Assembly (NCBI GenBank): GCA_963971425.1
Contig: OZ020517.1
Span: forward strand, 4,156,501 to 4,220,500
DNA: 64,000 bases
Direction of reading: 5' to 3'
DNA from: Bryoerythrophyllum caledonicum
Lineage: Eukaryota > Streptophyta > Bryopsida > Pottiales > Pottiaceae
Shown: piece by piece, positions 1 to 64,000 of the stretch
How the letters are laid out: each line of letters opens with the position of its first letter
Numbering within the stretch: the stretch's first letter is position 1
Made by a program: the position numbers and the translations under genes
The notes under the pieces: model-generated
Told to the model about the DNA's origin: nothing
The model's database searches: none
What the model saw: only the letters and a program-made list of their open reading frames with translations

Positions 1-437
1 CGGTTTAGAAATCCTACGACTATCCGCTCCTAGGGGCAAATGAGATCGCTTGTTGTGAACCCGTCCTTTGGGTCAACGTGACGGGTGAACTCCCCGTCAA
101 CAAATTCATCATTTTTCTCTGACACCTTCACTTCTTCGTCCGGAAAGCCATACGTGCGCTTCCACTCCGCCGCTGTCCAACTCTCTGGGTGAGCTCAAAG
201 ACTACCGTCGTACTGGTTGTCGGGCGCTCCTATCAATTCCGTCACCAGACCTTCCTCCTTCGTGCTCCATGCCACCTCCATGAGTCCGGAGCAACCCATC
301 TTGTCGAGGTAGTGGTACAAGGTGTGCACGTCCTTGTCATCGGTTAGGTACTCCGGAGTCACCCTCACAATTGGTGGCCCTCCGGCGGTTGTGTTCTTCA
401 CCTTCCCCAATCTTCCGGCTCGCTCTCCTCCAGCCAT
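1..437 (-). mobile_element. gag-like ORF fragment at left edge (fossil)
   Basis: On the minus strand a reading frame opens near 437 and its homology runs to base 1. It contains the pattern W-T-A-A-E-W followed by Y-G-F-P. The gag-like proteins of elements A, C and B/D have the corresponding W-x-x-x-x-W and V-Y-x-F-P in the same order and spacing. I read it as the N-terminal part of the same broad protein family in a different, more diverged element that continues to the left. It is broken at a few points. No terminal repeat is visible. Confidence 0.5.
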
Positions 438-954
438 GGCAGTCCCTCAACCTTTCTTCTCTCCGGTCACACCTGCAAGCACTTACCTCACAGAAGCACT
501 CGTACTACAAATTGCTATCGGATGCTAAAAAACAAACGGAAACTAGGAGGAGCAGAAAACAAGAGAGAGACAGAGAGAGCAAAAACGACAACTGTGAAGA
601 GTTCTTGTTTCTGCCCCTTTTATAATGGGCACGACGTACGGTATCCCATAACGGCTCTGGTGTCGCTTCGGAAACCCCATGATCACGTTTCCGATTTCTG
701 GATATCTTCCGCGATACTCTGAACATTTTCTAGCTATCCGGACGTCTTCTTATTGGAAAGCTGTTGAAGACAACAACGTTTAACGACTCTATTCAAGCAC
801 ATAATCTTTATTTCTTATTTCCTACCTAGTTGTACTAGTCTGCGCCGTTCTTATCACTAATTTTTTTCAATTTTTCTTTAATTACCGGATTTTGAAGGTT
901 ACATCTAGAACCTTGTGGGAAGGAATTCCCACAAGTTCTATAATTCTTAATCAT

Positions 955-1113
955 GATATGGTTTTTCTGGAATGTTCATGTAATGTGTGCGTAAATCTGA
1001 ACTTCAAATTTCATAACCTAGTTCCTCACGGATTTCATGCGAATTGAGATTGAACACCTCGAGAGTCCCAGTTTGGGTCTCGTGGGCTCCAAAGGATCAA
1101 CCTTTAAGTGACC
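955..1113 (+). repeat. diverged direct repeat, copy 1
   Basis: This roughly 150-bp block recurs at 1992-2136, about 1.04 kb away in the same orientation. Shared tracts include ATGTAATGTGTGC, TTCAAATTTCA and GTGGGCTCCAAA. Identity by eye is about 75 percent. Confidence 0.6.
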
Positions 1114-1991
1114 ATGCAACCATTTCACATGAAATCCATGAAGAATTATACTGTGAACTCTAAAGTTCATATTTATTTGGATAATATATGCACACTTTTC
1201 AAAAGTTGGATCATAGTTTGGAGCATAAGAACTCTTGGGACATTTCAAATACATTGCCAAGTACACCAAACACATTCAAATACAATGAGTACCTACAAGT
1301 ATAATGCCACATACATGAAAAATGGTTTGGGTCTTGAACTTTGATTGCATTTTGCCTCTAAAAGACTCTCCAATGTTTTGTGAATGTTGATATCTCAATT
1401 CACATATATAATTCTCTTCTTATGATTTGTATAAGATTTGGAACACCTTTGTAAACAATCAAGTAGGCAATAGATGAAAAATCTTCAAATTCATTCAAAA
1501 AAGGTTGACTTCCCGTCTCATATATCAATGCCAAGCTATCAACACACTGCAAGCCTGAACCTCATCCACTCTTTTAGTGAATTTTTTTTTTCGGATTCTA
1601 CTGATTGGTATAGTAGTATATCCTCAAAATTCCACAATAATCACCATTGATATACATTGACTTCAAACACTATAATTTGATACATCAACCATTGGAAGTT
1701 GTGCATATTTGACTCATAGTTAAGTTTGTGGGTTAATCCTTTGGCGCCGAGTGCATGTTTCTACAAAATCAAGATATGTGTTGATTTTCTTCTTCAAACT
1801 AACCTTGATGATAATATAATGCCTAATTTTTTACTTTTGTCTGCTTGATTGTATACAAAATTGTTCCAAAATTATTCGAATGTGTATGAAATAATATGTA
1901 ATATGTGGCATGGTGTTTATAAATATTCATTGATTTGATGTATTTTGCGATGTATTCCTAACTTTTCTATGAAGACATAACTCTAGATTGT

Positions 1992-2136
1992 GATATGATT
2001 CTTCCATAATGTAAATGTAATGTGTGCACAAATTTGAAATTCAAATTTCACAAACTAGTTTCTTAGGAATTTCATTCAAATTGAGATTTAACACAATGAT
2101 CACAATTGGGTCTTGTGGGCTCCAAAAGGATACCAC
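1992..2136 (+). repeat. diverged direct repeat, copy 2
   Basis: Second copy of the block at 955-1113. It stops where the LINE 3' tail begins, which fits insertion of the LINE into the second repeat unit. Confidence 0.6.
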
Positions 2137-2391
2137 TTACATAATAATAATAAGAACACCGGTCACCCATGGGTGGCCTGCGTGAATAAAGTGTGTGTTC
2201 GTACCATCATCACTCAAAAGCCCACTGGACAAAGGAGTGAAGCATGGAATTACTTCCCCTTTCGAGGGTAGACACTATAGAAACCATCAAGGCAAAAAGG
2301 GCCAATTCAACGAATTAAATCCACAACTGAAGATAGTTTGTTAATGTTTTGTGTTTTAAATAAATGATGGCATTCATTGCCTCTGTTTTGC

Positions 2392-3261
2392 TTAGGTGGT
2401 GTCCGGGTCAAGGAGAGGTTGGTTGTTTTCTATTCTGCGTTTATGCAGAAGGATGGACATGGCATGTTGGATGGCGATAGTGTTGATATCTCTGAAAGTG
2501 TTTCTGATGTGGGTCTCTGGTATTTTGAATTTTTTTGAGATGACGTTCATGGAGGGGGTGTGCGTGGTAGCTCTAGCACTGGCAGTAATTACAATGAGTG
2601 GGTCGACCTTCCATCCGAGTGTTTGTATTTCTTGTATGAGTGGTAGATATTTATTTGTTTTTTGTGCAATCGTATCTGGCGAGAAGCGGTCGTTGCAATA
2701 TGTAAATTCTATAAATTGAATGGTGATGTCTGGGTTTGGTAATTCTGGTGGGGGATTTTTGTATGGTATGCCTCAAATACATAGCAAGTCTGGTTTGAGT
2801 CTGGCATTGCAGTGACATCTTTGTGTATTACATGTGCATTGTAGGAGCCATGGGGGGACTGTGTTTTTTGGGGGATTGTTTTGTAAGGTGCCAACGTTCA
2901 TATATGTGAGGCATCTAGTCTGATTTTGTGAGACTAGTAGTTTTCTGATTTCCCAAAGTGCCTTGTTATGTCTTTTTATGCGTAATGAGTGTATATGGTT
3001 TTGTTTGCATTTAAGCAGTATGTGGAGCCATGTGTCATGGTTTGTGGAGTTGTATATGGGGCATGTTGTGGAGGAAAATCTTTCTCTTCCAAAGAATAGT
3101 TGTTTACGGAGGTTACCCATATATTGCCTGGTTTGGAATTTTAAGATACATGTTTTTTGTGGATCTGTGATGCGGGGATTTTTCCAAAAGGCATTAGAAA
3201 GTTGGTTGTCAATGTCCGGGTTATTTGTCCATTTATCTATGTTGGGGAAGTTTTCTGCCAA
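2392..3261 (-). CDS. LINE ORF2 C-terminus: zinc finger and restriction-like endonuclease
   Basis: Translation gives C-P-x-x-N-S-T-N-H-D-T-W-L-H-I-L-L-K-C, then K-R-H-N-K, then L-K-P-D-L-L, then I-E-F-T-Y-C-N-D-R and K-x-N-K-Y. This order (CCHC-like finger, RHN, KPD, acidic-plus-T strand, K-x2-K-Y) matches the restriction-like endonuclease of R2-type retrotransposons, in which the PD and following acidic residues are catalytic. The frame ends at a TAA at 2392-2394. One internal TGA near 2771, probably a former CGA, interrupts it between KPDLLCI and GIPYKNP. The second cysteine of the finger is replaced by tyrosine. This is the 3'-most coding part of the LINE. Confidence 0.8.
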
Positions 3262-3486
3262 TTCTTTTTAAGTTGTTGTACAGGTCATGTTTTTAAAGAT
3301 ATTTTGATAGAAATCTAATGGGGCCTTTATCCGGAGTGTCACCCATTGATGGCCATTCTTTTCGTTGGAAGTAGTAGGGGGTTGTGTATGCATGCTCAAA
3401 CGGATGTCTAGCATCTTTGTGATTTTATTTCTCGTGACCCATTTTGGCTAGTTTATCGGCCTCTTCATTTTCCATGATGTTAATGT

Positions 3487-3870
3487 GTGCTCCTACCTTG
3501 TGGAAGCTAATAGGATGTGATCTTGTTTGAAGCATTTATACCATGGATTGGAGGGTGGCATTATCCAGGTGATTGTTGTGTGAGGTAGGGTGGTGTATTT
3601 GTGTGTTTAGAAGATATAGAACATTTATGCAGTCCGTGAATATGTGGGCAGGTTTGTTAGGGTATTCATTGTTTAGTATTTGTAGTGTTTTGTGCACAGC
3701 TATTAGTCCTGCTCTGAAAATATTTTGCAGTCCATTAAGTCGTTTGGCTTTATTGATTGCTTTTTGGCCATTATATATTCCATATCCTGCAGTTTCTCGG
3801 GTCCAGTGTCCAATTACTTCCATGGGTTCTTTAAATGAACCATCCGTGTAGTAACAATATACAAGGTTAA
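3487..3870 (-). CDS. LINE ORF2: RNase H domain, degenerate
   Basis: The translation contains C-Y-Y-T-D-G-S-F (first catalytic Asp, near 3835-3860), then a helix R-A-G-L-I-A-V-H, then A-H-I-F-T-D-C. In RNase H1-like domains these positions are normally TDGS, AEL and TDS. Here the helix Glu is Gly, so the active site is probably lost. The fold would remove the RNA strand of the cDNA hybrid during retrotransposition. A stop follows L-Q-S-M-V near 3536. Confidence 0.75.
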
Positions 3871-4319
3871 ATTTAAGAGGGATTTTTGCATTGTAGTCTA
3901 GGAGTGGTGGTGTGTGGGATAGGGGTGTGTTTTGAAGATTTGGAATTTGAAGTTTTGACCAAGTTTTGTTGCGGTTGACAAGTGTGTCTTTGGGGGTTGG
4001 CAGGGCAATGCATGTATATAATTTTTGGATGTTGAGTTGTGTGGTTATTGTTTTGAGTTGGTCAAGGTTTGTTTGGTGACCTACGTTGGTTTCTTGGTGG
4101 TGTATACAGAGGATTTGTAGGGTGGATTGTTCAATTCTTGGTTTGTTGAGTTTAGGGGCTATTGTTGGTTCTGTGTATGTAATGGTGTTTGCGTCAAATA
4201 GACATATAATGTGGGAGTCTTGGAAAGGGCCTTTGTGGGGGTTTGTATTCTCATACCTGTCTTCATCTGGTAAAACAAGGTATGTTATGTTTGAAGGGTT
4301 TTCTTTAGCGACAAGGCGG

Positions 4320-5417
4320 GCCTAGTAAATAGCTTGGTGTGTTTCTTCTATGTTGTGTGGGTGTGCATATCCGACACCTGCCCATTTGAAGTCGAAGGCT
4401 TTCTCTAGTGAGCCAAAGATTTTATCTCTGATAAATGGGGAGAAAATTTTGTTTATTGTGGTGGAGCACATAACTGGGGAGGAGAAGTAGGAGTGTTGTA
4501 TGTTATGTGATGTAGTGAAAGTATCAAGTATGTCTGTTGGAAGTGTAAAATGTGCTCTTTTTAGGGGGTTTGTTTTTGGGATTTTATGTCTATATCTTTG
4601 GTATAGCCATACGACTTCTATTTCAAAGGGTTGAGTCGTGGGTTCAAGGTTGTTTGGAATGCATAGTGCATTTTGATATTGTTTCCATAGCCATTCGAGT
4701 CGTTTGGTTGGTATGGTTATGATGTGTTTGCCATTATATTCATATATGTGAGCGTCATTTTCTTGGATTTGTATGGTAGGTGTGTTTAAGTCAATATCTT
4801 TATGTGGATTACATTCCTTAATGGAGATGTGGGCTAGAGGTATTTGTGTGGGGTGATATAAATCTTGTATCTCTGATTTGTGTTTGGGGTTGGTGCGCAT
4901 TGAATATGTTTTTCCAAATATCGTTGGATCGTTCTCTGTAGTATTTTTTGAGGCATTTAAGTTGATGTGAGGTAATGGTGTGATTTTGCCAAGGAAATAA
5001 ATACCTCTGGGTTTGCCATTTGTTGTACTTTTGGTCTTGTATTTTCCATTGACAATGGTATGTTGTTATTTCTATAGGTATGTCATTGGTATCGTTTTGT
5101 ATTCTATGTTTGTGGCCTATGATTGCATGTATCGGATATGTGAGTGGGTTTTTTGTTATATATTTTGGTGGTGGAGGGTAGTGGGATGTGTTGAGTGGTG
5201 GAGGTTGTATGGGTGGGGGGGTTATGTTTGGTGGTATATTGTTATTTTCGCAGGAGTATATGTTTTTTAGTGTTAGGGGGTTTGGATGGGTGTTACAAGG
5301 TTGTGGGCATGTCGGCTGACATTCTGGGTGGCAGAATAGTTGTTTTTCTAGGTTTAGAGCACTTTTAATTAGTCTTGTTGGTTTGGAATGGTAGAGGGTG
5401 AATTCTTCCATATTCAT
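4320..5417 (-). CDS. LINE ORF2: uncharacterised segment between RT and RNase H
   Basis: Two overlapping minus-strand frames (4818-5417 and 4322-4900) cover a segment between RT and RNase H. The first has a Cys cluster (C-H-P-E-C-x3-C-P-Q-P-C) and a proline-rich stretch. The second contains F-G-S-L-E-K-A-F-D-F-K-W and G-Y-A-H-P-H-N, and it continues past the stop at 4322 towards the RNase H. I do not recognise a known domain. The overlap indicates a frame change. It may be a structural linker or a captured domain. Confidence 0.5.
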
Positions 5418-5853
5418 GAGCTTGGAGCCGCATGGCGTTGTAATTTGTCTTAGGTTGTGATGTTCTGAGTAAAGAGTTTTTGGAGTAACTTTTGTGACGT
5501 TTGTTCAGTTTGATGTCGTAATGTGGTGGCTTCTTGTAGCCATATTGTTTCGAGTGGTGCAGGTTCTGTTAGGAAGTTTTCTAGTGTGCGTTTGAGGTGT
5601 AATTTGCCTTCTGTTTTGAGGAGAAAAAAAGTTCTTGAGATTGGTGATCTTTGGCAGTTTGAGCTTTTGAATTTGGATAGGTGTTCTGCCCCTCCATATT
5701 TGGCTAGGATGTAGTGTACTAGCCCTTTATAAATTCTGTCTAGTCTGCCTTTATCATTTAGGGCATTTAGTAGTTGTTCTCATATACATCTTAAATAGTT
5801 TGTTTTAAACAAGAAGGCCTCAAGGCCAAACATGTCATGGGGGAGTTGTGTGA

Positions 5854-7492
5854 CTATATTTGCTGTACATTTTGGAAGGTTACATGTTTTTTTTGTGTAG
5901 CTATTATTCTTTTGTCTAGTTTTTTAATCATGGGCATGGAATATGGTACTGTGTAGAAGCTATAAGAAACTCTTGGCCGTATGACCGTATCTACCATGTT
6001 GATTTTTTGTGTCATTGTGGCTGGGCTTTGTAATAAGTCTTTACATTGTTTGTTTAGTTTTGCAAACGTGACATGTGTTTGTATGTGCCATTTTAGTGAT
6101 GGGACTACATTGATTCCGAGATATACGTATGCCTCATTTTGATGTAGGATAGGGATAAGTTGGTTTCTACAATTAATGTTTGCGTTTCGAATTTTTGTCT
6201 TAAATGTATCTGGGTTAGTTTTTACTTTGTTTGGGCAACCTGTGATTGCACATTTCTGAACCCCAATGTCCATTCCTGACCAATTGCAGAATCTATCAAT
6301 CTTGTCGATTTGTGTTTGGATAGCTGTTATTTTCCCTGAGATGATTGCTAGAGCATCCGCATGGGCGGCCAAATTTATTGTGATTTTGGATGTTCCGAAA
6401 GTGTAACCATTGTTACTTCTTTGTAGCCATCTTAGTAGAGGTTCTAGAAATATAATAAATAAATAAGGACTAAGTGTGTCTCCTTGTATTGTACCTCTTT
6501 GGATTGGTATCAGGTGCGTTTTTCCAAAGTTTTCTCCTATGTACATGGTAGTTGATTGTGCGTATATGTTACCTATCAGTGTTACTGCATCTTTGGGATA
6601 TCCGAGATCTCTCATGATGGCCAGTAGGCATGCGTGTCTGATAAAACCGAATGCGTTTTTGAAGTCTACATATAAGATGTATATATCTTGGTTGGTGAAT
6701 TTTGCGTCTTCCAATGCACGGATGAGAGTTTGTATTTGTCTTGATTACTACGTTCTGCCCTAAAGCCTTCTTGGCTGTCATGTAGTATATTGTGCATTTC
6801 CCCGCATGATGATAGTATGGTAGTGAGAGTACTTGTAAATAGTTTATAGATAGTATTGGCTAGGGCAATGGGTCTATGATTAGTTAGTATGTAAGGGTCA
6901 CCTTTTTTATCTAAAAGAATGGTTAAACTGGTTTTCCAGAGTTCTGGGATTTGCTTTTGTTTGTAGCAGTGTAAAAAGAAAAGGTGTAAGAGTTTGTGGA
7001 AGCGTTTCGGCATATTTTTGAGGATTGAGTTTGGAATTCTATCTGAACCTGGGGCTTTGTTGCTACTTAGATTTTTGAGACATTGTTCATATGTTTCTTT
7101 TCTGAAGTATGTGTGTAGGGGTGTGTCCAGGTTCCCTCTTTTTTCTATGACAAATCCGTCTAGGTCATGCCATGGGTATTGTTTAGCATTGCAGGTGCAT
7201 GTTGGGGGATGTTTGGTTTGGTACTTGCAGGGGGGATGGTGGGTTTATTGATTTGTGACTATTGGAGGTATATTTCGTTTGCAATGTCTGTCGGGTTGGT
7301 CAGGATGTTTCCATGTTGGTCTAAGATGCAGTCTAGGGTTTGCGGGTTGTTATTGCTTCTAAAAACTTTTTGATTTATCTTTTTGGGGCTTTTGTTGTAT
7401 AGTTGTCTGTATTTTGAGATAGCTTTTTTGATGCAACTGAGGTTGTATTTTGTGGTAATTTTTTGTGCCATCTTTTTTGCGGTTTTGGCCAA
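5854..7492 (-). CDS. LINE ORF2: reverse transcriptase, degenerate
   Basis: RT motifs appear in order. First come S-S-N-K-A-P-G-S-D-R-I-P and K-K-G-D-P with N-H-R-P-I-A-L. Then S-Q-E-G-F-R, I-L-Y-V-D-F-K-N-A-F (first catalytic Asp), R-G-T-I-Q-G-D-T-L-S-P, and finally A-H-A-D-A-L-A where Y-A-D-D-L is expected (6345-6375). Loss of the second Asp of the YxDD box means this copy cannot polymerise. The domain is split over at least three frames (7259-7492, 6666-7013, 5854-6714), so there are frame changes too. This is the typical non-LTR RT order including the R-G-x-x-Q-G-D box. Confidence 0.85.
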
Positions 7493-7526
7493 TTGGGCTA
7501 TTGTGGAGATCCAATTGTCGAGGAGA

Positions 7527-7913
7527 TTATCGTATGTGGGTGGGTATGGGATGTTTGGGTTTTTGTGGTTTTGTATATTGTTTAGGATTGGGTGCGTTCG
7601 TCAGAATGGGTTTGTTTTTTTTGATGCGTATGAGTTTTCTGATGGTGTGGTATGTAGTAAAGTGATGTTTCCATGGTTTTGTTAGTTTTCTGGGTAGGTA
7701 TCCTCCTTGTTGTGCAGTTCCTAGACTTAGGTATGGTAGTGGGTGTGTTTGACATGTAAGTTCAGTTGTGAGTGAGATTTCTTGAGTTAGTTTGTCTAAG
7801 GTATCACATGCGTCAGACCATTGGGTTTGGGAGAGGTTGTTGTTGTTTGTTAGGATTTGTGTGAGTTGGTCTATGGTGTTTGAGTTTTTTTTCGAAGAAT
7901 GATGTGTGGAATG
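7527..7913 (-). CDS. LINE ORF2: linker between APE and RT
   Basis: This open minus-strand frame has no recognisable motif and is rich in Thr, Gln and Lys. It sits between the endonuclease and RT. Its upstream end is cut by the element at 7914-10092; beyond that insertion the endonuclease C-terminus follows. Confidence 0.55.
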   Translation of the reverse strand, partial: HSTHHSSKKNSNTIDQLTQILTNNNNLSQTQWSDACDTLDKLTQEISLTTELTCQTHPLPYLSLGTAQQGGYLPRKLTKPWKHHFTTYHTIRKLIRIKKNKPILTNAPNPKQYTKPQKPKHPIPTHIR

Positions 7914-10092
7914 TGTGAGCCGCAAAAACGGCTCATGGTGACGATTGGACCATGCATCGTGTCCATTAAGGTTAACAAGTAGTGGAAATGGGTTATTCCA
8001 TTGGTTAGCTCATGGTTCTTGATCGAAATGGCAAAATTGCCTTTCCATGCGCTAATTCTTTAATTAGGAGCCACATTGTGGCAACCAAGAATTTTATGAA
8101 GTTAACCAAAAAAATAAATAGAAAGGAAAAAATAAAGAAAAGGTCAGAAAAAACAAAAACAATAGAAAAGGAGTAGAAATCGAAGTGGTGGAGAAGAATT
8201 TACCTCCTACTGAATCGGGGACCGCCATTGGCCTCGGTGAGGAAATCACGGGGAAAATTAGGAGAAGAAGAAGAATGATGGGAGGAGAAAAGAGAAGAAT
8301 GAGGCCTAAAAAGCCATAAAAAAATAAGTAAAAAGGATCCAAAAAGAAGTGGGGAAAAACCCTCACCATCACTTGGTAAATTAATCCTAACCTTAAGCAA
8401 GGGGAATTCAATTTAGGTAGATTAGTTAGATTTAGCATCCTTGAATTTAGCTTAATAGCTCACTTATTGGAGATCATGCACACACATGTCACATGGGGTT
8501 AAAGTATGAGATTTAGATATTCCTTGGTTAGTGGGACACCCACTTTTGTTAAATGCAAGGGTGGCACGGAGACAAGTAGTCATAGGTTAATAGGTTTTTT
8601 TTATTAAAGAGGTCATTATAGAAGAAGGCAAAGGCGGCGGGGAACATCCTTGGGAACGCAAGGAGAGCAAGGGCTTGGGGGTAACCCGCTGGAGAAGCTC
8701 ATTTGTGTGTGTGTGCAAGTCGAGAGAATGGAAAAAAGAGAGGGACTGAGGAATTGAAGAGAGAGCCGGAAGCCCTGGCCACGAGAGGAAGTGAATTAAG
8801 TTAGAGCACAAGGATCGCAAGAGGGCGAGTACGAGCTGAGGATCACAAGCACGAAGACCACAAGAGGGCCAGCACGAGCTGGATCACAAGAGGGCGAGCA
8901 CGAGTTGAGGATCACAAGCACGAAGACCACAAGAGGGCGAGCACGAGCTAGATCACAAGAGGGCGGGCACGAGCTGGATCGCAAGAGGGCGAGCACGAGT
9001 TGAGGATCACAAGCACGAAGACCACAAGAGGGCGAGCACAAGCTGGATCACAAGAGGGCGAGCACGAGCTGAGGATCACAAGCACGAAGACCACAAGAGG
9101 GCGAGCACGAGCTGGATGACAAGAGCGAAGACCGTAAGAGGGCGAGCACGAGTTGGGGATCACAAGCACGAAGACCACAAGAGGGCGAGCACGAGCTGGA
9201 TCACAAGAGGGCGAGCACGAGCTGGATCACAAGAGGGCAAGCACGAGCTGGATCACAAGAACGAAGACCAAGGACGGAGGGTGAATCGAGCTGAATCAGG
9301 GAGCCTCTCCTCTCCCTCAGATTAGTAATCAATTCCTTGTGCATGAAGGGAACCCTAATTTCACTAGTTATAACAATCGCGCGGAAGCGCTGTCCAAATC
9401 GCACTAGGATTAGGGTTTGCTATCAACTCAACCAAACAATCGGTTTAATCTACAATAGTAAGTGAACGCAGCTGGAGGCTCATGCATGGTATAGTGTTTG
9501 AGTAGGACTACTTGTGTGAATGCATGTGGTATACACGTGAATGTGTGGTGCACGATTTTGAATAAACATGTACGTTAAGTGTGCACTGCTGGTCGTTGGC
9601 TGTGAGTCCAGGATTGAGTCAAACGGTTAATTGAAGGCTGCCATCGTGTTAAGCAAGAAAAACTAGTATGAATGCATAAAACAAACATAGAAAACGGAGT
9701 CACAACCACGAAGATAATGAAGAATTAAACTCTGGGTATAGAAAAAAGGAAGCCTGCCTGCTGGCCGCTGCTGTCAGGGTCGCACTTAGGTCTGGAATTG
9801 GTTGCTGAGGTTCTAATCAAGTTCACAAGGTTGAACTGAATTCTAAGCTTTAAAACGTTGAAAACAGAGCCTTAAGGTGGAACTTATGCTTGTTTAAAGG
9901 TAGGGTTCAATTTAAGGCTGAACTCAGCCATCATAGCACTAATCAGTAATGAACCCTCTTAAGTAACCACACTATGGGTCACCGTGCTTGTATGGATGGT
10001 CGGATGATGTTTGAACAAGGGGCTGTATCCCACACTTAGGGTCTTGTGTTCAAGATAAGCCACCTGTTAGGAGGCGTTTTATTTGGCTCACA
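7914..10092. mobile_element. solo-LTR-like element, copy 1 (fossil)
   Basis: The element begins TGTGAGCC and ends GGCTCACA and is flanked by GAATG (7909-7913) and AAATG (10093-10097), a 5-bp duplication with one mismatch. It interrupts LINE ORF2. A relative with the same ends and similar subterminal sequence lies at 59634-62440. TG...CA ends, a 5-bp duplication and no pol genes fit a solo LTR about 2.2 kb long; a non-autonomous element is the alternative. It holds a minisatellite at 8820-9260. Confidence 0.65.
8820..9260 (+). repeat. minisatellite, about 26-bp unit
   Basis: Tandem units built on GAGGGCGAGCACGAGCTG followed by GATCACAA, with some longer variants containing CACAAGCACGAAGACC. 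Open frames across the block are by-products of the repeat. Confidence 0.85.
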
Positions 10093-10960
10093 AAATGCTT
10101 CTATGTTTTCTGAGGGGATCGGATTGAGAATTCTTTTTGTGAGGCTTGTTGGTTTTTCTGGGGTTCTGTTAATTAGTGTGTTGTGTGGGATGTGGAGTAG
10201 GATGGGGAAGTGGTCAGAGTTTAGATTGTTTTCGATATCAGTGGTGGATGTAAACTGATGTTGTGGTTTGTTGGTGTAGAAACCATCAATTAAGCTTGTT
10301 TCTGTGTAGTTATGTCCCCCTTGTCTAGAGAAGTTTGAATTTGTTGGGATGTATGTGAGTTGTAGTCGGTTGGTAAAGTTTCTCCATTTGTAGTCTTGAG
10401 TCTGCAGAGGGGTGAGGTTATTGTTTTGCGTCTACCAATTAGGGCAACATCCCTATTGAAATCCCATGTTAGGATTTGTGTATGATTTGGGTGGTTTTGT
10501 ATAAGGTTTGTAATTTTATTGTATATTTCTGGAATGAGAGCAAGGTCATCTTGGTGTGATGGCATGTATAGATGTATGATAAGCCAATGTTGGAGTAGAT
10601 TGTTGGTAATTTCTATTGTTTGTAGGTAAGGGGATATGTTGAAGGGAGTTGGAAGTTTTGTAATATTTCGCGGGAATGTGTATTTTTTGTTTATAAGAGT
10701 GAGGAGTCCTCCTCTGATATTTAGGTTTTTTCTTTGTTGTGCACATCTAGTAATGTTATGAATATTGTTGAAGATTAATTTAAATTCTGGAAATAATTTT
10801 TTGATATATTTTGTGGATTTCGTAGCAACTATTTCTTGGATGCATATAATTCCTGGTGTGGTTTGAAAGTTGTTTATTAGATTTTGGATGCTCGGGAGTG
10901 TGCTATTTAGTGAGGCTGCATTCCAAGTGATAAGATTTGTGTTGTTTTGGTTATTGTTTA
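10093..10960 (-). CDS. LINE ORF2: AP-type endonuclease
   Basis: Minus-strand translation gives L-I-T-W-N-A-A-S-L-N near 10940, I-I-C-I-Q-E, H-L-Y-M-P-S-H, W-D-F-N-R-D-V, and S-D-H-F-P-I-L-L near 10177-10211. These match the N, QE, YxP, GDFN and SDH boxes of the exonuclease-endonuclease-phosphatase fold used by APE-type LINEs to nick the target; GDFN has become WDFN. The domain is spread over several short frames. Its C-terminal end meets the insertion at 10092. Confidence 0.8.
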
Positions 10961-10989
10961 TTGGGCGTGGTTGAGGGGAGATATAATTG

Positions 10990-11640
10990 TTATCTTGAGT
11001 GGGTTGTGTGTACTCTAGAATAGGGTCTAAGCATTTTAGTGATTGGTTTGCAAGTTCGTCCGAGATATAGGGGAATTTGTTTTTTTATCATATTGATTGT
11101 TGGGGGCGTGCTATGTTTGTGTATGTAGTTATATAGTGATTTATGTACGGATTTTTTAGGATAGATTATATGTTGTTTTAGACGTTTAAATTTTGTATAT
11201 GCGTGTTCTGTATGAATATGTCTTTCCGGAGGGTTCACTAGTGTTGTAAGTTTTGAGAGAATGGTGTGTGTCCAGTTATTTGTGGTGTTAAGTTGTGGCC
11301 ATGTTGAGATTAAGGTATTGCATACGTTTATGGATGGACTAATAGTGACTATGATAGCATATAGGATATGCGACGGGGGATGATGTGATAGGGTTTGGAG
11401 AAATTGGGCGATGTGGGGGTATGTGTTGATGTGTTCAACGTGCTCTGGGTGTAGAGGTTTTAGTAATGGTGCAAATTGTTTTGCTAGGTGTGCGTATTCT
11501 GGATATAGTTTGATGGTGCTGGGTATGAAGTATAGTTTGGCTCGGTTTTTGTTTATTACGGGATGGTTTTGGAGGATTTTGGGCATGGGTCCTGGGTTTG
11601 TTTCTATATCTCCACTGAGGAGGAGCAATATTTTTTTGTA
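10990..11640 (-). CDS. LINE ORF2 N-terminal region after the 2A-like motif
   Basis: A frame of about 210 codons starts with the 2A-like motif and runs to 10990 without a stop. It is rich in His, Pro, Thr and Lys, and I recognise no domain. The frame has no ATG before the 2A motif (an in-frame TAA lies seven codons upstream of it). The first ATG comes directly after the motif's terminal proline. Confidence 0.6.
   Translation of the reverse strand, partial: YKKILLLLSGDIETNPGPMPKILQNHPVINKNRAKLYFIPSTIKLYPEYAHLAKQFAPLLKPLHPEHVEHINTYPHIAQFLQTLSHHPPSHILYAIIVTISPSINVCNTLISTWPQLNTTNNWTHTILSKLTTLVNPPERHIHTEHAYTKFKRLKQHIIYPKKSVHKSLYNYIHKHSTPPTINMIKKQIPLYLGRTCKPITKMLRPYSRVHTTHSR
11587..11613 (-). other. 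2A-like ribosome-skipping motif GDIETNPGP
   Basis: The codons read L-L-L-L-S-G-D-I-E-T-N-P-G-P followed by M. This fits the D-x-E-x-N-P-G-P consensus at which ribosomes skip a peptide bond between G and P. 2A-like motifs are known at the N-termini of some non-LTR retrotransposon proteins. Whether it works here is untested, and the frame upstream is closed. Confidence 0.75.
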
Positions 11641-11821
11641 GTTTCTTTATAGAGGGGGTTTTTTTAGTATATTGGTGTTAGGTGTTCTGTTTGGTGGTTA
11701 TCCCATGTTGGTTTGGTGATGTGTTGTAGATAGGTGAAGTAGGTGATATTTCGAGGCGGGGATTGATTGTATTGTGTAATATTTTGTTGATAAGGTGATT
11801 GTGTAGGAAATATATATATAA

Positions 11822-11855
<34 letters not shown>

Positions 11856-12336
11856 TTTGGGGGGGGATTTGTTTTAAATTTTTTTGTATGGGGTTGGCCG
11901 CAAGAATGGGTGCGGGGTAGGGTGGGGGTGGTTGTAAAAGTTTTTGTGATTTTTGGAGGTGTGTTAGTGTTATGTCTTTTATGTGGGGTTGTTTTGGATG
12001 TTTCGTGAGTAGTTGTATGTGATGTTCGGTAAGCAGTTTGTTGTAATGGTAGAAGGTTTGTTGTTTAGGGATTTGTATGATTATGTCTTTTGGAGTTTGT
12101 GGTGTGGAGTTTGTTTTATTGAGGTTTTGTTTGATTTTGTGAGGATTAGATGTTTGATTTTGAGGATAGGTGTAGTAGTTGTAATGTGTTTGGAGTTGTT
12201 GTGTTTCTTTTGTGTTGGTAGTATTCATAAATACTAGTCTTTTGTGGTTTTGTGTTTTGAGTTTAGTATTTATGAATACCAATGTTTTTTGTGTTTTTTG
12301 ATGTTTTTGTTTGTAGCATAATGTTTCATTTGTCAA
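11641..12336. other. low-complexity spacer between LINE ORF1 and ORF2
   Basis: G/T-rich on the plus strand, with a TA microsatellite at about 11808-11856. A minus-strand open frame at 11698-12336 is rich in Thr, Gln, Lys and Tyr with no recognisable domain; it may be coding in the parent LINE or simply an effect of composition. Confidence 0.4.
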
Positions 12337-12338
12337 AG

Positions 12339-14707
12339 TTAGTTTGACTGGTCCATGGATCCTTCACCTCCTTCAATCATCATCTTGTCAAGGATGTCTG
12401 TTGTAAGTTTGAGTTGACCATAGAGTGCTCTCATCTCCTTGCAAACCGCATGAGCTGAGGCTTTGACAATCTGATCTGCATAAGTGCGTGATTCCCCTAC
12501 CATTGTGTCTTTGAAAGTAGCAAGTTCCTGTCTCACCTCAGTTTTAGTGGCCTCTGCACTTTTAGCCACTGCCAAGTCCACGAGCTTGGTAATGTCTTTT
12601 ACATTTTGGTCATTAGTTTTGGTGATGTTTAGAGCCTCAACCGTGTCTGCTATGGCAGTGTTAACCCCTAAAGGACCAAGGCAATTTTTCCTCAAAATCA
12701 CTCCAAAACTGCCATTTTCAGCGCAATCAACACAAAATGATACAAAATCATTTTTTTGAAAATTTAACCGTAGGATCTTGTACTAGACTTGTATGAGAGT
12801 GTGTGGTGAAAATTTTGATAAGTTTGACCGCACGGATTGAAAGATATTAGCCTTTGAAGTGTGGCATAATCTCTTTTTCAGGTCATACTATACACCTTCA
12901 ACAAACTTCGACCACCTTCTATGGCAACTTTTTGCACTATGGGCCGTGATTTTATTGTCTTAACTTGAAAAGGATCATGTCAGGCACATGTGCACCAAAT
13001 TTTAGAAGTAGAAGAGGTGTAGAAGATGTCCTAAAAATTCCTGCAATGCACCTATGTGCCGAGAATCAACAATACACTTTATATTTTGCATATATCATAT
13101 CCTTCTCAAATATTTGAAATTCACAAATCCGTACGGTAGATGCAAAAATCTCAATTTCCTTTCCAAGAGGACATTTTCAATCTTTTAAATGGACAAAAAC
13201 TCGAATTTCTATTGAATTTAGAAGTTATTAAAGTTTGGTGACAGTATTTGTGATATGTCACACTAAACTGCTGCACTATTTGTATATGTAAGTGAAAATA
13301 AATTGTAACTTTTGAACCGTAAGTCGGAATTCTACGAAATTTGTGTCTACGCAAAGCTAATCAAAAGTTGGCCATTCAATAAAAAATCTCAGAAAATAAT
13401 GCCTAGAATTGAGAACGTGGTACCTTACCCAAACTCAAAACGTCCCCCGAGGAGACATTGGTCCTTTAGGGGTTAATGTTACCAAAGCCTAGCCTTAACA
13501 ATTCCTTGTGACTTGGCTTGCTAGAGCCATCCATACTCTTAGGGTGTGGTGTGAAAGTTACATAGTGGCTATGCATCTCTCCAACCTTGTTTAGAAATTT
13601 TGTATAGATTGCGGCATTCTTGCATTCAATGTTACAAGACCCTTTACACTTGCCACTCTCAGTTTTCAAGAAGAGTTCCACAATGTTTTCAATTCCCATA
13701 TGTTTTTGTATTGCCTCTTCAAGTTCTTTGAGTTTTTTCACTTTGTTAAGCCCTATGGCAATGAGGGATATGGCTTGTTTTTTAGCTTTGTCATCAACCG
13801 ACATTTTGCCTCTAGGGGCAAAAGTTGGGACAAACACTTCATTGCCCATGAAGATTTTTTCTTGTCTTATTTTTAAAGCTTGGTTTGGTGTTGTTGCTCT
13901 TACCCATGCAAAGTCTTGTTCCAACATTTTAGTGACACTTACGACCTCATAGTTTGAGCCTTTACAGTAGCCTTCATCCACAATTTCAAGGAGAATCTCA
14001 TGACGGTCCTTTCCTTTTAATGATGGACTGTTAATTCGTGTATTAAGCATATTGAGTGGGGCAACGTTATCATATCATACTTTAGCTCTGAGGGTTGTGT
14101 GATCAATCTTAAGGACAAATGGGCGAGCACTGGAGAGGAGATCACATCCATCAACCTCAGGTGTCAGGAGGTGGACCTTAAGGATTCCATTCCATTTTTC
14201 AGAGTTGTGTTGACACATAGCAATGATTAGTTGGGACTCAGCCATGCTTTCACCCAGTTTGATTCCTATTACTTCAAGCCTTGTTCTAGCCATATTAATG
14301 ACTTTATCTTTTGTGAGTGTACATTCTTTTATTTCAAATGCAAGTGCAATTCGGTAGTTGAAGGAAAAACCATGTTCATCCACCTTTAACTCACTAGGGA
14401 GTTGGGTGAGGTTGAAGTGGTTTCCTTCAACTCCATCCAAACGAACGTTATTCCACTCTTCTTGTACTGCATAGGGAAATGAAGGAGTGGAGTTGATGAT
14501 ATCATCAACTTCATTTGCATTCATTCCTACTTGTAGTAGTTCTGGTTTGGTTAGGTTGATTTCTTTAGGTGCATTACGTCTTTGACCAAGTGTGTTTAGA
14601 GAGGCAAATCCAAGCCAGTAAGGGATAGGGGTGTACACCTCATTGGTTGTCATGGTGGTGCCTTGGTCATGAATATCAGCATCCTCTCCAGTTGCTGCAT
14701 CCATATC
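12339..14707 (-). CDS. LINE ORF1, split by a MITE and by the outer MULE
   Basis: The minus-strand frame starts at or before M-D-A-A-T-G (14701-14703) and runs to a stop at 12339. One in-frame TGA near 14075 separates A-K-V from Y-D-N-V. The MITE at 12665-13472 lies in a TTAA site, and the frame reads on unchanged across one copy of that site (G-N-I-N to T-A-I-A-D). The C-terminal part looks helical (N-x-x-D-I-x-K-L-V-D-L-A-V-A). The middle has a Cys-Lys patch, K-C-K-G-S-C-N-I-E-C-K. I do not recognise the fold. It precedes ORF2 in the same orientation and has the position of a nucleic-acid-binding ORF1. The 5' part continues at 63972 beyond the outer MULE. Confidence 0.65.
12665..13472. mobile_element. 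piggyBac-like MITE, 808 bp, in TTAA
   Basis: Perfect 15-bp inverted ends (CCCCTAAAGGACCAA and its complement) are flanked by TTAA at 12661-12664 and 13473-13476. TTAA duplication with CCC...GGG ends is the signature of piggyBac-type elements. No transposase frame is inside, so it is non-autonomous. It sits in LINE ORF1 and is therefore younger than the LINE. Confidence 0.85.
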
Positions 14708-14750
14708 GGAGGTATCTTGTATGTGAGCGGAGAGCAGTGAGCAGAAAATT
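14699..14750 (+). repeat. left TSD and terminal inverted repeat of outer MULE
   Basis: TSD at 14699-14707, then the terminus from 14708. The 30-bp stretch after the tip differs from the right end at one position by eye and contains GAGCGGAGAGC. Confidence 0.85.
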
Positions 14751-15056
14751 GTGTTGTAGAGAGCAGAAAATATTCGAATATTCTCTGAATAATCTATTAA
14801 TAGTGGAATATTATGTGAATATGTCAAAGTTATTTTTAGGGGGGTTTCATTTTTTGTCTAAATGTATTTCTGGGACCTAAGACCGTGGAATTATTTTTTC
14901 TAAATTTATAAAGTTTCCAGTACTTCTTCCCCTTTATGTCTTAAATGCAAATTTTGGAAGGCATATGTGACTACTTTTTTAAAACTTGAAAACTCATACT
15001 GATTTTCTCAGTCTCTCAAAATAGTGGTTTTGGTTATAAATAACCGCATCGGTGAT

Positions 15057-15303
15057 GTACCCTCTCGTTTCCGAGAGGGTACATCACATCAATTCCATAA
15101 AAACTAGTATTTTGTAGAACGCTAGGGGTAAAAATGAGCAACTATACTCTCGAACACCGCAAGGATATATTTCTAATAATAGGTATAATGCTTTGTCGGG
15201 AGACAATATAATGGTAACGATTATGGATATTCCTCATTTAAAATTATTTCAGTATAGTCTCTGAAAATGACAATCAAGTACCCTCTCGGAAACGAGAGGG
15301 TAC
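15057..15303. repeat. two TACCCTCTCG palindromes, 3' of transposase 1
   Basis: Perfect hairpins at 15057-15082 and 15278-15303: arms GTACCCTCTCG and CGAGAGGGTAC with a 4-base loop, TTTC in the first and GAAA in the second. They lie between the transposase stop and the left end of the outer MULE. The same palindrome recurs at 38.7-39.3, 59.3 and 62.8-63.0 kb. Confidence 0.85.
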
Positions 15304-15337
15304 ACATTACAAAAATAGTAGAAGTAGGTATTCTATT

Positions 15338-18300
15338 CTAAACTCCAGAATGTGCCAGAATGCCACTTTCAATGACTAGTTTCACCTCGTTGAAGTTGAA
15401 AGACGGTGCATGATTGAAGAAGTGGACGTCGGGTTGAAGTTTACAAATCTTCAAGAATATGAAGTACAGATGCTTGCAATATGTGAACGGACTCCGTCCA
15501 CGAAATTCGTTCATGGTCTTCGTAAAGGCTGGACATGTACAATGGGGAAACACGCTCACCGTGATCGTATATGATGTCTCATGAGGGGGGCTATATGAGT
15601 TTAGTGTGATGATGCACCCCAAGCTAGGCTCAGGAACCAAGCGCACCGAAGTAATTGATGCAGTGAGGAGTTCGGTTGATCCCATTGACCGTCTTTGATT
15701 TGTATTGGGCTTGGCGGAAAAGCGCTTCAAATTCTTCCCACTCCTTTTCGCAGGATACTTGTCAAGATGGTCAGGGACGGAAACGGAGTTGAGGTCCGAT
15801 GGTAGACTACCTGTTGAGAAGAGGCGCCTCAGGGATATTTGTTCCTTCTGAGGGAGTTGAAATCCGGCTAGTTGTAAGTCCACAATCTCACCGCGAGTGA
15901 GATTTGTGCCAATCATAACAGACCAAACTTCTGGGATAGGAGGCTTTTCCCCGCACATCCATGGACGTCTTAGACCATTTACACAATGGTCGATATCATC
16001 GTTGCAGAAGTAGAAGTCAGTGTCTTCATAGGTGCTCTTTGCTCTACATTCGAATTTGCCAGTGTAGGTAGGAGCAGGAGTTGGCTTTCCTCGTCTCACA
16101 ATCCTCTCCGTGCATTTCTTTCTAACTCCCCCACGTTGCGCCCAACATTTCTTAGCCGAGTTCGCCGGTACACGAGCAATATGCCACTGGATTAGATTGG
16201 CATGGGTCTCTTGAACTGCCGTTACAAGGCGAATTCCAGCCCTGCACACTAGAGACGCAGCCGGGATTGGATGCGGCGGTTGTGATGGTGAAACCTCGTC
16301 ATGGGAAACACCATCATCTTCGTCAATAAAGGGCAATGGAATTGACGATGACCGAAGTCGTCTAGAGGAGTACCGGGGATGGAAATAGTTTACCCTATCG
16401 GGACGATGTGATTCGTCATCGGCTCCAAGAGGTAAATTCGCTTTGCGCTTGTGTGTGCCAAACACCTCCGCGCCTTGCATGTAAGAATCACGCGTGCAGA
16501 ATTCATCTGCCCCCGGCATATCCATCATAGAATCCCCTAGAACGCGTGGATCGCCCGTCTTTTGGGCTCTTCGTTCGGTAGTACGAAGCTTCAACTCTTC
16601 TTTGCTCGGACCTGTCCCTCCAGCACTACCTTTCAAAAATTGATAATAATTAACTATCTGAAGAAAGGCCCGAACATAATCCTCTACGATTGCGACATAC
16701 AAATCTCCACCGTTAATGCCCGAAGCTTGCTTCCATTTGTTGTGGATGGATTCAACAAGATTACAAGAGGGCATTTCAGAGAGTTCATATTTAGACATGC
16801 TCTATATACAAACAAGCACGTTTATTAGGGAAACTATAAATGAAAGCACCGAAATTGTACATAAACGATGAAGAAATACCTGAGTCATGAATCCACCCCA
16901 TTGTCGATAACGGAAGTGCCAGAATGCCAACCATAGATCAAGGTATTGAAATCTGCTTTCCGAGACTACTCCCGACGAAGCCCACCATGCACGAATAGAT
17001 TGGTATAATCTATCAGCCTCTTCCATTGTGCTTGCCTTCCTGTACTGGTGGCACAGTGCCTTGTGTTGCTCTCGTAAAGGTCCTTCCGTGATGAACTTGT
17101 CAGAATGCTTCACCATTGATTGTGCCCAGTAGAACTGGCACGTGTGTTCTTTATCGACCATCACTTCGTCCTTATTGCCGCTACCATAAATAATCCGAAC
17201 AACATTCCAATTAGCTTGGGCATTGTCTGCCATGAAACCTTTGAATTGAGGTGACGAAAGTCCATGTCGAGCCATTACAACGTTGAGATTTTTCCAGAAT
17301 AACATCTGCGCTGCCGCATCCTCCGACTGCATATCACAGCATACAATGCTCATGACACGACAATAGGTGGCGTCATACACATGGCATGCCATAATTGTCC
17401 ACTCCTTCACACGTTTTACATGATCAAACATCAACCATGCGTGTTCCAGGTCACCGCCTTTTTGCATACGCTTCAACAAATCCACGCCAAAACCCGGTCC
17501 AACTTCGGACATCTTGAAGACAAATACCTTTTCTGAATCATCACCTTGTCCTGGAAACATGTTCTTCTGAACAAATGCCCAATTGCTCAGTCCCCGTAAC
17601 CTCGTGATGCTGTCTAATACGCCATACTTCTTAAGGTATCGAAATGAGACCACTTTGTTACGAATACTTGGAGATCCCATGTCCTTGCACTTATCTAACA
17701 TTGAAGCTAACTCCTCAAAACTAAGTTGTCTCTCTAGATCGTCCTCTTCGCACAGCAAGAACTCTCCCACGAGGTCCTTACTCGCCTCTAAAACTATTGA
17801 ACTTTTAGTAGCAAGAGGGGTTCTTTGAATTTGATCACTAATTAAGGAGTTGATACGCACCTTGACATCTCGATAATCCCCTACTCTTACGGGATGGTTG
17901 TCTGACCCTAGATGAATACAAGCACGTGTGATATTGTGCTTGCTCGAAACATAATAAACTATAGTAGGGCGTGGTGCAAGACACGAGGGAGGCATGCAAC
18001 ATATTTTGCAGACCAATGTCGAGCCCAGGGGAGATACCTGTCCTGGAGTGAATGGATGTGGCGTAACTCCTTCGAATTCTGTAACATTAAACGGTGCCGT
18101 TCGATGGTCTCTTCGAAGGAATTCACAATCAGGATTGTCGCATCATAGGTGCCCGACAGACTTGGAAGTCCAAAAATGTAGTGTGTCGTCATTGATGATA
18201 TTCGTTGTGATAGTCTTCGTCCACACGTGTCCATCGTATCTCTTGTCCATACCATGCATGAACTTTGCTTGAGTAGATGACGCCGACGGTTGTGCAGGAG

Positions 18301-19049
18301 GAAGCTCAAAAATGACATCGCCATTAAATTGGTAGGGAAGATAGTCCACTTTCACATGGCGCATTCTATCATAATCTAGAAGTTTCAAGGGATTCTTACA
18401 ACCTGGACGTTGACGCAGCTGTCTCAAGCACGATAGAACACTAAGTACAGAGGAGCCCATTGAACGATTAGGAGGGCATGACAGTGGTGTACGAGATGTA
18501 GAAGGATACAATGTCGGTGTGGTAGTCCTAGGTAGGCACGACATAGGAGTGGTACCCGGAGGGAGACAAGACGATGGGGTAGAAAACTTTGGTTGACAAC
18601 TTGTCTGAGAGGGGGACTCATCGTCCGAGGACATGATCACTACGCTCTCCGTACCAGGTTCAACCTTGACTCTAACTTCAGGTGGGAGTGGAGTGTGCAT
18701 GTTGCATGACGATGATCTATGAGGAGTATGCACATGGGTTGGGGTAGAGATTGCAGAATCTAAGAGTCCATATACCCGATACTGTCCTGGGGGAAGTTTC
18801 CACACTCTGCGATCCCACGTCCACAACGTGCTGCATAGCGATAGTATGAGTGAGCTCTGAGGTTGCCTCGTCGAAGATTTCTTCCTCAATGTAGATACTG
18901 TCCTGCAAGAAAGAGAATCTGAGACTCAATAACAAGGAAGTCACCGATGCAACGCCGTCACTATCTAAACGATAAGTAAGTGGCACGCCTACGCCATTGG
19001 CACGAAGAAAAACAAGTGAAGACGCTGGAGCCTGGGAAGAAGAAGCCAT
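15338..19049 (-). CDS. MULE-type transposase with SWIM zinc finger (outer element)
   Basis: I start it at the ATG at 19049 (M-A-S-S-S-Q). Exon 1 runs to 16880, a 78-bp GT-AG intron occupies 16802-16879, and exon 2 runs from 16801 to 15338. An N-terminal Cys cluster (C-D-N-P-D-C, then C-K-I-C-C) precedes the catalytic region with M-F-D-H-V-K-R, F-M-A-D-N-A-Q-A-N and C-Q-F-Y-W. Near the C-terminus is a SWIM finger, C-T-C-P then C-K-H-L-Y. This order fits Mutator-like DDE transposases, which cut and paste their element. It is damaged: a frame change near 18795 and an in-frame TGA near 18151-18153. Transposase 2 at 32-35 kb is a relative with the intron at the same site. It is transcribed away from the ParB/methyltransferase gene of this element. 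Confidence 0.8.
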
Positions 19050-19489
19050 GACGAGGGAATGAGAGGATGTGAGTGTGTGTAATGCAAGCGAAATTGGTTG
19101 GCTCAAATACTGACCTTGGCAGTGTTGTGACAAGATTAAACTTATTAGAAGAGTTTGTAGAGAACGGCACACGCATAAAATGAGGGAGAACTTTAAATAC
19201 AGCTGTCGTACCGCAGATTTTTAAAAATTAATTAGTTAGGTAGTTTAGGGTGTTAAAGTTAACCAGAAGCTTAAAGTTAAGGCATCAATCTAAACTAGGA
19301 TTAGTCTCTAAGTAGAATTAGGGAAGGATGAATAAAGGGTTATTTTAAATCCTTACTAGGGACAAAAGAGACCCCGGACCTAAGCCTAGACTCAATCTTA
19401 AAATATCACCCAAGCCCAGGAATAAACCGGATCACCTCAACCGGAGGCAATCAGGCCCCCGAGCTAGTGAAGGGACGGCGTAGCAAGGG

Positions 19490-20280
19490 CGGACATCATG
19501 GTACCCTGCAGCTTCCACCGAGGCGGACCCCAGGAGCGCAAGGGCGGGCATCAAGGGCCCGAGGGCGGAGGCTGTAAAGACAACCATACATGCAAAGGCG
19601 GACCCCGGAAATACGGGGGTGGGACCCAACAAAACAAACGCGAAGGCGCCGGGTGGACCCCGAGGGCGGACTTCGTGGGAATACCGCTGTAGCACGAAGG
19701 CGGAACTGCGAGGAAGAAGACAAAGGCGGAACCGCGAGGAAGAGGACGAAGGCGGAACCGCGAGGAAGAGGACGAAGGTGGAAACCGCGAGCACGATTCT
19801 GAGGCGGAAGGCGGAGCACGACCGCAAGCCGCAGACACAAACGCGAAGGCGCGGGCGGACCCCGAGGGCGGACTTCGTGGGAATACCGCTATAGCACGAA
19901 GGCGGAACTGCGAGGAAGAGGACGAAGGCGGAATCGCGAGGAAGAGGACGAAGGCGGAAACCGCAAGCACGATTCTAAGGTGGAAGACGGAGCGCACCAG
20001 CGAAAGACGGAGGCGTGAGGCAAACCCCGAGGTGGATCTCCCGAAGGCAAGACTGCAGGGCAAGGCCGGAGAGCAAGAAGGACCAAGAAGACGGACTGTG
20101 GGAGAACACGGTTGCAGCAAGAAGGCGGAGGGATGAGGCGGACCTCCCGGAGAGCAAGGCAGCAGTCCAGGCGGCCGAGAACAAGGCGCAGGAGAGGGGC
20201 GCCGGAACCGCAAAGGGGACCTCTCGTGCAGGAGGAGAACCCAAGCAAGGTGGAGCCATGTACACCCCACCTCCTCGCAG
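19490..20280 (+). repeat. GC-rich minisatellite slot 1 of element A
   Basis: Imperfect tandem units around GGCGGAACCGCGAGGAAGA with GGACGAA. Open frames on both strands here are repeat by-products. Elements C and B/D have a different tandem sequence in the same place. Confidence 0.75.
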
Positions 20281-20283
20281 AAG

Positions 20284-22286
20284 ATGACGACCGGACCTTG
20301 CTCACACATGGCCATTTGCCCGGCCATCCCCAAGGATCCCCTTGAGCTCATGGAGCTCAAGGAGGACCTCCTACGCATGGGTTGCCTCTCCCTCCTTGAG
20401 TTTTGTTGGAGTTTTTGTGTTGATCCTACCGTAGAGGAGATGCAGAGGAACCCACTACCTCAACCGGAGGGGGATAGCATCCGTGCTTGTCCAGATAGGT
20501 GGACCACGGGGAGGTGGCAGGAGGTTTATGGATTCCCACGACGAAGAGGAGGATGGACCAGTTTGAAGAAGGAGGAGTACGCCAAAGGGTGTTTCAGCAC
20601 CAAGGACGCCAAGAACGGCTACTCGTTACAGGATTGCTCAGACCCACGGGCCAAATGGGTCTTTGCCTTCCTTGTGCCCATCCTACACCCCGAGAAGCCC
20701 TCCCAAATCACGGTCACCCTTGCCAACACCGTGTATGGAGCTTTCCTGGGGGAGAGGATGGTAAATTGGGCCATTATCGTGAGAGAGGTGGTGCTCAGGT
20801 TGGTGAAGGGCATCAACAACGCCAAGCGATCTCCCATCTGCCCCTTCTTGATCCATCTCTATCATCACTTCAAGGAGACCACCCCCGAGGAGGACATCGC
20901 ATAGGGGACCCAACTCATGTTGAAGAAGTTCGAGGGGACCGAGTAGGAGCATGAGCTAGGATCTGAAGGAGGTAGCAGTGCATCGCAGTCGGAGAAATAG
21001 GCGTTACCACCGCCGAAGCGCCAGAGGCAGAGACATGGAGGAGCCCCTACCACCAGGACCCGTGTAGCCATCCGTGCTGCAGCCACTGGACCAGCATAAC
21101 TCGGAGGTAAGACTTACCTGGCCTCTGAGTTAATCGAGGCCCTTCGAGTGTATGTGGATGACGTAGATAGGACTTTGGGGCACGTTAGTGGTTTGGTGGG
21201 CAACCCTCCATGGGAGGGATTGATTGCTGCGGTCAAGGAAAGAGTTGGAGGGGCGGGGGACCTTCGCTTCATGGAGCAGAGGGTACACCGGCTCACCTTG
21301 GACGTGACGAAGATGAAGAGTAGGGCGTTAGAGGCAGAGGGGGCCTGCAAGGAGGCTCCCCTGCAAGCCAATGCCTCGGCGGCAGCGTTACAACAGGTGA
21401 GGACGCATTACACTTTCCAGCGGATGCGGTTGCCAAGGCCAAGATGTTCGATGCCAAGTTGGAGAGAGATGGCCATATTTCGAGCAAACGGGTGATTGCT
21501 TTTATGGTGGAGCAGACTGTTAAGTTGGAGGAGGCTTATGCTAACATGAAGGTGTTGGTGGGAAACCTCACCCACATTCTCCTCAAGGTTGGGGAGGATC
21601 TTGACAGTTCGGGCAAGAATGTAGATTCGGGATCCGATACGGACTCGGGTGGGCAAGGTTTGGGTGGCCAAGACAAGTCGAAGGAGGTGGTTGATCTTGA
21701 TAGCCCAGACCTTCGACCACGAGCTCCAATGATAGGAGTTGCTGCATGCCCTTCCCCTTCGGAGATCACCACTCAAACTCAGAGTGGTTGGAAGAAGGAT
21801 ACGGGTATCACAAGGGAGCCTTCATCCAGGGTTGGTCCCCACACTCTCCCTCTTGGAGATCCCGTTCGCGACACGCCAATCGTGGCGCCTTTGCAGGGTG
21901 TATCTCACCCGGGGAGGTCCACCAGTGAGAGCTCCGCTTACTTGCACCTTCCGGTATCTACGAAGGACAAGTCCGGACCCATTGCAACGGAGAAGGTCTT
22001 TACCGCAACTCCAAGCCCGGTACCCGCCTTCACGACACGACCCGAGCTTCACCTGAGCACTACTTCCGTGCTACTCACTCCGGGTGGCCCGGAAGCCTCT
22101 TTGACCTCGAGGGAGACCCTCCCTCGTGCGTCCGTGTCCGGACCGGCTTCCTCGTTGTCCGCAGATTTGTTATTTCCCTTGGCGACTCTTGCGAAGGCCG
22201 CCTCCAAGTCGACCTCGAGCCGGACTGCCAAGAAGCGGAAGAGGAAGGAAGAGAAGAAAAGACTTGAGGAGTCGACCTGGCAGTAG
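20284..22286 (+). CDS. gag-like protein region of element A (fossil)
   Basis: The N-terminal part (from ATG 20284) has W-x4-W-Q-E-V-Y-G-F-P, a helical core with V-N-W-A-I-I-V-R-E and C-P-F-L-I-H-L-Y-H-H-F. The next part is acidic then basic (P-P-K-R-Q-R), followed by a probable coiled coil and a Ser/Thr/Pro-rich segment. It ends in a Lys/Arg-rich tail with K-K-R-K-R-K. The N-terminal helical domain resembles plant retroelement gag-like or mobile-domain proteins, but I cannot name it. The region is interrupted at a few points. Element C has the same protein. Confidence 0.6.
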
Positions 22287-23666
22287 GGTTAGTATCTTAG
22301 TTTATAGGTCACTGTTCATTCGCGGACTAGGCCCCAGTTTGACTTTGGAGTTTGACTTGTTTTGCCTTGGGAGTTGTGTTTAGATGCCTTTTGACTTGGC
22401 GTTGAGTTGGTGGGATGACGGCTGCGCCGTCAAGGGTAGTTAATGCCACCATGTTTAGTTAGATGGCATCTCTTGATTTGGACGTTAGTATGTGTTTGCT
22501 GCAGTATAAGTGGGGAGCCCCTTGGCACCTCTCTTCACTGCTTGTTGTGTGTATTTACTTTCAGTTTGAATTCTAAACCTACACTCTCAGAAAACCTTCC
22601 ACGGTTGGAGAGCTCGGATTGCATACGTGATTGCGAGTGCCATTTCAAGTAGTCCACTCCTCAAGTCTATACTAACCACCGAAGTTGTCGTTTCCTTGTT
22701 CCATCAACTAGAGTTAGTCGTGTGGATGGGAATAACAGGTGAGATGGCTAGGGGATTAGTCGGACGTGACTCTAACTCTAACTCGTGCAATTGTTTCCTT
22801 GTTCCATCAAGTAGAGTTAGTCCGGGTGGATGGGAATAACATGTGAAATTGTACGGGTTCAAGGAAGGACAAGGGGGGAGTGACCGGTGAGGGAGGAGTC
22901 TTGGTGCGCCTTGTGTGACCTATCAGTGGCGGATGTAGCCGATTGTGAGGGCGTAGTCAGATTCCTGCTACACTAACCTTTGGTCGGATGGTTGAGTCGT
23001 AAGGAGCATTAACTTACCTTAAAACATTAAGTCTAATTTCAGTCTTCTCCTTTGTGCGGATGTCTATTGGTAAGGACTGACCCAAAAACCATGGGTTAAG
23101 GATTGAATAGGACCTGGTTAGATCCCTTGTGCGGATGTCTATGCGGATACAACTAGGACCTACTCTAACAGCTCGGGTTACCTTGAGGGAAGGACGGAAA
23201 GCTAACTAACCCCCCTTTGTGCGGATGTCTATTGGAGGTGAGGGAGGAAGGACGTCGTCCTCTGAAGGAAAGGAGTAGAGTCTATGGTCCCTTGTGCGGA
23301 TGTCTATGTGGACCCTCTAGATAAAGCTCTTTTAGCCATTTCGAGGTAAAGGAAGGACTACTAATCCAGATGGTAGGTAGGTAAAACTACGTGGCCGCCA
23401 CGAGAATTACACAAGTCCTAGAGGCCAAGGGCCTAACTCCCCCCTTAACGGGGGAAATATAGTGAAACCACAACCATCCCAAGTTAGAAGTAGCAGTCGA
23501 TAGAATAGGAGGAAGGAAGGAAAGATGTTACTTGTGTCAAACCCCCAAAATCTCTACGAGTCCACGGAGAAATCGTCCGTGGTGATATACCCCCCCTTCG
23601 GATGCTTATGATCTCCGGATGTCCATAGTGTACATGGGTGTATAGTTGTTCCTCCACAAGGACTAA
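22287..23666 (+). other. noncoding 3' region of element A
   Basis: No gene seen. The motif TGTGCGGATGTCTAT recurs four times between about 23050 and 23310. The whole stretch is nearly identical, without indels, to 51008-52387 of element C. Confidence 0.7.
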
Positions 23667-23849
23667 GTGGGTGTCCGCCGTGGGTGTCCGCTGTGGGTGT
23701 CCGCCGTGGGTTTTTGCGGTGGGTGTCCGATGTGGATATCCTCCGTGGGTGTTCGCCGTGGGTTTCCGCCGTGGGTGTCCGCCGTAGGTATCCGCCGTGG
23801 GTATCCGCCGTGGGTTTCCGCCGTGGGTTTCCGTTGTGGGTTTCTGCCC
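23667..23849 (+). repeat. 13-bp minisatellite slot 2 of element A
   Basis: About 14 units of GTGGGTGTCCGCC and close variants. It is followed by the conserved tail shared with C. Confidence 0.9.
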
Positions 23850-24467
23850 AAGGAGCAAAGTCCTTTCCCTACGGTAAAGGGGAAGGGTGGTTGTAGATAA
23901 GACTAAACCGTATGGTCTAACCTTTCTTTCTTTCTTAGTATGTATCTATTGTGGTAGGTTTAGCATTGTATAGTTTTAGGACTGTTGTTAGTCATTGTAG
24001 TTCTCGGTGATTCTCTGTGGGAACGAGTACCGTAGGATATCTTTGTATTAAGATGTGAATACTTGCCAACACGTGCTACGACAACAGTTTTGGAGAATAG
24101 TCATTCTAATGCAATGGAATTAGTAGACGACGTGATATATATATAGAGTTTAGCAACGAGGCATAGCCTAAACACTGCACGATTCAAATTGTTTAATAGA
24201 AGTGGGTGGTGAAAGTTGTGTGGAAGTGTCAGATAATTTAACCACAGATTAGAGTCCTTATAAAGAAGGCCGCCGTCTTTACGTAAATTTGACTAAAACT
24301 AGTGTATAGAGCGTTGAGCTTTTTAAAGCGGGCAGGTCGTATTGGGCGCACGATATGTACACCTGAAGCGAGGAGAAAGGCTGTAAATTGCGTGCCAAGA
24401 GTTTGGAAGTCTACACTATTTAGTTGATATTAGGAACGAGTTGTAGAGGAAAGTCCATTTAGATCAT

Positions 24468-24719
24468 ATGCCAAAGAGAAAGAAACGGGCGGCCCAATTC
24501 TCTACCTCGAAACAACTGAAGGCGTCACAGGAGTCGCGAATGCGGAGGTACGCGGGCTTAGAGGGTACAGCTAGAATATTAGGTCCGGAGTTTGCAAAGC
24601 TGGACGTAGTGACAACGTCGAGGCGGAGAGGGAAAGCAGCGGCTGATAAGGAGCAAGAGGTTCAAGTTTTGATGGACGATGCGCGTGTTTTAGAAACGCA
24701 GGTATACGCTTGTTTTGTA
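24468..24719 (+). CDS. small basic protein of outer MULE, interrupted by inner MULE
   Basis: The frame starts at ATG 24468 (M-P-K-R-K-K-R-A-A-Q-F) and gives about 84 residues before meeting the inner MULE. It is Lys/Arg-rich, with R-R-R-G-K-A-A-A-D-K-E-Q-E, and is probably helical. The duplicated 9-mer TGTTTTGTA ends the left part. Counting it once, the same frame continues at 35688 for about 52 codons with one in-frame TGA early on. It lies downstream of the divergent transposase start and upstream of the ParB/methyltransferase gene on the same strand. I do not recognise the family; DNA binding is plausible from charge only. Confidence 0.5.
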
Positions 24720-24785
24720 GGGACGAAGCTATTTTGCGTGCCGTGAGTGGTGAGCGGAGAGCGGTGAGCGGTGAGCGGTGAGCCT
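24720..24785 (+). repeat. left terminal inverted repeat of inner MULE
   Basis: Contains GCTATTTTGCGTGCC then repeated GGTGAGC/GAGCGG units. Its inverted partner is at 35632-35678. A looser match may extend further inward. Confidence 0.85.
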
Positions 24786-26538
24786 AGAGTAAAAAAGTCG
24801 GGCATTTTTTGGGAAAAGTTATTGATAAAGTTGGAATTAATGTAAATGAGAAAGTGAAAATTAAAGCAAAAGGTGACGGTAGAAGGCCTATAGCCGTGGA
24901 TTCCTAGTCTTATATGATTTATTTGTTTGTATACCAAAGTACCTAGGGAGGTACTTTTTAAGAAGGGGGTGTTGAATGAAATTGGTGAGGGTTGTAGGAA
25001 CCCTATGACTGTGGATTTCCAAAACTGTCTTCAATAAGTGATGTTGCATAAATATCCCTATTATTCAGCATCATGTTTATATGAAACCATTTTGTGTGTT
25101 GATTTTTATATTTTATCAACATTCATAGAAAATGCAATGCCTAGTTACGTTGCATGATCGTACATAATAGAAATAAATAGTATATTTTAAATTTCAGAAT
25201 ACCCGTAGAAAACATGGAATGTTTTAGGATACAAATTATAATGATTAAAGATACCTCATATATATAGTGGAAAATGTGGACTTGGGAGAATAGAGTGCTT
25301 GTGTAGGAAGAGATGATAGGAAGGATTTTTGTATATTAAATTACTGGTCAAATTAGGAGCGGGGTAGACAGTTTTGCAGTGGCATATTATATGTAAAGTA
25401 AACTTCATTCTAGAGCATTGTTGAATTTTTACATTGCTCAACTTGTTGGTACATGATAAACTTAGTAAATTTAAATGGCCTACAATGAAAGTCTTCATGC
25501 ATCGACAAATTTTTTAATCTGAGTAACAAATTTAAATTTTGCAATCTGAAAGACGACAGGGTTCAATCAAAATTCATCGCATTAATCTTATTGAATATGA
25601 ATGAAACCAAACAAAGCAAAAGGCATGCAACTCATAGTACTTTAGTGATTCTCATCGGTTGTTCATTGTATTCCTTGCTATTGCATGAGTTTTAGAACTA
25701 TGAATCAGGTTAATATACTCCATGGGTGCTTACGCTTGAGCAAGCGTAAATATGAACTTCAAATTTCACAATGACACTCTTCATGGAAGATACAACAAGT
25801 TGGGTAATTGAAGGCAAAAATTTCACAATGTAAATATGTTGTTAAATTTGAACTTGTCTTTAACGTTCCAAGAGTTCAAGATATGGAGATCACCAAATGA
25901 AGGAAGATTAAAGCAAATAATGTAATAGGATGAAGATATATTGGGCTATAGCACTAAAGAAATAGCCAAGAAGTGTAGCATGAAATTTGGTTGTGAGGAT
26001 GACAAAAAGAAATATACAATTTGCAAGCCACATTATGTTAGCAGCCAATGAAACAATCGTGCACTGAATTACAGAAAGGCGGGAATTCAATAATTGACCA
26101 AATAGAAGTTTGAATTGAGACTACTAGCATGGAAACAAAATATGGAAGTTCTAAAGGATAAGGATCGTTTACAAACAAATCATAACATGAATGCCAAAGA
26201 AAAAGGAGAGTCCACAGAAAATAAAAAGTGTGTTCACGCAGATGCAGACGAAGTAGAGGCCAAGGAGGAGGATAGGACATGTCTTTCAACGTCTGCTTCT
26301 ACATCTAGAAAATGGAGCACATGGGAATCATATCGCCGATTGTGGGTATGGATTTTAGGAGACGAGGTAGTCGCCATTAAGTCTGCGATATGGGCGGCCC
26401 AAGGTGGCAGCAGAAAATCTTTGGTTGGGGAAGCCGCCCTGGCAATCAGACTGCAGAGTCCATAGAGAAATTAGGTTATCAAATCAAGGAATTCTTCACA
26501 GAGAATGGCAGAGAATTTCAAATTTAACAACTTTGAAC
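24786..26538. other. AT-rich arm of inner MULE, no confident gene
   Basis: Mostly AT-rich and noncoding. A plus-strand open frame at 26115-26465 has an acidic/basic composition and W-S-T-W-E-S-Y-R-R-L but no known domain, and it runs opposite to the neighbouring gene. I leave it uncalled. Confidence 0.4.
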
Positions 26539-29500
26539 TTACGTACTCAGTCTATTTCTTTTCACAATCTTGCGGATAGGAATGTCTTCGTCTAAGAGAG
26601 TTGCCATTGGAGGCGCCTCACTTGGGATGGTCGAATCGACTGATGGCGATGATAGGGCCTTCAACTTCTCGTTGAAGACAACGGTGTCGCTTTCCAAAGC
26701 AACGATATGACGGCCGGACATCTGGCATGCGCGCACAGAATTTTCTGCAAAGGAATAACAAAATTAGTTATGACTACAATTATGTACATTGCTTAAGAAA
26801 TGAAGAAGACTCACCGATAGAGGCAAACGCATCTAGAACAACCGCTTGAGGTTGTAATAAAGCCTCGATCAACATCTGGAGGAAGGTAGTGTCCTTCTCA
26901 CGTGGCCCCCTCCATGGAATGGGTCCTCGCATGGACTGAGATTCAGCAGAGGTGAAATTGAAAAGAACATCAGATTCTTCCACGCCCATTCCCATCTCAT
27001 AGAGGGCGTCGTTTTTATTGAACTTGAAGTTGGCAACATCCACATTCTGTCGAACAAGGAACAAAACACGAAACCTACGCGACTGCGATTGCAATGCACG
27101 TCGAATCCAGTAGAGACAGTTAGAATGAGATATACAATAAAATCAACAAATAAAACATCTGAAATGTAAGAAGGAGGATCGGTTAAGCGCACCTTCAGCG
27201 AAGCATCAATGTGCGAGGTGAATGGGAGGTCGTTTATTGCCCACCAGTCTTTGAGGATTTTGAAACCGTATCCGCCCGCATAAGACAGCACATCGGACCG
27301 GATAGAGGGGACCTCGGGCAAGAAGATCAGCATCCCGCCCTTGTCGTGGAGGAAGAAATCTGAAAACTCAAATAAGCTCTCCACGACCGGAATCGAATAC
27401 TTGTTCCAGGTTGGAATGTCATTTGTATGCTTTGAGATGGATGGAACCGGCATCCCGTCAGGGATGTTTGCCAAGATCAAGTCGAATCCACTGTGAGGGC
27501 AGTGAGCTGAACGACCTGTACTGCAAACTTCCTTCCTCGCCTGGACAAGCACAAGTCAGTAATAGTGTTTTGAAACAATGGCATTGGATGTTTTGTTACA
27601 ATGAAGAGGATAATTTATAGTTCTAGTTGTAAAACAATCCTATTCTTTTGGGACAACAACAATCAATAAGTACAGGAAAAGAAATAGACATATCTTGAAA
27701 TTTAGATGTAAAAAACTAGCTTAAGTACCTGGAGGACAAACTTATTCATGGCAAGAAGCGTGGAATGCTGGTCAGGGAAAGAATCCATGATCATAGAGAT
27801 TGATGTGTTGTCTACAAAGACACTCGTTGGTGGAAGTGGCGAGGTTCTCCCAGCCTTCACCGTCATGATAAGCATGTTAGAGTTCTGTGAAAGGGGACTT
27901 GAAGCGTTCGAAGCTTCGGGTGCTGATCACTTTGATCTCCTCTGAGACTGCAAGGGCGCCACTAAGGACTCTGAATCCAACATCTCAATGTCATCAATAC
28001 GAGCGGTGGAGGCCAAAGTGATCAGCTGAGCATGTTGTGAGGCTAGTTCCGCCTTCGCGGCGGCAAGTGCTTTGGCCACTTCCGCTACTGTAGCCTCCAA
28101 TTCAGCCTTCGCGGCAGCCTCCGACTCTGCTTTTGCTTTAGCAGCAACTTCAGCATCAGCGGTAGCCTTTCTCTTGGAGACACGGGTCTTCTTCGCACCA
28201 AGTTCTGTAGAAACAGTAGGCAGTATTGTTTCCGTACCCAATAGATCTGGCTGGACACTGTTCCGCAGTTCGATATCAAATGAAGGATGCCTCTTAACGG
28301 GACAATCCAAATACCAACCACAACGCTCCCAATGCTCACGCCCCCATGTCTTCATGATATCGTCAGTGAACATGAATATATCACTAGTCTTCTCCAAGTA
28401 ATTGGAGAAGGATGGTGGAGTACGAGAAATTGCCTTCCTCGGGAATAGAATGTACATGAAGTACCTGTAGAGAGTCCGGTTGATGGCTTGCTTAAGTCCC
28501 ACTTGCTTCTCGAGTGGATTATTCTTATGGACTCCCTTCCCCTTAAACTCGTTATGGAAGGCAATATCCCAGAGCTGCACGCGCATCTGTTCAACGTATT
28601 CGGGTATTGTTTGGATCGGCATACCATGCTCAGGAAAGTAGTCAATATTAACCTCCATGTCAGATAATATCCCTTGGAACAATGATTCAGTCTCCCCTGA
28701 AAGCTGCAATTACCATTCAAACAATAGTAAGAAATAGAAGCACAATGAAATAACACTATCAAAGAATGGTAATTCAGATTGTACGTGAGCCCACCATGTG
28801 GCCTTGTGAAGCCATTCTGGAAAGTCATGGTCTGGGAACTTAGACTTTGGAAAGCGAACTTGTTCACGAAGGGAAGATGGCTTGTTCCACCTCTCCAACC
28901 ATTTCACTTTCATGCTTGGGACCATAGCGGAGGTGGCGAGGTAGTAGAGCTTCTCCTGAGACATCTCAGGATCATCTTCGCGGTCCTCATAGTGGATTCC
29001 AATTTGTTGAAGAAACTCGGAAGTGTGCTTGGGGTCAGCAATTGGCAATTGCTTCTTGAGCTCAGATGTTAGTTGAACCTTCACTTTCTCAATTGCAGCT
29101 GAAACAAAGTCATGAAACTTGGCGGAAGTCCAAAGAGAGTCATCTGGAAACTTCTCCTTGAATTTTCGATTAGCATGAGCAGCTGCCTCCCCCAACTCTT
29201 GCTACAAAACCAAGCAAGGTGTCCCGTCAACAACACTCTGATCAACACACCAACAATTGAAGTAGGGGAAAGCATCCACTATAACATTGATGAAAAATGC
29301 AAGTATACTGAGTAGATGTTATAGAAGAGCAAGAATACCTGATAAATAATTGCGATTAGAGACTTGAATGTCAACGTATACCATGTTTTGTCCTTGGACT
29401 TCTGCTTTGCCTCGGCAGCTGAAATTTCATCCTTGCTCACCAAGGACTCAAAATACTGTAGTGGCTGCCCGGCAATGCCCTGAATGCGATATAATTTGTG

Positions 29501-31433
29501 GACAAGGTTCATGGTGACGTGAGATTTCTGGTTCCTCCTGCAAGCTCAAATTCATAAGTTAGAATTTAATTTCACCAATTAACTGAAAGCAAATGGTAAT
29601 CATACCAGTTAACCTGGTGAAGAGCTGTTAGTAGAGGAGCCACTTGACCCTCCACATTAAGGATAATAGATTCCACCGCATAATGCCACTTAGCATCGTT
29701 GGAATGGTCTCGATTGATTATTGGCATCCATGCTTGTAATCTGTGGTTCCCATCCCAAATATGGAACATTCTTCCAGAAAACTGCTTTAAATCCTCATCC
29801 ATCTCCAATTCAGTCTCAAATTGCTCATTTGCTTTAGTCCACAATGGACTCCAAGAATCTGAAATGGCTTGGGTGACAATTACCGTCTTGCCCTCGTTGT
29901 CCTCCATAGCCACGTAGAACACACCATGGCCATCCATATATCCCGTGCTCACAAAATGCGCACCCAAACCCATCACATCATTCTTCAAAGAAGGTCGAAC
30001 TACCGGTAATGAAATCATTCTGCATAGAGGAATATTTAACTTTGATTTGTGCCTTGGTTTAAATTGGAGCCTTTCCAACACAAGGTTAGTATTCACAGAT
30101 TCTTTGATGACCACTTCATCCATCTCCTTTCCAAGGACATAAGCTTCGAATTCTCATCTGGGTCCTCCAAATCAAGGTCTGCCGTCTCTATCAACGGCTG
30201 GACATCTGCAATATCATGGAAAACCACATGAGAATTTGAAATCAAAATGGAACCAAACTAAAGTAAGTCCAATCACAATACCAATACCTTCGTTCTCCTG
30301 ATCATGTTGGATGGACTCCGGCATCTCATTGAAAGAAGAATCTAAAAACATCACAACGGAAAGATGGGTGGTGAACATCTAAATGATGCGCTAATAGTTC
30401 ACTGAAACTTGAAAAATAAAAAATCAACACCGACTTCTGAGCCAGGTCGGCGGCCCGCAGGGTAGTGCCGACAGCGGCACCCCCTCGGGGAAGGCTTTGT
30501 CAATGTTGACAGCCCCGCCCGCGAAGACGTGCAGCTGTCGCCTCCTCTCCTATGGGGTGCCGACCGTGCTTTAAAGTCGCGATCCGCAAGGGGGTGCCGA
30601 CAGCGGCACCCCCTCACGGGTGGCGCCGCAGATATTGATAGAGAAAATAACGAATCAACTCAAGGATTACAAAGAAGAGGAGGAAATACATGAGATGCTT
30701 ACCCTCCATGTCGAGTCTTCGAGGATCGCAACTTCCCTCAGTCTCGAGGCTGTGGGTGTTGCTCTTTCGATCAAATTGAAGCCCGTTGTCCTCGGCTGCG
30801 ACGACTTGCGTCCAAGACTCACGTTAGATTATGGATTTTGTGAACCCATCAAGCAAGCATGTGAGTGCAATCGGTTGCGCATTATCGTGAAACCCTACAC
30901 TCAATGAAATCGTTCCTCCTCTCTTCTTCACTACGAATGCCTCGAAACCCTAAGCAAATAGAAATGGCTCTTCCTGTCTACCTCATTTCGGCAGCAATAA
31001 AACCATATTTTCTCAAAATGGCAGGTAAGGGCGGGTAAGGGCGGGAACTCACGACGGGATTGGACGGGAACAAGACTTGGTCAGATGTAACAAAAGACTA
31101 TTGACTTAACGGCTTTAGGATCTTTTCAGCCCTTGACATCTTCGACCTCGCTTAAAATGCTAAAACCACAAAGACAAACATAATTTGGGCTAGAATTAAC
31201 TCACATTGATCGCAATCCATGGCCGACCTCGGGGGGGTGCAAATTCCTTTGCCGTTGAATTGCACATCGAAGTTGGGTTGTATATCCTCCCTAACGTGCT
31301 CTGCAATTCTCTGAAGCTTTGGACTACTCCGACAACTCATAACTGGACTCAAGTCAGATGCATCCTCAAAATTTAAAACCCTTGCAGTCTCGCCAGAATC
31401 GACCTCCCTCGGCATCGACTTCTTCTCTCTCAT
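26539..31433 (-). CDS. ParB-like plus DNA methyltransferase-like protein, copy X (inner MULE)
   Basis: This is a multi-exon minus-strand gene. Approximate exons: 31433-31208, 30860-30690, 30340-30289, 30210-29608, 29541-29330, 29203-28779, 28704-27730, 27544-27190, 27100-26815 and 26745-26539; several GT-AG borders are clear. The fourth exon carries I-P-L-C-R-M and D-G-N-H-R, as in ParB/Srx-type domains. A Lys/Ala-rich coiled segment follows. The last exons resemble a permuted (beta-type) DNA methyltransferase: D-L-I-L-A-N-I-P-D-G in the place of the catalytic (D/N)PP(Y/W) box, then W-R-G-P-R-E-K-D, then V-V-L-D-A-F-A-S-I and G-R-H-I-V-A-L-E-S-D as the SAM-binding motif. The altered catalytic box makes activity doubtful. 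Damage seen: TGA at 27927 and a probable frame change near 30150. Copy Y is a relative. Confidence 0.7.
30416..30640. repeat. GGTGCCGACAGCGGCACC palindrome cluster, intron of copy X
   Basis: A GC-rich island in an AT-rich intron. The 18-bp near-palindrome GGTGCCGACAGCGGCACC occurs twice in reading orientation with diverged copies between. A second cluster sits in the intron of transposase 2. Confidence 0.75.
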
Positions 31434-32142
31434 TTGCCTACTCCGTTTTAGCGTCTTAGCATCACTAAAAGTACAGAGCTTTTCTCTTTTGCCTTCTCAT
31501 AATTTGTGAATTATGATTCTACTTGCATTCAACTCCTCTTTCACCACCACCTTTTAGGGGCAATTCTTTCAAGGTTTCAACGTAGTTGATTCAGCAGGTC
31601 TGCTCATTTTTATTCAAGTTTTTCTAAATTATTGTGAATTTCCCACCAATTCTGTGTTCAGATCGTGGAAATGACTCGAATACTTTGTTATTGTCAATTT
31701 CCTATACTTTTATGTGGCGGCCATTTCAATTTAAACATATCCATCTCTAAGAAAAACCATGCAAAGGTGGCTTTGGGATTAGATTAGCTAATTCAGAGTC
31801 ATATTAGTGCTGGCCAAATTCTTTGCCAGATCAAGATTGCTTTCATTAGAATACTTTAGACAGGATCTTCGAAGCGGAGCTTATCATTATTAATAGACCA
31901 AAATTATTGCAATTTGACGGCCCTTGCCCTGTCTCCCTAGCATCAGCCGTCGTGGGTACACGTATCCCCACTATCCTTTAATAACCTTATGGTTGCTATG
32001 GTTACTCTTAGGGGCTTAAAGTATATATACTCCTGTGTATCTCCCTTGAATCAACTCTTTTAATGTCGTCTTTGTTAGAATTCAGTTCACTTTGTCTTTG
32101 ATAGAATTCAATTCACTTTGTCTTTGTTAGAATTCAATTCAA
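31434..32142. promoter_or_regulatory. shared divergent intergenic region of inner MULE
   Basis: It lies between the head-to-head starts of copy X and transposase 2. A TATA-like TATATATA lies at 32022-32029 on the transposase side. About three 27-bp tandem units built on CTTTGTTAGAATTCAATTCA follow at 32068-32148. I infer a bidirectional promoter region from position only. Confidence 0.45.
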
Positions 32143-35076
32143 TTGTCCTCTAAATTATGGCTGACCTTGAGAAAACTTAGGGCCTTGATTGGGGAACAAG
32201 TTGAACGGACTCCCAGTGCGACAAACTCCTCCATCATCTTGGAAGCAAGTAAGGATTACCTTGGAGAACTGCTCCTCTGCCCTGACGGTGTTCCGCACAA
32301 GACCTTGAGATTAGATGAACTTGTCCCTGTCTTGAACAAGGTGAAGCAGATGACCTCCCCTAGTCTCCGCAATGAAGTCACAACATTCCGTTACTTGCGT
32401 CGATTTGGAGTCATGGACAGTATCACAAAATTGAGAGGCTCTAGCAATTGGGCTTTTGTCCAAGAGAACCATTTTCTGGGACAAGGTGCAGACGCAGACA
32501 AGGTCTTTATCTTTAAGATGGCAGAGATTGGACCAGGGAGTGGTGTTGATTTAGTACGCCGAATGCAGCCTCGCGGTGATTTGCAAGACTCTTGGATGAT
32601 GTTCGATCATGTGAAGCGCGTCAAAGGATGGACTACAATGGCTTCCCATGTGTATGATTCCACGTATTGCCGTGTTATGACCATTGCTATTTGTGACATG
32701 CAATCCGAGGATGTCGCTGCGCAACGAGTATTCTGGAACAATTTGAATGCAGTGGCGGGTAGGCATGATATGCCAAATGTGAATTTCAAAGGCTTCATGG
32801 CGGACAGCGCACAGGCAAATTGGAATGCTATACGTATTACTTACGGAAGTGGAGACGCGAATATCCGAATGGACAACCGAGAAAGGACCTGCCTCTTTCA
32901 TTGGACGCAATCATTGGAAAAACATACAAAGGCAGACATCAGGGCAGACTTGCAAGACCAACACAAACGACTTTGCAAACAATATAAGAATTCCACATCC
33001 ATGGAGGAGGCACAGACTAAATACCTTGCCATTCGATCATGGTGGTTATCTTCTGGAGCAACGACGGATGATGGCCTCGTCCGACTCGACTTATGGCTTG
33101 CCTTTTGGCATTTCCGCTATCGACAGCGGGGAGGCTTCATGGATCATGTAAGCTACCCATACTTCACTTTTATTTTCTCTGACGTGTCCGTCTACCAATT
33201 TTTTTTTTCATTTGTTGAAAATTGTCGAAGTCATTTTTTTCTTCCTGCTAGATGGAGGTGCCGCCATCGGCACCCCCCTAAGTCTCGGAAATTAATAAAT
33301 CACATTTTACTCGTCAAATGTCACAATAGCGGCACCCTCCCTGGATGATGTACCTCTGAAATCTTTGCTCTACTCCAGAGTGGGTGCCGCTGTCGGCACC
33401 CCTTGGAGTCGTCGACTGTTGTATTCAGAGTTCCACACGAAAAGAGGTGGTGTTGTCGGCCCCTCCTTCTGAGTCGAGCAATGAATACTTCCGCCAACCA
33501 CCCCTGAATGGGAGCCGATAGCGCCATCCCTCTTTGCTAAGGATATTCACAACTCTATTTCGATTAGCTTTTTTTTATAGTGCCAAATTGACATATTGAC
33601 GTAGAATTGTTTATGTCTTCCAGGCTTTATCCGAGTCGGAATTTGCTGAGATGCCTTCATGTAATCTGGCGGAAACCGTTCACAACAAGTGGTTGCAGCA
33701 GTCAGGCAAGAGAGACAACGACTTATATGTGGCAACCGTAGATGACATGGTTCGTGCCTTCATGCAAGTTGTGGCCTATTATGGATTTCTGAAGGGTGAG
33801 AAGGCTGGAACTGGCCCAGGAAAAGAAGAACTTCGACTTCGTGCCGCCCAACGAACTGCGCAACAGTCTGGTAATTCAAAAAGTACTTCACGAAGCGTTT
33901 TCCAACATGCCTGGGGCCGACGAATTTTGCATCCGTGACCCTCATCTTGAAGGTGAAGAAGTCTTTCTCTCAATGAAAAGAAAGGCTGATCTACCGCCGG
34001 GTTCTGAATTTGACTCTCACCGACCCGACAAGATCAGTATCTCACGTCCTCGTGTGAAGACTGGACGGATAAATCCAGAAATCAGTGTCCTTCCAATCGA
34101 GGTTGACGTCCAATATCCTCGTCAAGAACATGATGCAGCTCGAAACCCTGATTCCCCGACTCCGCCATCCTCCTTACGAGTACAACACACCAAGAATGTT
34201 ATGGAATCAGATTGCGACGAGAGACAATGGCACATTGCTAGACTTCCGAAAACCTCTGCAGAAGCGTGTTTTGCTCAACAGGCCATCACAAAGAAGAAAT
34301 GTGTTGCCAAGATCGTACAAGGCGGGAGAAGTACCGCTGCCCCGACTTACACAGGTATGATGGACAGCTACAAGAAGAATAGGCATGAGAAGATGCAGTT
34401 CTTCTTTTGCAATGACTACATCGAGCGTTGTGTCAAAGGCAGTCGAAGGAAGTGGGTTTTGTCCAAACCTGAAATCCCAGATGTATGGCCCGTTAAGATG
34501 GGCACGAATCTCGTGAGTAAGGAAATATTAGCACTTGAAAATGCTGGGTTCCGCCTGGCCCAGCGCCTACAGTTGTCTCCAAGGAAGCTTTTTAGTGACA
34601 TTGCCGCGCCCGTGGACTTGGAGGAATATCCTCCGCCCGTAAACCCATTAGAGCATCCCACAAGGAGGTATGGAAAGAATATCCGCAGAAATCCGCAGGC
34701 ACCGACTACAAAACATCATAACAGTTGCGCCTCTGCACTCTCCGTGGTTGGCAAAGTTCGCAAGATCCTTATGGTGCCGCGACCAGCTCTAGGGTGCATT
34801 GTGAATTTGGAGTCCACAAGCATTTCCAAGGTCTCCACATATTTGGTGGTGATTGGTCAGTTTCCAAGTTGTAGTTGTCCATCTTTCAAGGAGATGTCTG
34901 ACAAGTCGCTTGGCAAACGCGCGCAATGGACATACTGTAAGCACCTCTACTTCATCCTGAATATTGTCTGTGGATTAGATCCTGAGGTTGATGTATTTAT
35001 GCATGCTCCTAGTTTCAGCTGGAATGAGACCAAACAAGTTATTCAACTTTTGATTCTCAAACAGTATACTGCATAG
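32143..35076 (+). CDS. MULE-type transposase with SWIM finger (inner element)
   Basis: Exon 1 is open from about 32143 to 33147, a GT-AG intron occupies 33148-33623, and exon 2 runs to the stop at 35076. Motifs follow transposase 1: M-M-F-D-H-V-K-R-V-K-G-W, F-K-G-F-M-A-D-S-A-Q-A-N, C-L-F-H-W-T-Q-S, then SWIM C-S-C-P and C-K-H-L-Y-F-I. The intron sits at the same site as in transposase 1 but is longer and filled with palindromes. A frame change at an A-run near 33878 splits exon 2. The N-terminal Cys cluster of transposase 1 is missing; no in-frame ATG occurs before about 32350, so an upstream exon or an N-terminal loss is likely. This copy may not supply its own transposase. Confidence 0.8.
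33243..33535. repeat. GGTGCCG...CGGCACC palindromes, intron of transposase 2
   Basis: Several copies of the palindrome family seen at 30416-30640, e.g. GGTGCCGCCATCGGCACC and GGTGCCGCTGTCGGCACC, within the 476-bp intron. Confidence 0.75.
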
Positions 35077-35631
35077 TTATCCGTATGGGCATTTCAACAC
35101 TGTGTTACATTTCTCTTATATTATTCAAAAACGGTGAGACTACAAAAGCCACCGGATGTGTTTCTAAATTGGCAATTGTTTAGATAGGGCGCAACCTCAT
35201 GTATATACAATCAAATGCACGCCACCTTCCATTTGAGATATGAACAAGTATTTAAATATCTGGAATCCAAAACTACATGGAGAAGTCCAAGAACTATAAG
35301 GACATTGTCTAGGATGTCAAATGCTTTGTATTCAAATAATAAACCTTCGTTACATTATTTCACAATGAAATACTTCAAGTCATTTGTAAGTTCACAATTT
35401 ACTTGTCTAAGGTCCTACACTTCCTGTATTGCCAAGTTGAATGAATCCATGCGTTCATGGAATCACACCCTCGTATACAATATGTTATTCCCAAAAAATT
35501 AAGCGGCCTCTTTCCACGGCTTTAGGTCACACATATTTTACTAATTTTAGATATTATATTCTACAATTATTCCTAAACTTTTTATTTTCCAAAAAAATCT
35601 CACAACAAATTTTAATTTTTCAGCTCTGGGC
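35077..35631. other. 3' arm of inner MULE, no gene seen
   Basis: AT-rich sequence between the transposase stop and the right terminal repeat. The short open frames show no motif. Confidence 0.5.
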
Positions 35632-35678
35632 TCACCGCTCACCGCTCACCGCTCTAGGCATGCAAAATAGCAATCCCC
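35632..35678 (-). repeat. right terminal inverted repeat of inner MULE
   Basis: Inverted partner of 24720-24785. It holds three GCTCACC units followed outward by GGCATGCAAAATAGC and a C-rich tip, then TSD TGTTTTGTA. Confidence 0.85.
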
Positions 35679-35687
35679 TGTTTTGTA

Positions 35688-35843
35688 GTGAGGGAGTGAT
35701 TGAAAATGCATTTTTTGAGAGGGTCATACGTGTTCCGTGAGTTCGTTTTTGAAAAGCTATCATTTGAGACGATGCATTTGATAGAGGGTGACTTAATTGA
35801 AATGCAAAGAGTCCTCTTGATGGGGGAGGGGATCAGACTTTGA
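35688..35843 (+). CDS. 3' part of the small basic gene split by inner MULE
   Basis: This is in frame with 24468-24719 if the 9-bp duplication is counted once. After one TGA at 35697 it stays open for about 47 codons (F-R-E-F-V-F-E-K-L-S-F-E-T-M-H-L) and stops at 35841-35843. The extended open frame after the TGA suggests a former CGA codon. No known domain. Confidence 0.45.
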
Positions 35844-36375
35844 CGGCTTTAGTAGAGGATAATTATGATGTATGATGGACTACAATGTTGATGCGATTGG
35901 AAATGAGTAATATGATGTTAAGGTGAGGACGGTGGTAAAGTATGATTAAAAACAAGTTGGGTAGTGGCCGAAAATGATGTTGATGTGGAAAATTATGTCG
36001 ATTGCTTGACTTGTAAGCGAAGACGAAATGATGAATTTTAGTCATCATGGAGACGTGTACTCTCTAGTGACGGCTGAAGTCGCGGCCGTTGCTGACGGCT
36101 CTCTCATGGTACGTCTAATTAGAAGCCTTAAGAAATGACGGTTGTGTGTGATGGGTTGTGAAATTAATTATTGGGTTGTTGATGGAAGGGTTGTGGTCAT
36201 AATGAGTTGAATTGGACGAGTTGGGTAGTGGCGGAGGTTGACGGTTCACTCCAACCATAGTTATAAGTAGAGCGACTTCTAATGTATATCTTCTTTCATT
36301 TGTGCAACCTTGGAGGTCTTAGGTTTTCCAGTCGATAGTATTGGTTAGCAAGTTCCAGCGTTCTAGTGCAGAGCG

Positions 36376-39300
36376 ATGTCGAGAAGTTCTGTGATAGAGG
36401 GGGCGCCGGAGCGTTCTATGCAGGTAATTGTAGACAAGGTTAGGAGAGACGGAATGATTAGGGTTTGGTGGGAACTGCGAGTGAAGGAACTGTGAGGTGT
36501 TTCGGAGAGAACTCTTGTGAAAGGGTTCAATATGTTGCTAACATTAGATTGAATGGAATTGCTGATGGATGAAGAAGAAGCTCCCGGCGATCCGGTAATG
36601 CGCACAGCAAGTGGCCGTGAGATGGTGCAAGTGGGTGGAGAGGATGCGCGTGAAGTCGGTGTGGAAGTCGCGCACGAAGGTGGAGGAGAGGGTTTGGCGA
36701 TGGCCATGCTCGACGCTGAAGAAGTCCGAGACAGAGGCGGAAGAGACGAGGCGGGACCTCGAGGCGGTAACAAAGTGGAGAAGGATGCTTTACAAACGTT
36801 GACCGAGAGTGGAGGTGAAGATGAGCAAGAGCCCAGCGAGGGATGTGATGATTCAGAAAAAGGCGACGAAGAGGAGAGCGACAAAGATGACGATCTCGAC
36901 AGGATAGACGAGGAGGCGGAGAGCGAGGAGAAAGCAGGAAGTGAAGCGGAGGCGGATAGCGATGCAGCCGCTGCCCTTGTTGACTTGGGTATATCCGACT
37001 CAAGCAAGGACATCGATGCCGGGAGAGGATCAAGGAAGAAGGGCAAACGCAAGAGCAAGAAGAGGGAGAAGAAGGAGGCTACGCCAGACCTTGATGACGA
37101 CCTCGGCCAGGATCCGGATGCCTCTATAGAGCAAGTAACGAAGCGAATTGGTATCGTGTACCACCCTGATGCATTTGCGGCGATCAACCTAATGCGGCGA
37201 CTTTCGATGGGTAAATTCTTACATATTCGAATTCCACTATGCCGCATGATTCCAATGCAGGAGCCTCGAAAAGTGCACAAAATTGAGAAGCAGAAGATGA
37301 TGGCGGGGTTTGCTCATGGATATGGAGATGGTGACACCTCCTTCTATCTTGCGGTGACTGGCAAGGAAGGAATTGAGCGGCCGGTTGATGATGCGATTTC
37401 GAAGTCCTGGTCCTCAGACTGGAAAACCTTGAACGAAGAATTCGAGTCCGAGTTGGCTGACGACGAAGACCTAAAGCATCTGAGTGGGAAGATGTTGTTC
37501 ATCTACGATGGCAACCACCGGTACGAGGCGTGGAAAGAGTACATCGACACGAAGAAAGCTGGTGACACAGAATTTGTTAAGAAGAACGGGAGGCTGTTCT
37601 GCATTATACTTGACATTACTCCAAATGGGTATCCACGAATTCTTTCAGCGATGCACGCCGTCAACAAGTGTCTTTCTAAAGCTGCAAGGTTTGCAAGCTT
37701 ATCAGGTTTTTCTGCTAATGACCGTTGTTTTGTTAGGGCAAACGAAACAAACCATGTCGTTACGAATGTCATGAACCAACTTGACCGGGTGCATTTTATG
37801 GCACTCGGCCACTAGAGTACTACAAGGACTTGATCCCGCCCCATCGCTATGAAATGTGCGTGAAGAAGCCAAGCACTACGTGGTACCCAATTCCCGCTTC
37901 TCAGATGGTGAAAGTGCTATTCCAAGTATTTCTCGTTCCTTACATTCTTACATCTTTCAAATTTGAATTAGAAGCTCATTCTTGCTTACGGCGTTCTTGC
38001 AGGACAAGTTACATGAAACCGCAGTAAAAGAGCGACTCGCGTATCTAGCAGAGAGTCCAGAGGACGAACAGACTGGACGAGGTATGCAAGAATATATGGA
38101 AGGCTAGATCCATCTGAAGCGTGATAAGCTGACGAAGAGCTTTGGCAAGCTTGCTGGAGTGGCAAACCTAGCTAACGGAGAAAGCTTTCTTGACGAAGTA
38201 ACCATACATACAACCTTTAATCATCATTTTTGAATGTAATTTTGAATCAAATTTGTTTTAAAATAATTCTAATTATTTACAACAAACTAGGACCCATAGT
38301 ACATTATTAGGCTTTCAATTAGACTACTAGGCTTTATATGGAACGAATTCCAAGTTTAGTGAACTGTAGTGACCACCCCGTGCAAACCTCCACTTCGATC
38401 CTATGAGGGTACCCGGCGTTGTCAAGGTACCACCCAGCATACCCTCTTGTTACGAGAGGATACTCCCGATGGTACCCGGACGACTCCGGGTACCCTCTCG
38501 GAACCGAGGGGGGACCAACCGGAGAAGTCCCCCTCCGGTTCCGAGAGGGTACCTGGCGTCGCCTGGGTACTACGAGAGGGTACCCTGGTGGTACCAGGGC
38601 GACCTCGGGTACCCTGGTGGTACCAGGGCGACCTCGGGTACCCTCTTAGGATCGGCATGATGACTTAGTTTAGTATCACCTAGTTCCGAGAGGGTACCTG
38701 GCATCACCCGGATACTACTGGGAGTACCCTCTCGTAATGAGAGGGTACTTTTTGTGGGATTCGGGTGATGCCGGGTACCCTTTCGGAGTTGGACGTGACA
38801 AATTTACGTCGTCCTTGCTCAAATTTTAGTGGATCTCTATCGTCTACCGGGTACCATCCAACATACCCTCTCATTACGAGAAAGTATGTTGAGTGGTACC
38901 AGGGCTACTCCCGGTACCCTCTCTGAATCGAGAGAGGTCCACCTGTTCGAGTCTCCTCGTGATCCTCAGAGGGTACCCGGTGTTGCCCGGGTACCCTTTT
39001 GGGATCGGTGGGGGACTCGACCGGGTGGACCCCCCTCGTATTTGAGAGTGTGCTTGGTATCGCATGGGTACAATCGATAGTACCCTCTCGTTACGAGAGG
39101 GTACTATCGGTGTTACTCGGTCGACGCCGGGTACCAGCACGGGATCGTGAGAGGACCACCCGGACGAGTCCCCTCCCGATTCCGAGAGGGTACCCAGCGT
39201 GGTCTGGGTACCACACAGCATACCCTCTCGTAACGAGAGGGTATGCTGTGTGGTACCCAGTCCACGCCGGGTACCACCAAAGTGCCTAGAGAACATCTTA

Positions 39301-42139
39301 ATCTTGTTGTCTGGGTGCGAGTATTAGCTGCTTGTGACGTCAGAAAATTTACTTCTCTTAATATGACTTGAATTTTTTTCCTTTGATTATGTCACACCAC
39401 CAAAGAAAAACACAAGGCGGTACTAATTTTGTGTTCATTTGAATAACGAAACATGTTCAAAAGAACTATGACCGGCATAACTTAGACCGAGTGGAGATGG
39501 GGCTTGAGAAGCTTCAGCTCGTGGCCACAACAGTTGTTCCCTCCAAGTATAAGGTCATGTGGCTGAGGATGTGGAACGAGTCGGACTTTCGGCAAAAACA
39601 GAATCACTTTCCTGAGTATCCTTGCTCTGAAGCCGACCTTAAGAAGTTCCTGGCACAAGCGGTCTTCTATGCGTGGGTACGTCTAGTTTTTGCTCCTGTT
39701 TATCTTCTTGTATTCTCATGTATTCATCACGCATTCTTGATCATCTATTACAGCTTCTGGAGGATCTCGGGCCAAAGATGGATGATCTCCTAAGCAATCT
39801 GGAGCTGAACCCCCACCTGAGAGAGCAGCCACTATCCTGGATGGAGTACTTGGCGATGTGGAAGCTCCGCTTGTGGGACCATGCATACAACAACCACTTT
39901 CTGGCAGAGTCTCCATTCACTCGACTATCGAAATGGGAGGACGTCAAGGATCGCGGAGATATCGCAACCCGGTTTGTCTACCGATATATCAAGCATGAGC
40001 TCCTTGAAAAAAATGCAATATCCTCTCTACCACTCTGGATGCACACGGCGTACTCAACGTCGTCCAGCTCTTGCATATACTCTCCGTATCAATTGTCGTT
40101 GCTTCCGTTGGATCATTGCAAGGACTGCCACTGGTATGTTGAATGTCACAAGAAGTACTGTCATGAGGAAGAGCTATTCATGAAGGAGGGGCACGGTCCT
40201 CTGAATGACATCAAGGAGGACGTCCCGGAGAAGGCTGACACAGCGAAGGAGAAGAAGAAGCGCTCGAAGCCAATGAGCCCAAACACAAGACGTCTGCAAG
40301 CCAACAAGAAGGCTAAGGAGCGACATGCTAAGATGAGGAAGGTGAAAGGCAAGTCTGCTACGGACGAGGACTTGGAAGAGGAGGATGATCTTCAGGTAAT
40401 AGAGGAATCAAGATTTCCCGAATCCTCCGTCCGGGAACATGGAGTCACTAGCGTTGCTATAGGCGTCTCGACACCAGCTCGCGTCACTCTGTCGGATGAT
40501 AGGCCTATGGAGGTTGAAGTATCATTACAGAAGGAGATCCCCGTACGCCCTAGGACGGAGCCAACACCAGCGGAGGATTCAGATGTTGCTCCCTTAATTT
40601 TTCGACGTGTGCAGCCTCTTCGATCTCTCAAGTCACCCGCTACTAATCCTACAGTGTCCGTTACGCACTCCCACTCCACATCCACAAGGGTGCCGCTCGA
40701 CGATCCGACCCCGAGTCTAAACATCACCCCCTCGAGTCACACGAACCCTGGTGGCACAGATCCAACGTCGACACAACTTATCATGAACGAGTCAATGTCA
40801 CGTGATGTTTGGAATGAGATCTCAGACTTTGTCACTGATTGCAATGACGGAAAGACTTGCCTACTGCGAGGGAATGTCGTTCAAAAGGGGCAAAGGGTGG
40901 ACCTCGTCCTTGCACAGGTACCGGACAATCTTCTCGTGCCCGATGTGTCGGTACTTCCAGATGAAGTCCCCGGTTGGAACATGCTTTCCACTAGCTTAAT
41001 GAAGATGCTCTTTGGTTTTGCCAACGTCTTCTTGCATGACGATGGCGGTCTATTTTTGAAGTTTTCTGATGACAAGGACAAGACAATGCAGATCTTTAAG
41101 GCGCACTTCCTGGGATTCGGATTCAAGATTATGAAGGAGTGGGTCGGTGTGAACAGACTGCCAAAAAGATCCGCTGCTGCGGCTTCTGGGACCACCAACT
41201 TGTTCAAGGTTGTGCTTCTTATGCGTGCTAACTCTCTTCAAGGTCCAATCAAGGCGTACCGCAAATCAAACTTCCGTTTATGAAAGCATCCGGTGCTTGA
41301 AGAGCTCTCACTGGATATTGCTGGAAGTGATGCCATCCTCAATTTTGTGATTAAGGAGACACTCACTCGGACTGCTGATCGGGTGTGGCGTGGAGCAAAA
41401 GAACGTGGTCTGCACTTCTACACGTCGTTGATTCTATCTGCATCAGACGAAGGGGATGTCGTAGTTGACATTACCGCCGCTACATGTGCGCCTAAGAATT
41501 CCTCTGTATTTTTTTTTCATTTCAATCTCGCGCTTGTTCACTATGTCTGCTCATTTTTCAGGAAACTCTATTCGAGTCTGCAAGGATCACGGTCGTCACA
41601 TCGTTGCGTTGGAGGCCGATGCGGAGGTATTGAGGCCGTTCTCAAGCCTCTCACTATCCAAGTCCCTGCGATGCGCGTCGAAGACCACATGGATGTATCT
41701 GATGACGAGTCTGACCAGTTGACTCTACCCTCCGACATACCAAGTGTCATTTCAGATGCTGCCGACATGGACTTCGAGCCCCTTCCAAAGCGTGCCAAAC
41801 AATCGAAGCCGTAAGTAGGTGGAACTCAATGGTACCTTCACCGAGAACGTTATTGATGTCATAATTTTCTTCTTTATCTCAGCATCGGTTTTCATAGACA
41901 CTTCTTTTTACTGCAGACGTCATTTCTCTGTAACTCAAAGTCCCGAACGTTTTCCTTTCTTGCCCGTATACGCGCGGGATATGACCAATGCATTAGCGGC
42001 TTCCAATTCCCCACCTGCTTTTTGTCATAGAAGGCAGCGTTTTGATCCAGAAGTTTATAAATTTCTAGACATTCAGGCTCAGGAAGACAATGACTTTGAC
42101 ACTCTCTATGGGTCAGATAAATGCTCTGCAAGTGAATCT
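36376..42139 (+). CDS. ParB-like plus DNA methyltransferase-like protein, copy Y (outer MULE)
   Basis: I start it at ATG 36376 (M-S-R-S-S-V-I-E-G; exon 1 ends at a GT donor after 36423). A long acidic exon, ending at 37667, leads into the ParB-like part with I-P-L-C-R-M, G-Y-G-D-G-D and F-I-Y-D-G-N-H-R-Y-E. After an intron at 37668-37736 come exons matching copy X, a palindrome-filled intron (about 38.2-39.4 kb), then 39.48-41.8 kb with a basic linker (K-K-K-R-S-K). The methyltransferase-like part has D-L-V-L-A-Q-V-P-D-N, H-D-D-G-G-L, V-V-V-D-I-T-A-A-T and, after an intron ending at 41560, G-R-H-I-V-A-L-E-A-D. Damage: frame changes near 37790 and 41635, TAG near 38105, TGA near 41281. A last exon at about 41928-42139 is uncertain. 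It is older and more damaged than copy X. Confidence 0.65.
38360..39290. repeat. GGGTACC/GAGAGGG palindrome block, intron of copy Y
   Basis: About 900 bp of interleaved palindromes with arms ending in CCCTCTCG and CGAGAGGG and with GGTACC cores. Clear hairpins lie at 38723-38749, 39081-39103 and 39221-39243. The last extends to arms of about 25 bp on each side (39206-39258). Confidence 0.85.
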
Positions 42140-43477
42140 TAGCGTCGTGGTTATTTAAAACATACTAGCGTTGCATCATTTAGAGATTTCTTAAATTTTT
42201 GGGAGATTGCAACAACAGTCTATAATTCTTGGACAAAGCATAGTCCATATTTGCTTAATGATGGCATCAAAACAATTTTGCGTCAAAGAGGTGTTTAAAA
42301 TCACACAAATAACACTCTAATGTTTTCCTATCTTCGTTTCATATAGAAATTTCATTGGAAATGGTGAACATAAAGATAATCATTATTTCTTTACGTAGGA
42401 TGAATGAATAAACAAAATTGTGCAAAAAATTGTAAAAATTTCTTTCTAATTTAGGTGGAAGAATATGCAATCACAACAGGCACCCAACCCAATAACACAC
42501 CAAACCTTACATTTAATTCAGTATCTTGTCGACGTGGATGCTTATCCGAGGTTTAGGGTGGATTCATGATTCCTTGTTTGTAGATCCACACTACATAAAC
42601 CTTTTCATGATAATTACGAAATCAACTACGTTGAATCCAAAAGACGATATAATAGTTCATCCCTAACCTGATATCCAAAAACTTAAGCTCGAAGACTTCT
42701 AAATGCGCAGCACTAAATGTGTATCAACCATTAACAACCATGTTGCACCTATGACATCACTACTAGAAGTTCGAGAATAAGTAATTGGCCGTTTGCGTCT
42801 ATGATTAGTTGTAGGTGGGCAATTTATAACTATACAAAGATGCAATACCAATGCTCTCCAACTCTAATTTTGGAAAAGTGCACACTTAGTACTATTGTTG
42901 TATGATATGAATTATTGTCAATATTCTAATTTGCCACTCATGTTTCAGATCCATCTGCCAACATCAACTGTCATCATGGGAGAACGCCAAGGTGGCTGAT
43001 GACATGGATTTGAGTTTACATGGAATTTGATTAGAGAGAGATAGCATTCTGTACGAAAGTGCTGCAAGAGAGGTTCTAGGTTTGTTAGATAATCGGGCGC
43101 GACTAGTCAATTGGCGGATGTGGCTCTGCTTTAAATTATTAAGGTGACGCTGTACCATCGATTTAAAGTTTTAGGCCGCCGTCAGTCTCCCCACACTCAA
43201 GTCATGGCTTTTAAGTAAGCCCGGCCATAACCATCTAATTCAGCATTAATTGTACCTTGATAGCTCGTGGCCAAAGTCCCTACTAATGACCGGCTTGATT
43301 ATCATTTGACGCCCCATGATTGTGTACAACCGTGATGGAATTTTTCGTGCACGCGGCATTTGCCACGACACACTTAGAGCACTTCTAATGATTCATGTAC
43401 AACGTTGATGGGATGTCTCAAGCTCGCGGCCATTGCCCTCACACACGTTAGTACAATCATGATGAAGTTTTTCAAGC
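42140..43477. other. AT-rich spacer of outer MULE, no gene seen
   Basis: I found no frame with recognisable motifs and no clear repeat. It continues across element B/D to about 58231. Confidence 0.5.
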
Positions 43478-43698
43478 ACGCCTGTCGTAGTACGCGTTGG
43501 CAAGTATTCACATCTTAACACAAAGATACCCTTAAGGTAATCGTTCCCACAGAGAGTCACCGAGAACTACAACGACTAACAACAAACCATGATCTGTACA
43601 ATGTCAACTATACAATATATACATTAAAAGAAAAGAGAGAAAGGTTTAGATCACAAGGGGGAGCGTTAATTACACCAACCGCCCCACCCAAGTTCTTT

Positions 43699-43990
43699 AC
43701 ATGGCCCGGATCGTACATGGCCCGGATTCCACATGGCCCGGATTACCCATGGCTCGGATTACCCATGGCCCGGATTGCACATGGCCCGGATTACACATGG
43801 CCCGGATCGTACATGGCCCGGATTCCACATGGCCCGGATTACCCATGGCCCGGATTACACATGGCCCGGATTACACATGGCCCGGATTGCACATGGCCCG
43901 GATTACACATGGCCCGGATCGTACATGGCCTGGATCGTACATGGCCCGGATCGTACATGGCCCGGATCACACATGGCCCATATCTTACAT
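43699..43990 (+). repeat. 16-bp minisatellite slot 2 of element B/D
   Basis: About 18 units of ACATGGCCCGGATTAC and variants such as ACATGGCCCGGATCGT. It occupies the place where A and C carry the 13-bp array. Open frames in three phases are repeat by-products. Confidence 0.9.
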
Positions 43991-45239
43991 GGACTTTACA
44001 AGTATATATATTATAGACATCCGGATACTTGCGTATCCAGAGAGTGTCTTACCACCATGAACGACGGTTCACGGACTCAAACAAGTTTTAGTAAACGTTA
44101 CTTCTTCCTCACAGTTTCTCCAATCACTCCTACGGACTAACTTGGGATGGTTGTGGTGTCACTGGGTTCCCCCCATAAGAGGGGATAAGGCTTGGGCCTT
44201 AAGGACTAACACTTACTCTTGTGGCACGTACGTGGTGTACCCACCCTTTGAGCTGTTAGACCTTCCTTCACCTCAGAATCAGCTAAAGGAATAGTACGTC
44301 GTGGGATCGCCTAGCTATTAGCCCCGGGTACCCGATTCCCACTCCTTTTCTTCAGGAAACAAAGTCCTCCTCCTATTACTCCGATGGTCACCTCGCAAAG
44401 GGGTTAGTTGGATCTCCTTTCTTCTCTCAAGATAATCCGAGCTGTTAGAGTCGGTCTGGACTTACTGCCCTTAGGTCAAACCAATCTACTCCGTCCTCAA
44501 CACGAAGGGTTGATGGTGTGTAGTGCTCCTATGGATCAACCTATTCGACCAAAGGTTGATGCATCTGGGATCTAGAGTACATCTTCACAATCGATGACAT
44601 ACTGCCGGCGACCGGTCACACAAGACATATCAAGACTCCTTCCACACCCGTCACTCCCCCCTCGTCCTCCTCTAACCACTTCTAATCTCACCTGTTATTC
44701 CCCTCCACCACGACTAATCTACTTGAGGGAACAAGGAAACAATCACAAGGGGTCAGAGTTAGAGTCACGCCCAACTAACCATCTAACCATCTCACATGTT
44801 ATTCCCATCCACCACGACTAATCTACTTGATGGAACAAGGAAACAATGACTCGACGGTTAGTATGGACTTGAGGAGTGGACTACTTGAGATGTTACTCAC
44901 AGTCATATAGAATCCGAGCTCTCCAACCGTCGAAGGTTTTCTGAGAGCGTAGGTTTAGAATTAAACTGAAAGCAAGTACACACATCAAGTAGTGAAGAGA
45001 GAGGCTACGAGACTCCTCTCTTATGCTGCGAAGAACTCACACAGGAGTCCAAACTCAAACGATACCTTCTAACTAAAAACGGTGACAATAACTACTCTTG
45101 GCGGCGGTGCAGCCACTACACACGACGTGCACTGTCATAGGTCACTTATTACCCGAAACCCAAGGCAAAACCAAATCAAAACCAAAGTCAACCGGGGGCC
45201 AAATCCCGGACTGAACAGTGACCTACAAACCAAGATCCT
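43991..45239 (-). other. noncoding region of element B/D
   Basis: Diverged counterpart of 22287-23666 of element A. It shares blocks such as ATGGGAATAACATG and GAGAGCTCGGATT-like sequence in reverse orientation. No gene seen. Confidence 0.6.
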
Positions 45240-45242
45240 GGC

Positions 45243-46933
45243 CTACTTCCGGGACAGCTCCTCCAGTCTCTTCCGCTCCTCCTTCCTCTTGCGCTTCTTG
45301 GAACTCTGGCTTGAAGTCGGGGTGGGCGCGGTTGCAGCAAGTGCCACCAATGGCACAAACACATCGGTGGAAGGCGTGGGTTGGCCAATCGTTGCCCTCA
45401 ACAAGGTTTCCCTCAAAGGCGAGGAATCCGGGCCATCTGGGATGATTGACACGGTAGTCATGCCCGGATGTGGCCCGGATCGTGTTGGAGGGGCCGATGC
45501 CTGACTCGGGGTGCCCATGATGATATCCTGGCCGGATATCTGTCCTGGAGTGTACAAGTAAGAGAAACTCTCACTTGCGGTCTTTCCAATGTGAAGCCCG
45601 CTCTGCAAAGGGGCCACCATCGGCGTAGTGGTGAGTGGTAGCTGGCGAGGGTGCACGGGAAGGGGTGGCTCCATCGCAACTCCCGGGCATTCCTTCCAAC
45701 CGCTCTACATCGGTGCGGGGACCTCCGAAGAGAATGGTCCTGCCGGGACCCTTGAGCTCACGAGTGGAGGGGGCAGATCCGGGCTGTCAAGGTCCACCAC
45801 TTCTTTCTCCTTCCGTGGGCCGTGATCGCCGAGGTGACGCTCCTCCGGGTTGGTCTCCGAACCCGAGTCTTCATCTTTGCCGGAACTGTCGGAGTCTTCC
45901 ACAAACTTGAGTAGAATGTGAGTGAGATTACTCACCAATAATCGCATGTTCGGATAAGCCGCCTCAACCTTCACGGTTTGCTCCATCATGAAGGCAATCA
46001 CCCGCTTGCTGGAAATGTGGTCATCCCTCTCCAATCGAGCATCGAACATCTTGGCTTTAAGTACTTCATCTACGGAGAAACGTAATGTTTCGTCTACTTG
46101 CTGTAACGCTGACGCCGAGGCATTGGCTTGGAGAAGAGCCGCCTTGCAACTTCTCTCTGCCTCCAACGCTCGACTCCTTACCTTTGTCACCTCAAGCGTT
46201 AGTCGGTTAACCTTCTGCTCCATGAGGCGAAGATCGCCAGCTCCTCCGACCTTCTCCTTGATCGCAGCGATCAACCCTTCACGTGGAGGGTTACCCACCA
46301 AGCTGCTCACTTATCCCAAGGTCCTATCCGAGTCTTCCACACATACGCGAATGGCCTCGAGTAGCTCGGAGGCCGGGTAAGACTTGCCTCCAAGTTGTGT
46401 TGGTCCGGTGGCTGCGGCGCGTATGGCTGCACGGATGCGGGTGGAGGGGGCTCCTCCCTGTCGCTGTCTCTGGCGCTTGGGGGGTGGTACAATCTCCTCT
46501 CCTGACTGTGATGAGGTGCTCCCTCCTTCAGACCCTAGTTCGGGTTCTGATTTTGTCCCTTCAAACTTCTTCATCATCAGTTGCGTTCCGTACGCCATGT
46601 CCTCCGGAGATGTCTCCTTGAAATGGTGATATAGGTGGATCAGAAATGGGCAAAGGGGTGCACGCTTGACATTGTGAGTGCTCTTGGTCAAACGAATCAC
46701 CTCATCCTTCACGATGATGGCCCAATTCACCACCCTCTCGCCAAGGTAGGAGCCATATAAGGTGTTCGCGAGAGTAACCGTCACTCGGGTAGGTTTCTCG
46801 GGGTGTAAGATTGGTACGAGGAATGCGAAGATCCTCCTGGGGCGGGGGTCCGCGCAATCTTGTACCGCGTAACCATTCTTGGCGTCCTTGTTGCCGAACC
46901 TCCCCTTGGCATACTCCTCTTTCTTCGTACTTG
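45243..46933 (-). CDS. gag-like protein region of element B/D, C-terminal part (fossil)
   Basis: Minus-strand frames match element A and C proteins: V-N-W-A-I-I-V-K-D, C-P-F-L-I-H-L-Y-H-H-F, a Q-R-Q-R basic patch, a coiled-coil part with H-I-S-S-K-R-V-I-A-F, and a K-K-R-K-R-K tail. The N-terminal part lies on the other side of element C at 56385-56659. Interrupted at a few points. Confidence 0.65.
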
Positions 46934-47199
46934 TCCATTATCGTACCCCAGATTTTTAAATATTTTAGTTAGGTAGTTTAGGGTGTTAAAGTTAAACTTG
47001 CAGCTTAAGTTAAGGCACCAATCTAGGATTAGCCTCTAAGTAGAATTAGGAAAAGATGAATAAGGGGCTATTTTAAAATCCTTATTAGGGATAAAGGAGA
47101 TCCCAGACCTAAGCCTAGACCCAATCTTAGAAACTCACTTAAGCCAGGGATAACCGGATCACCTCAACCGGAGGCAATCTGGTTCCCCCCCAAACTAGT

Positions 47200-49010
47200 G
47201 ACGAAGCGCAAGGGCGGACCTCATGACACCCTGCAGCTTCCACCGAGGCAGACCTCAGGAGCGCAAGGGCGAACCCCCTGAAACCCGAAGAGCGAAACTC
47301 CCGAAGATCTTACCAGCGAAGGACGACAGGCGGAAGGTGGAGCCCGAACGCGTACCAACACAGGCGGACAGGCTCAAGGCGGAATCCTGGGAACGCGTAC
47401 CAACACAGGCGGACAGGCTCGAGGCGGAATCCTGAGAACGCGTACTAACACAGGGCGGAAGGCTAAAGGCGGAACCCTGGGCGCACCAACAAGGACAGGC
47501 TCGAGGCGGAATCCTGAGAACGCGTACTAACACAGGGCGGAAGGCTAAAGGCGCAACCCTGGGCGCACCAACAAGGACAAGCTCGAGGCGAAATCCTGGG
47601 AACGCGTACCAACACAGGGCGGAAGGCTAAAGGCGGAACCTTGGGTGCACCAACAAGGACAGGCGGAGGGCGGAACTTCCGAGAGCTTACCAAGGAAGGC
47701 GGAAGACTAAAGGCGGAGCCCGAACGCACACCATTAGGGCGGACAGGCTAAAGGCAGAACTCCTGAGAACGCGCACTGTGAAGGCGGACAGGCTTATCAC
47801 AAGATCCAAGGGTACACCAGCGAGGAAGGCGGAAGGTGGAGCCCCGCACGCGCACCACAAAGGCGGAACCCTGGAGAGTCCACCAAAGAGCACCAGCGAA
47901 GACAGGCGGAGGGCGGAACTCCTGGGACCGCGCACTGCAAAGGTGGACAAGCTCAGCACAAGACCAGGGTGCACCAACAAAGAAGGCGGAGGGAGGAACC
48001 CTGTTAAGTCCACCAAGGGTGGAGGACGACTCCGGAGGAGCATAGGTCCGGCGTAGTGGACAAACAGAAAGCGGAACTCCCGAGAGCTTACCGACCTAGG
48101 CGGAAGACTAAAGGCGGAATTCCCGAGCACGCACCTGTGAGGGCGAGCCTCCCGAGCAAGCCTGGAGTGTTCACCCCGGGCGGAGGAGCGCAGGTCCGAC
48201 ACGGTGGACAGGAGGAAGTCGAAACTCGGGAACGCACACCACTAGGCGGACCGGCTAAAGGCGGAACTTCCAAGCACAAACCTGCGAGGGAGGGAAGAAC
48301 TCCCGAGAGCTTACCAGCATAGGCGGAAGGCGGAAGACTAAAGGCGGAACTCTGAAGTGTTCACCAAGGGCGGGGGAGCGCAGGTCCGGCACGGTGGACA
48401 GGAGAAAGGCGGAACTCCCAAGCGCCAAGCCCCGAGGGCGGAGGTCAACCCCGGAGGAGCTTATCAACGAAGGTGGACAGGCTGAGCGTGAAGCCCGAAG
48501 GCGCACGAGCGACGACAGGCCGAAGAGCAGACCTCCTGAGAGCTTAGCAACATAGCCGGAAGGCGGAGGGCAGAGCTCCCGAACGCACACCACCAGGTGA
48601 ACAGGCTGCACACGAGGCACCTGAGAAGGCGAAACTCGGGGAGGATTAACCAAGGGCAAGGGGGGGTCAACTCCGGAGGAGCGTACCAACGAAGGAGGAC
48701 AGGTGGAAGAGCAGACCTCCCGAGAGCTTAGCAACATAGCCGGAAGGCAGAGGGCGGAGCGCCCGAACGTACACCACCAGGTGAACAAGCTGCGCACGAG
48801 GCACCTGCGAAGGTGGAACTCATGGAGGGTTAACCAAGGGCAAGGGGGGATCAACTCCGGAGGAGCGTACCAGCGAAGGAGGACAGGCGGAAGGCGGAGT
48901 TCCTGAACGCGCACCACTAAGGCAGACTAGAGGAAGGCAACAACCTGGAGGGTACACCATGAGGACGGAAGGCGGAACCTGGGAGGGAGCCACTGAACAA
49001 AAATAGTAGG
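47200..49010 (+). repeat. GC-rich minisatellite slot 1 of element C
   Basis: Long imperfect tandem region built on motifs such as AGGCGGAACCCTGGG, GGAACGCGTACCAACACAGG and CGGAAGGCTAAAGGCGG. Units vary in length. No gene called; frames on both strands look repeat-derived. Confidence 0.75.
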
Positions 49011-49015
49011 GAGAA

Positions 49016-51007
49016 ATGGCGACCGGTTCCTCCTCACACATGGCCATTTGCCCGGCCATCCCCAAGGATCCCCTTGAGCTCACGGGGCTCAAGGAGGACC
49101 TCCTGCGCATGGGTTGCCTCTCTTTGCTTGAGTTTTGTTGGAGTTTTTGTGTTGATTCTACCGTAGAGGAGATGCGGAGGAACCCACTACCTCAACCGGA
49201 GGGGGACAGCATCCGTGCTTGTCCCGATAGGTGGACCATGGGTAGGTGGCAAGAGGTATATGAGTTTCCACGTCAAGGAGGAGGATGGACTAGCTTGAGG
49301 AAGGAGGAGTACGCCAAGGGATGTTTTAGCACTAAGGATGCCAAGAACGGCTACTCATTACAGGATTGCTCAGACCCGCGGGCCAAACGGGTCTTTGCCT
49401 TCCTCGTGCCCATCCTACACCCCGAGAAGCCCTCCCGAATCACGGTCACCCTTGCCAACACCGTGTATGGAGCTTTCCTGGGGGAGAGGATAGTGAATTG
49501 GGCCATTATCGTGAGAGAGGTGGTGCTCAGGTTGGTGAAGGGCATCAACAACGCCAAGCGGTCCCCCCACTGTCCCTTCTTGATCCATCTCTACCACCAC
49601 TTCAAGGAGACCACTCCGGAAAAGGACATCACGTATGGGACTCAGCTCATGTTGAAGAAGTTCGAGGGGACCAAGTCGGAGCCAGAGCCAGGCTCTGAGG
49701 GAGGAAGCAGTGCCCCGCGGTCGGAGAAGGAGGCGTTACCACCGCCCAAGCGCCAGAGACCGAGGCAGGGAGGAGCTCCTGCCACCAGGCCATTCGTGCT
49801 GCAGCCACTAGACCAGCACAACCGGAGGTAAGACTTACCCAGCCTCTGAATTAATCGAGGCCCTTTGAGTGTATGTGGAAGACATAGATAGGACTTTGGG
49901 GCACGTTAGTGGTTTGGTGGGCAACCCTCCATGGGAGGGATTGATTGCTGCGGTCAAGGAGAGAGTTGGAGGGGCGGGAGACCTTCGCCTCATGGAGCAG
50001 AGGGTACACCGGCTCACCATGGACGTGAGAAGATGAAGAATAGGGCGTTGGAGGCAGAGGGGGCTTGCAAAGAGGCTCTCCTACAAGCCAATGCCTCGGC
50101 GGCTGCGTTACAACAGGTGGAGAACGCATTACACTTCCCAGCGAATGCGGTTGCCAAGGCCAAGATGTTTGATGCCAAGTTGGAGAGAGATGGCCATGTC
50201 TCCAGCAAACGGGTGATTGCGTTTATGGTGGAGCAGACCGTCAAGTTGAAAGAGGCTTATGCTAACATGAGGGTGTTGGTGGGCAACCTCACCCACATTC
50301 TCCCCAAGGTTGGGGAGGATCTTGGCAGTTCGGGCAAGGATGCAGATTCGGAGTCCGATACGAACTCGGATGGGCAAGGTTTGGGTGGCCAAGACAAGTC
50401 AAAGGAGGTGGTTGATCTTGATAGCCCAGACCTTCCACCACGAGCTCCAGTGGTGGTAGTTGCTGCATGCCCTTCCCCTTTGGAGATCACCACTCAGGCA
50501 CAAATCGGTTGGAAGGAGGGCACGGGTGTCACGGGGGAGCCTTCATCCAAGGTTGGTCCCCACACCCTACCTCTTGGGGACCCCGTTCGCGACACGTCAA
50601 TCATGACGCCTTTGCCTATTGTACCTCACCCAGGGAGGTCCACGAGTGAGAGCTCCGCTTACTTGCACCTTCTGGTATCTGCGAAGGACAAGTCCGGACC
50701 CCTCGCTGCGGAAAAGGTCTTCACCGCGACTCCAAGCCCGGTACCTGCCTTCACGACCCGACCGGAGCTTCACCCGATCACTACTTCTGTGTTGCTCACT
50801 CCAGGAGGACCGGAGGGCTTCTGGACTTCGAGAGAGACCCTCCCTCGTGCGTCCGTGTCCGGACCGGCTTCCTCGTTGTCCGCAGATTTGTTATTTCCCT
50901 TGGCAACTCTTGCGAAGGCCGCCTCCAAGTCGACCTCGAGCCGGACTGCCAAGAAGCGGAAGAGGAAGGAAGAGAAGAAAAGACTTGAGGAGTCGACCCG
51001 GCAGTAG
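49016..51007 (+). CDS. gag-like protein region of element C (fossil)
   Basis: The first frame (49016-49831) encodes the helical gag-like domain with W-T-M-G-R-W-Q-E-V-Y and C-P-F-L-I-H-L-Y-H-H-F. The second (49931-51007) encodes the coiled-coil, acidic and Ser/Pro-rich part ending K-K-R-K-R-K. In A and C the two parts lie in close order and may form one protein or two. Function is unknown; particle or nucleoprotein assembly is a guess from the resemblance to gag. Confidence 0.65.
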
Positions 51008-52387
51008 GGTTAGTATCTTAGTTTATAGGTCACTGTTCATTCGCGGACTAGGCCCCAGTTTGACTTTGGAGTTTGACTTGTTTTGCCTTGGGAGTTGTGT
51101 TTAGATGCCTTTTGACTTGGCGTTGAGTTGGTGGGATGACGGCTGCGCCGTCAAGGGTAGTTAATGCCACCATGTTTAGTTAGATGGCATCTCTTGATTT
51201 GGACGTTAGTATGTGTTTGCTGCAGTATAAGTGGGGAGCCCCTTGGCACCTCTCTTCACTGCTTGTTGTGTGTATTTACTTTCAGTTTGAATTCTAAACC
51301 TACACTCTCAAAAAACCTTCCACGGTTGGAGAGCTCGGATTGCATACGTGATTGCGAGTGCCATTTCAAGTAGTCCACTCCTCAAGTCTATACTAACCAC
51401 CGAAGTTGTCGTTTCCTTGTTCCATCAACTAGAGTTAGTCGTGTGGATGGGAATAACAGGTGAGATGGCTAGGGGATTAGTCGGACGTGACTCTAACTCT
51501 AACTCGTGCAATTGTTTCCTTGTTCCATCAAGTAGAGTTAGTCCGGGTGGATGGGAATAACATGTGAAATTGTACGGGTTCAAGGAAGGACAAGGGGGGA
51601 GTGACCGGTGAGGGAGGAGTCTTGGTGCGCCTTGTGTGACCTATCAGTGGCGGATGTAGCCGATTGTGAGGGCGTAGTCAGATTCCTGCTACACTAACCT
51701 TTGGTCGGATGGTTGAGTCGTAAGGAGCATTAACTTACCTTAAAACATTAAGTCTAATTTCAGTCTTCTCCTTTGTGCGGATGTCTATTGGTAAGGACTG
51801 ACCCAAAAACCATGGGTTAAGGATTGAATAGGACCTGGTTAGATCCCTTGTGCGGATGTCTATGCGGATACAACTAGGACCTACTCTAACAGCTCGGGTT
51901 ACCTTGAGGGAAGGACGGAAAGCTAACTAACCCCCCTTTGTGCGGATGTCTATTGGAGGTGAGGGAGGAAGGACGTCGTCCTCTGAAGGAAAGGAGTAGA
52001 GTCTATGGTCCCTTGTGCGGATGTCTATGTGGACCCTCTAGATAAAGCTCTTTTAGCCATTTCGAGGTAAAGGAAGGACTACTAATCCAGATGGTAGGTA
52101 GGTAAAACTACGTGGCCGCCACGAGAATTACACAAGTCCTAGAGGCCAAGGGCCTAACTCCCCCCTTAACGGGGGAAATATAGTGAAACCACAACCATCC
52201 CAAGTTAGAAGTAGCAGTCGATAGAATAGGAGGAAGGAAGGAAAGATGTTACTTGTGTCAAACCCCCAAAATCTCTACGAGTCCACGGAGAAATCGTCCG
52301 TGGTGATATACCCCCCCTTCGGATGCTTATGATCTCCGGATGTCCATAGTATACATGGATGTATAGTTGTTCCTCCACAAGGACTAA
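51008..52387 (+). other. noncoding 3' region of element C
   Basis: Same sequence as 22287-23666 of element A with a constant offset of 28721 and only a few differences. No gene seen. Confidence 0.75.
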
Positions 52388-52760
52388 GTGGGTGTCCGCC
52401 GTGGGTGTCCGCCGTGGGTGTCCGCCGTGGGTATCCGCCGTAGGTGTCCGCCGTGGGTGTCCGCTGTGGGTGTCCGCCGTGGGTATCCGCCGTGGGTGTC
52501 CGCCATGGGTATCCGCCATAGGTATCCGCCATGGGTATCCGCCATAGGTATCCGCCGTGGATGTCCGCCATGGGTGTCCGCCGTGGGTATCTGCAGTAGG
52601 TATCCGCCGAGGATGTCCGCCGTGGGTGTCCGCCGTGGGTGTCCGCCGTGGGTGTCCGCCGTGGGTGTCCGCCGTAGATGTCCGCCGTAGATATCCACCG
52701 TGGGTGTCTGCCGTGGGTGTCCGCCGTGGGTTTCCGCCGTGGGTTTCCGCCGTGGCTATC
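52388..52760 (+). repeat. 13-bp minisatellite of element C, left part
   Basis: About 28 units of GTGGGTGTCCGCC and variants. Interrupted by the element at 52761-54366. Confidence 0.9.
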
Positions 52761-54366
52761 TGTAGAGCCAAAATGACAAAAATAGTTTTTTTCCGAAAAT
52801 TAAGTGTAAAAAGGGTTGTAGATATATGAAGAATCAAAAAATTAATGATTAAGTTTACACTAAGTAGTTAATTAAGTGGAAAATACCTATTCATATCCAA
52901 GAATATGGAAATAATGGGAGAAGGGTTGAACTCGCACCCTTTGGATAGGTTGTACCTTTTCATGAATAGATATGAAGAGATGTGAAGATTTAGTGGAATT
53001 AATCTTAATGGTTAATGATAGGGAAAACCTCTTGCCAAGAGGTGTGCCTCTTGGATGTAGAGTAGAATGACTAGCTTGAATTTTTAGCATTCTTGGCCAT
53101 TACCATAGCAATTCCTTGGAGGAAGATTGGAGTGAGCCCTAGCCTTAAGTGAAAAAGCTAGTTGATGATTCTTATGATTGTAAGAATGTTTAATTTTATT
53201 AATATATATTATTAAATTTGCATATGTAAAGTCTTGTGTGTGACTTGATTAATATGTATAATTGCAATAATATTAGGTCTTCATAGAATAAATTTGACAT
53301 TGTGTTTTGTAAATGCAATTGTATGCATGAGGTATTAATTGTGAATAAATTCCTATGCATAAATGCATTATTTATTTAGATCTTCATTGTAGAAATTAGG
53401 ATATCATCCTAATTGTTTATGTGACATGAATTTGTTCGTGTTAATGAATTAAACTTAATGTATTGCATATGAGTGAAATGTGAATACTTAATATTAAAAC
53501 TTCAAGAGATTAAGTTGGGGAAAGTCCCTAACTATGTCAAAGTGACATTGTGGATGTTAAAGCAATAATTCTAAATGTGAGTGAAGCATTTAGGAGTTTA
53601 TTTGAAGTAAGAAACTTAATGCATTAATGTGCAAAATGCATATGTAGTTGATGAAAGACTTAAGTTTAAGTGTGGAAACTTAAGCATTAAGACATAAGGC
53701 GGGAGTCTTATGCATGTGTGAATAAGAGAACTTAAGTCTAAGTGATAGAAGTTAAGTCATGCAAGTGTAAGAGTGAAGATACTCTTTTTGCATTTAAGTG
53801 TTAAGGACTAATAGATAGGTTAGACTTAAGTCAAGTCTTAGAGTAGAATAATTTAGAGACTTAATCTAACTTGTGGGTTGTTTGAGTCTAACACTTGTGA
53901 TGAATATGTGAGTACGTGAACCGTGGGACGTACGTGAGAAGTGGAGCGAATTGCACGAGGTAAATTTGTGAATTCTAATGGATTTAATTAAGGAACTAAC
54001 AATGAGTGCAATGGATAGTATCCATGAGCCGAAGATGGCAAAAGTCTAGGAAACTAACTACGTGCATATTCATAATTAATTAAAGAGCAAGGCTCTTTAG
54101 AGGAGCAAGGCTCTATCCTAGCACTTAATCCTTGGGATTAATACCTTAAGAGTGGAATGCTAAGAGTGAGGCATTTTAAGGCTTAATTCTCTAAAAATGA
54201 GTGCATAAACTTAAGTCATTTAATAGAAGATAGCTTTTGGGCATACAATTAGAGGCAAACTACTTAACAGTTGACGCTAGACCATCTCGGGAATGAATTT
54301 AGAGTCTAGGGAAGATTGTGTGTGAGTCTTGGGTGTTTTGTGAGTTGACCCATTTTAAACCTTACA
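52761..54366. mobile_element. 1.6-kb solo-LTR-like element in the minisatellite (fossil)
   Basis: Starts TGTAG and ends TTACA. Flanked by CTATC (52756-52760) and GTATC (54367-54371), a 5-bp duplication with one difference. AT-rich, with no coding region. TG...CA ends and a 5-bp duplication fit a solo LTR; another short non-autonomous element is possible. Confidence 0.6.
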
Positions 54367-56143
54367 GTATCCGCCGTGGGTATCCGCCGTGGGTGTCCGA
54401 TGTGGGTATCCGCCGTAGGTATCTTCCGTGGGTGTCCGCCGTGGGTGTCCGCCGTGGGTTTCCGCCGTGGGTATCCGCCGTGGGTATCCACCGTGGGTGT
54501 CCGCCGTGAGTGTCCGCCGTGGGTATCCGCTGTGGGTATCCGCCGTGGGTGTCCGCCGTGGGTGTCTGGCGTGGGTTTCCGCCGTGGGTATCCGCTGTAG
54601 GTGTCCGTCGTGGGTGTCCGCCGTGGGTCTCCGCCGTGGGTATTAGCCGTGGGTATCTGCCGTGGGTGTCCGCCGTGGGTATCCGCCGTGGGTTTCCGCC
54701 TTGGGTTTCCGCCGTGGGTGTCCGCCGTGGGTATCCGCCGTGGGTATCCGCCGTGGATGTCCGCCGTGGGTGTCCGCCGTAGATATCCGCCGTGGGTGTC
54801 CGCCGTGGGTGTCCGCCGTAGGTTTCCGCCGTGGGTGTCCGCCGTGGGTTTCCGCCGTGGGTATCCGCTGTGGGTATCTGCCGTGGGTGTCCGCCGTGGG
54901 TGTCCGCCGTGGGTCTCCGCCGTGGGTATCAGCCGTGGGTATCTGCCGTGGGTGTCCGCCGTGGGTGTCCGCCGTGGGTATCCGCCGTGGGTTTCCGCCG
55001 TGGTTTTCCACCGTGGTTTTCCACCGTGGGTATCCACCGTGGGTATCCGCCGTGGATGTCCGCCGTGGGTGTTCGCCGTAGATATCCGCCGTGGGTGTCC
55101 GCCGTAGGTGTCCGCCGTGGGTGTCCGCCGTGGGTCTCCGCCGTGGGTATCCGCCGTGGGTATCCGCCGTGGGTGTCTGCCGTGGGTGTCCGCCGTGGGT
55201 ATCCGCCGTGGGTATCCGCCGTGGGTGTCCGCCGTGGGTGTCCGCCGTGGGTGTCCGCCGTGGGTATCAGCCGTGGGTGTCCGCCGTGGGTATCCGCCGT
55301 GGGTTTCCGCCGTGGGTTTCCGCCGTGGGTATCCACCGTGGGTGTCCGCCGTGGGTGTCCGCCGTGGGTGTCCGCCGTGGGTATCCGCCGTGGGTATCCG
55401 CCGTGGATGTCCGCCGTGGGTGTCCGCCGTAGATATCCGCCGTGGGTGTCCGCCGTGGGTTTCCGCCGTGGGTATCCGCCGTGGGTGTCCGCCGTGGGTA
55501 TCCGCCGTAGGTATCCACCGTGGATGTCCGCCGTGGGTGTCCGCCGTGGGTTTCCGCTGTGGGTATCCGCCGTGGGTATCCGCCGTGGGTGTCCGCCGTG
55601 GGTATCCGCCGTAGGTATCCACCGTGGATTTCCGCTGTGGGTATCCGCCGTAGTTATCTGCCGTGGGTGTCCGCCGTGGGTGTCCGCCGTGGATATCCGC
55701 CGTGGGTATCAACCGTGGGTATTCGCCGTGGGTGTCCGCCGTGGGTATCCGCCGTGGGTATCCGCCGTGGGTGTCCGCCGTGGGTGTCCGCCGTGGGTGT
55801 CCGCCGTGGGTGTCCGCCGTGGGTATCCGCCATGGGTATCCGCCGTGGGTTTTCGCCGTGGATGTCCGCCGTAGATATCCGCCGTGGGTGTCCGCCGTGG
55901 GTTTCCGCCGTGGGTATCCGCCGTGGGTATCCGCCGTGGGTGTCCGCCGTGGATGTTCGCTGTGGGTGTCTGCCGTGGGTATTCGCCATTGGTATCCGCC
56001 GTGGGTGTCCGCCGTGGGTGTCCGCCGTAGGTATCCGCTGTGGGTGTCCGCCGTGGGTGTTCGCCGTGGGTTTCCTCCGTGGGTTTCGGCCGTGGGTATC
56101 CGCCGTGGATGTCCGCCGTGGGTGTCCGCCGTGGGTGTCCGCC
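54367..56143 (+). repeat. 13-bp minisatellite of element C, right part
   Basis: Roughly 136 units of GTGGGTGTCCGCC, GTGGGTATCCGCC and GTGGGTTTCCGCC. Because 13 is not a multiple of 3 and the units contain no stops, long open frames appear in several phases on both strands; none is a gene. Confidence 0.95.
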
Positions 56144-56384
56144 CAAGGAAGAAAGCCTTTCCCCTCTGGTAACGGGGAAAGGTGGTTGTAGATAAGACTG
56201 AACCGTATGGTCTAACCTTTCTTTTCTTTCTTATTATGTATCTATTGTGGTTTGTTTAGTGTTGTATAGCCTTAGGACTGTTGTTAGTCGTTGTAGTTCT
56301 CGGTGATTCTCTGTGGGAATGAATACCTTAGGGTATCTTTGTATTAAGATGTGAATACTTGCCAACACGTGCTACGACATCCAT

Positions 56385-56659
56385 CCCGCCCCTTGTCGTG
56401 GAAAGCCGTACACCTCTTGCCACCTTCCCATGGTCCATCTATCCGGACAAGCCCGGACGCTATCTCCATTGGGCTCGGGTAAAGGATCTTGCCTCATCTC
56501 CTGCACGGTTGATTTCACCCAAAAACTCCAACAGAACTCCATTAGAGAAAGACATCCCATGCGAAGGACATCCTCTTTAAGCTCGGTGAGCTCAAGAGTA
56601 TCTTTGGGTATGACTGGGGTAATGTCCTTCTTCCATGATGGCACCAAGTTGGAGGCCAT
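56385..56659 (-). CDS. N-terminal gag-like part of element B/D (fossil)
   Basis: The minus-strand frame encodes the helical start (L-K-E-D-V-L-R-M-G-C-L-S-L) to W-Q-E-V-Y-G-F-P. It stops at the insertion point of element C; the C-terminal part continues at 46933 and below. Confidence 0.7.
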
Positions 56660-56689
56660 TTGATTCGGGGGCTTGATCCTCGCCTACTG

Positions 56690-57890
56690 CTCTCCTTTAA
56701 GCTGGCCCGGAGCCCCCACAAGTTGGAGTGCACAAGCTGCCTGGAGCCACCACGAGCTGGAGTGCACAAGCGGTCTGGATGCTACCACGAGCTGGAGCGC
56801 ACAAGCTGGCCCAGATCTTCTCACGAGCTGGAGTGCACAAAGCTGGCCCGGATCTACCAACACGAGCTGATGTGCACAAGGCTGGCCCGGAGATACCACC
56901 ACGAGCTGGAGTGCACAAGGCTAGCCCAGAGATACCACCACGAGTTAGAGTGCACAAAGCTGGCCCGGAGATACCACCACGAGCTAGAGTGCACAAAGCT
57001 GGCCCGGATCTACCAACACGAGCTGATGTGCAGAAGGCTGGCCCGGAGATACCACCACGAGCTGGAGTGCACAAGGTTGGCCCGGAACTCTCTTGAGCTG
57101 GAGTGCACAAAGCTGGCTCGGAGCTATCACCACGAGTTGGAGTGCACAAAGCTAGCCCGGAGATACCACCACGAGCTAGTTCAACCGGTTGAGAGTTTCT
57201 TACCTTGGCCGTGTAGTGGTCGTAAGCGGAGGTGCTCTTCACGTCTCCTTCAAGCTGTGCCAACCTCGTCTTGTGATGATCCTCCTCATGCTCTTTGTGT
57301 CCGCTGGCTGCTCCTTTGCCCTGCTTCTGGCTTCGTCCTGCTCGTGTGTATGCTGGTTCGGAGCCTCTTGAGTATGCTGGCCTGGAGCCTCTTGAGTATG
57401 CTGGCCCGGAGCCTCTCTTCACTGGATCTCGGATCCTGGTGCTCACCCACTCGCTGGACCGGTGCTCATCCTCTCGCTGGATCTCACTCGCTAGCTGGCC
57501 CGGGGCCTCGTGCTCACCCACTTCGCTGGATCTCACTCGCTAGTTGGCCTGGAGCCTCGTGCTCACCCACTCCGCTGGATCTCACTCGCTAGCTGTGCTC
57601 ACTCACTCGCTGGATCTCCCTTGCCGGCTGCTGTAATGATCCTCCTCGTCGAGCTGGCCTTTATGCCTGGTGGTCCACACCGTGGGAACCTTCCTGGTCC
57701 CTTCTCGTCCCGCTTCTTCTCACCTTCCGGGCCAGATTCGGGTCGTGTCCATCTTCCGGGCCAGATTCGGTCTCCTTCCTTCTTTCGGGCCAGATTCGGG
57801 TTTGTGCGGGTTGGCTCGGATGATGGCCTTCCTTGCCTCTTGGTCTTCTTGCGGGGTTGGGGCCCGAGGGACTGTTTTTAGACTAGAGTC
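56690..57890 (-). repeat. minisatellite slot 1 of element B/D
   Basis: From about 56700 to 57185, tandem units of about 39 bp contain CCACGAGCTGGAGTGCACAA and GGCCCGGA. A second Cys/Ser/Leu-coding-like tract follows to 57620. The sequence differs from slot 1 of A and C. Confidence 0.75.
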
Positions 57891-59318
57891 TTAGTCATAG
57901 CTCTAGGTCCCTTCTTGCTACTATTAAGGCTTTTATAAAAGCCCCGTATTCCTCATATCCTAATCTTACTTAAAGATTGATCCCGGGTGGGAATAACCTT
58001 CTAGCCTAGCTATCTTATCTAATTTTAATACCTATATGTACCTAACTAAAAAACACGAAAAATTTGTCGTACGACAACGCCGTCACTCTTGCTTTGGAGG
58101 GGATGTTCTAGTGAGAAATTATGAGAGCCTAGATTAATTATGACTGGTTTGCATGTCGGTGTATATAAATTGAAAGATCGGAATGGCTAATTCATCTTTT
58201 AATTTGCGAGGAGTTTTGAGTTGTTAGTGAAGATGGTAGAGACTCGCCATATGGCTCGTGTTCGTAGAGAGAGAGAGGCTATGGATTTGCAGCTTCAAGC
58301 CGAGGATTTTAGCGATTAGGGAGGTGTCAAGGAGAAAGGGGACAACATATCGACAACCAGCGTTGATGTAGTTTCTGACGGATTCCGTAGTCACAAGGAC
58401 TTGATGGCTCCCTGATTCGATTGCACCGACATGTTTGACATTTTTAACGACAAGGGTGTAGATTACTTTGGTTACTGTCGTGAGTATTCCGACGACGAGT
58501 GTGTCGGTGGCAGTGTTATGCGCGAAGCGGAGGACCACTAGCGATCGGAGATGGATGTGGTGGAGTCTTCCGACCTGGAGTTTGGCGATGGCGATGCGAA
58601 TCTCGAAGACGACCTCGGATTTGAGTCGGATCAAGTAGATTCATCTAAACGATGGGCGTGCGTTCATGTATGGTGGTTGCGATACTGGCTCTGATGTAGA
58701 CTCTGATATGTACGCGTCGTCTTTCTTGAAGGACCGCTAGACAGTATCCAGAGTACTCTATCTTCTGAGTAAAGATGTTCATAGTTGCCTTCCAGACCTG
58801 TATATGTTTCGTATATGGCAATTTGAAATCTTATCGTTCTTTGCTACTTGATGTTTTCAAATTTTCAATTGCACTTGAGATCATGATGGTGCAACTATTT
58901 TATTGCCCCGGACTCACCTTTCAAAGTCATGAGTTGATAGCCGCGGACTCACCTTTCAAACGCTTGCTGGATCAATCACTAGTCCACTTAGTTTCGTGGA
59001 GAGGTATATCTGCCGCTAGTTTGTGGAGAGGTGTATTTGCCGCTTTCAATGACATAAGTTGATGTGCCGCTAGTTCTCGTCTTCTACCGGTCGCAGCGGT
59101 GGACACTTCTTTTCGTTTGTTGGTGAAGCTCTCGGAGGACATGCCTTCTACCGCCATGGAAGCTCTCGCAAACCGAGGTGAGTTTCAAGAGCTGCACTTT
59201 GTGGTCTTGAAAGTCTTGTTTTTGTTGTGTTCTTGTTCGCCGTTGTTTTTTTTTTTTGGGTGGTTTGCGGCTCCGTCTTCAGAGATGCATCCAGGGCGCT
59301 TGCCGTGGAGTTCGATGC

Positions 59319-59344
59319 GTACCCTCACGTTTCCGAGAGGGTAC
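59319..59344. repeat. TACCCTC...GAGAGGGTA palindrome
   Basis: Imperfect member of the palindrome family seen at 15.0-15.3 and 38.7-39.3 kb, in the intron of the F-box-like gene. Confidence 0.75.
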
Positions 59345-59377
59345 ACTTTGAAGCTCGAGAACAAGTGCTCTTGAAGC

Positions 59378-59633
59378 AACTCCGTCAATGGAGTTGCATC
59401 CAGGGCATGGCTTGCCCTGAATGCAACTCCATTGACGGAGTTGCTTCGAAAGCGCTTGCCCTCAAACTCGTAGAAGTTCCAGGGCAAGCGCCCCGAATGC
59501 ACTCCGTCAGTGGAGTTGTATCCAGGACAAGCCATGCCCTGGATGCAAGTCCATGGAGTTGCATCCAGGGCATGCCTTTCCCTGAATGCAACTCCATTGA
59601 CGGAGTTGCTTCAAGAGCGCTTGCCTTGGAACT
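59378..59633. repeat. palindromes with GCAACTCC/GGAGTTGC and GGGCATGGCTTGCCC
   Basis: Interleaved inverted repeats: CAACTCCGTCAATGGAGTTG, CCAGGGCATGGCTTGCCCTG and variants. The block is shared with 62446-62760 across the element at 59634-62440; both sides were one cluster before that insertion. Confidence 0.8.
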
Positions 59634-60600
59634 TCTGAGCCGCAAAAACGGCTCACGGTGATGAATGGACCTCACGTCGGGTCCATTAAGGCTAATGAGT
59701 GGTGAAAATGGGTTATCCCATGGACTAGCTCGTGGTTTTTTGATTAAAATGACCAAGTGGCCTTTCCCCTCACTAAAAGAGGAGCCATTTATGGGCAATC
59801 GCGGAATTTATGTAGTTAGCCAAAAAGGAAGAAAAAAAAAAAGGGAATAAACCAGAAAAGAAAAGCAAAGAGAGAAGGGAAGAAAGACAAGAAAATTAGA
59901 AAAGAATTAAAATGAGTAGTGGTGGAGAAGAATTTACCTCCTATCGAGTTGTAGACCGTATTCGGTCACGATGAAGAAATCACGAAACCAAAAAAATGGG
60001 AGAAGAAGAAGGAGCATGGTGAGGAGAAAAGAAAAAAGAATGGGGCGTTAAAAGCCCTTAAAAAAAAATAGTCAAAAGGGTCCAAAAAGAAGTGGAAAAG
60101 AATCCTCATCAATCACTAAGTAAATTAGGAATTACCCCAAGCAAGGGGAATTCAATTTAGGTAGGTTAAATTAGATTTTTGCACCTTTGAAAATTAGCTA
60201 ATAGCTCACTTATTGAGATCATGCACACACATGTGGCATGGAGTCAAAGTTTAGATTTAGATATTCCTTGGTTAGTGGGACACCCACTTGTGTTAAATGC
60301 AAGGGTGGCTAGTGAATTATTGCTTTTTAGTTACTAGTTGTTTAGTGTGACCATTAATGTGCCCACCCAAAATTGGCGGCTGTGAACGACGAAGGGAACG
60401 ACCTTGGGAACAAAGAAGGGAGCAAGGGCCTTGGGGTTACCCCCTTGGAGGGCGCTCATTCGAAGGGTGGGAGGTAGGAGTGAGAGAGGTGTGTGGTAGG
60501 AGCTAGGAAACCGAGAGAGGTGTGTGGAAGGAGAGAGAGAGGTAGGGTTTAGATTTCCCCCTCCTGTGGGCTGGAATGTGATTCAATCGTTGCGAAAATA

Positions 60601-61432
60601 GTTAAGTAGATAGATTAGAAAGTTGGCTTTCCAACATGCTCAAGAACACGCCGATCGGAGCTGTGACGACAAAGATACGGGCGGCGGAGTAAGGACGACC
60701 AGCTGGAGGATCGGTGGCGGATCTCATACGGCCTCAGGTTTTCCCTCGTCAGTAGCGGAGTTCTTGTTCAATCGAGCTAAGATTTTAGGAGTAGATAGAT
60801 TAGAACGTTGGCTTTTCAACAAGCTCAAGAACACGTGGATCGAAGCTGTGACGACGAAGATACGGGCGGCGGAGTGAGGACGACCAGCTGGAGGATCGGT
60901 GGCGGATCTCATACGGCCTCAGTTTTTCCCTTGTCAGTAGCGGAGTTTTTGTCCAATCGAGCTAAGATTTTAGGAGTAGATAGATTAGAACGTTGGCTTT
61001 CCAACAAGCTCAAACACGTGCAGATCGGAGCTGTGACGACGAAGATACGGGCGGCGGAGTGAGGACGACCAGCTGGAGGATCGGTGGCGGATCTCATACG
61101 GCCTCAGGTTTTCCCTCGTCAGTAGCGGAGTTTTTGTCCAATCGGTCTAAGATTTTAGGAGTAGATAGATTAGAACGTTGGCTTTCCAACAAGCTCAAGA
61201 ACACGCGGATCGGAGCTGTGACGACGAAGATACGGGTGGCGGAGTGAGGACGACCAGTTGGAGGATCGGTGGCGGATCTCATACGGCCTCAGGTTTTCCC
61301 TCGTCAGTAGCGGAGTTCTTGTCCAATCAGGCTAAGATTTTAGGAGTAGATAGATTAGAACGTTGGCTTTTCAACAAGCTCAAGAACACGCGGATCGAAG
61401 CTGTCACGATGAAGATACAGGCTGCGGAGTGA
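60601..61432 (+). repeat. 185-bp tandem repeat, about 4.5 units
   Basis: Units recur at exactly 185 bp (for example near 60623, 60808, 60993 and 61178), with a shared start AGATAGATTAGAACGTTGGC. Absent from copy 1 at 7914-10092. The repeated 84-codon frame is a by-product. Confidence 0.9.
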
Positions 61433-61436
61433 AGAG

Positions 61437-61605
61437 CACCAACAAGAGGAGCAAGATCACGAGCTGAACAAGAGGAGCAAGATCACGAGCTGAACAAGAG
61501 GAGCAAGATCACGAGCTGAACAAGAGGAGCAAGATCACGAGCTGAACAAGAGGAGCAAGATCACGAGACCAACAAGAGGAGCAAGATCACGAGCTGACCA
61601 AGCAA
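61437..61605 (+). repeat. 26-bp minisatellite
   Basis: About six units of AGAGGAGCAAGATCACGAGC plus TGAACA. It lies in the position of the 26-bp array at 8820-9260 of the relative but with a different unit. Confidence 0.85.
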
Positions 61606-62445
61606 GTCGAAGGCTAAGGATGGAGGGTGAACCGAATTAACTCAGGGAGCCCCTTTTCTTTTCTCCCTCGAACCTCTTCAATTCCATGTGTATGACTTGA
61701 ACCCTAATTTTCTAAATACAAAAACCATGCGGAAGCGCTGCCAATTTTTTTGGTAGAATTAGGGTTTGCTATATATTCAACTAAATAACCGATTAGAGCG
61801 CCATTAGTAAGTGAACACAGCTGGAGGCTCACTCTTAGTAAGGCTGGGGTGGATTCTTGTGTGAATGAATGTGATACATGCATAGGAATGTGGTGCATGA
61901 TCTTGAATAAAGTCATATGTTGAAGGTGCACTGCTGGTCGCTGGCTGGGAGGTCCAGGGTCGAGTCAAATGATCAATTGAAGGCTGCCATCGTGTTAAGC
62001 AAGAAAAACTAATAAGAATACAAAAAACAAACGTAGAAAACGGAGTCATAATCACGAAGATAATGAAGAATTAAACTTTTAACATAAAAAGAGGAGCTTG
62101 TCTGCTGGTTGCTGCTGTTAGGGTCGCATTTGGGCCTGGAATTGGTGGTTAAGGTGCTAATCAAGTTCACAAGGCAAAATTGAACCTAATGGAGCTTTAA
62201 AACATTGGAAACAAAGCTTTGAGGCGGAATTTACGCTTGTCTAAAGGTTGGATTCAACCTAAGGCTCAATTCAGCCATCACATCACTAATTATTAACGAA
62301 CCCTCTTAAGTGACCACGCCTTGGGTCATCATGCTTGTATGAATGGTTAAAGTATGTTTGCACAAGGGGCTGCATCCCATATGTAGGATCTTGTGTTCAA
62401 GATAAGCCACCCCATTAGGGAGCGGTTTATTTGGCTCACAGAACT

Positions 62446-62965
62446 CATGGAAGTTTCAAGGCAAGCACCTTGAAAGCAACTTCATGGAGTTGCATCCAGG
62501 GCATGGCTTGCCCTGAATGCAACTCCATTGACGGAGTGCATTCGGGGCGCTTGCCCTAGATGCAACTCCTTGGAGTTGGATTCTGGGCATGGCTTGCCCT
62601 GGAAGCAACTCCATGGACTTGCATCCAGGGCATGGCTTGCCCTGGATGCAACTCCATGGAGTTGCATTTTTGGCAAACACCCCGAATGCCACTCCAAGAA
62701 GTTGCATTCAGGGCATGGCTTGCCCTGAATGCAACTCCATTAACAGAGTTGTTTTCGGGATGTTTGCCCACGATCTTACTTGAGTACCCTCTCATTTCCG
62801 AGAGGGTATTCACTATAGCTCCTGTCAAAACAAGGGCCTGGAGAAACTGTCAATGTTGTTGCATTGAGGGCATGGCTTGCCCTGAATGCATCCTCATTGA
62901 TAGAGTTTCTACACGACTCTTGACCTGTAGCTACAGTGAGTACCCTCTCGGAAACGAGAGGGTAC
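62446..62965. repeat. palindrome cluster, right half
   Basis: Holds GGGCATGGCTTGCCC and GCAACTCCATGGAGTTGC hairpins to about 62760, then two CCCTCTC...GAGAGGG palindromes at 62784-62809 and 62939-62965. Lies in the intron before the exon at 63099. Confidence 0.8.
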
Positions 62966-63641
62966 TCTCTCATTCATTGCAATCACCTTGGATGCGACTC
63001 TTGTTATTATCCTTTTAGTTTCAAATTTTCTGTTCAGTTCCTACTTGTTTTGAGTTCTCATAGTGTTGAATTGTTTCTAATGTTTTTGTTTGTCAGACCC
63101 TAGCGTGGATTCCAGGTTGAATGTCTTGCTGATCCCGGGCTTGGAGGACGATGTTGTCTTGGGCTGCATTTGGCCACGCATCGCTAGGTCAGTGCACATG
63201 ATCAACCACCGCACTCCTGATTCTGGCATCCGTGATGTTGTTGATTGCATTTACTCCATTCGGCAGCTCAGTGCCCGATGGTGGTCACTTGTTGAGGGTT
63301 CTTTGGAGGTCACAGCGGTGAGAGCTTCGATACACATGGCTCTGGTTTATGGTGGCTGTGGACATGGCCGTGGACCTCGACACATTTGGATTCCTCACTT
63401 TCGGCGGAGTTTTAATCGCAATCTTCTATTGCTCGGTGCGCGGACGGTTATTCCATTGCCATTTGATGCACCGCTGCTTCGACCAGTGCGGATGCTGTCG
63501 GCATTTCAGCTTCACCAATTGATCGTCATGTCAGGGAGGGTTGTTCGTCGCAACGAACGGAACGGCCAGCCGCCAGTTTTATTTGGCAGCACAAATGTAT
63601 GGCAACCACTTATGCGTTCGGACATTGATGTTGAGTATTAG

Positions 63642-63926
63642 TCTTAGTGCCGAGTTAGAGTGAATTTTGACATTCCATTTTTGTATACTGGTTTCAGAAC
63701 TTCATATTTTTTATAACGGCTTTTTATTTTTTGTTAATAATGACGTCAGCACTTTTTTTTTGCACTCAGTTCTTTTTATAATAGTTCACGATGACGTTAG
63801 CCCTAATTTTTATATAGTAACCAAAAAGGAAAATATTGGCCTATATAAAGATTTTTTTAAAAAAGACCACGGTAATAGGGCCCCTTTAATGCAATTTGTG
63901 CACATGAAATGTATGATTCTCTGGTC
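63642..63926. other. right arm of outer MULE, no gene seen
   Basis: AT-rich with no coding signal, between the F-box-like exon and the right terminal repeat. Confidence 0.5.
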
Positions 63927-63980
63927 TCTTTTTCTGCTCACCGCTCTCCGCTCACATACGAGCTTTTCCCCATCCATATC
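63927..63980 (-). repeat. right terminal inverted repeat and TSD of outer MULE
   Basis: Inverted partner of 14708-14750, ending in a C-rich tip at 63971, followed by TSD ATCCATATC at 63972-63980. Confidence 0.85.
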
Positions 63981-64000
63981 CAGTTGGCGTGTGAGGTTTG
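63972..64000 (-). mobile_element. LINE ORF1 resumes beyond the outer MULE
   Basis: Read on the minus strand with the duplication counted once, the frame is N-L-T-R-Q-L-D-M-D-A-A-T-G, joining 64000-63972 to 14698 and below. The 5' part of the LINE lies outside the window. Confidence 0.65.

Follow-up and report, generated by a model that had tools for sequence, protein, structure and literature searches.

The window, the whole 64,000-nucleotide stretch of moss DNA analysed here, carries two multi-exon genes, A and B, the first of which shares a transposon of 10,958 bp with a transposase. This element is bounded by an exact 10-mer, TGTTTTGTAG, at 24711-24720 and 35679-35688, which on the plus strand of the window occurs at 24711 and 35679 only, with one minus-strand copy at 34706; a flanking repeat equally long was found in 245 of 200,000 random position pairs. 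Inside the duplication lie inverted ends at 24721-24900 (plus strand) and 35513-35678 (minus strand), carrying heptamer arrays at 24743-24784 (GTGAGCG) and 35629-35649, respectively; 119 of 180 aligned columns are identical with 28 gaps (E 3e-12; aligned part of the left end, 24728-24900). Mutator-like elements are marked by inverted ends and a target-site duplication of 9-11 bp, and the element around gene A has both, its duplication being 10 bp long. They also encode a MULE transposase domain together with a SWIM zinc finger. The transposase (32131-35076, plus strand) is arranged head-to-head with gene A and carries a SWIM-like CxC..CxH pattern at 34870 that is kept in two diverged transposases; the Pfam SWIM model matches at E 0.41 and 0.78, below its cut-off, and Pfam returned no MULE domain match. 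That gene A is cargo of a roughly 11-kb MULE-type transposon is well supported.

Gene B lies outside this duplication-bounded element and its own element is not delimited. The assignment of both genes as MULE cargo in the sequence-only reading is well supported for gene A and not for gene B. A heptamer search found no array near gene B. Gene B and the inner element are together flanked by a 68.6%-identical inverted repeat (left arm 20553-24104, plus strand; right arm 43462-46938, minus strand), of which a third copy lies at 49012-56379. We did not adopt these repeats as the ends of an outer element containing gene B, because neither a boundary nor a duplication turned up and because of the third copy.

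Gene A (26539-31433, minus strand) was assembled from nine exons joined by eight GT-AG introns into 3296 nt, about 1098 codons, encoding a ParB/Srx-like domain (29606-30153; I-W-D-G-N-H-R-L-Q-A), a middle region and a permuted methyltransferase-like domain (26539-27540; exons 27540-27193, 27082-26815 and 26744-26539) with the motifs ANIPD (motif IV), DAFASIENS (motif I) and GRHIVALESD. Gene B (plus strand) runs from 36376, where the first exon is unproved, to about 41814, the end of the C-terminal frame used; the sequence-only reading extends it to 42139, over an open frame that may belong to the gene. Its ParB/Srx-like domain (37117-37667, a blastp block) reads I-Y-D-G-N-H-R-Y-E-A, and its methyltransferase-like domain (40774-41640) carries AQVPD, DITAAT in the motif I region and GRHIVALEAD. 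Comparison of six-frame pieces by blastp aligned the ParB-like blocks at 41.9% identity over 148 columns (E 3.9e-28), the DLxLAxxPD blocks at 37.5% (E 1.5e-18), the WRG..VVxD blocks at 28.8% (E 2.9e-6) and the GRHIVALExD blocks at 45.2% (E 6.4e-8). The blocks are colinear and four intron positions are common to both genes: after HxVN (phase 2), after [YF]Q, after A[HW] and inside motif I. A and B are colinear, diverged, intron-bearing paralogues, and the observation of the sequence-only reading, two diverged multi-exon genes with a common domain order, holds; of the motifs it listed for both, W-R-G-x-x-E-K is present in A, and B reads WRGAKER. Both copies may be dead, since both carry stops and apparent frameshifts: a TGA at 27927-27929 and a frameshift near 30155 in gene A, stops at 38105-38107 and 41281-41283 and frameshifts near 37800 and 41640 in gene B. 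Across three blocks dN between the genes was 0.62-0.89 (NG86), while dS was saturated and not computable in two and 3.8 in the remaining one; the comparison bears signs of old purifying selection.

The suggestion that both genes end in a permuted DNA methyltransferase-like domain is borne out by profile-profile comparison, alongside sub-threshold matches in Pfam, NCBIfam and PHROG. Aligned with hhalign to 65 bacterial N6_N4 methyltransferases, the combined A and B domain matched with a probability of 96.3% (E 1.6e-9) over 200 columns; the same comparison gave 67% for A alone and 89% for B alone. The match score of 67.0 was reached by none of 100 shuffles (best 23.7), and the reversed profile gave 0.7%. 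In a further control the methyltransferase profile was compared with ParB, and there too none of 100 shuffles equalled the score (22.8%, E 9e-4). Beating column shuffles therefore proves little taken alone, and the claim rests on the 96% over 200 columns. The bacterial set comprised 65 of 73 loci chosen by a pattern that demanded [DNS]PP[YFW] and a D..xGxG loop; the uniformity of its motifs is therefore by construction and no evidence that other motifs are rare. Pfam N6_N4_Mtase matched gene B at E 7.9e-4 (19.9 bits) and the gene A domain at E 0.0066 (16.9 bits), both below the curated cut-off of 26.7, and was not listed when gene A was scanned as a single 987-aa protein with one surplus residue. 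Gene A further matched NCBIfam PRK13699 below threshold (E 1.1e-4) and, weakly, phrog_6952 (E 2.5e-4); the gene B domain reached E 0.054 at best in NCBIfam and had no PHROG match. The top solved chain for the domain was CcrM (E 0.087). AlphaFold modelled the block at a mean pLDDT of 33.8 from a three-row alignment in which the last strand was missing because of an intron. Searching phages by tblastn with this block (query with one surplus glycine) returned 29 records, the best 20 of which had E values of 1 to 3 over 22% of the query and were mostly annotated as DNA methyltransferases. At the level of profiles, the C-terminal domain of A and B is confirmed as a permuted fold of the N6_N4 type, with motif IV first and motif I last.

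The same profile-profile approach, which was to look for both folds, retrieved the methyltransferase and aligned ParB profiles only over 13-16 columns at DGNHR, with probabilities of 0.8-4.3%. The ParB/Srx signature is of the D-G-x-H-R type followed by x-x-A, and I-x-D-G-N-H-R-x-x-A is present in A and B. The ParB scores were 15.52, 20.14 and 19.65 against shuffle maxima of 15.43, 20.08 and 16.88, and in a control against methyltransferases 11 of 100 shuffles scored as high as the block. Of the 13 candidates for the ParB profile, three had been cut wrongly and were left out. Pfam scans gave no ParB model for A or B, solved-structure searches matched no ParB chain to the block and PHROG returned no match to it. 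The weak matches that did appear were DUF1015 for gene B (Pfam, E 0.014) and tRNA-wybutosine-type methyltransferases for gene A (Pfam TRM5-TYW2, 0.073; NCBIfam Taw2, 0.051). Among 20 bacterial genomes the block profile matched in three at E up to 1, the best (L110, 0.175) being a protein that we read, from its letters, as DUF1015-type. AlphaFold gave the block a mean pLDDT of 34.5 (two-row alignment), and tblastn in phages gave five records (best E 0.2). Relative scans of viral contigs, part of them with a surplus glycine in the gene A query, and motif scans found no relatives. Of the proposed ParB/Srx-like domain, the conserved motif stands in both genes, whereas neither the profile comparisons nor the structure models confirmed the fold; we treat the assignment as motif-level.

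Active N6A/N4C DNA methyltransferases carry [DNS]-P-P-[YFW] at motif IV and a glycine-rich SAM loop, D-x-F-x-G-x-G. Instead of D-P-P-Y, motif IV reads NIPD in A and QVPD in B ([N/Q]-[I/V]-P-D), in departure from the active-enzyme consensus, and the SAM-loop glycines are absent from both, the loop being DAFASIENS in A and, in B, DITAAT, a stop codon across the splice junction and NS. The suspicion of a degenerate catalytic box thus holds for both paralogues and extends to the SAM loop. With neither D-P-P-Y nor the glycines of the SAM loop in either gene, A and B most likely represent a pseudo-methyltransferase lineage. The change at motif IV is of one kind, x-[IV]-P-D preceded by a conserved DLxLA, and because it is common to genes so far diverged in dN and dS it probably predates the stops. 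Part of the motif decay, especially at motif I of B, may be pseudogene decay.

Cargo of this kind has precedents. Extracts of PMC12477816 describe a 1104-aa cargo gene with ParB and N4C/N6A methyltransferase domains in the Ectocarpus transposon Sola1-1_Ec32, for which its authors predict N4C or N6A methylation, and cite green- and red-algal transposon relatives. Gene A resembles it, by description and not by sequence alignment, in joining a ParB-like and a DNA methyltransferase domain in a single cargo gene, in its strand opposite to the transposase and in its length; it differs in residing in a MULE-type element and not a Sola1, and in the degenerate catalytic and SAM motifs of both moss genes. 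We infer that A and B belong to these algal transposon accessory proteins. Because brown-, red- and green-algal cases are in print (PMC12477816, in part), the moss genes are a further form of known cargo and not a first of its kind; what the sequence-only reading had called unexpected is, for gene A, indeed transposon cargo, of a kind already reported. The domain order of A and B, an N-terminal ParB-type domain and a C-terminal permuted N6_N4 methyltransferase, is also that of a 403-aa bacterial fusion (L108; G008, genome of L029, Devosia sp. YR412), in which about 100 aa (64 to 173) separate the domains, compared with several hundred in A and B. Bacterial fusions have no introns and carry D-P-P-Y in 25 of 31 frames, unlike the degenerate, intron-bearing A and B (the ParB-type profile matched 65 frames, and the 31 were picked out of these by a methyltransferase model derived from the 65-locus motif-selected set).

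The best explanation as a whole, to which we give a probability of about 0.5, is that the A/B product is an element-specific DNA-binding accessory protein with an anti-silencing or marking role. The ParB/Srx-like domain and the middle region would attach to the element by binding or loading, and the heptamer tandem repeats of both inverted ends are a plausible site for this. The methyltransferase fold would provide a module that binds DNA, SAM or a partner and through which element chromatin is kept active or marked; it would be either a pseudo-enzyme or the inactive member of a pair whose other half is an active methyltransferase. The heptamer arrays may also be a transposase site only. A narrower version, in which a plant-type MULE lineage employs a clamp-like ParB/Srx pseudo-methyltransferase that loads on the end heptamers and, without any methylation, protects the DNA of its element from silencing, is unlikely; if true, it would be the equivalent, for DNA, of the inactive partners known for methyltransferases.

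It is possible, if rather doubtful, that the cargo is an active N6A or N4C DNA methyltransferase marking its own element and that the window copies have merely decayed at the catalytic box. The methylation predicted for the Ectocarpus relative (PMC12477816, in part) and the stops and apparent frameshifts of the window copies fit this view; the like change of motif IV in both genes, despite far divergence under purifying selection, argues against it. We consider it improbable that the N-terminal domain acts as a nuclease or NTPase of the ParB/Srx type, aiding the cutting, copying or protection of element DNA during transposition, while the C-terminal fold only binds DNA. Gene A does adjoin the transposase, and in a ParB-methylase from Bacillus cereus the ParB domain is reported to nick DNA (PMC5512222, in part), but ParB membership is motif-level in A and B and nothing ties the domain to the transposition reaction. 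Capture of host genes in the manner of Pack-MULEs, with no role for the element, is improbable too. Plant Pack-MULEs do carry non-transposase genes, but like cargo is found in unrelated algal transposons (PMC12477816, in part, for both), and architecture and introns are kept in two diverged copies with signs of purifying selection.

The finding adds a Mutator-like element to the carriers of a recently recognised class of accessory proteins, in which a ParB-like domain is joined to a DNA methyltransferase of prokaryote type, in a lineage where the fold seems kept under selection after loss of its catalytic and SAM motifs. It makes it testable whether such cargo proteins methylate their element or bind it. 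To our knowledge, VANC, an anti-silencing protein of Arabidopsis VANDAL elements (MuDR group), has no methyltransferase fold, in contrast to A and B. VANC is otherwise the analogy from which the anti-silencing role is proposed, being a MULE-group accessory protein that targets tandem repeats in its element, as described in part of PMC5735166; the two systems are likened without sequence comparison. Fungal DNA transposons carrying TET/JBP genes, described in part of PMC12730594, likewise have a DNA-modification enzyme fold as cargo, a dioxygenase there and a methyltransferase fold here.

Six-frame comparison of gene A (26539-31433, minus strand) and its paralogue gene B (36376-41814, plus strand) revealed that the matches are colinear. 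The ParB-like block at the N-terminus is 41.9% identical over 148 columns (E 3.9e-28), the middle region matches in two blocks (33% and 23%) and the C-terminal domain in three (37.5%, 28.8% and 45.2%). Gene A assembles to 3296 nt from 9 exons with 8 GT-AG introns, four of which coincide in position with gene B, bearing out the sequence-only reading of two diverged multi-exon genes with a common domain order. With gene A as tblastn query (E 0.01), genes A and B alone matched in the window. In all five blocks the third codon position differs most often between them; the second differs least often in four, and in the fifth it ties with the first. NG86 dN was 0.62-0.89 across the three blocks tried, and dS was 3.8 in one and not computable in two. 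Given the codon-position bias and these NG86 values, we read both genes as apparently long under purifying selection. Both now show damage. In gene A the reading frame is interrupted by a TGA (27927-27929) and apparently shifted near 30155; gene B has two stops, 38105-38107 and 41281-41283, and its frame apparently shifts near 37800 and again near 41640. At 38396-39282, within a lengthy non-coding part of gene B, lie GGTACC-rich repeats, with five copies of ~99 nt and many inverted pairs.

To compare the C-terminal domain, we built a profile from 65 N6_N4-type methyltransferases of bacteria, taken out of 73 fetched loci. The A+B alignment matched it with 96.3% probability (E 1.6e-9, 200 columns); none of 100 column shuffles reached this score (best 23.7 vs 67.0), the reversed profile gave 0.7%, and singly gene A gave 67% and gene B 89%. 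The motifs pair in permuted order, catalytic motif IV coming before the SAM loop, motif I: DLILANIPD with DLIxTDPPY, GGMLI with the next strand, PWRGPREK..VVLDAFASI with HPTQKP..VVLDPFxGS, and GRHIVALESD with R.xIGxE.d. The permuted methyltransferase-like domain proposed from sequence is thus upheld. Family libraries point the same way at scores under their curated cut-offs: Pfam N6_N4_Mtase (gene B E 7.9e-4, gene A E 0.0066) and NCBIfam (PRK13699 1.1e-4 for A, CcrM 0.054 for B). PHROG methyltransferases matched gene A at 2.5e-4, the PHROG search with the gene B domain gave no methyltransferase match, and a Pfam scan of the uncut 987-aa gene A translation gave no N6_N4_Mtase match. The top solved chain was CcrM (E 0.087). 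The catalytic box is degenerate, as had been noted: motif IV reads NIPD in gene A and QVPD in gene B, whereas among 31 bacterial frames matching both ParB-type and methyltransferase profiles it reads DPPY in 25, SPPY in 2 and DVPF in 1, with none found in 3. Motif I is without glycine in both genes.

We treat the N-terminal domain as a putative ParB/Srx domain, and a likely one, given its signature and the published architecture. The I-x-D-G-N-H-R-x-x-A signature, which contains the D-G-N-H-R of the earlier assignment, is invariant between the genes, but against 31 ParB domains and 65 domains of a fusion-type ParB profile the signature alone aligned (13-16 columns, probability 0.8-4.3%), with scores barely exceeding shuffles (100 for one comparison, 40 each for the others). 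In Pfam, DUF1015 covered the D-G-N-H-R signature of gene B (E 0.014); the gene A block gave TRM5-TYW2 methyltransferase (0.073) in its place, and Taw2 in NCBIfam (0.051). The domain matched no ParB chain in the solved-structure search.

Gene A lies in a 10,958-bp element bounded by the 10-mer TGTTTTGTAG, whose plus-strand copies in the window are at 24711 and 35679 only; in this repeat-rich window, 245 of 200,000 random position pairs had a flanking repeat of equal length. Inside the duplication are inverted ends (66% identity, 180 columns, 28 gaps, E 3e-12), both with GTGAGCG heptamer arrays. Seven of the eight window matches to the doubled heptamer (<=1 mismatch) fall in these ends (shuffle expectation mean 0.01). 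A further heptamer-type match resembling these, near the window edge (63942-63955, minus), is perhaps the end of another element. The transposase (32131-35076, plus) stands head-to-head with gene A and shows a SWIM-like CxC..CxH pattern that a second transposase (~13-19 kb) retains; Pfam SWIM scored under its cut-off and the Pfam MULE domain had no match in the transposases. The label 'plant-type' follows from the transposase type and the sequence-only reading. The second transposase (about 13000-18925, minus) is diverged, 57% and 41% identical to the first in two blocks.

Gene B lies beyond the right-hand copy of the duplication, which excludes it from the cargo of this element; of the two genes proposed as MULE cargo, gene A alone is placed inside it. 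Farther out, inverted repeats (68.6% identical) flank gene B; they are not taken as its ends, since the search for a boundary or duplication gave neither. A ~3.5-kb repeat occurs at 20279-24104, 43462-46938 and 49012-56379, two copies direct (93.7% identity over the main part) and one inverted (68.6%), together with about 136 copies of the 13-bp satellite GTGGGTGTCCGCC at 54370-56143.

Cargo of this kind, earlier called unexpected in a plant-type MULE, is already known from other transposons: a 2025 Ectocarpus transposon study describes a 21.5-kb Sola1 family with a cargo gene on the strand opposite the transposase, as for gene A here, encoding a 1104-aa protein with ParB-like and N4C/N6A methyltransferase domains (PMC12477816). 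In a Mutator-like element, the matches listed from the openly licensed literature held no report of a ParB-methyltransferase gene, and the excerpted text of a eukaryotic 6mA survey leaves ParB unmentioned (PMC12695648). An element-specific binding protein would be consistent with a fold that is kept although its catalytic and SAM motifs are lost, with a signature likely to bind DNA, and with heptamers in tandem at either end of the element. Such a protein might bind its own element and, by analogy with VANC, might act on silencing. VANC of Arabidopsis VANDAL elements is reported to strip methylation from its own element, and its targets are often arranged as tandem repeats (PMC5735166).

Elsewhere in the window, a reverse transcriptase domain (5857-6744, minus; RVT_1 E 1.7e-17) lies downstream of a reading frame at 10993-11646 (minus). 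This frame starts with GDIETNPGP, which we take to be a 2A-like peptide.
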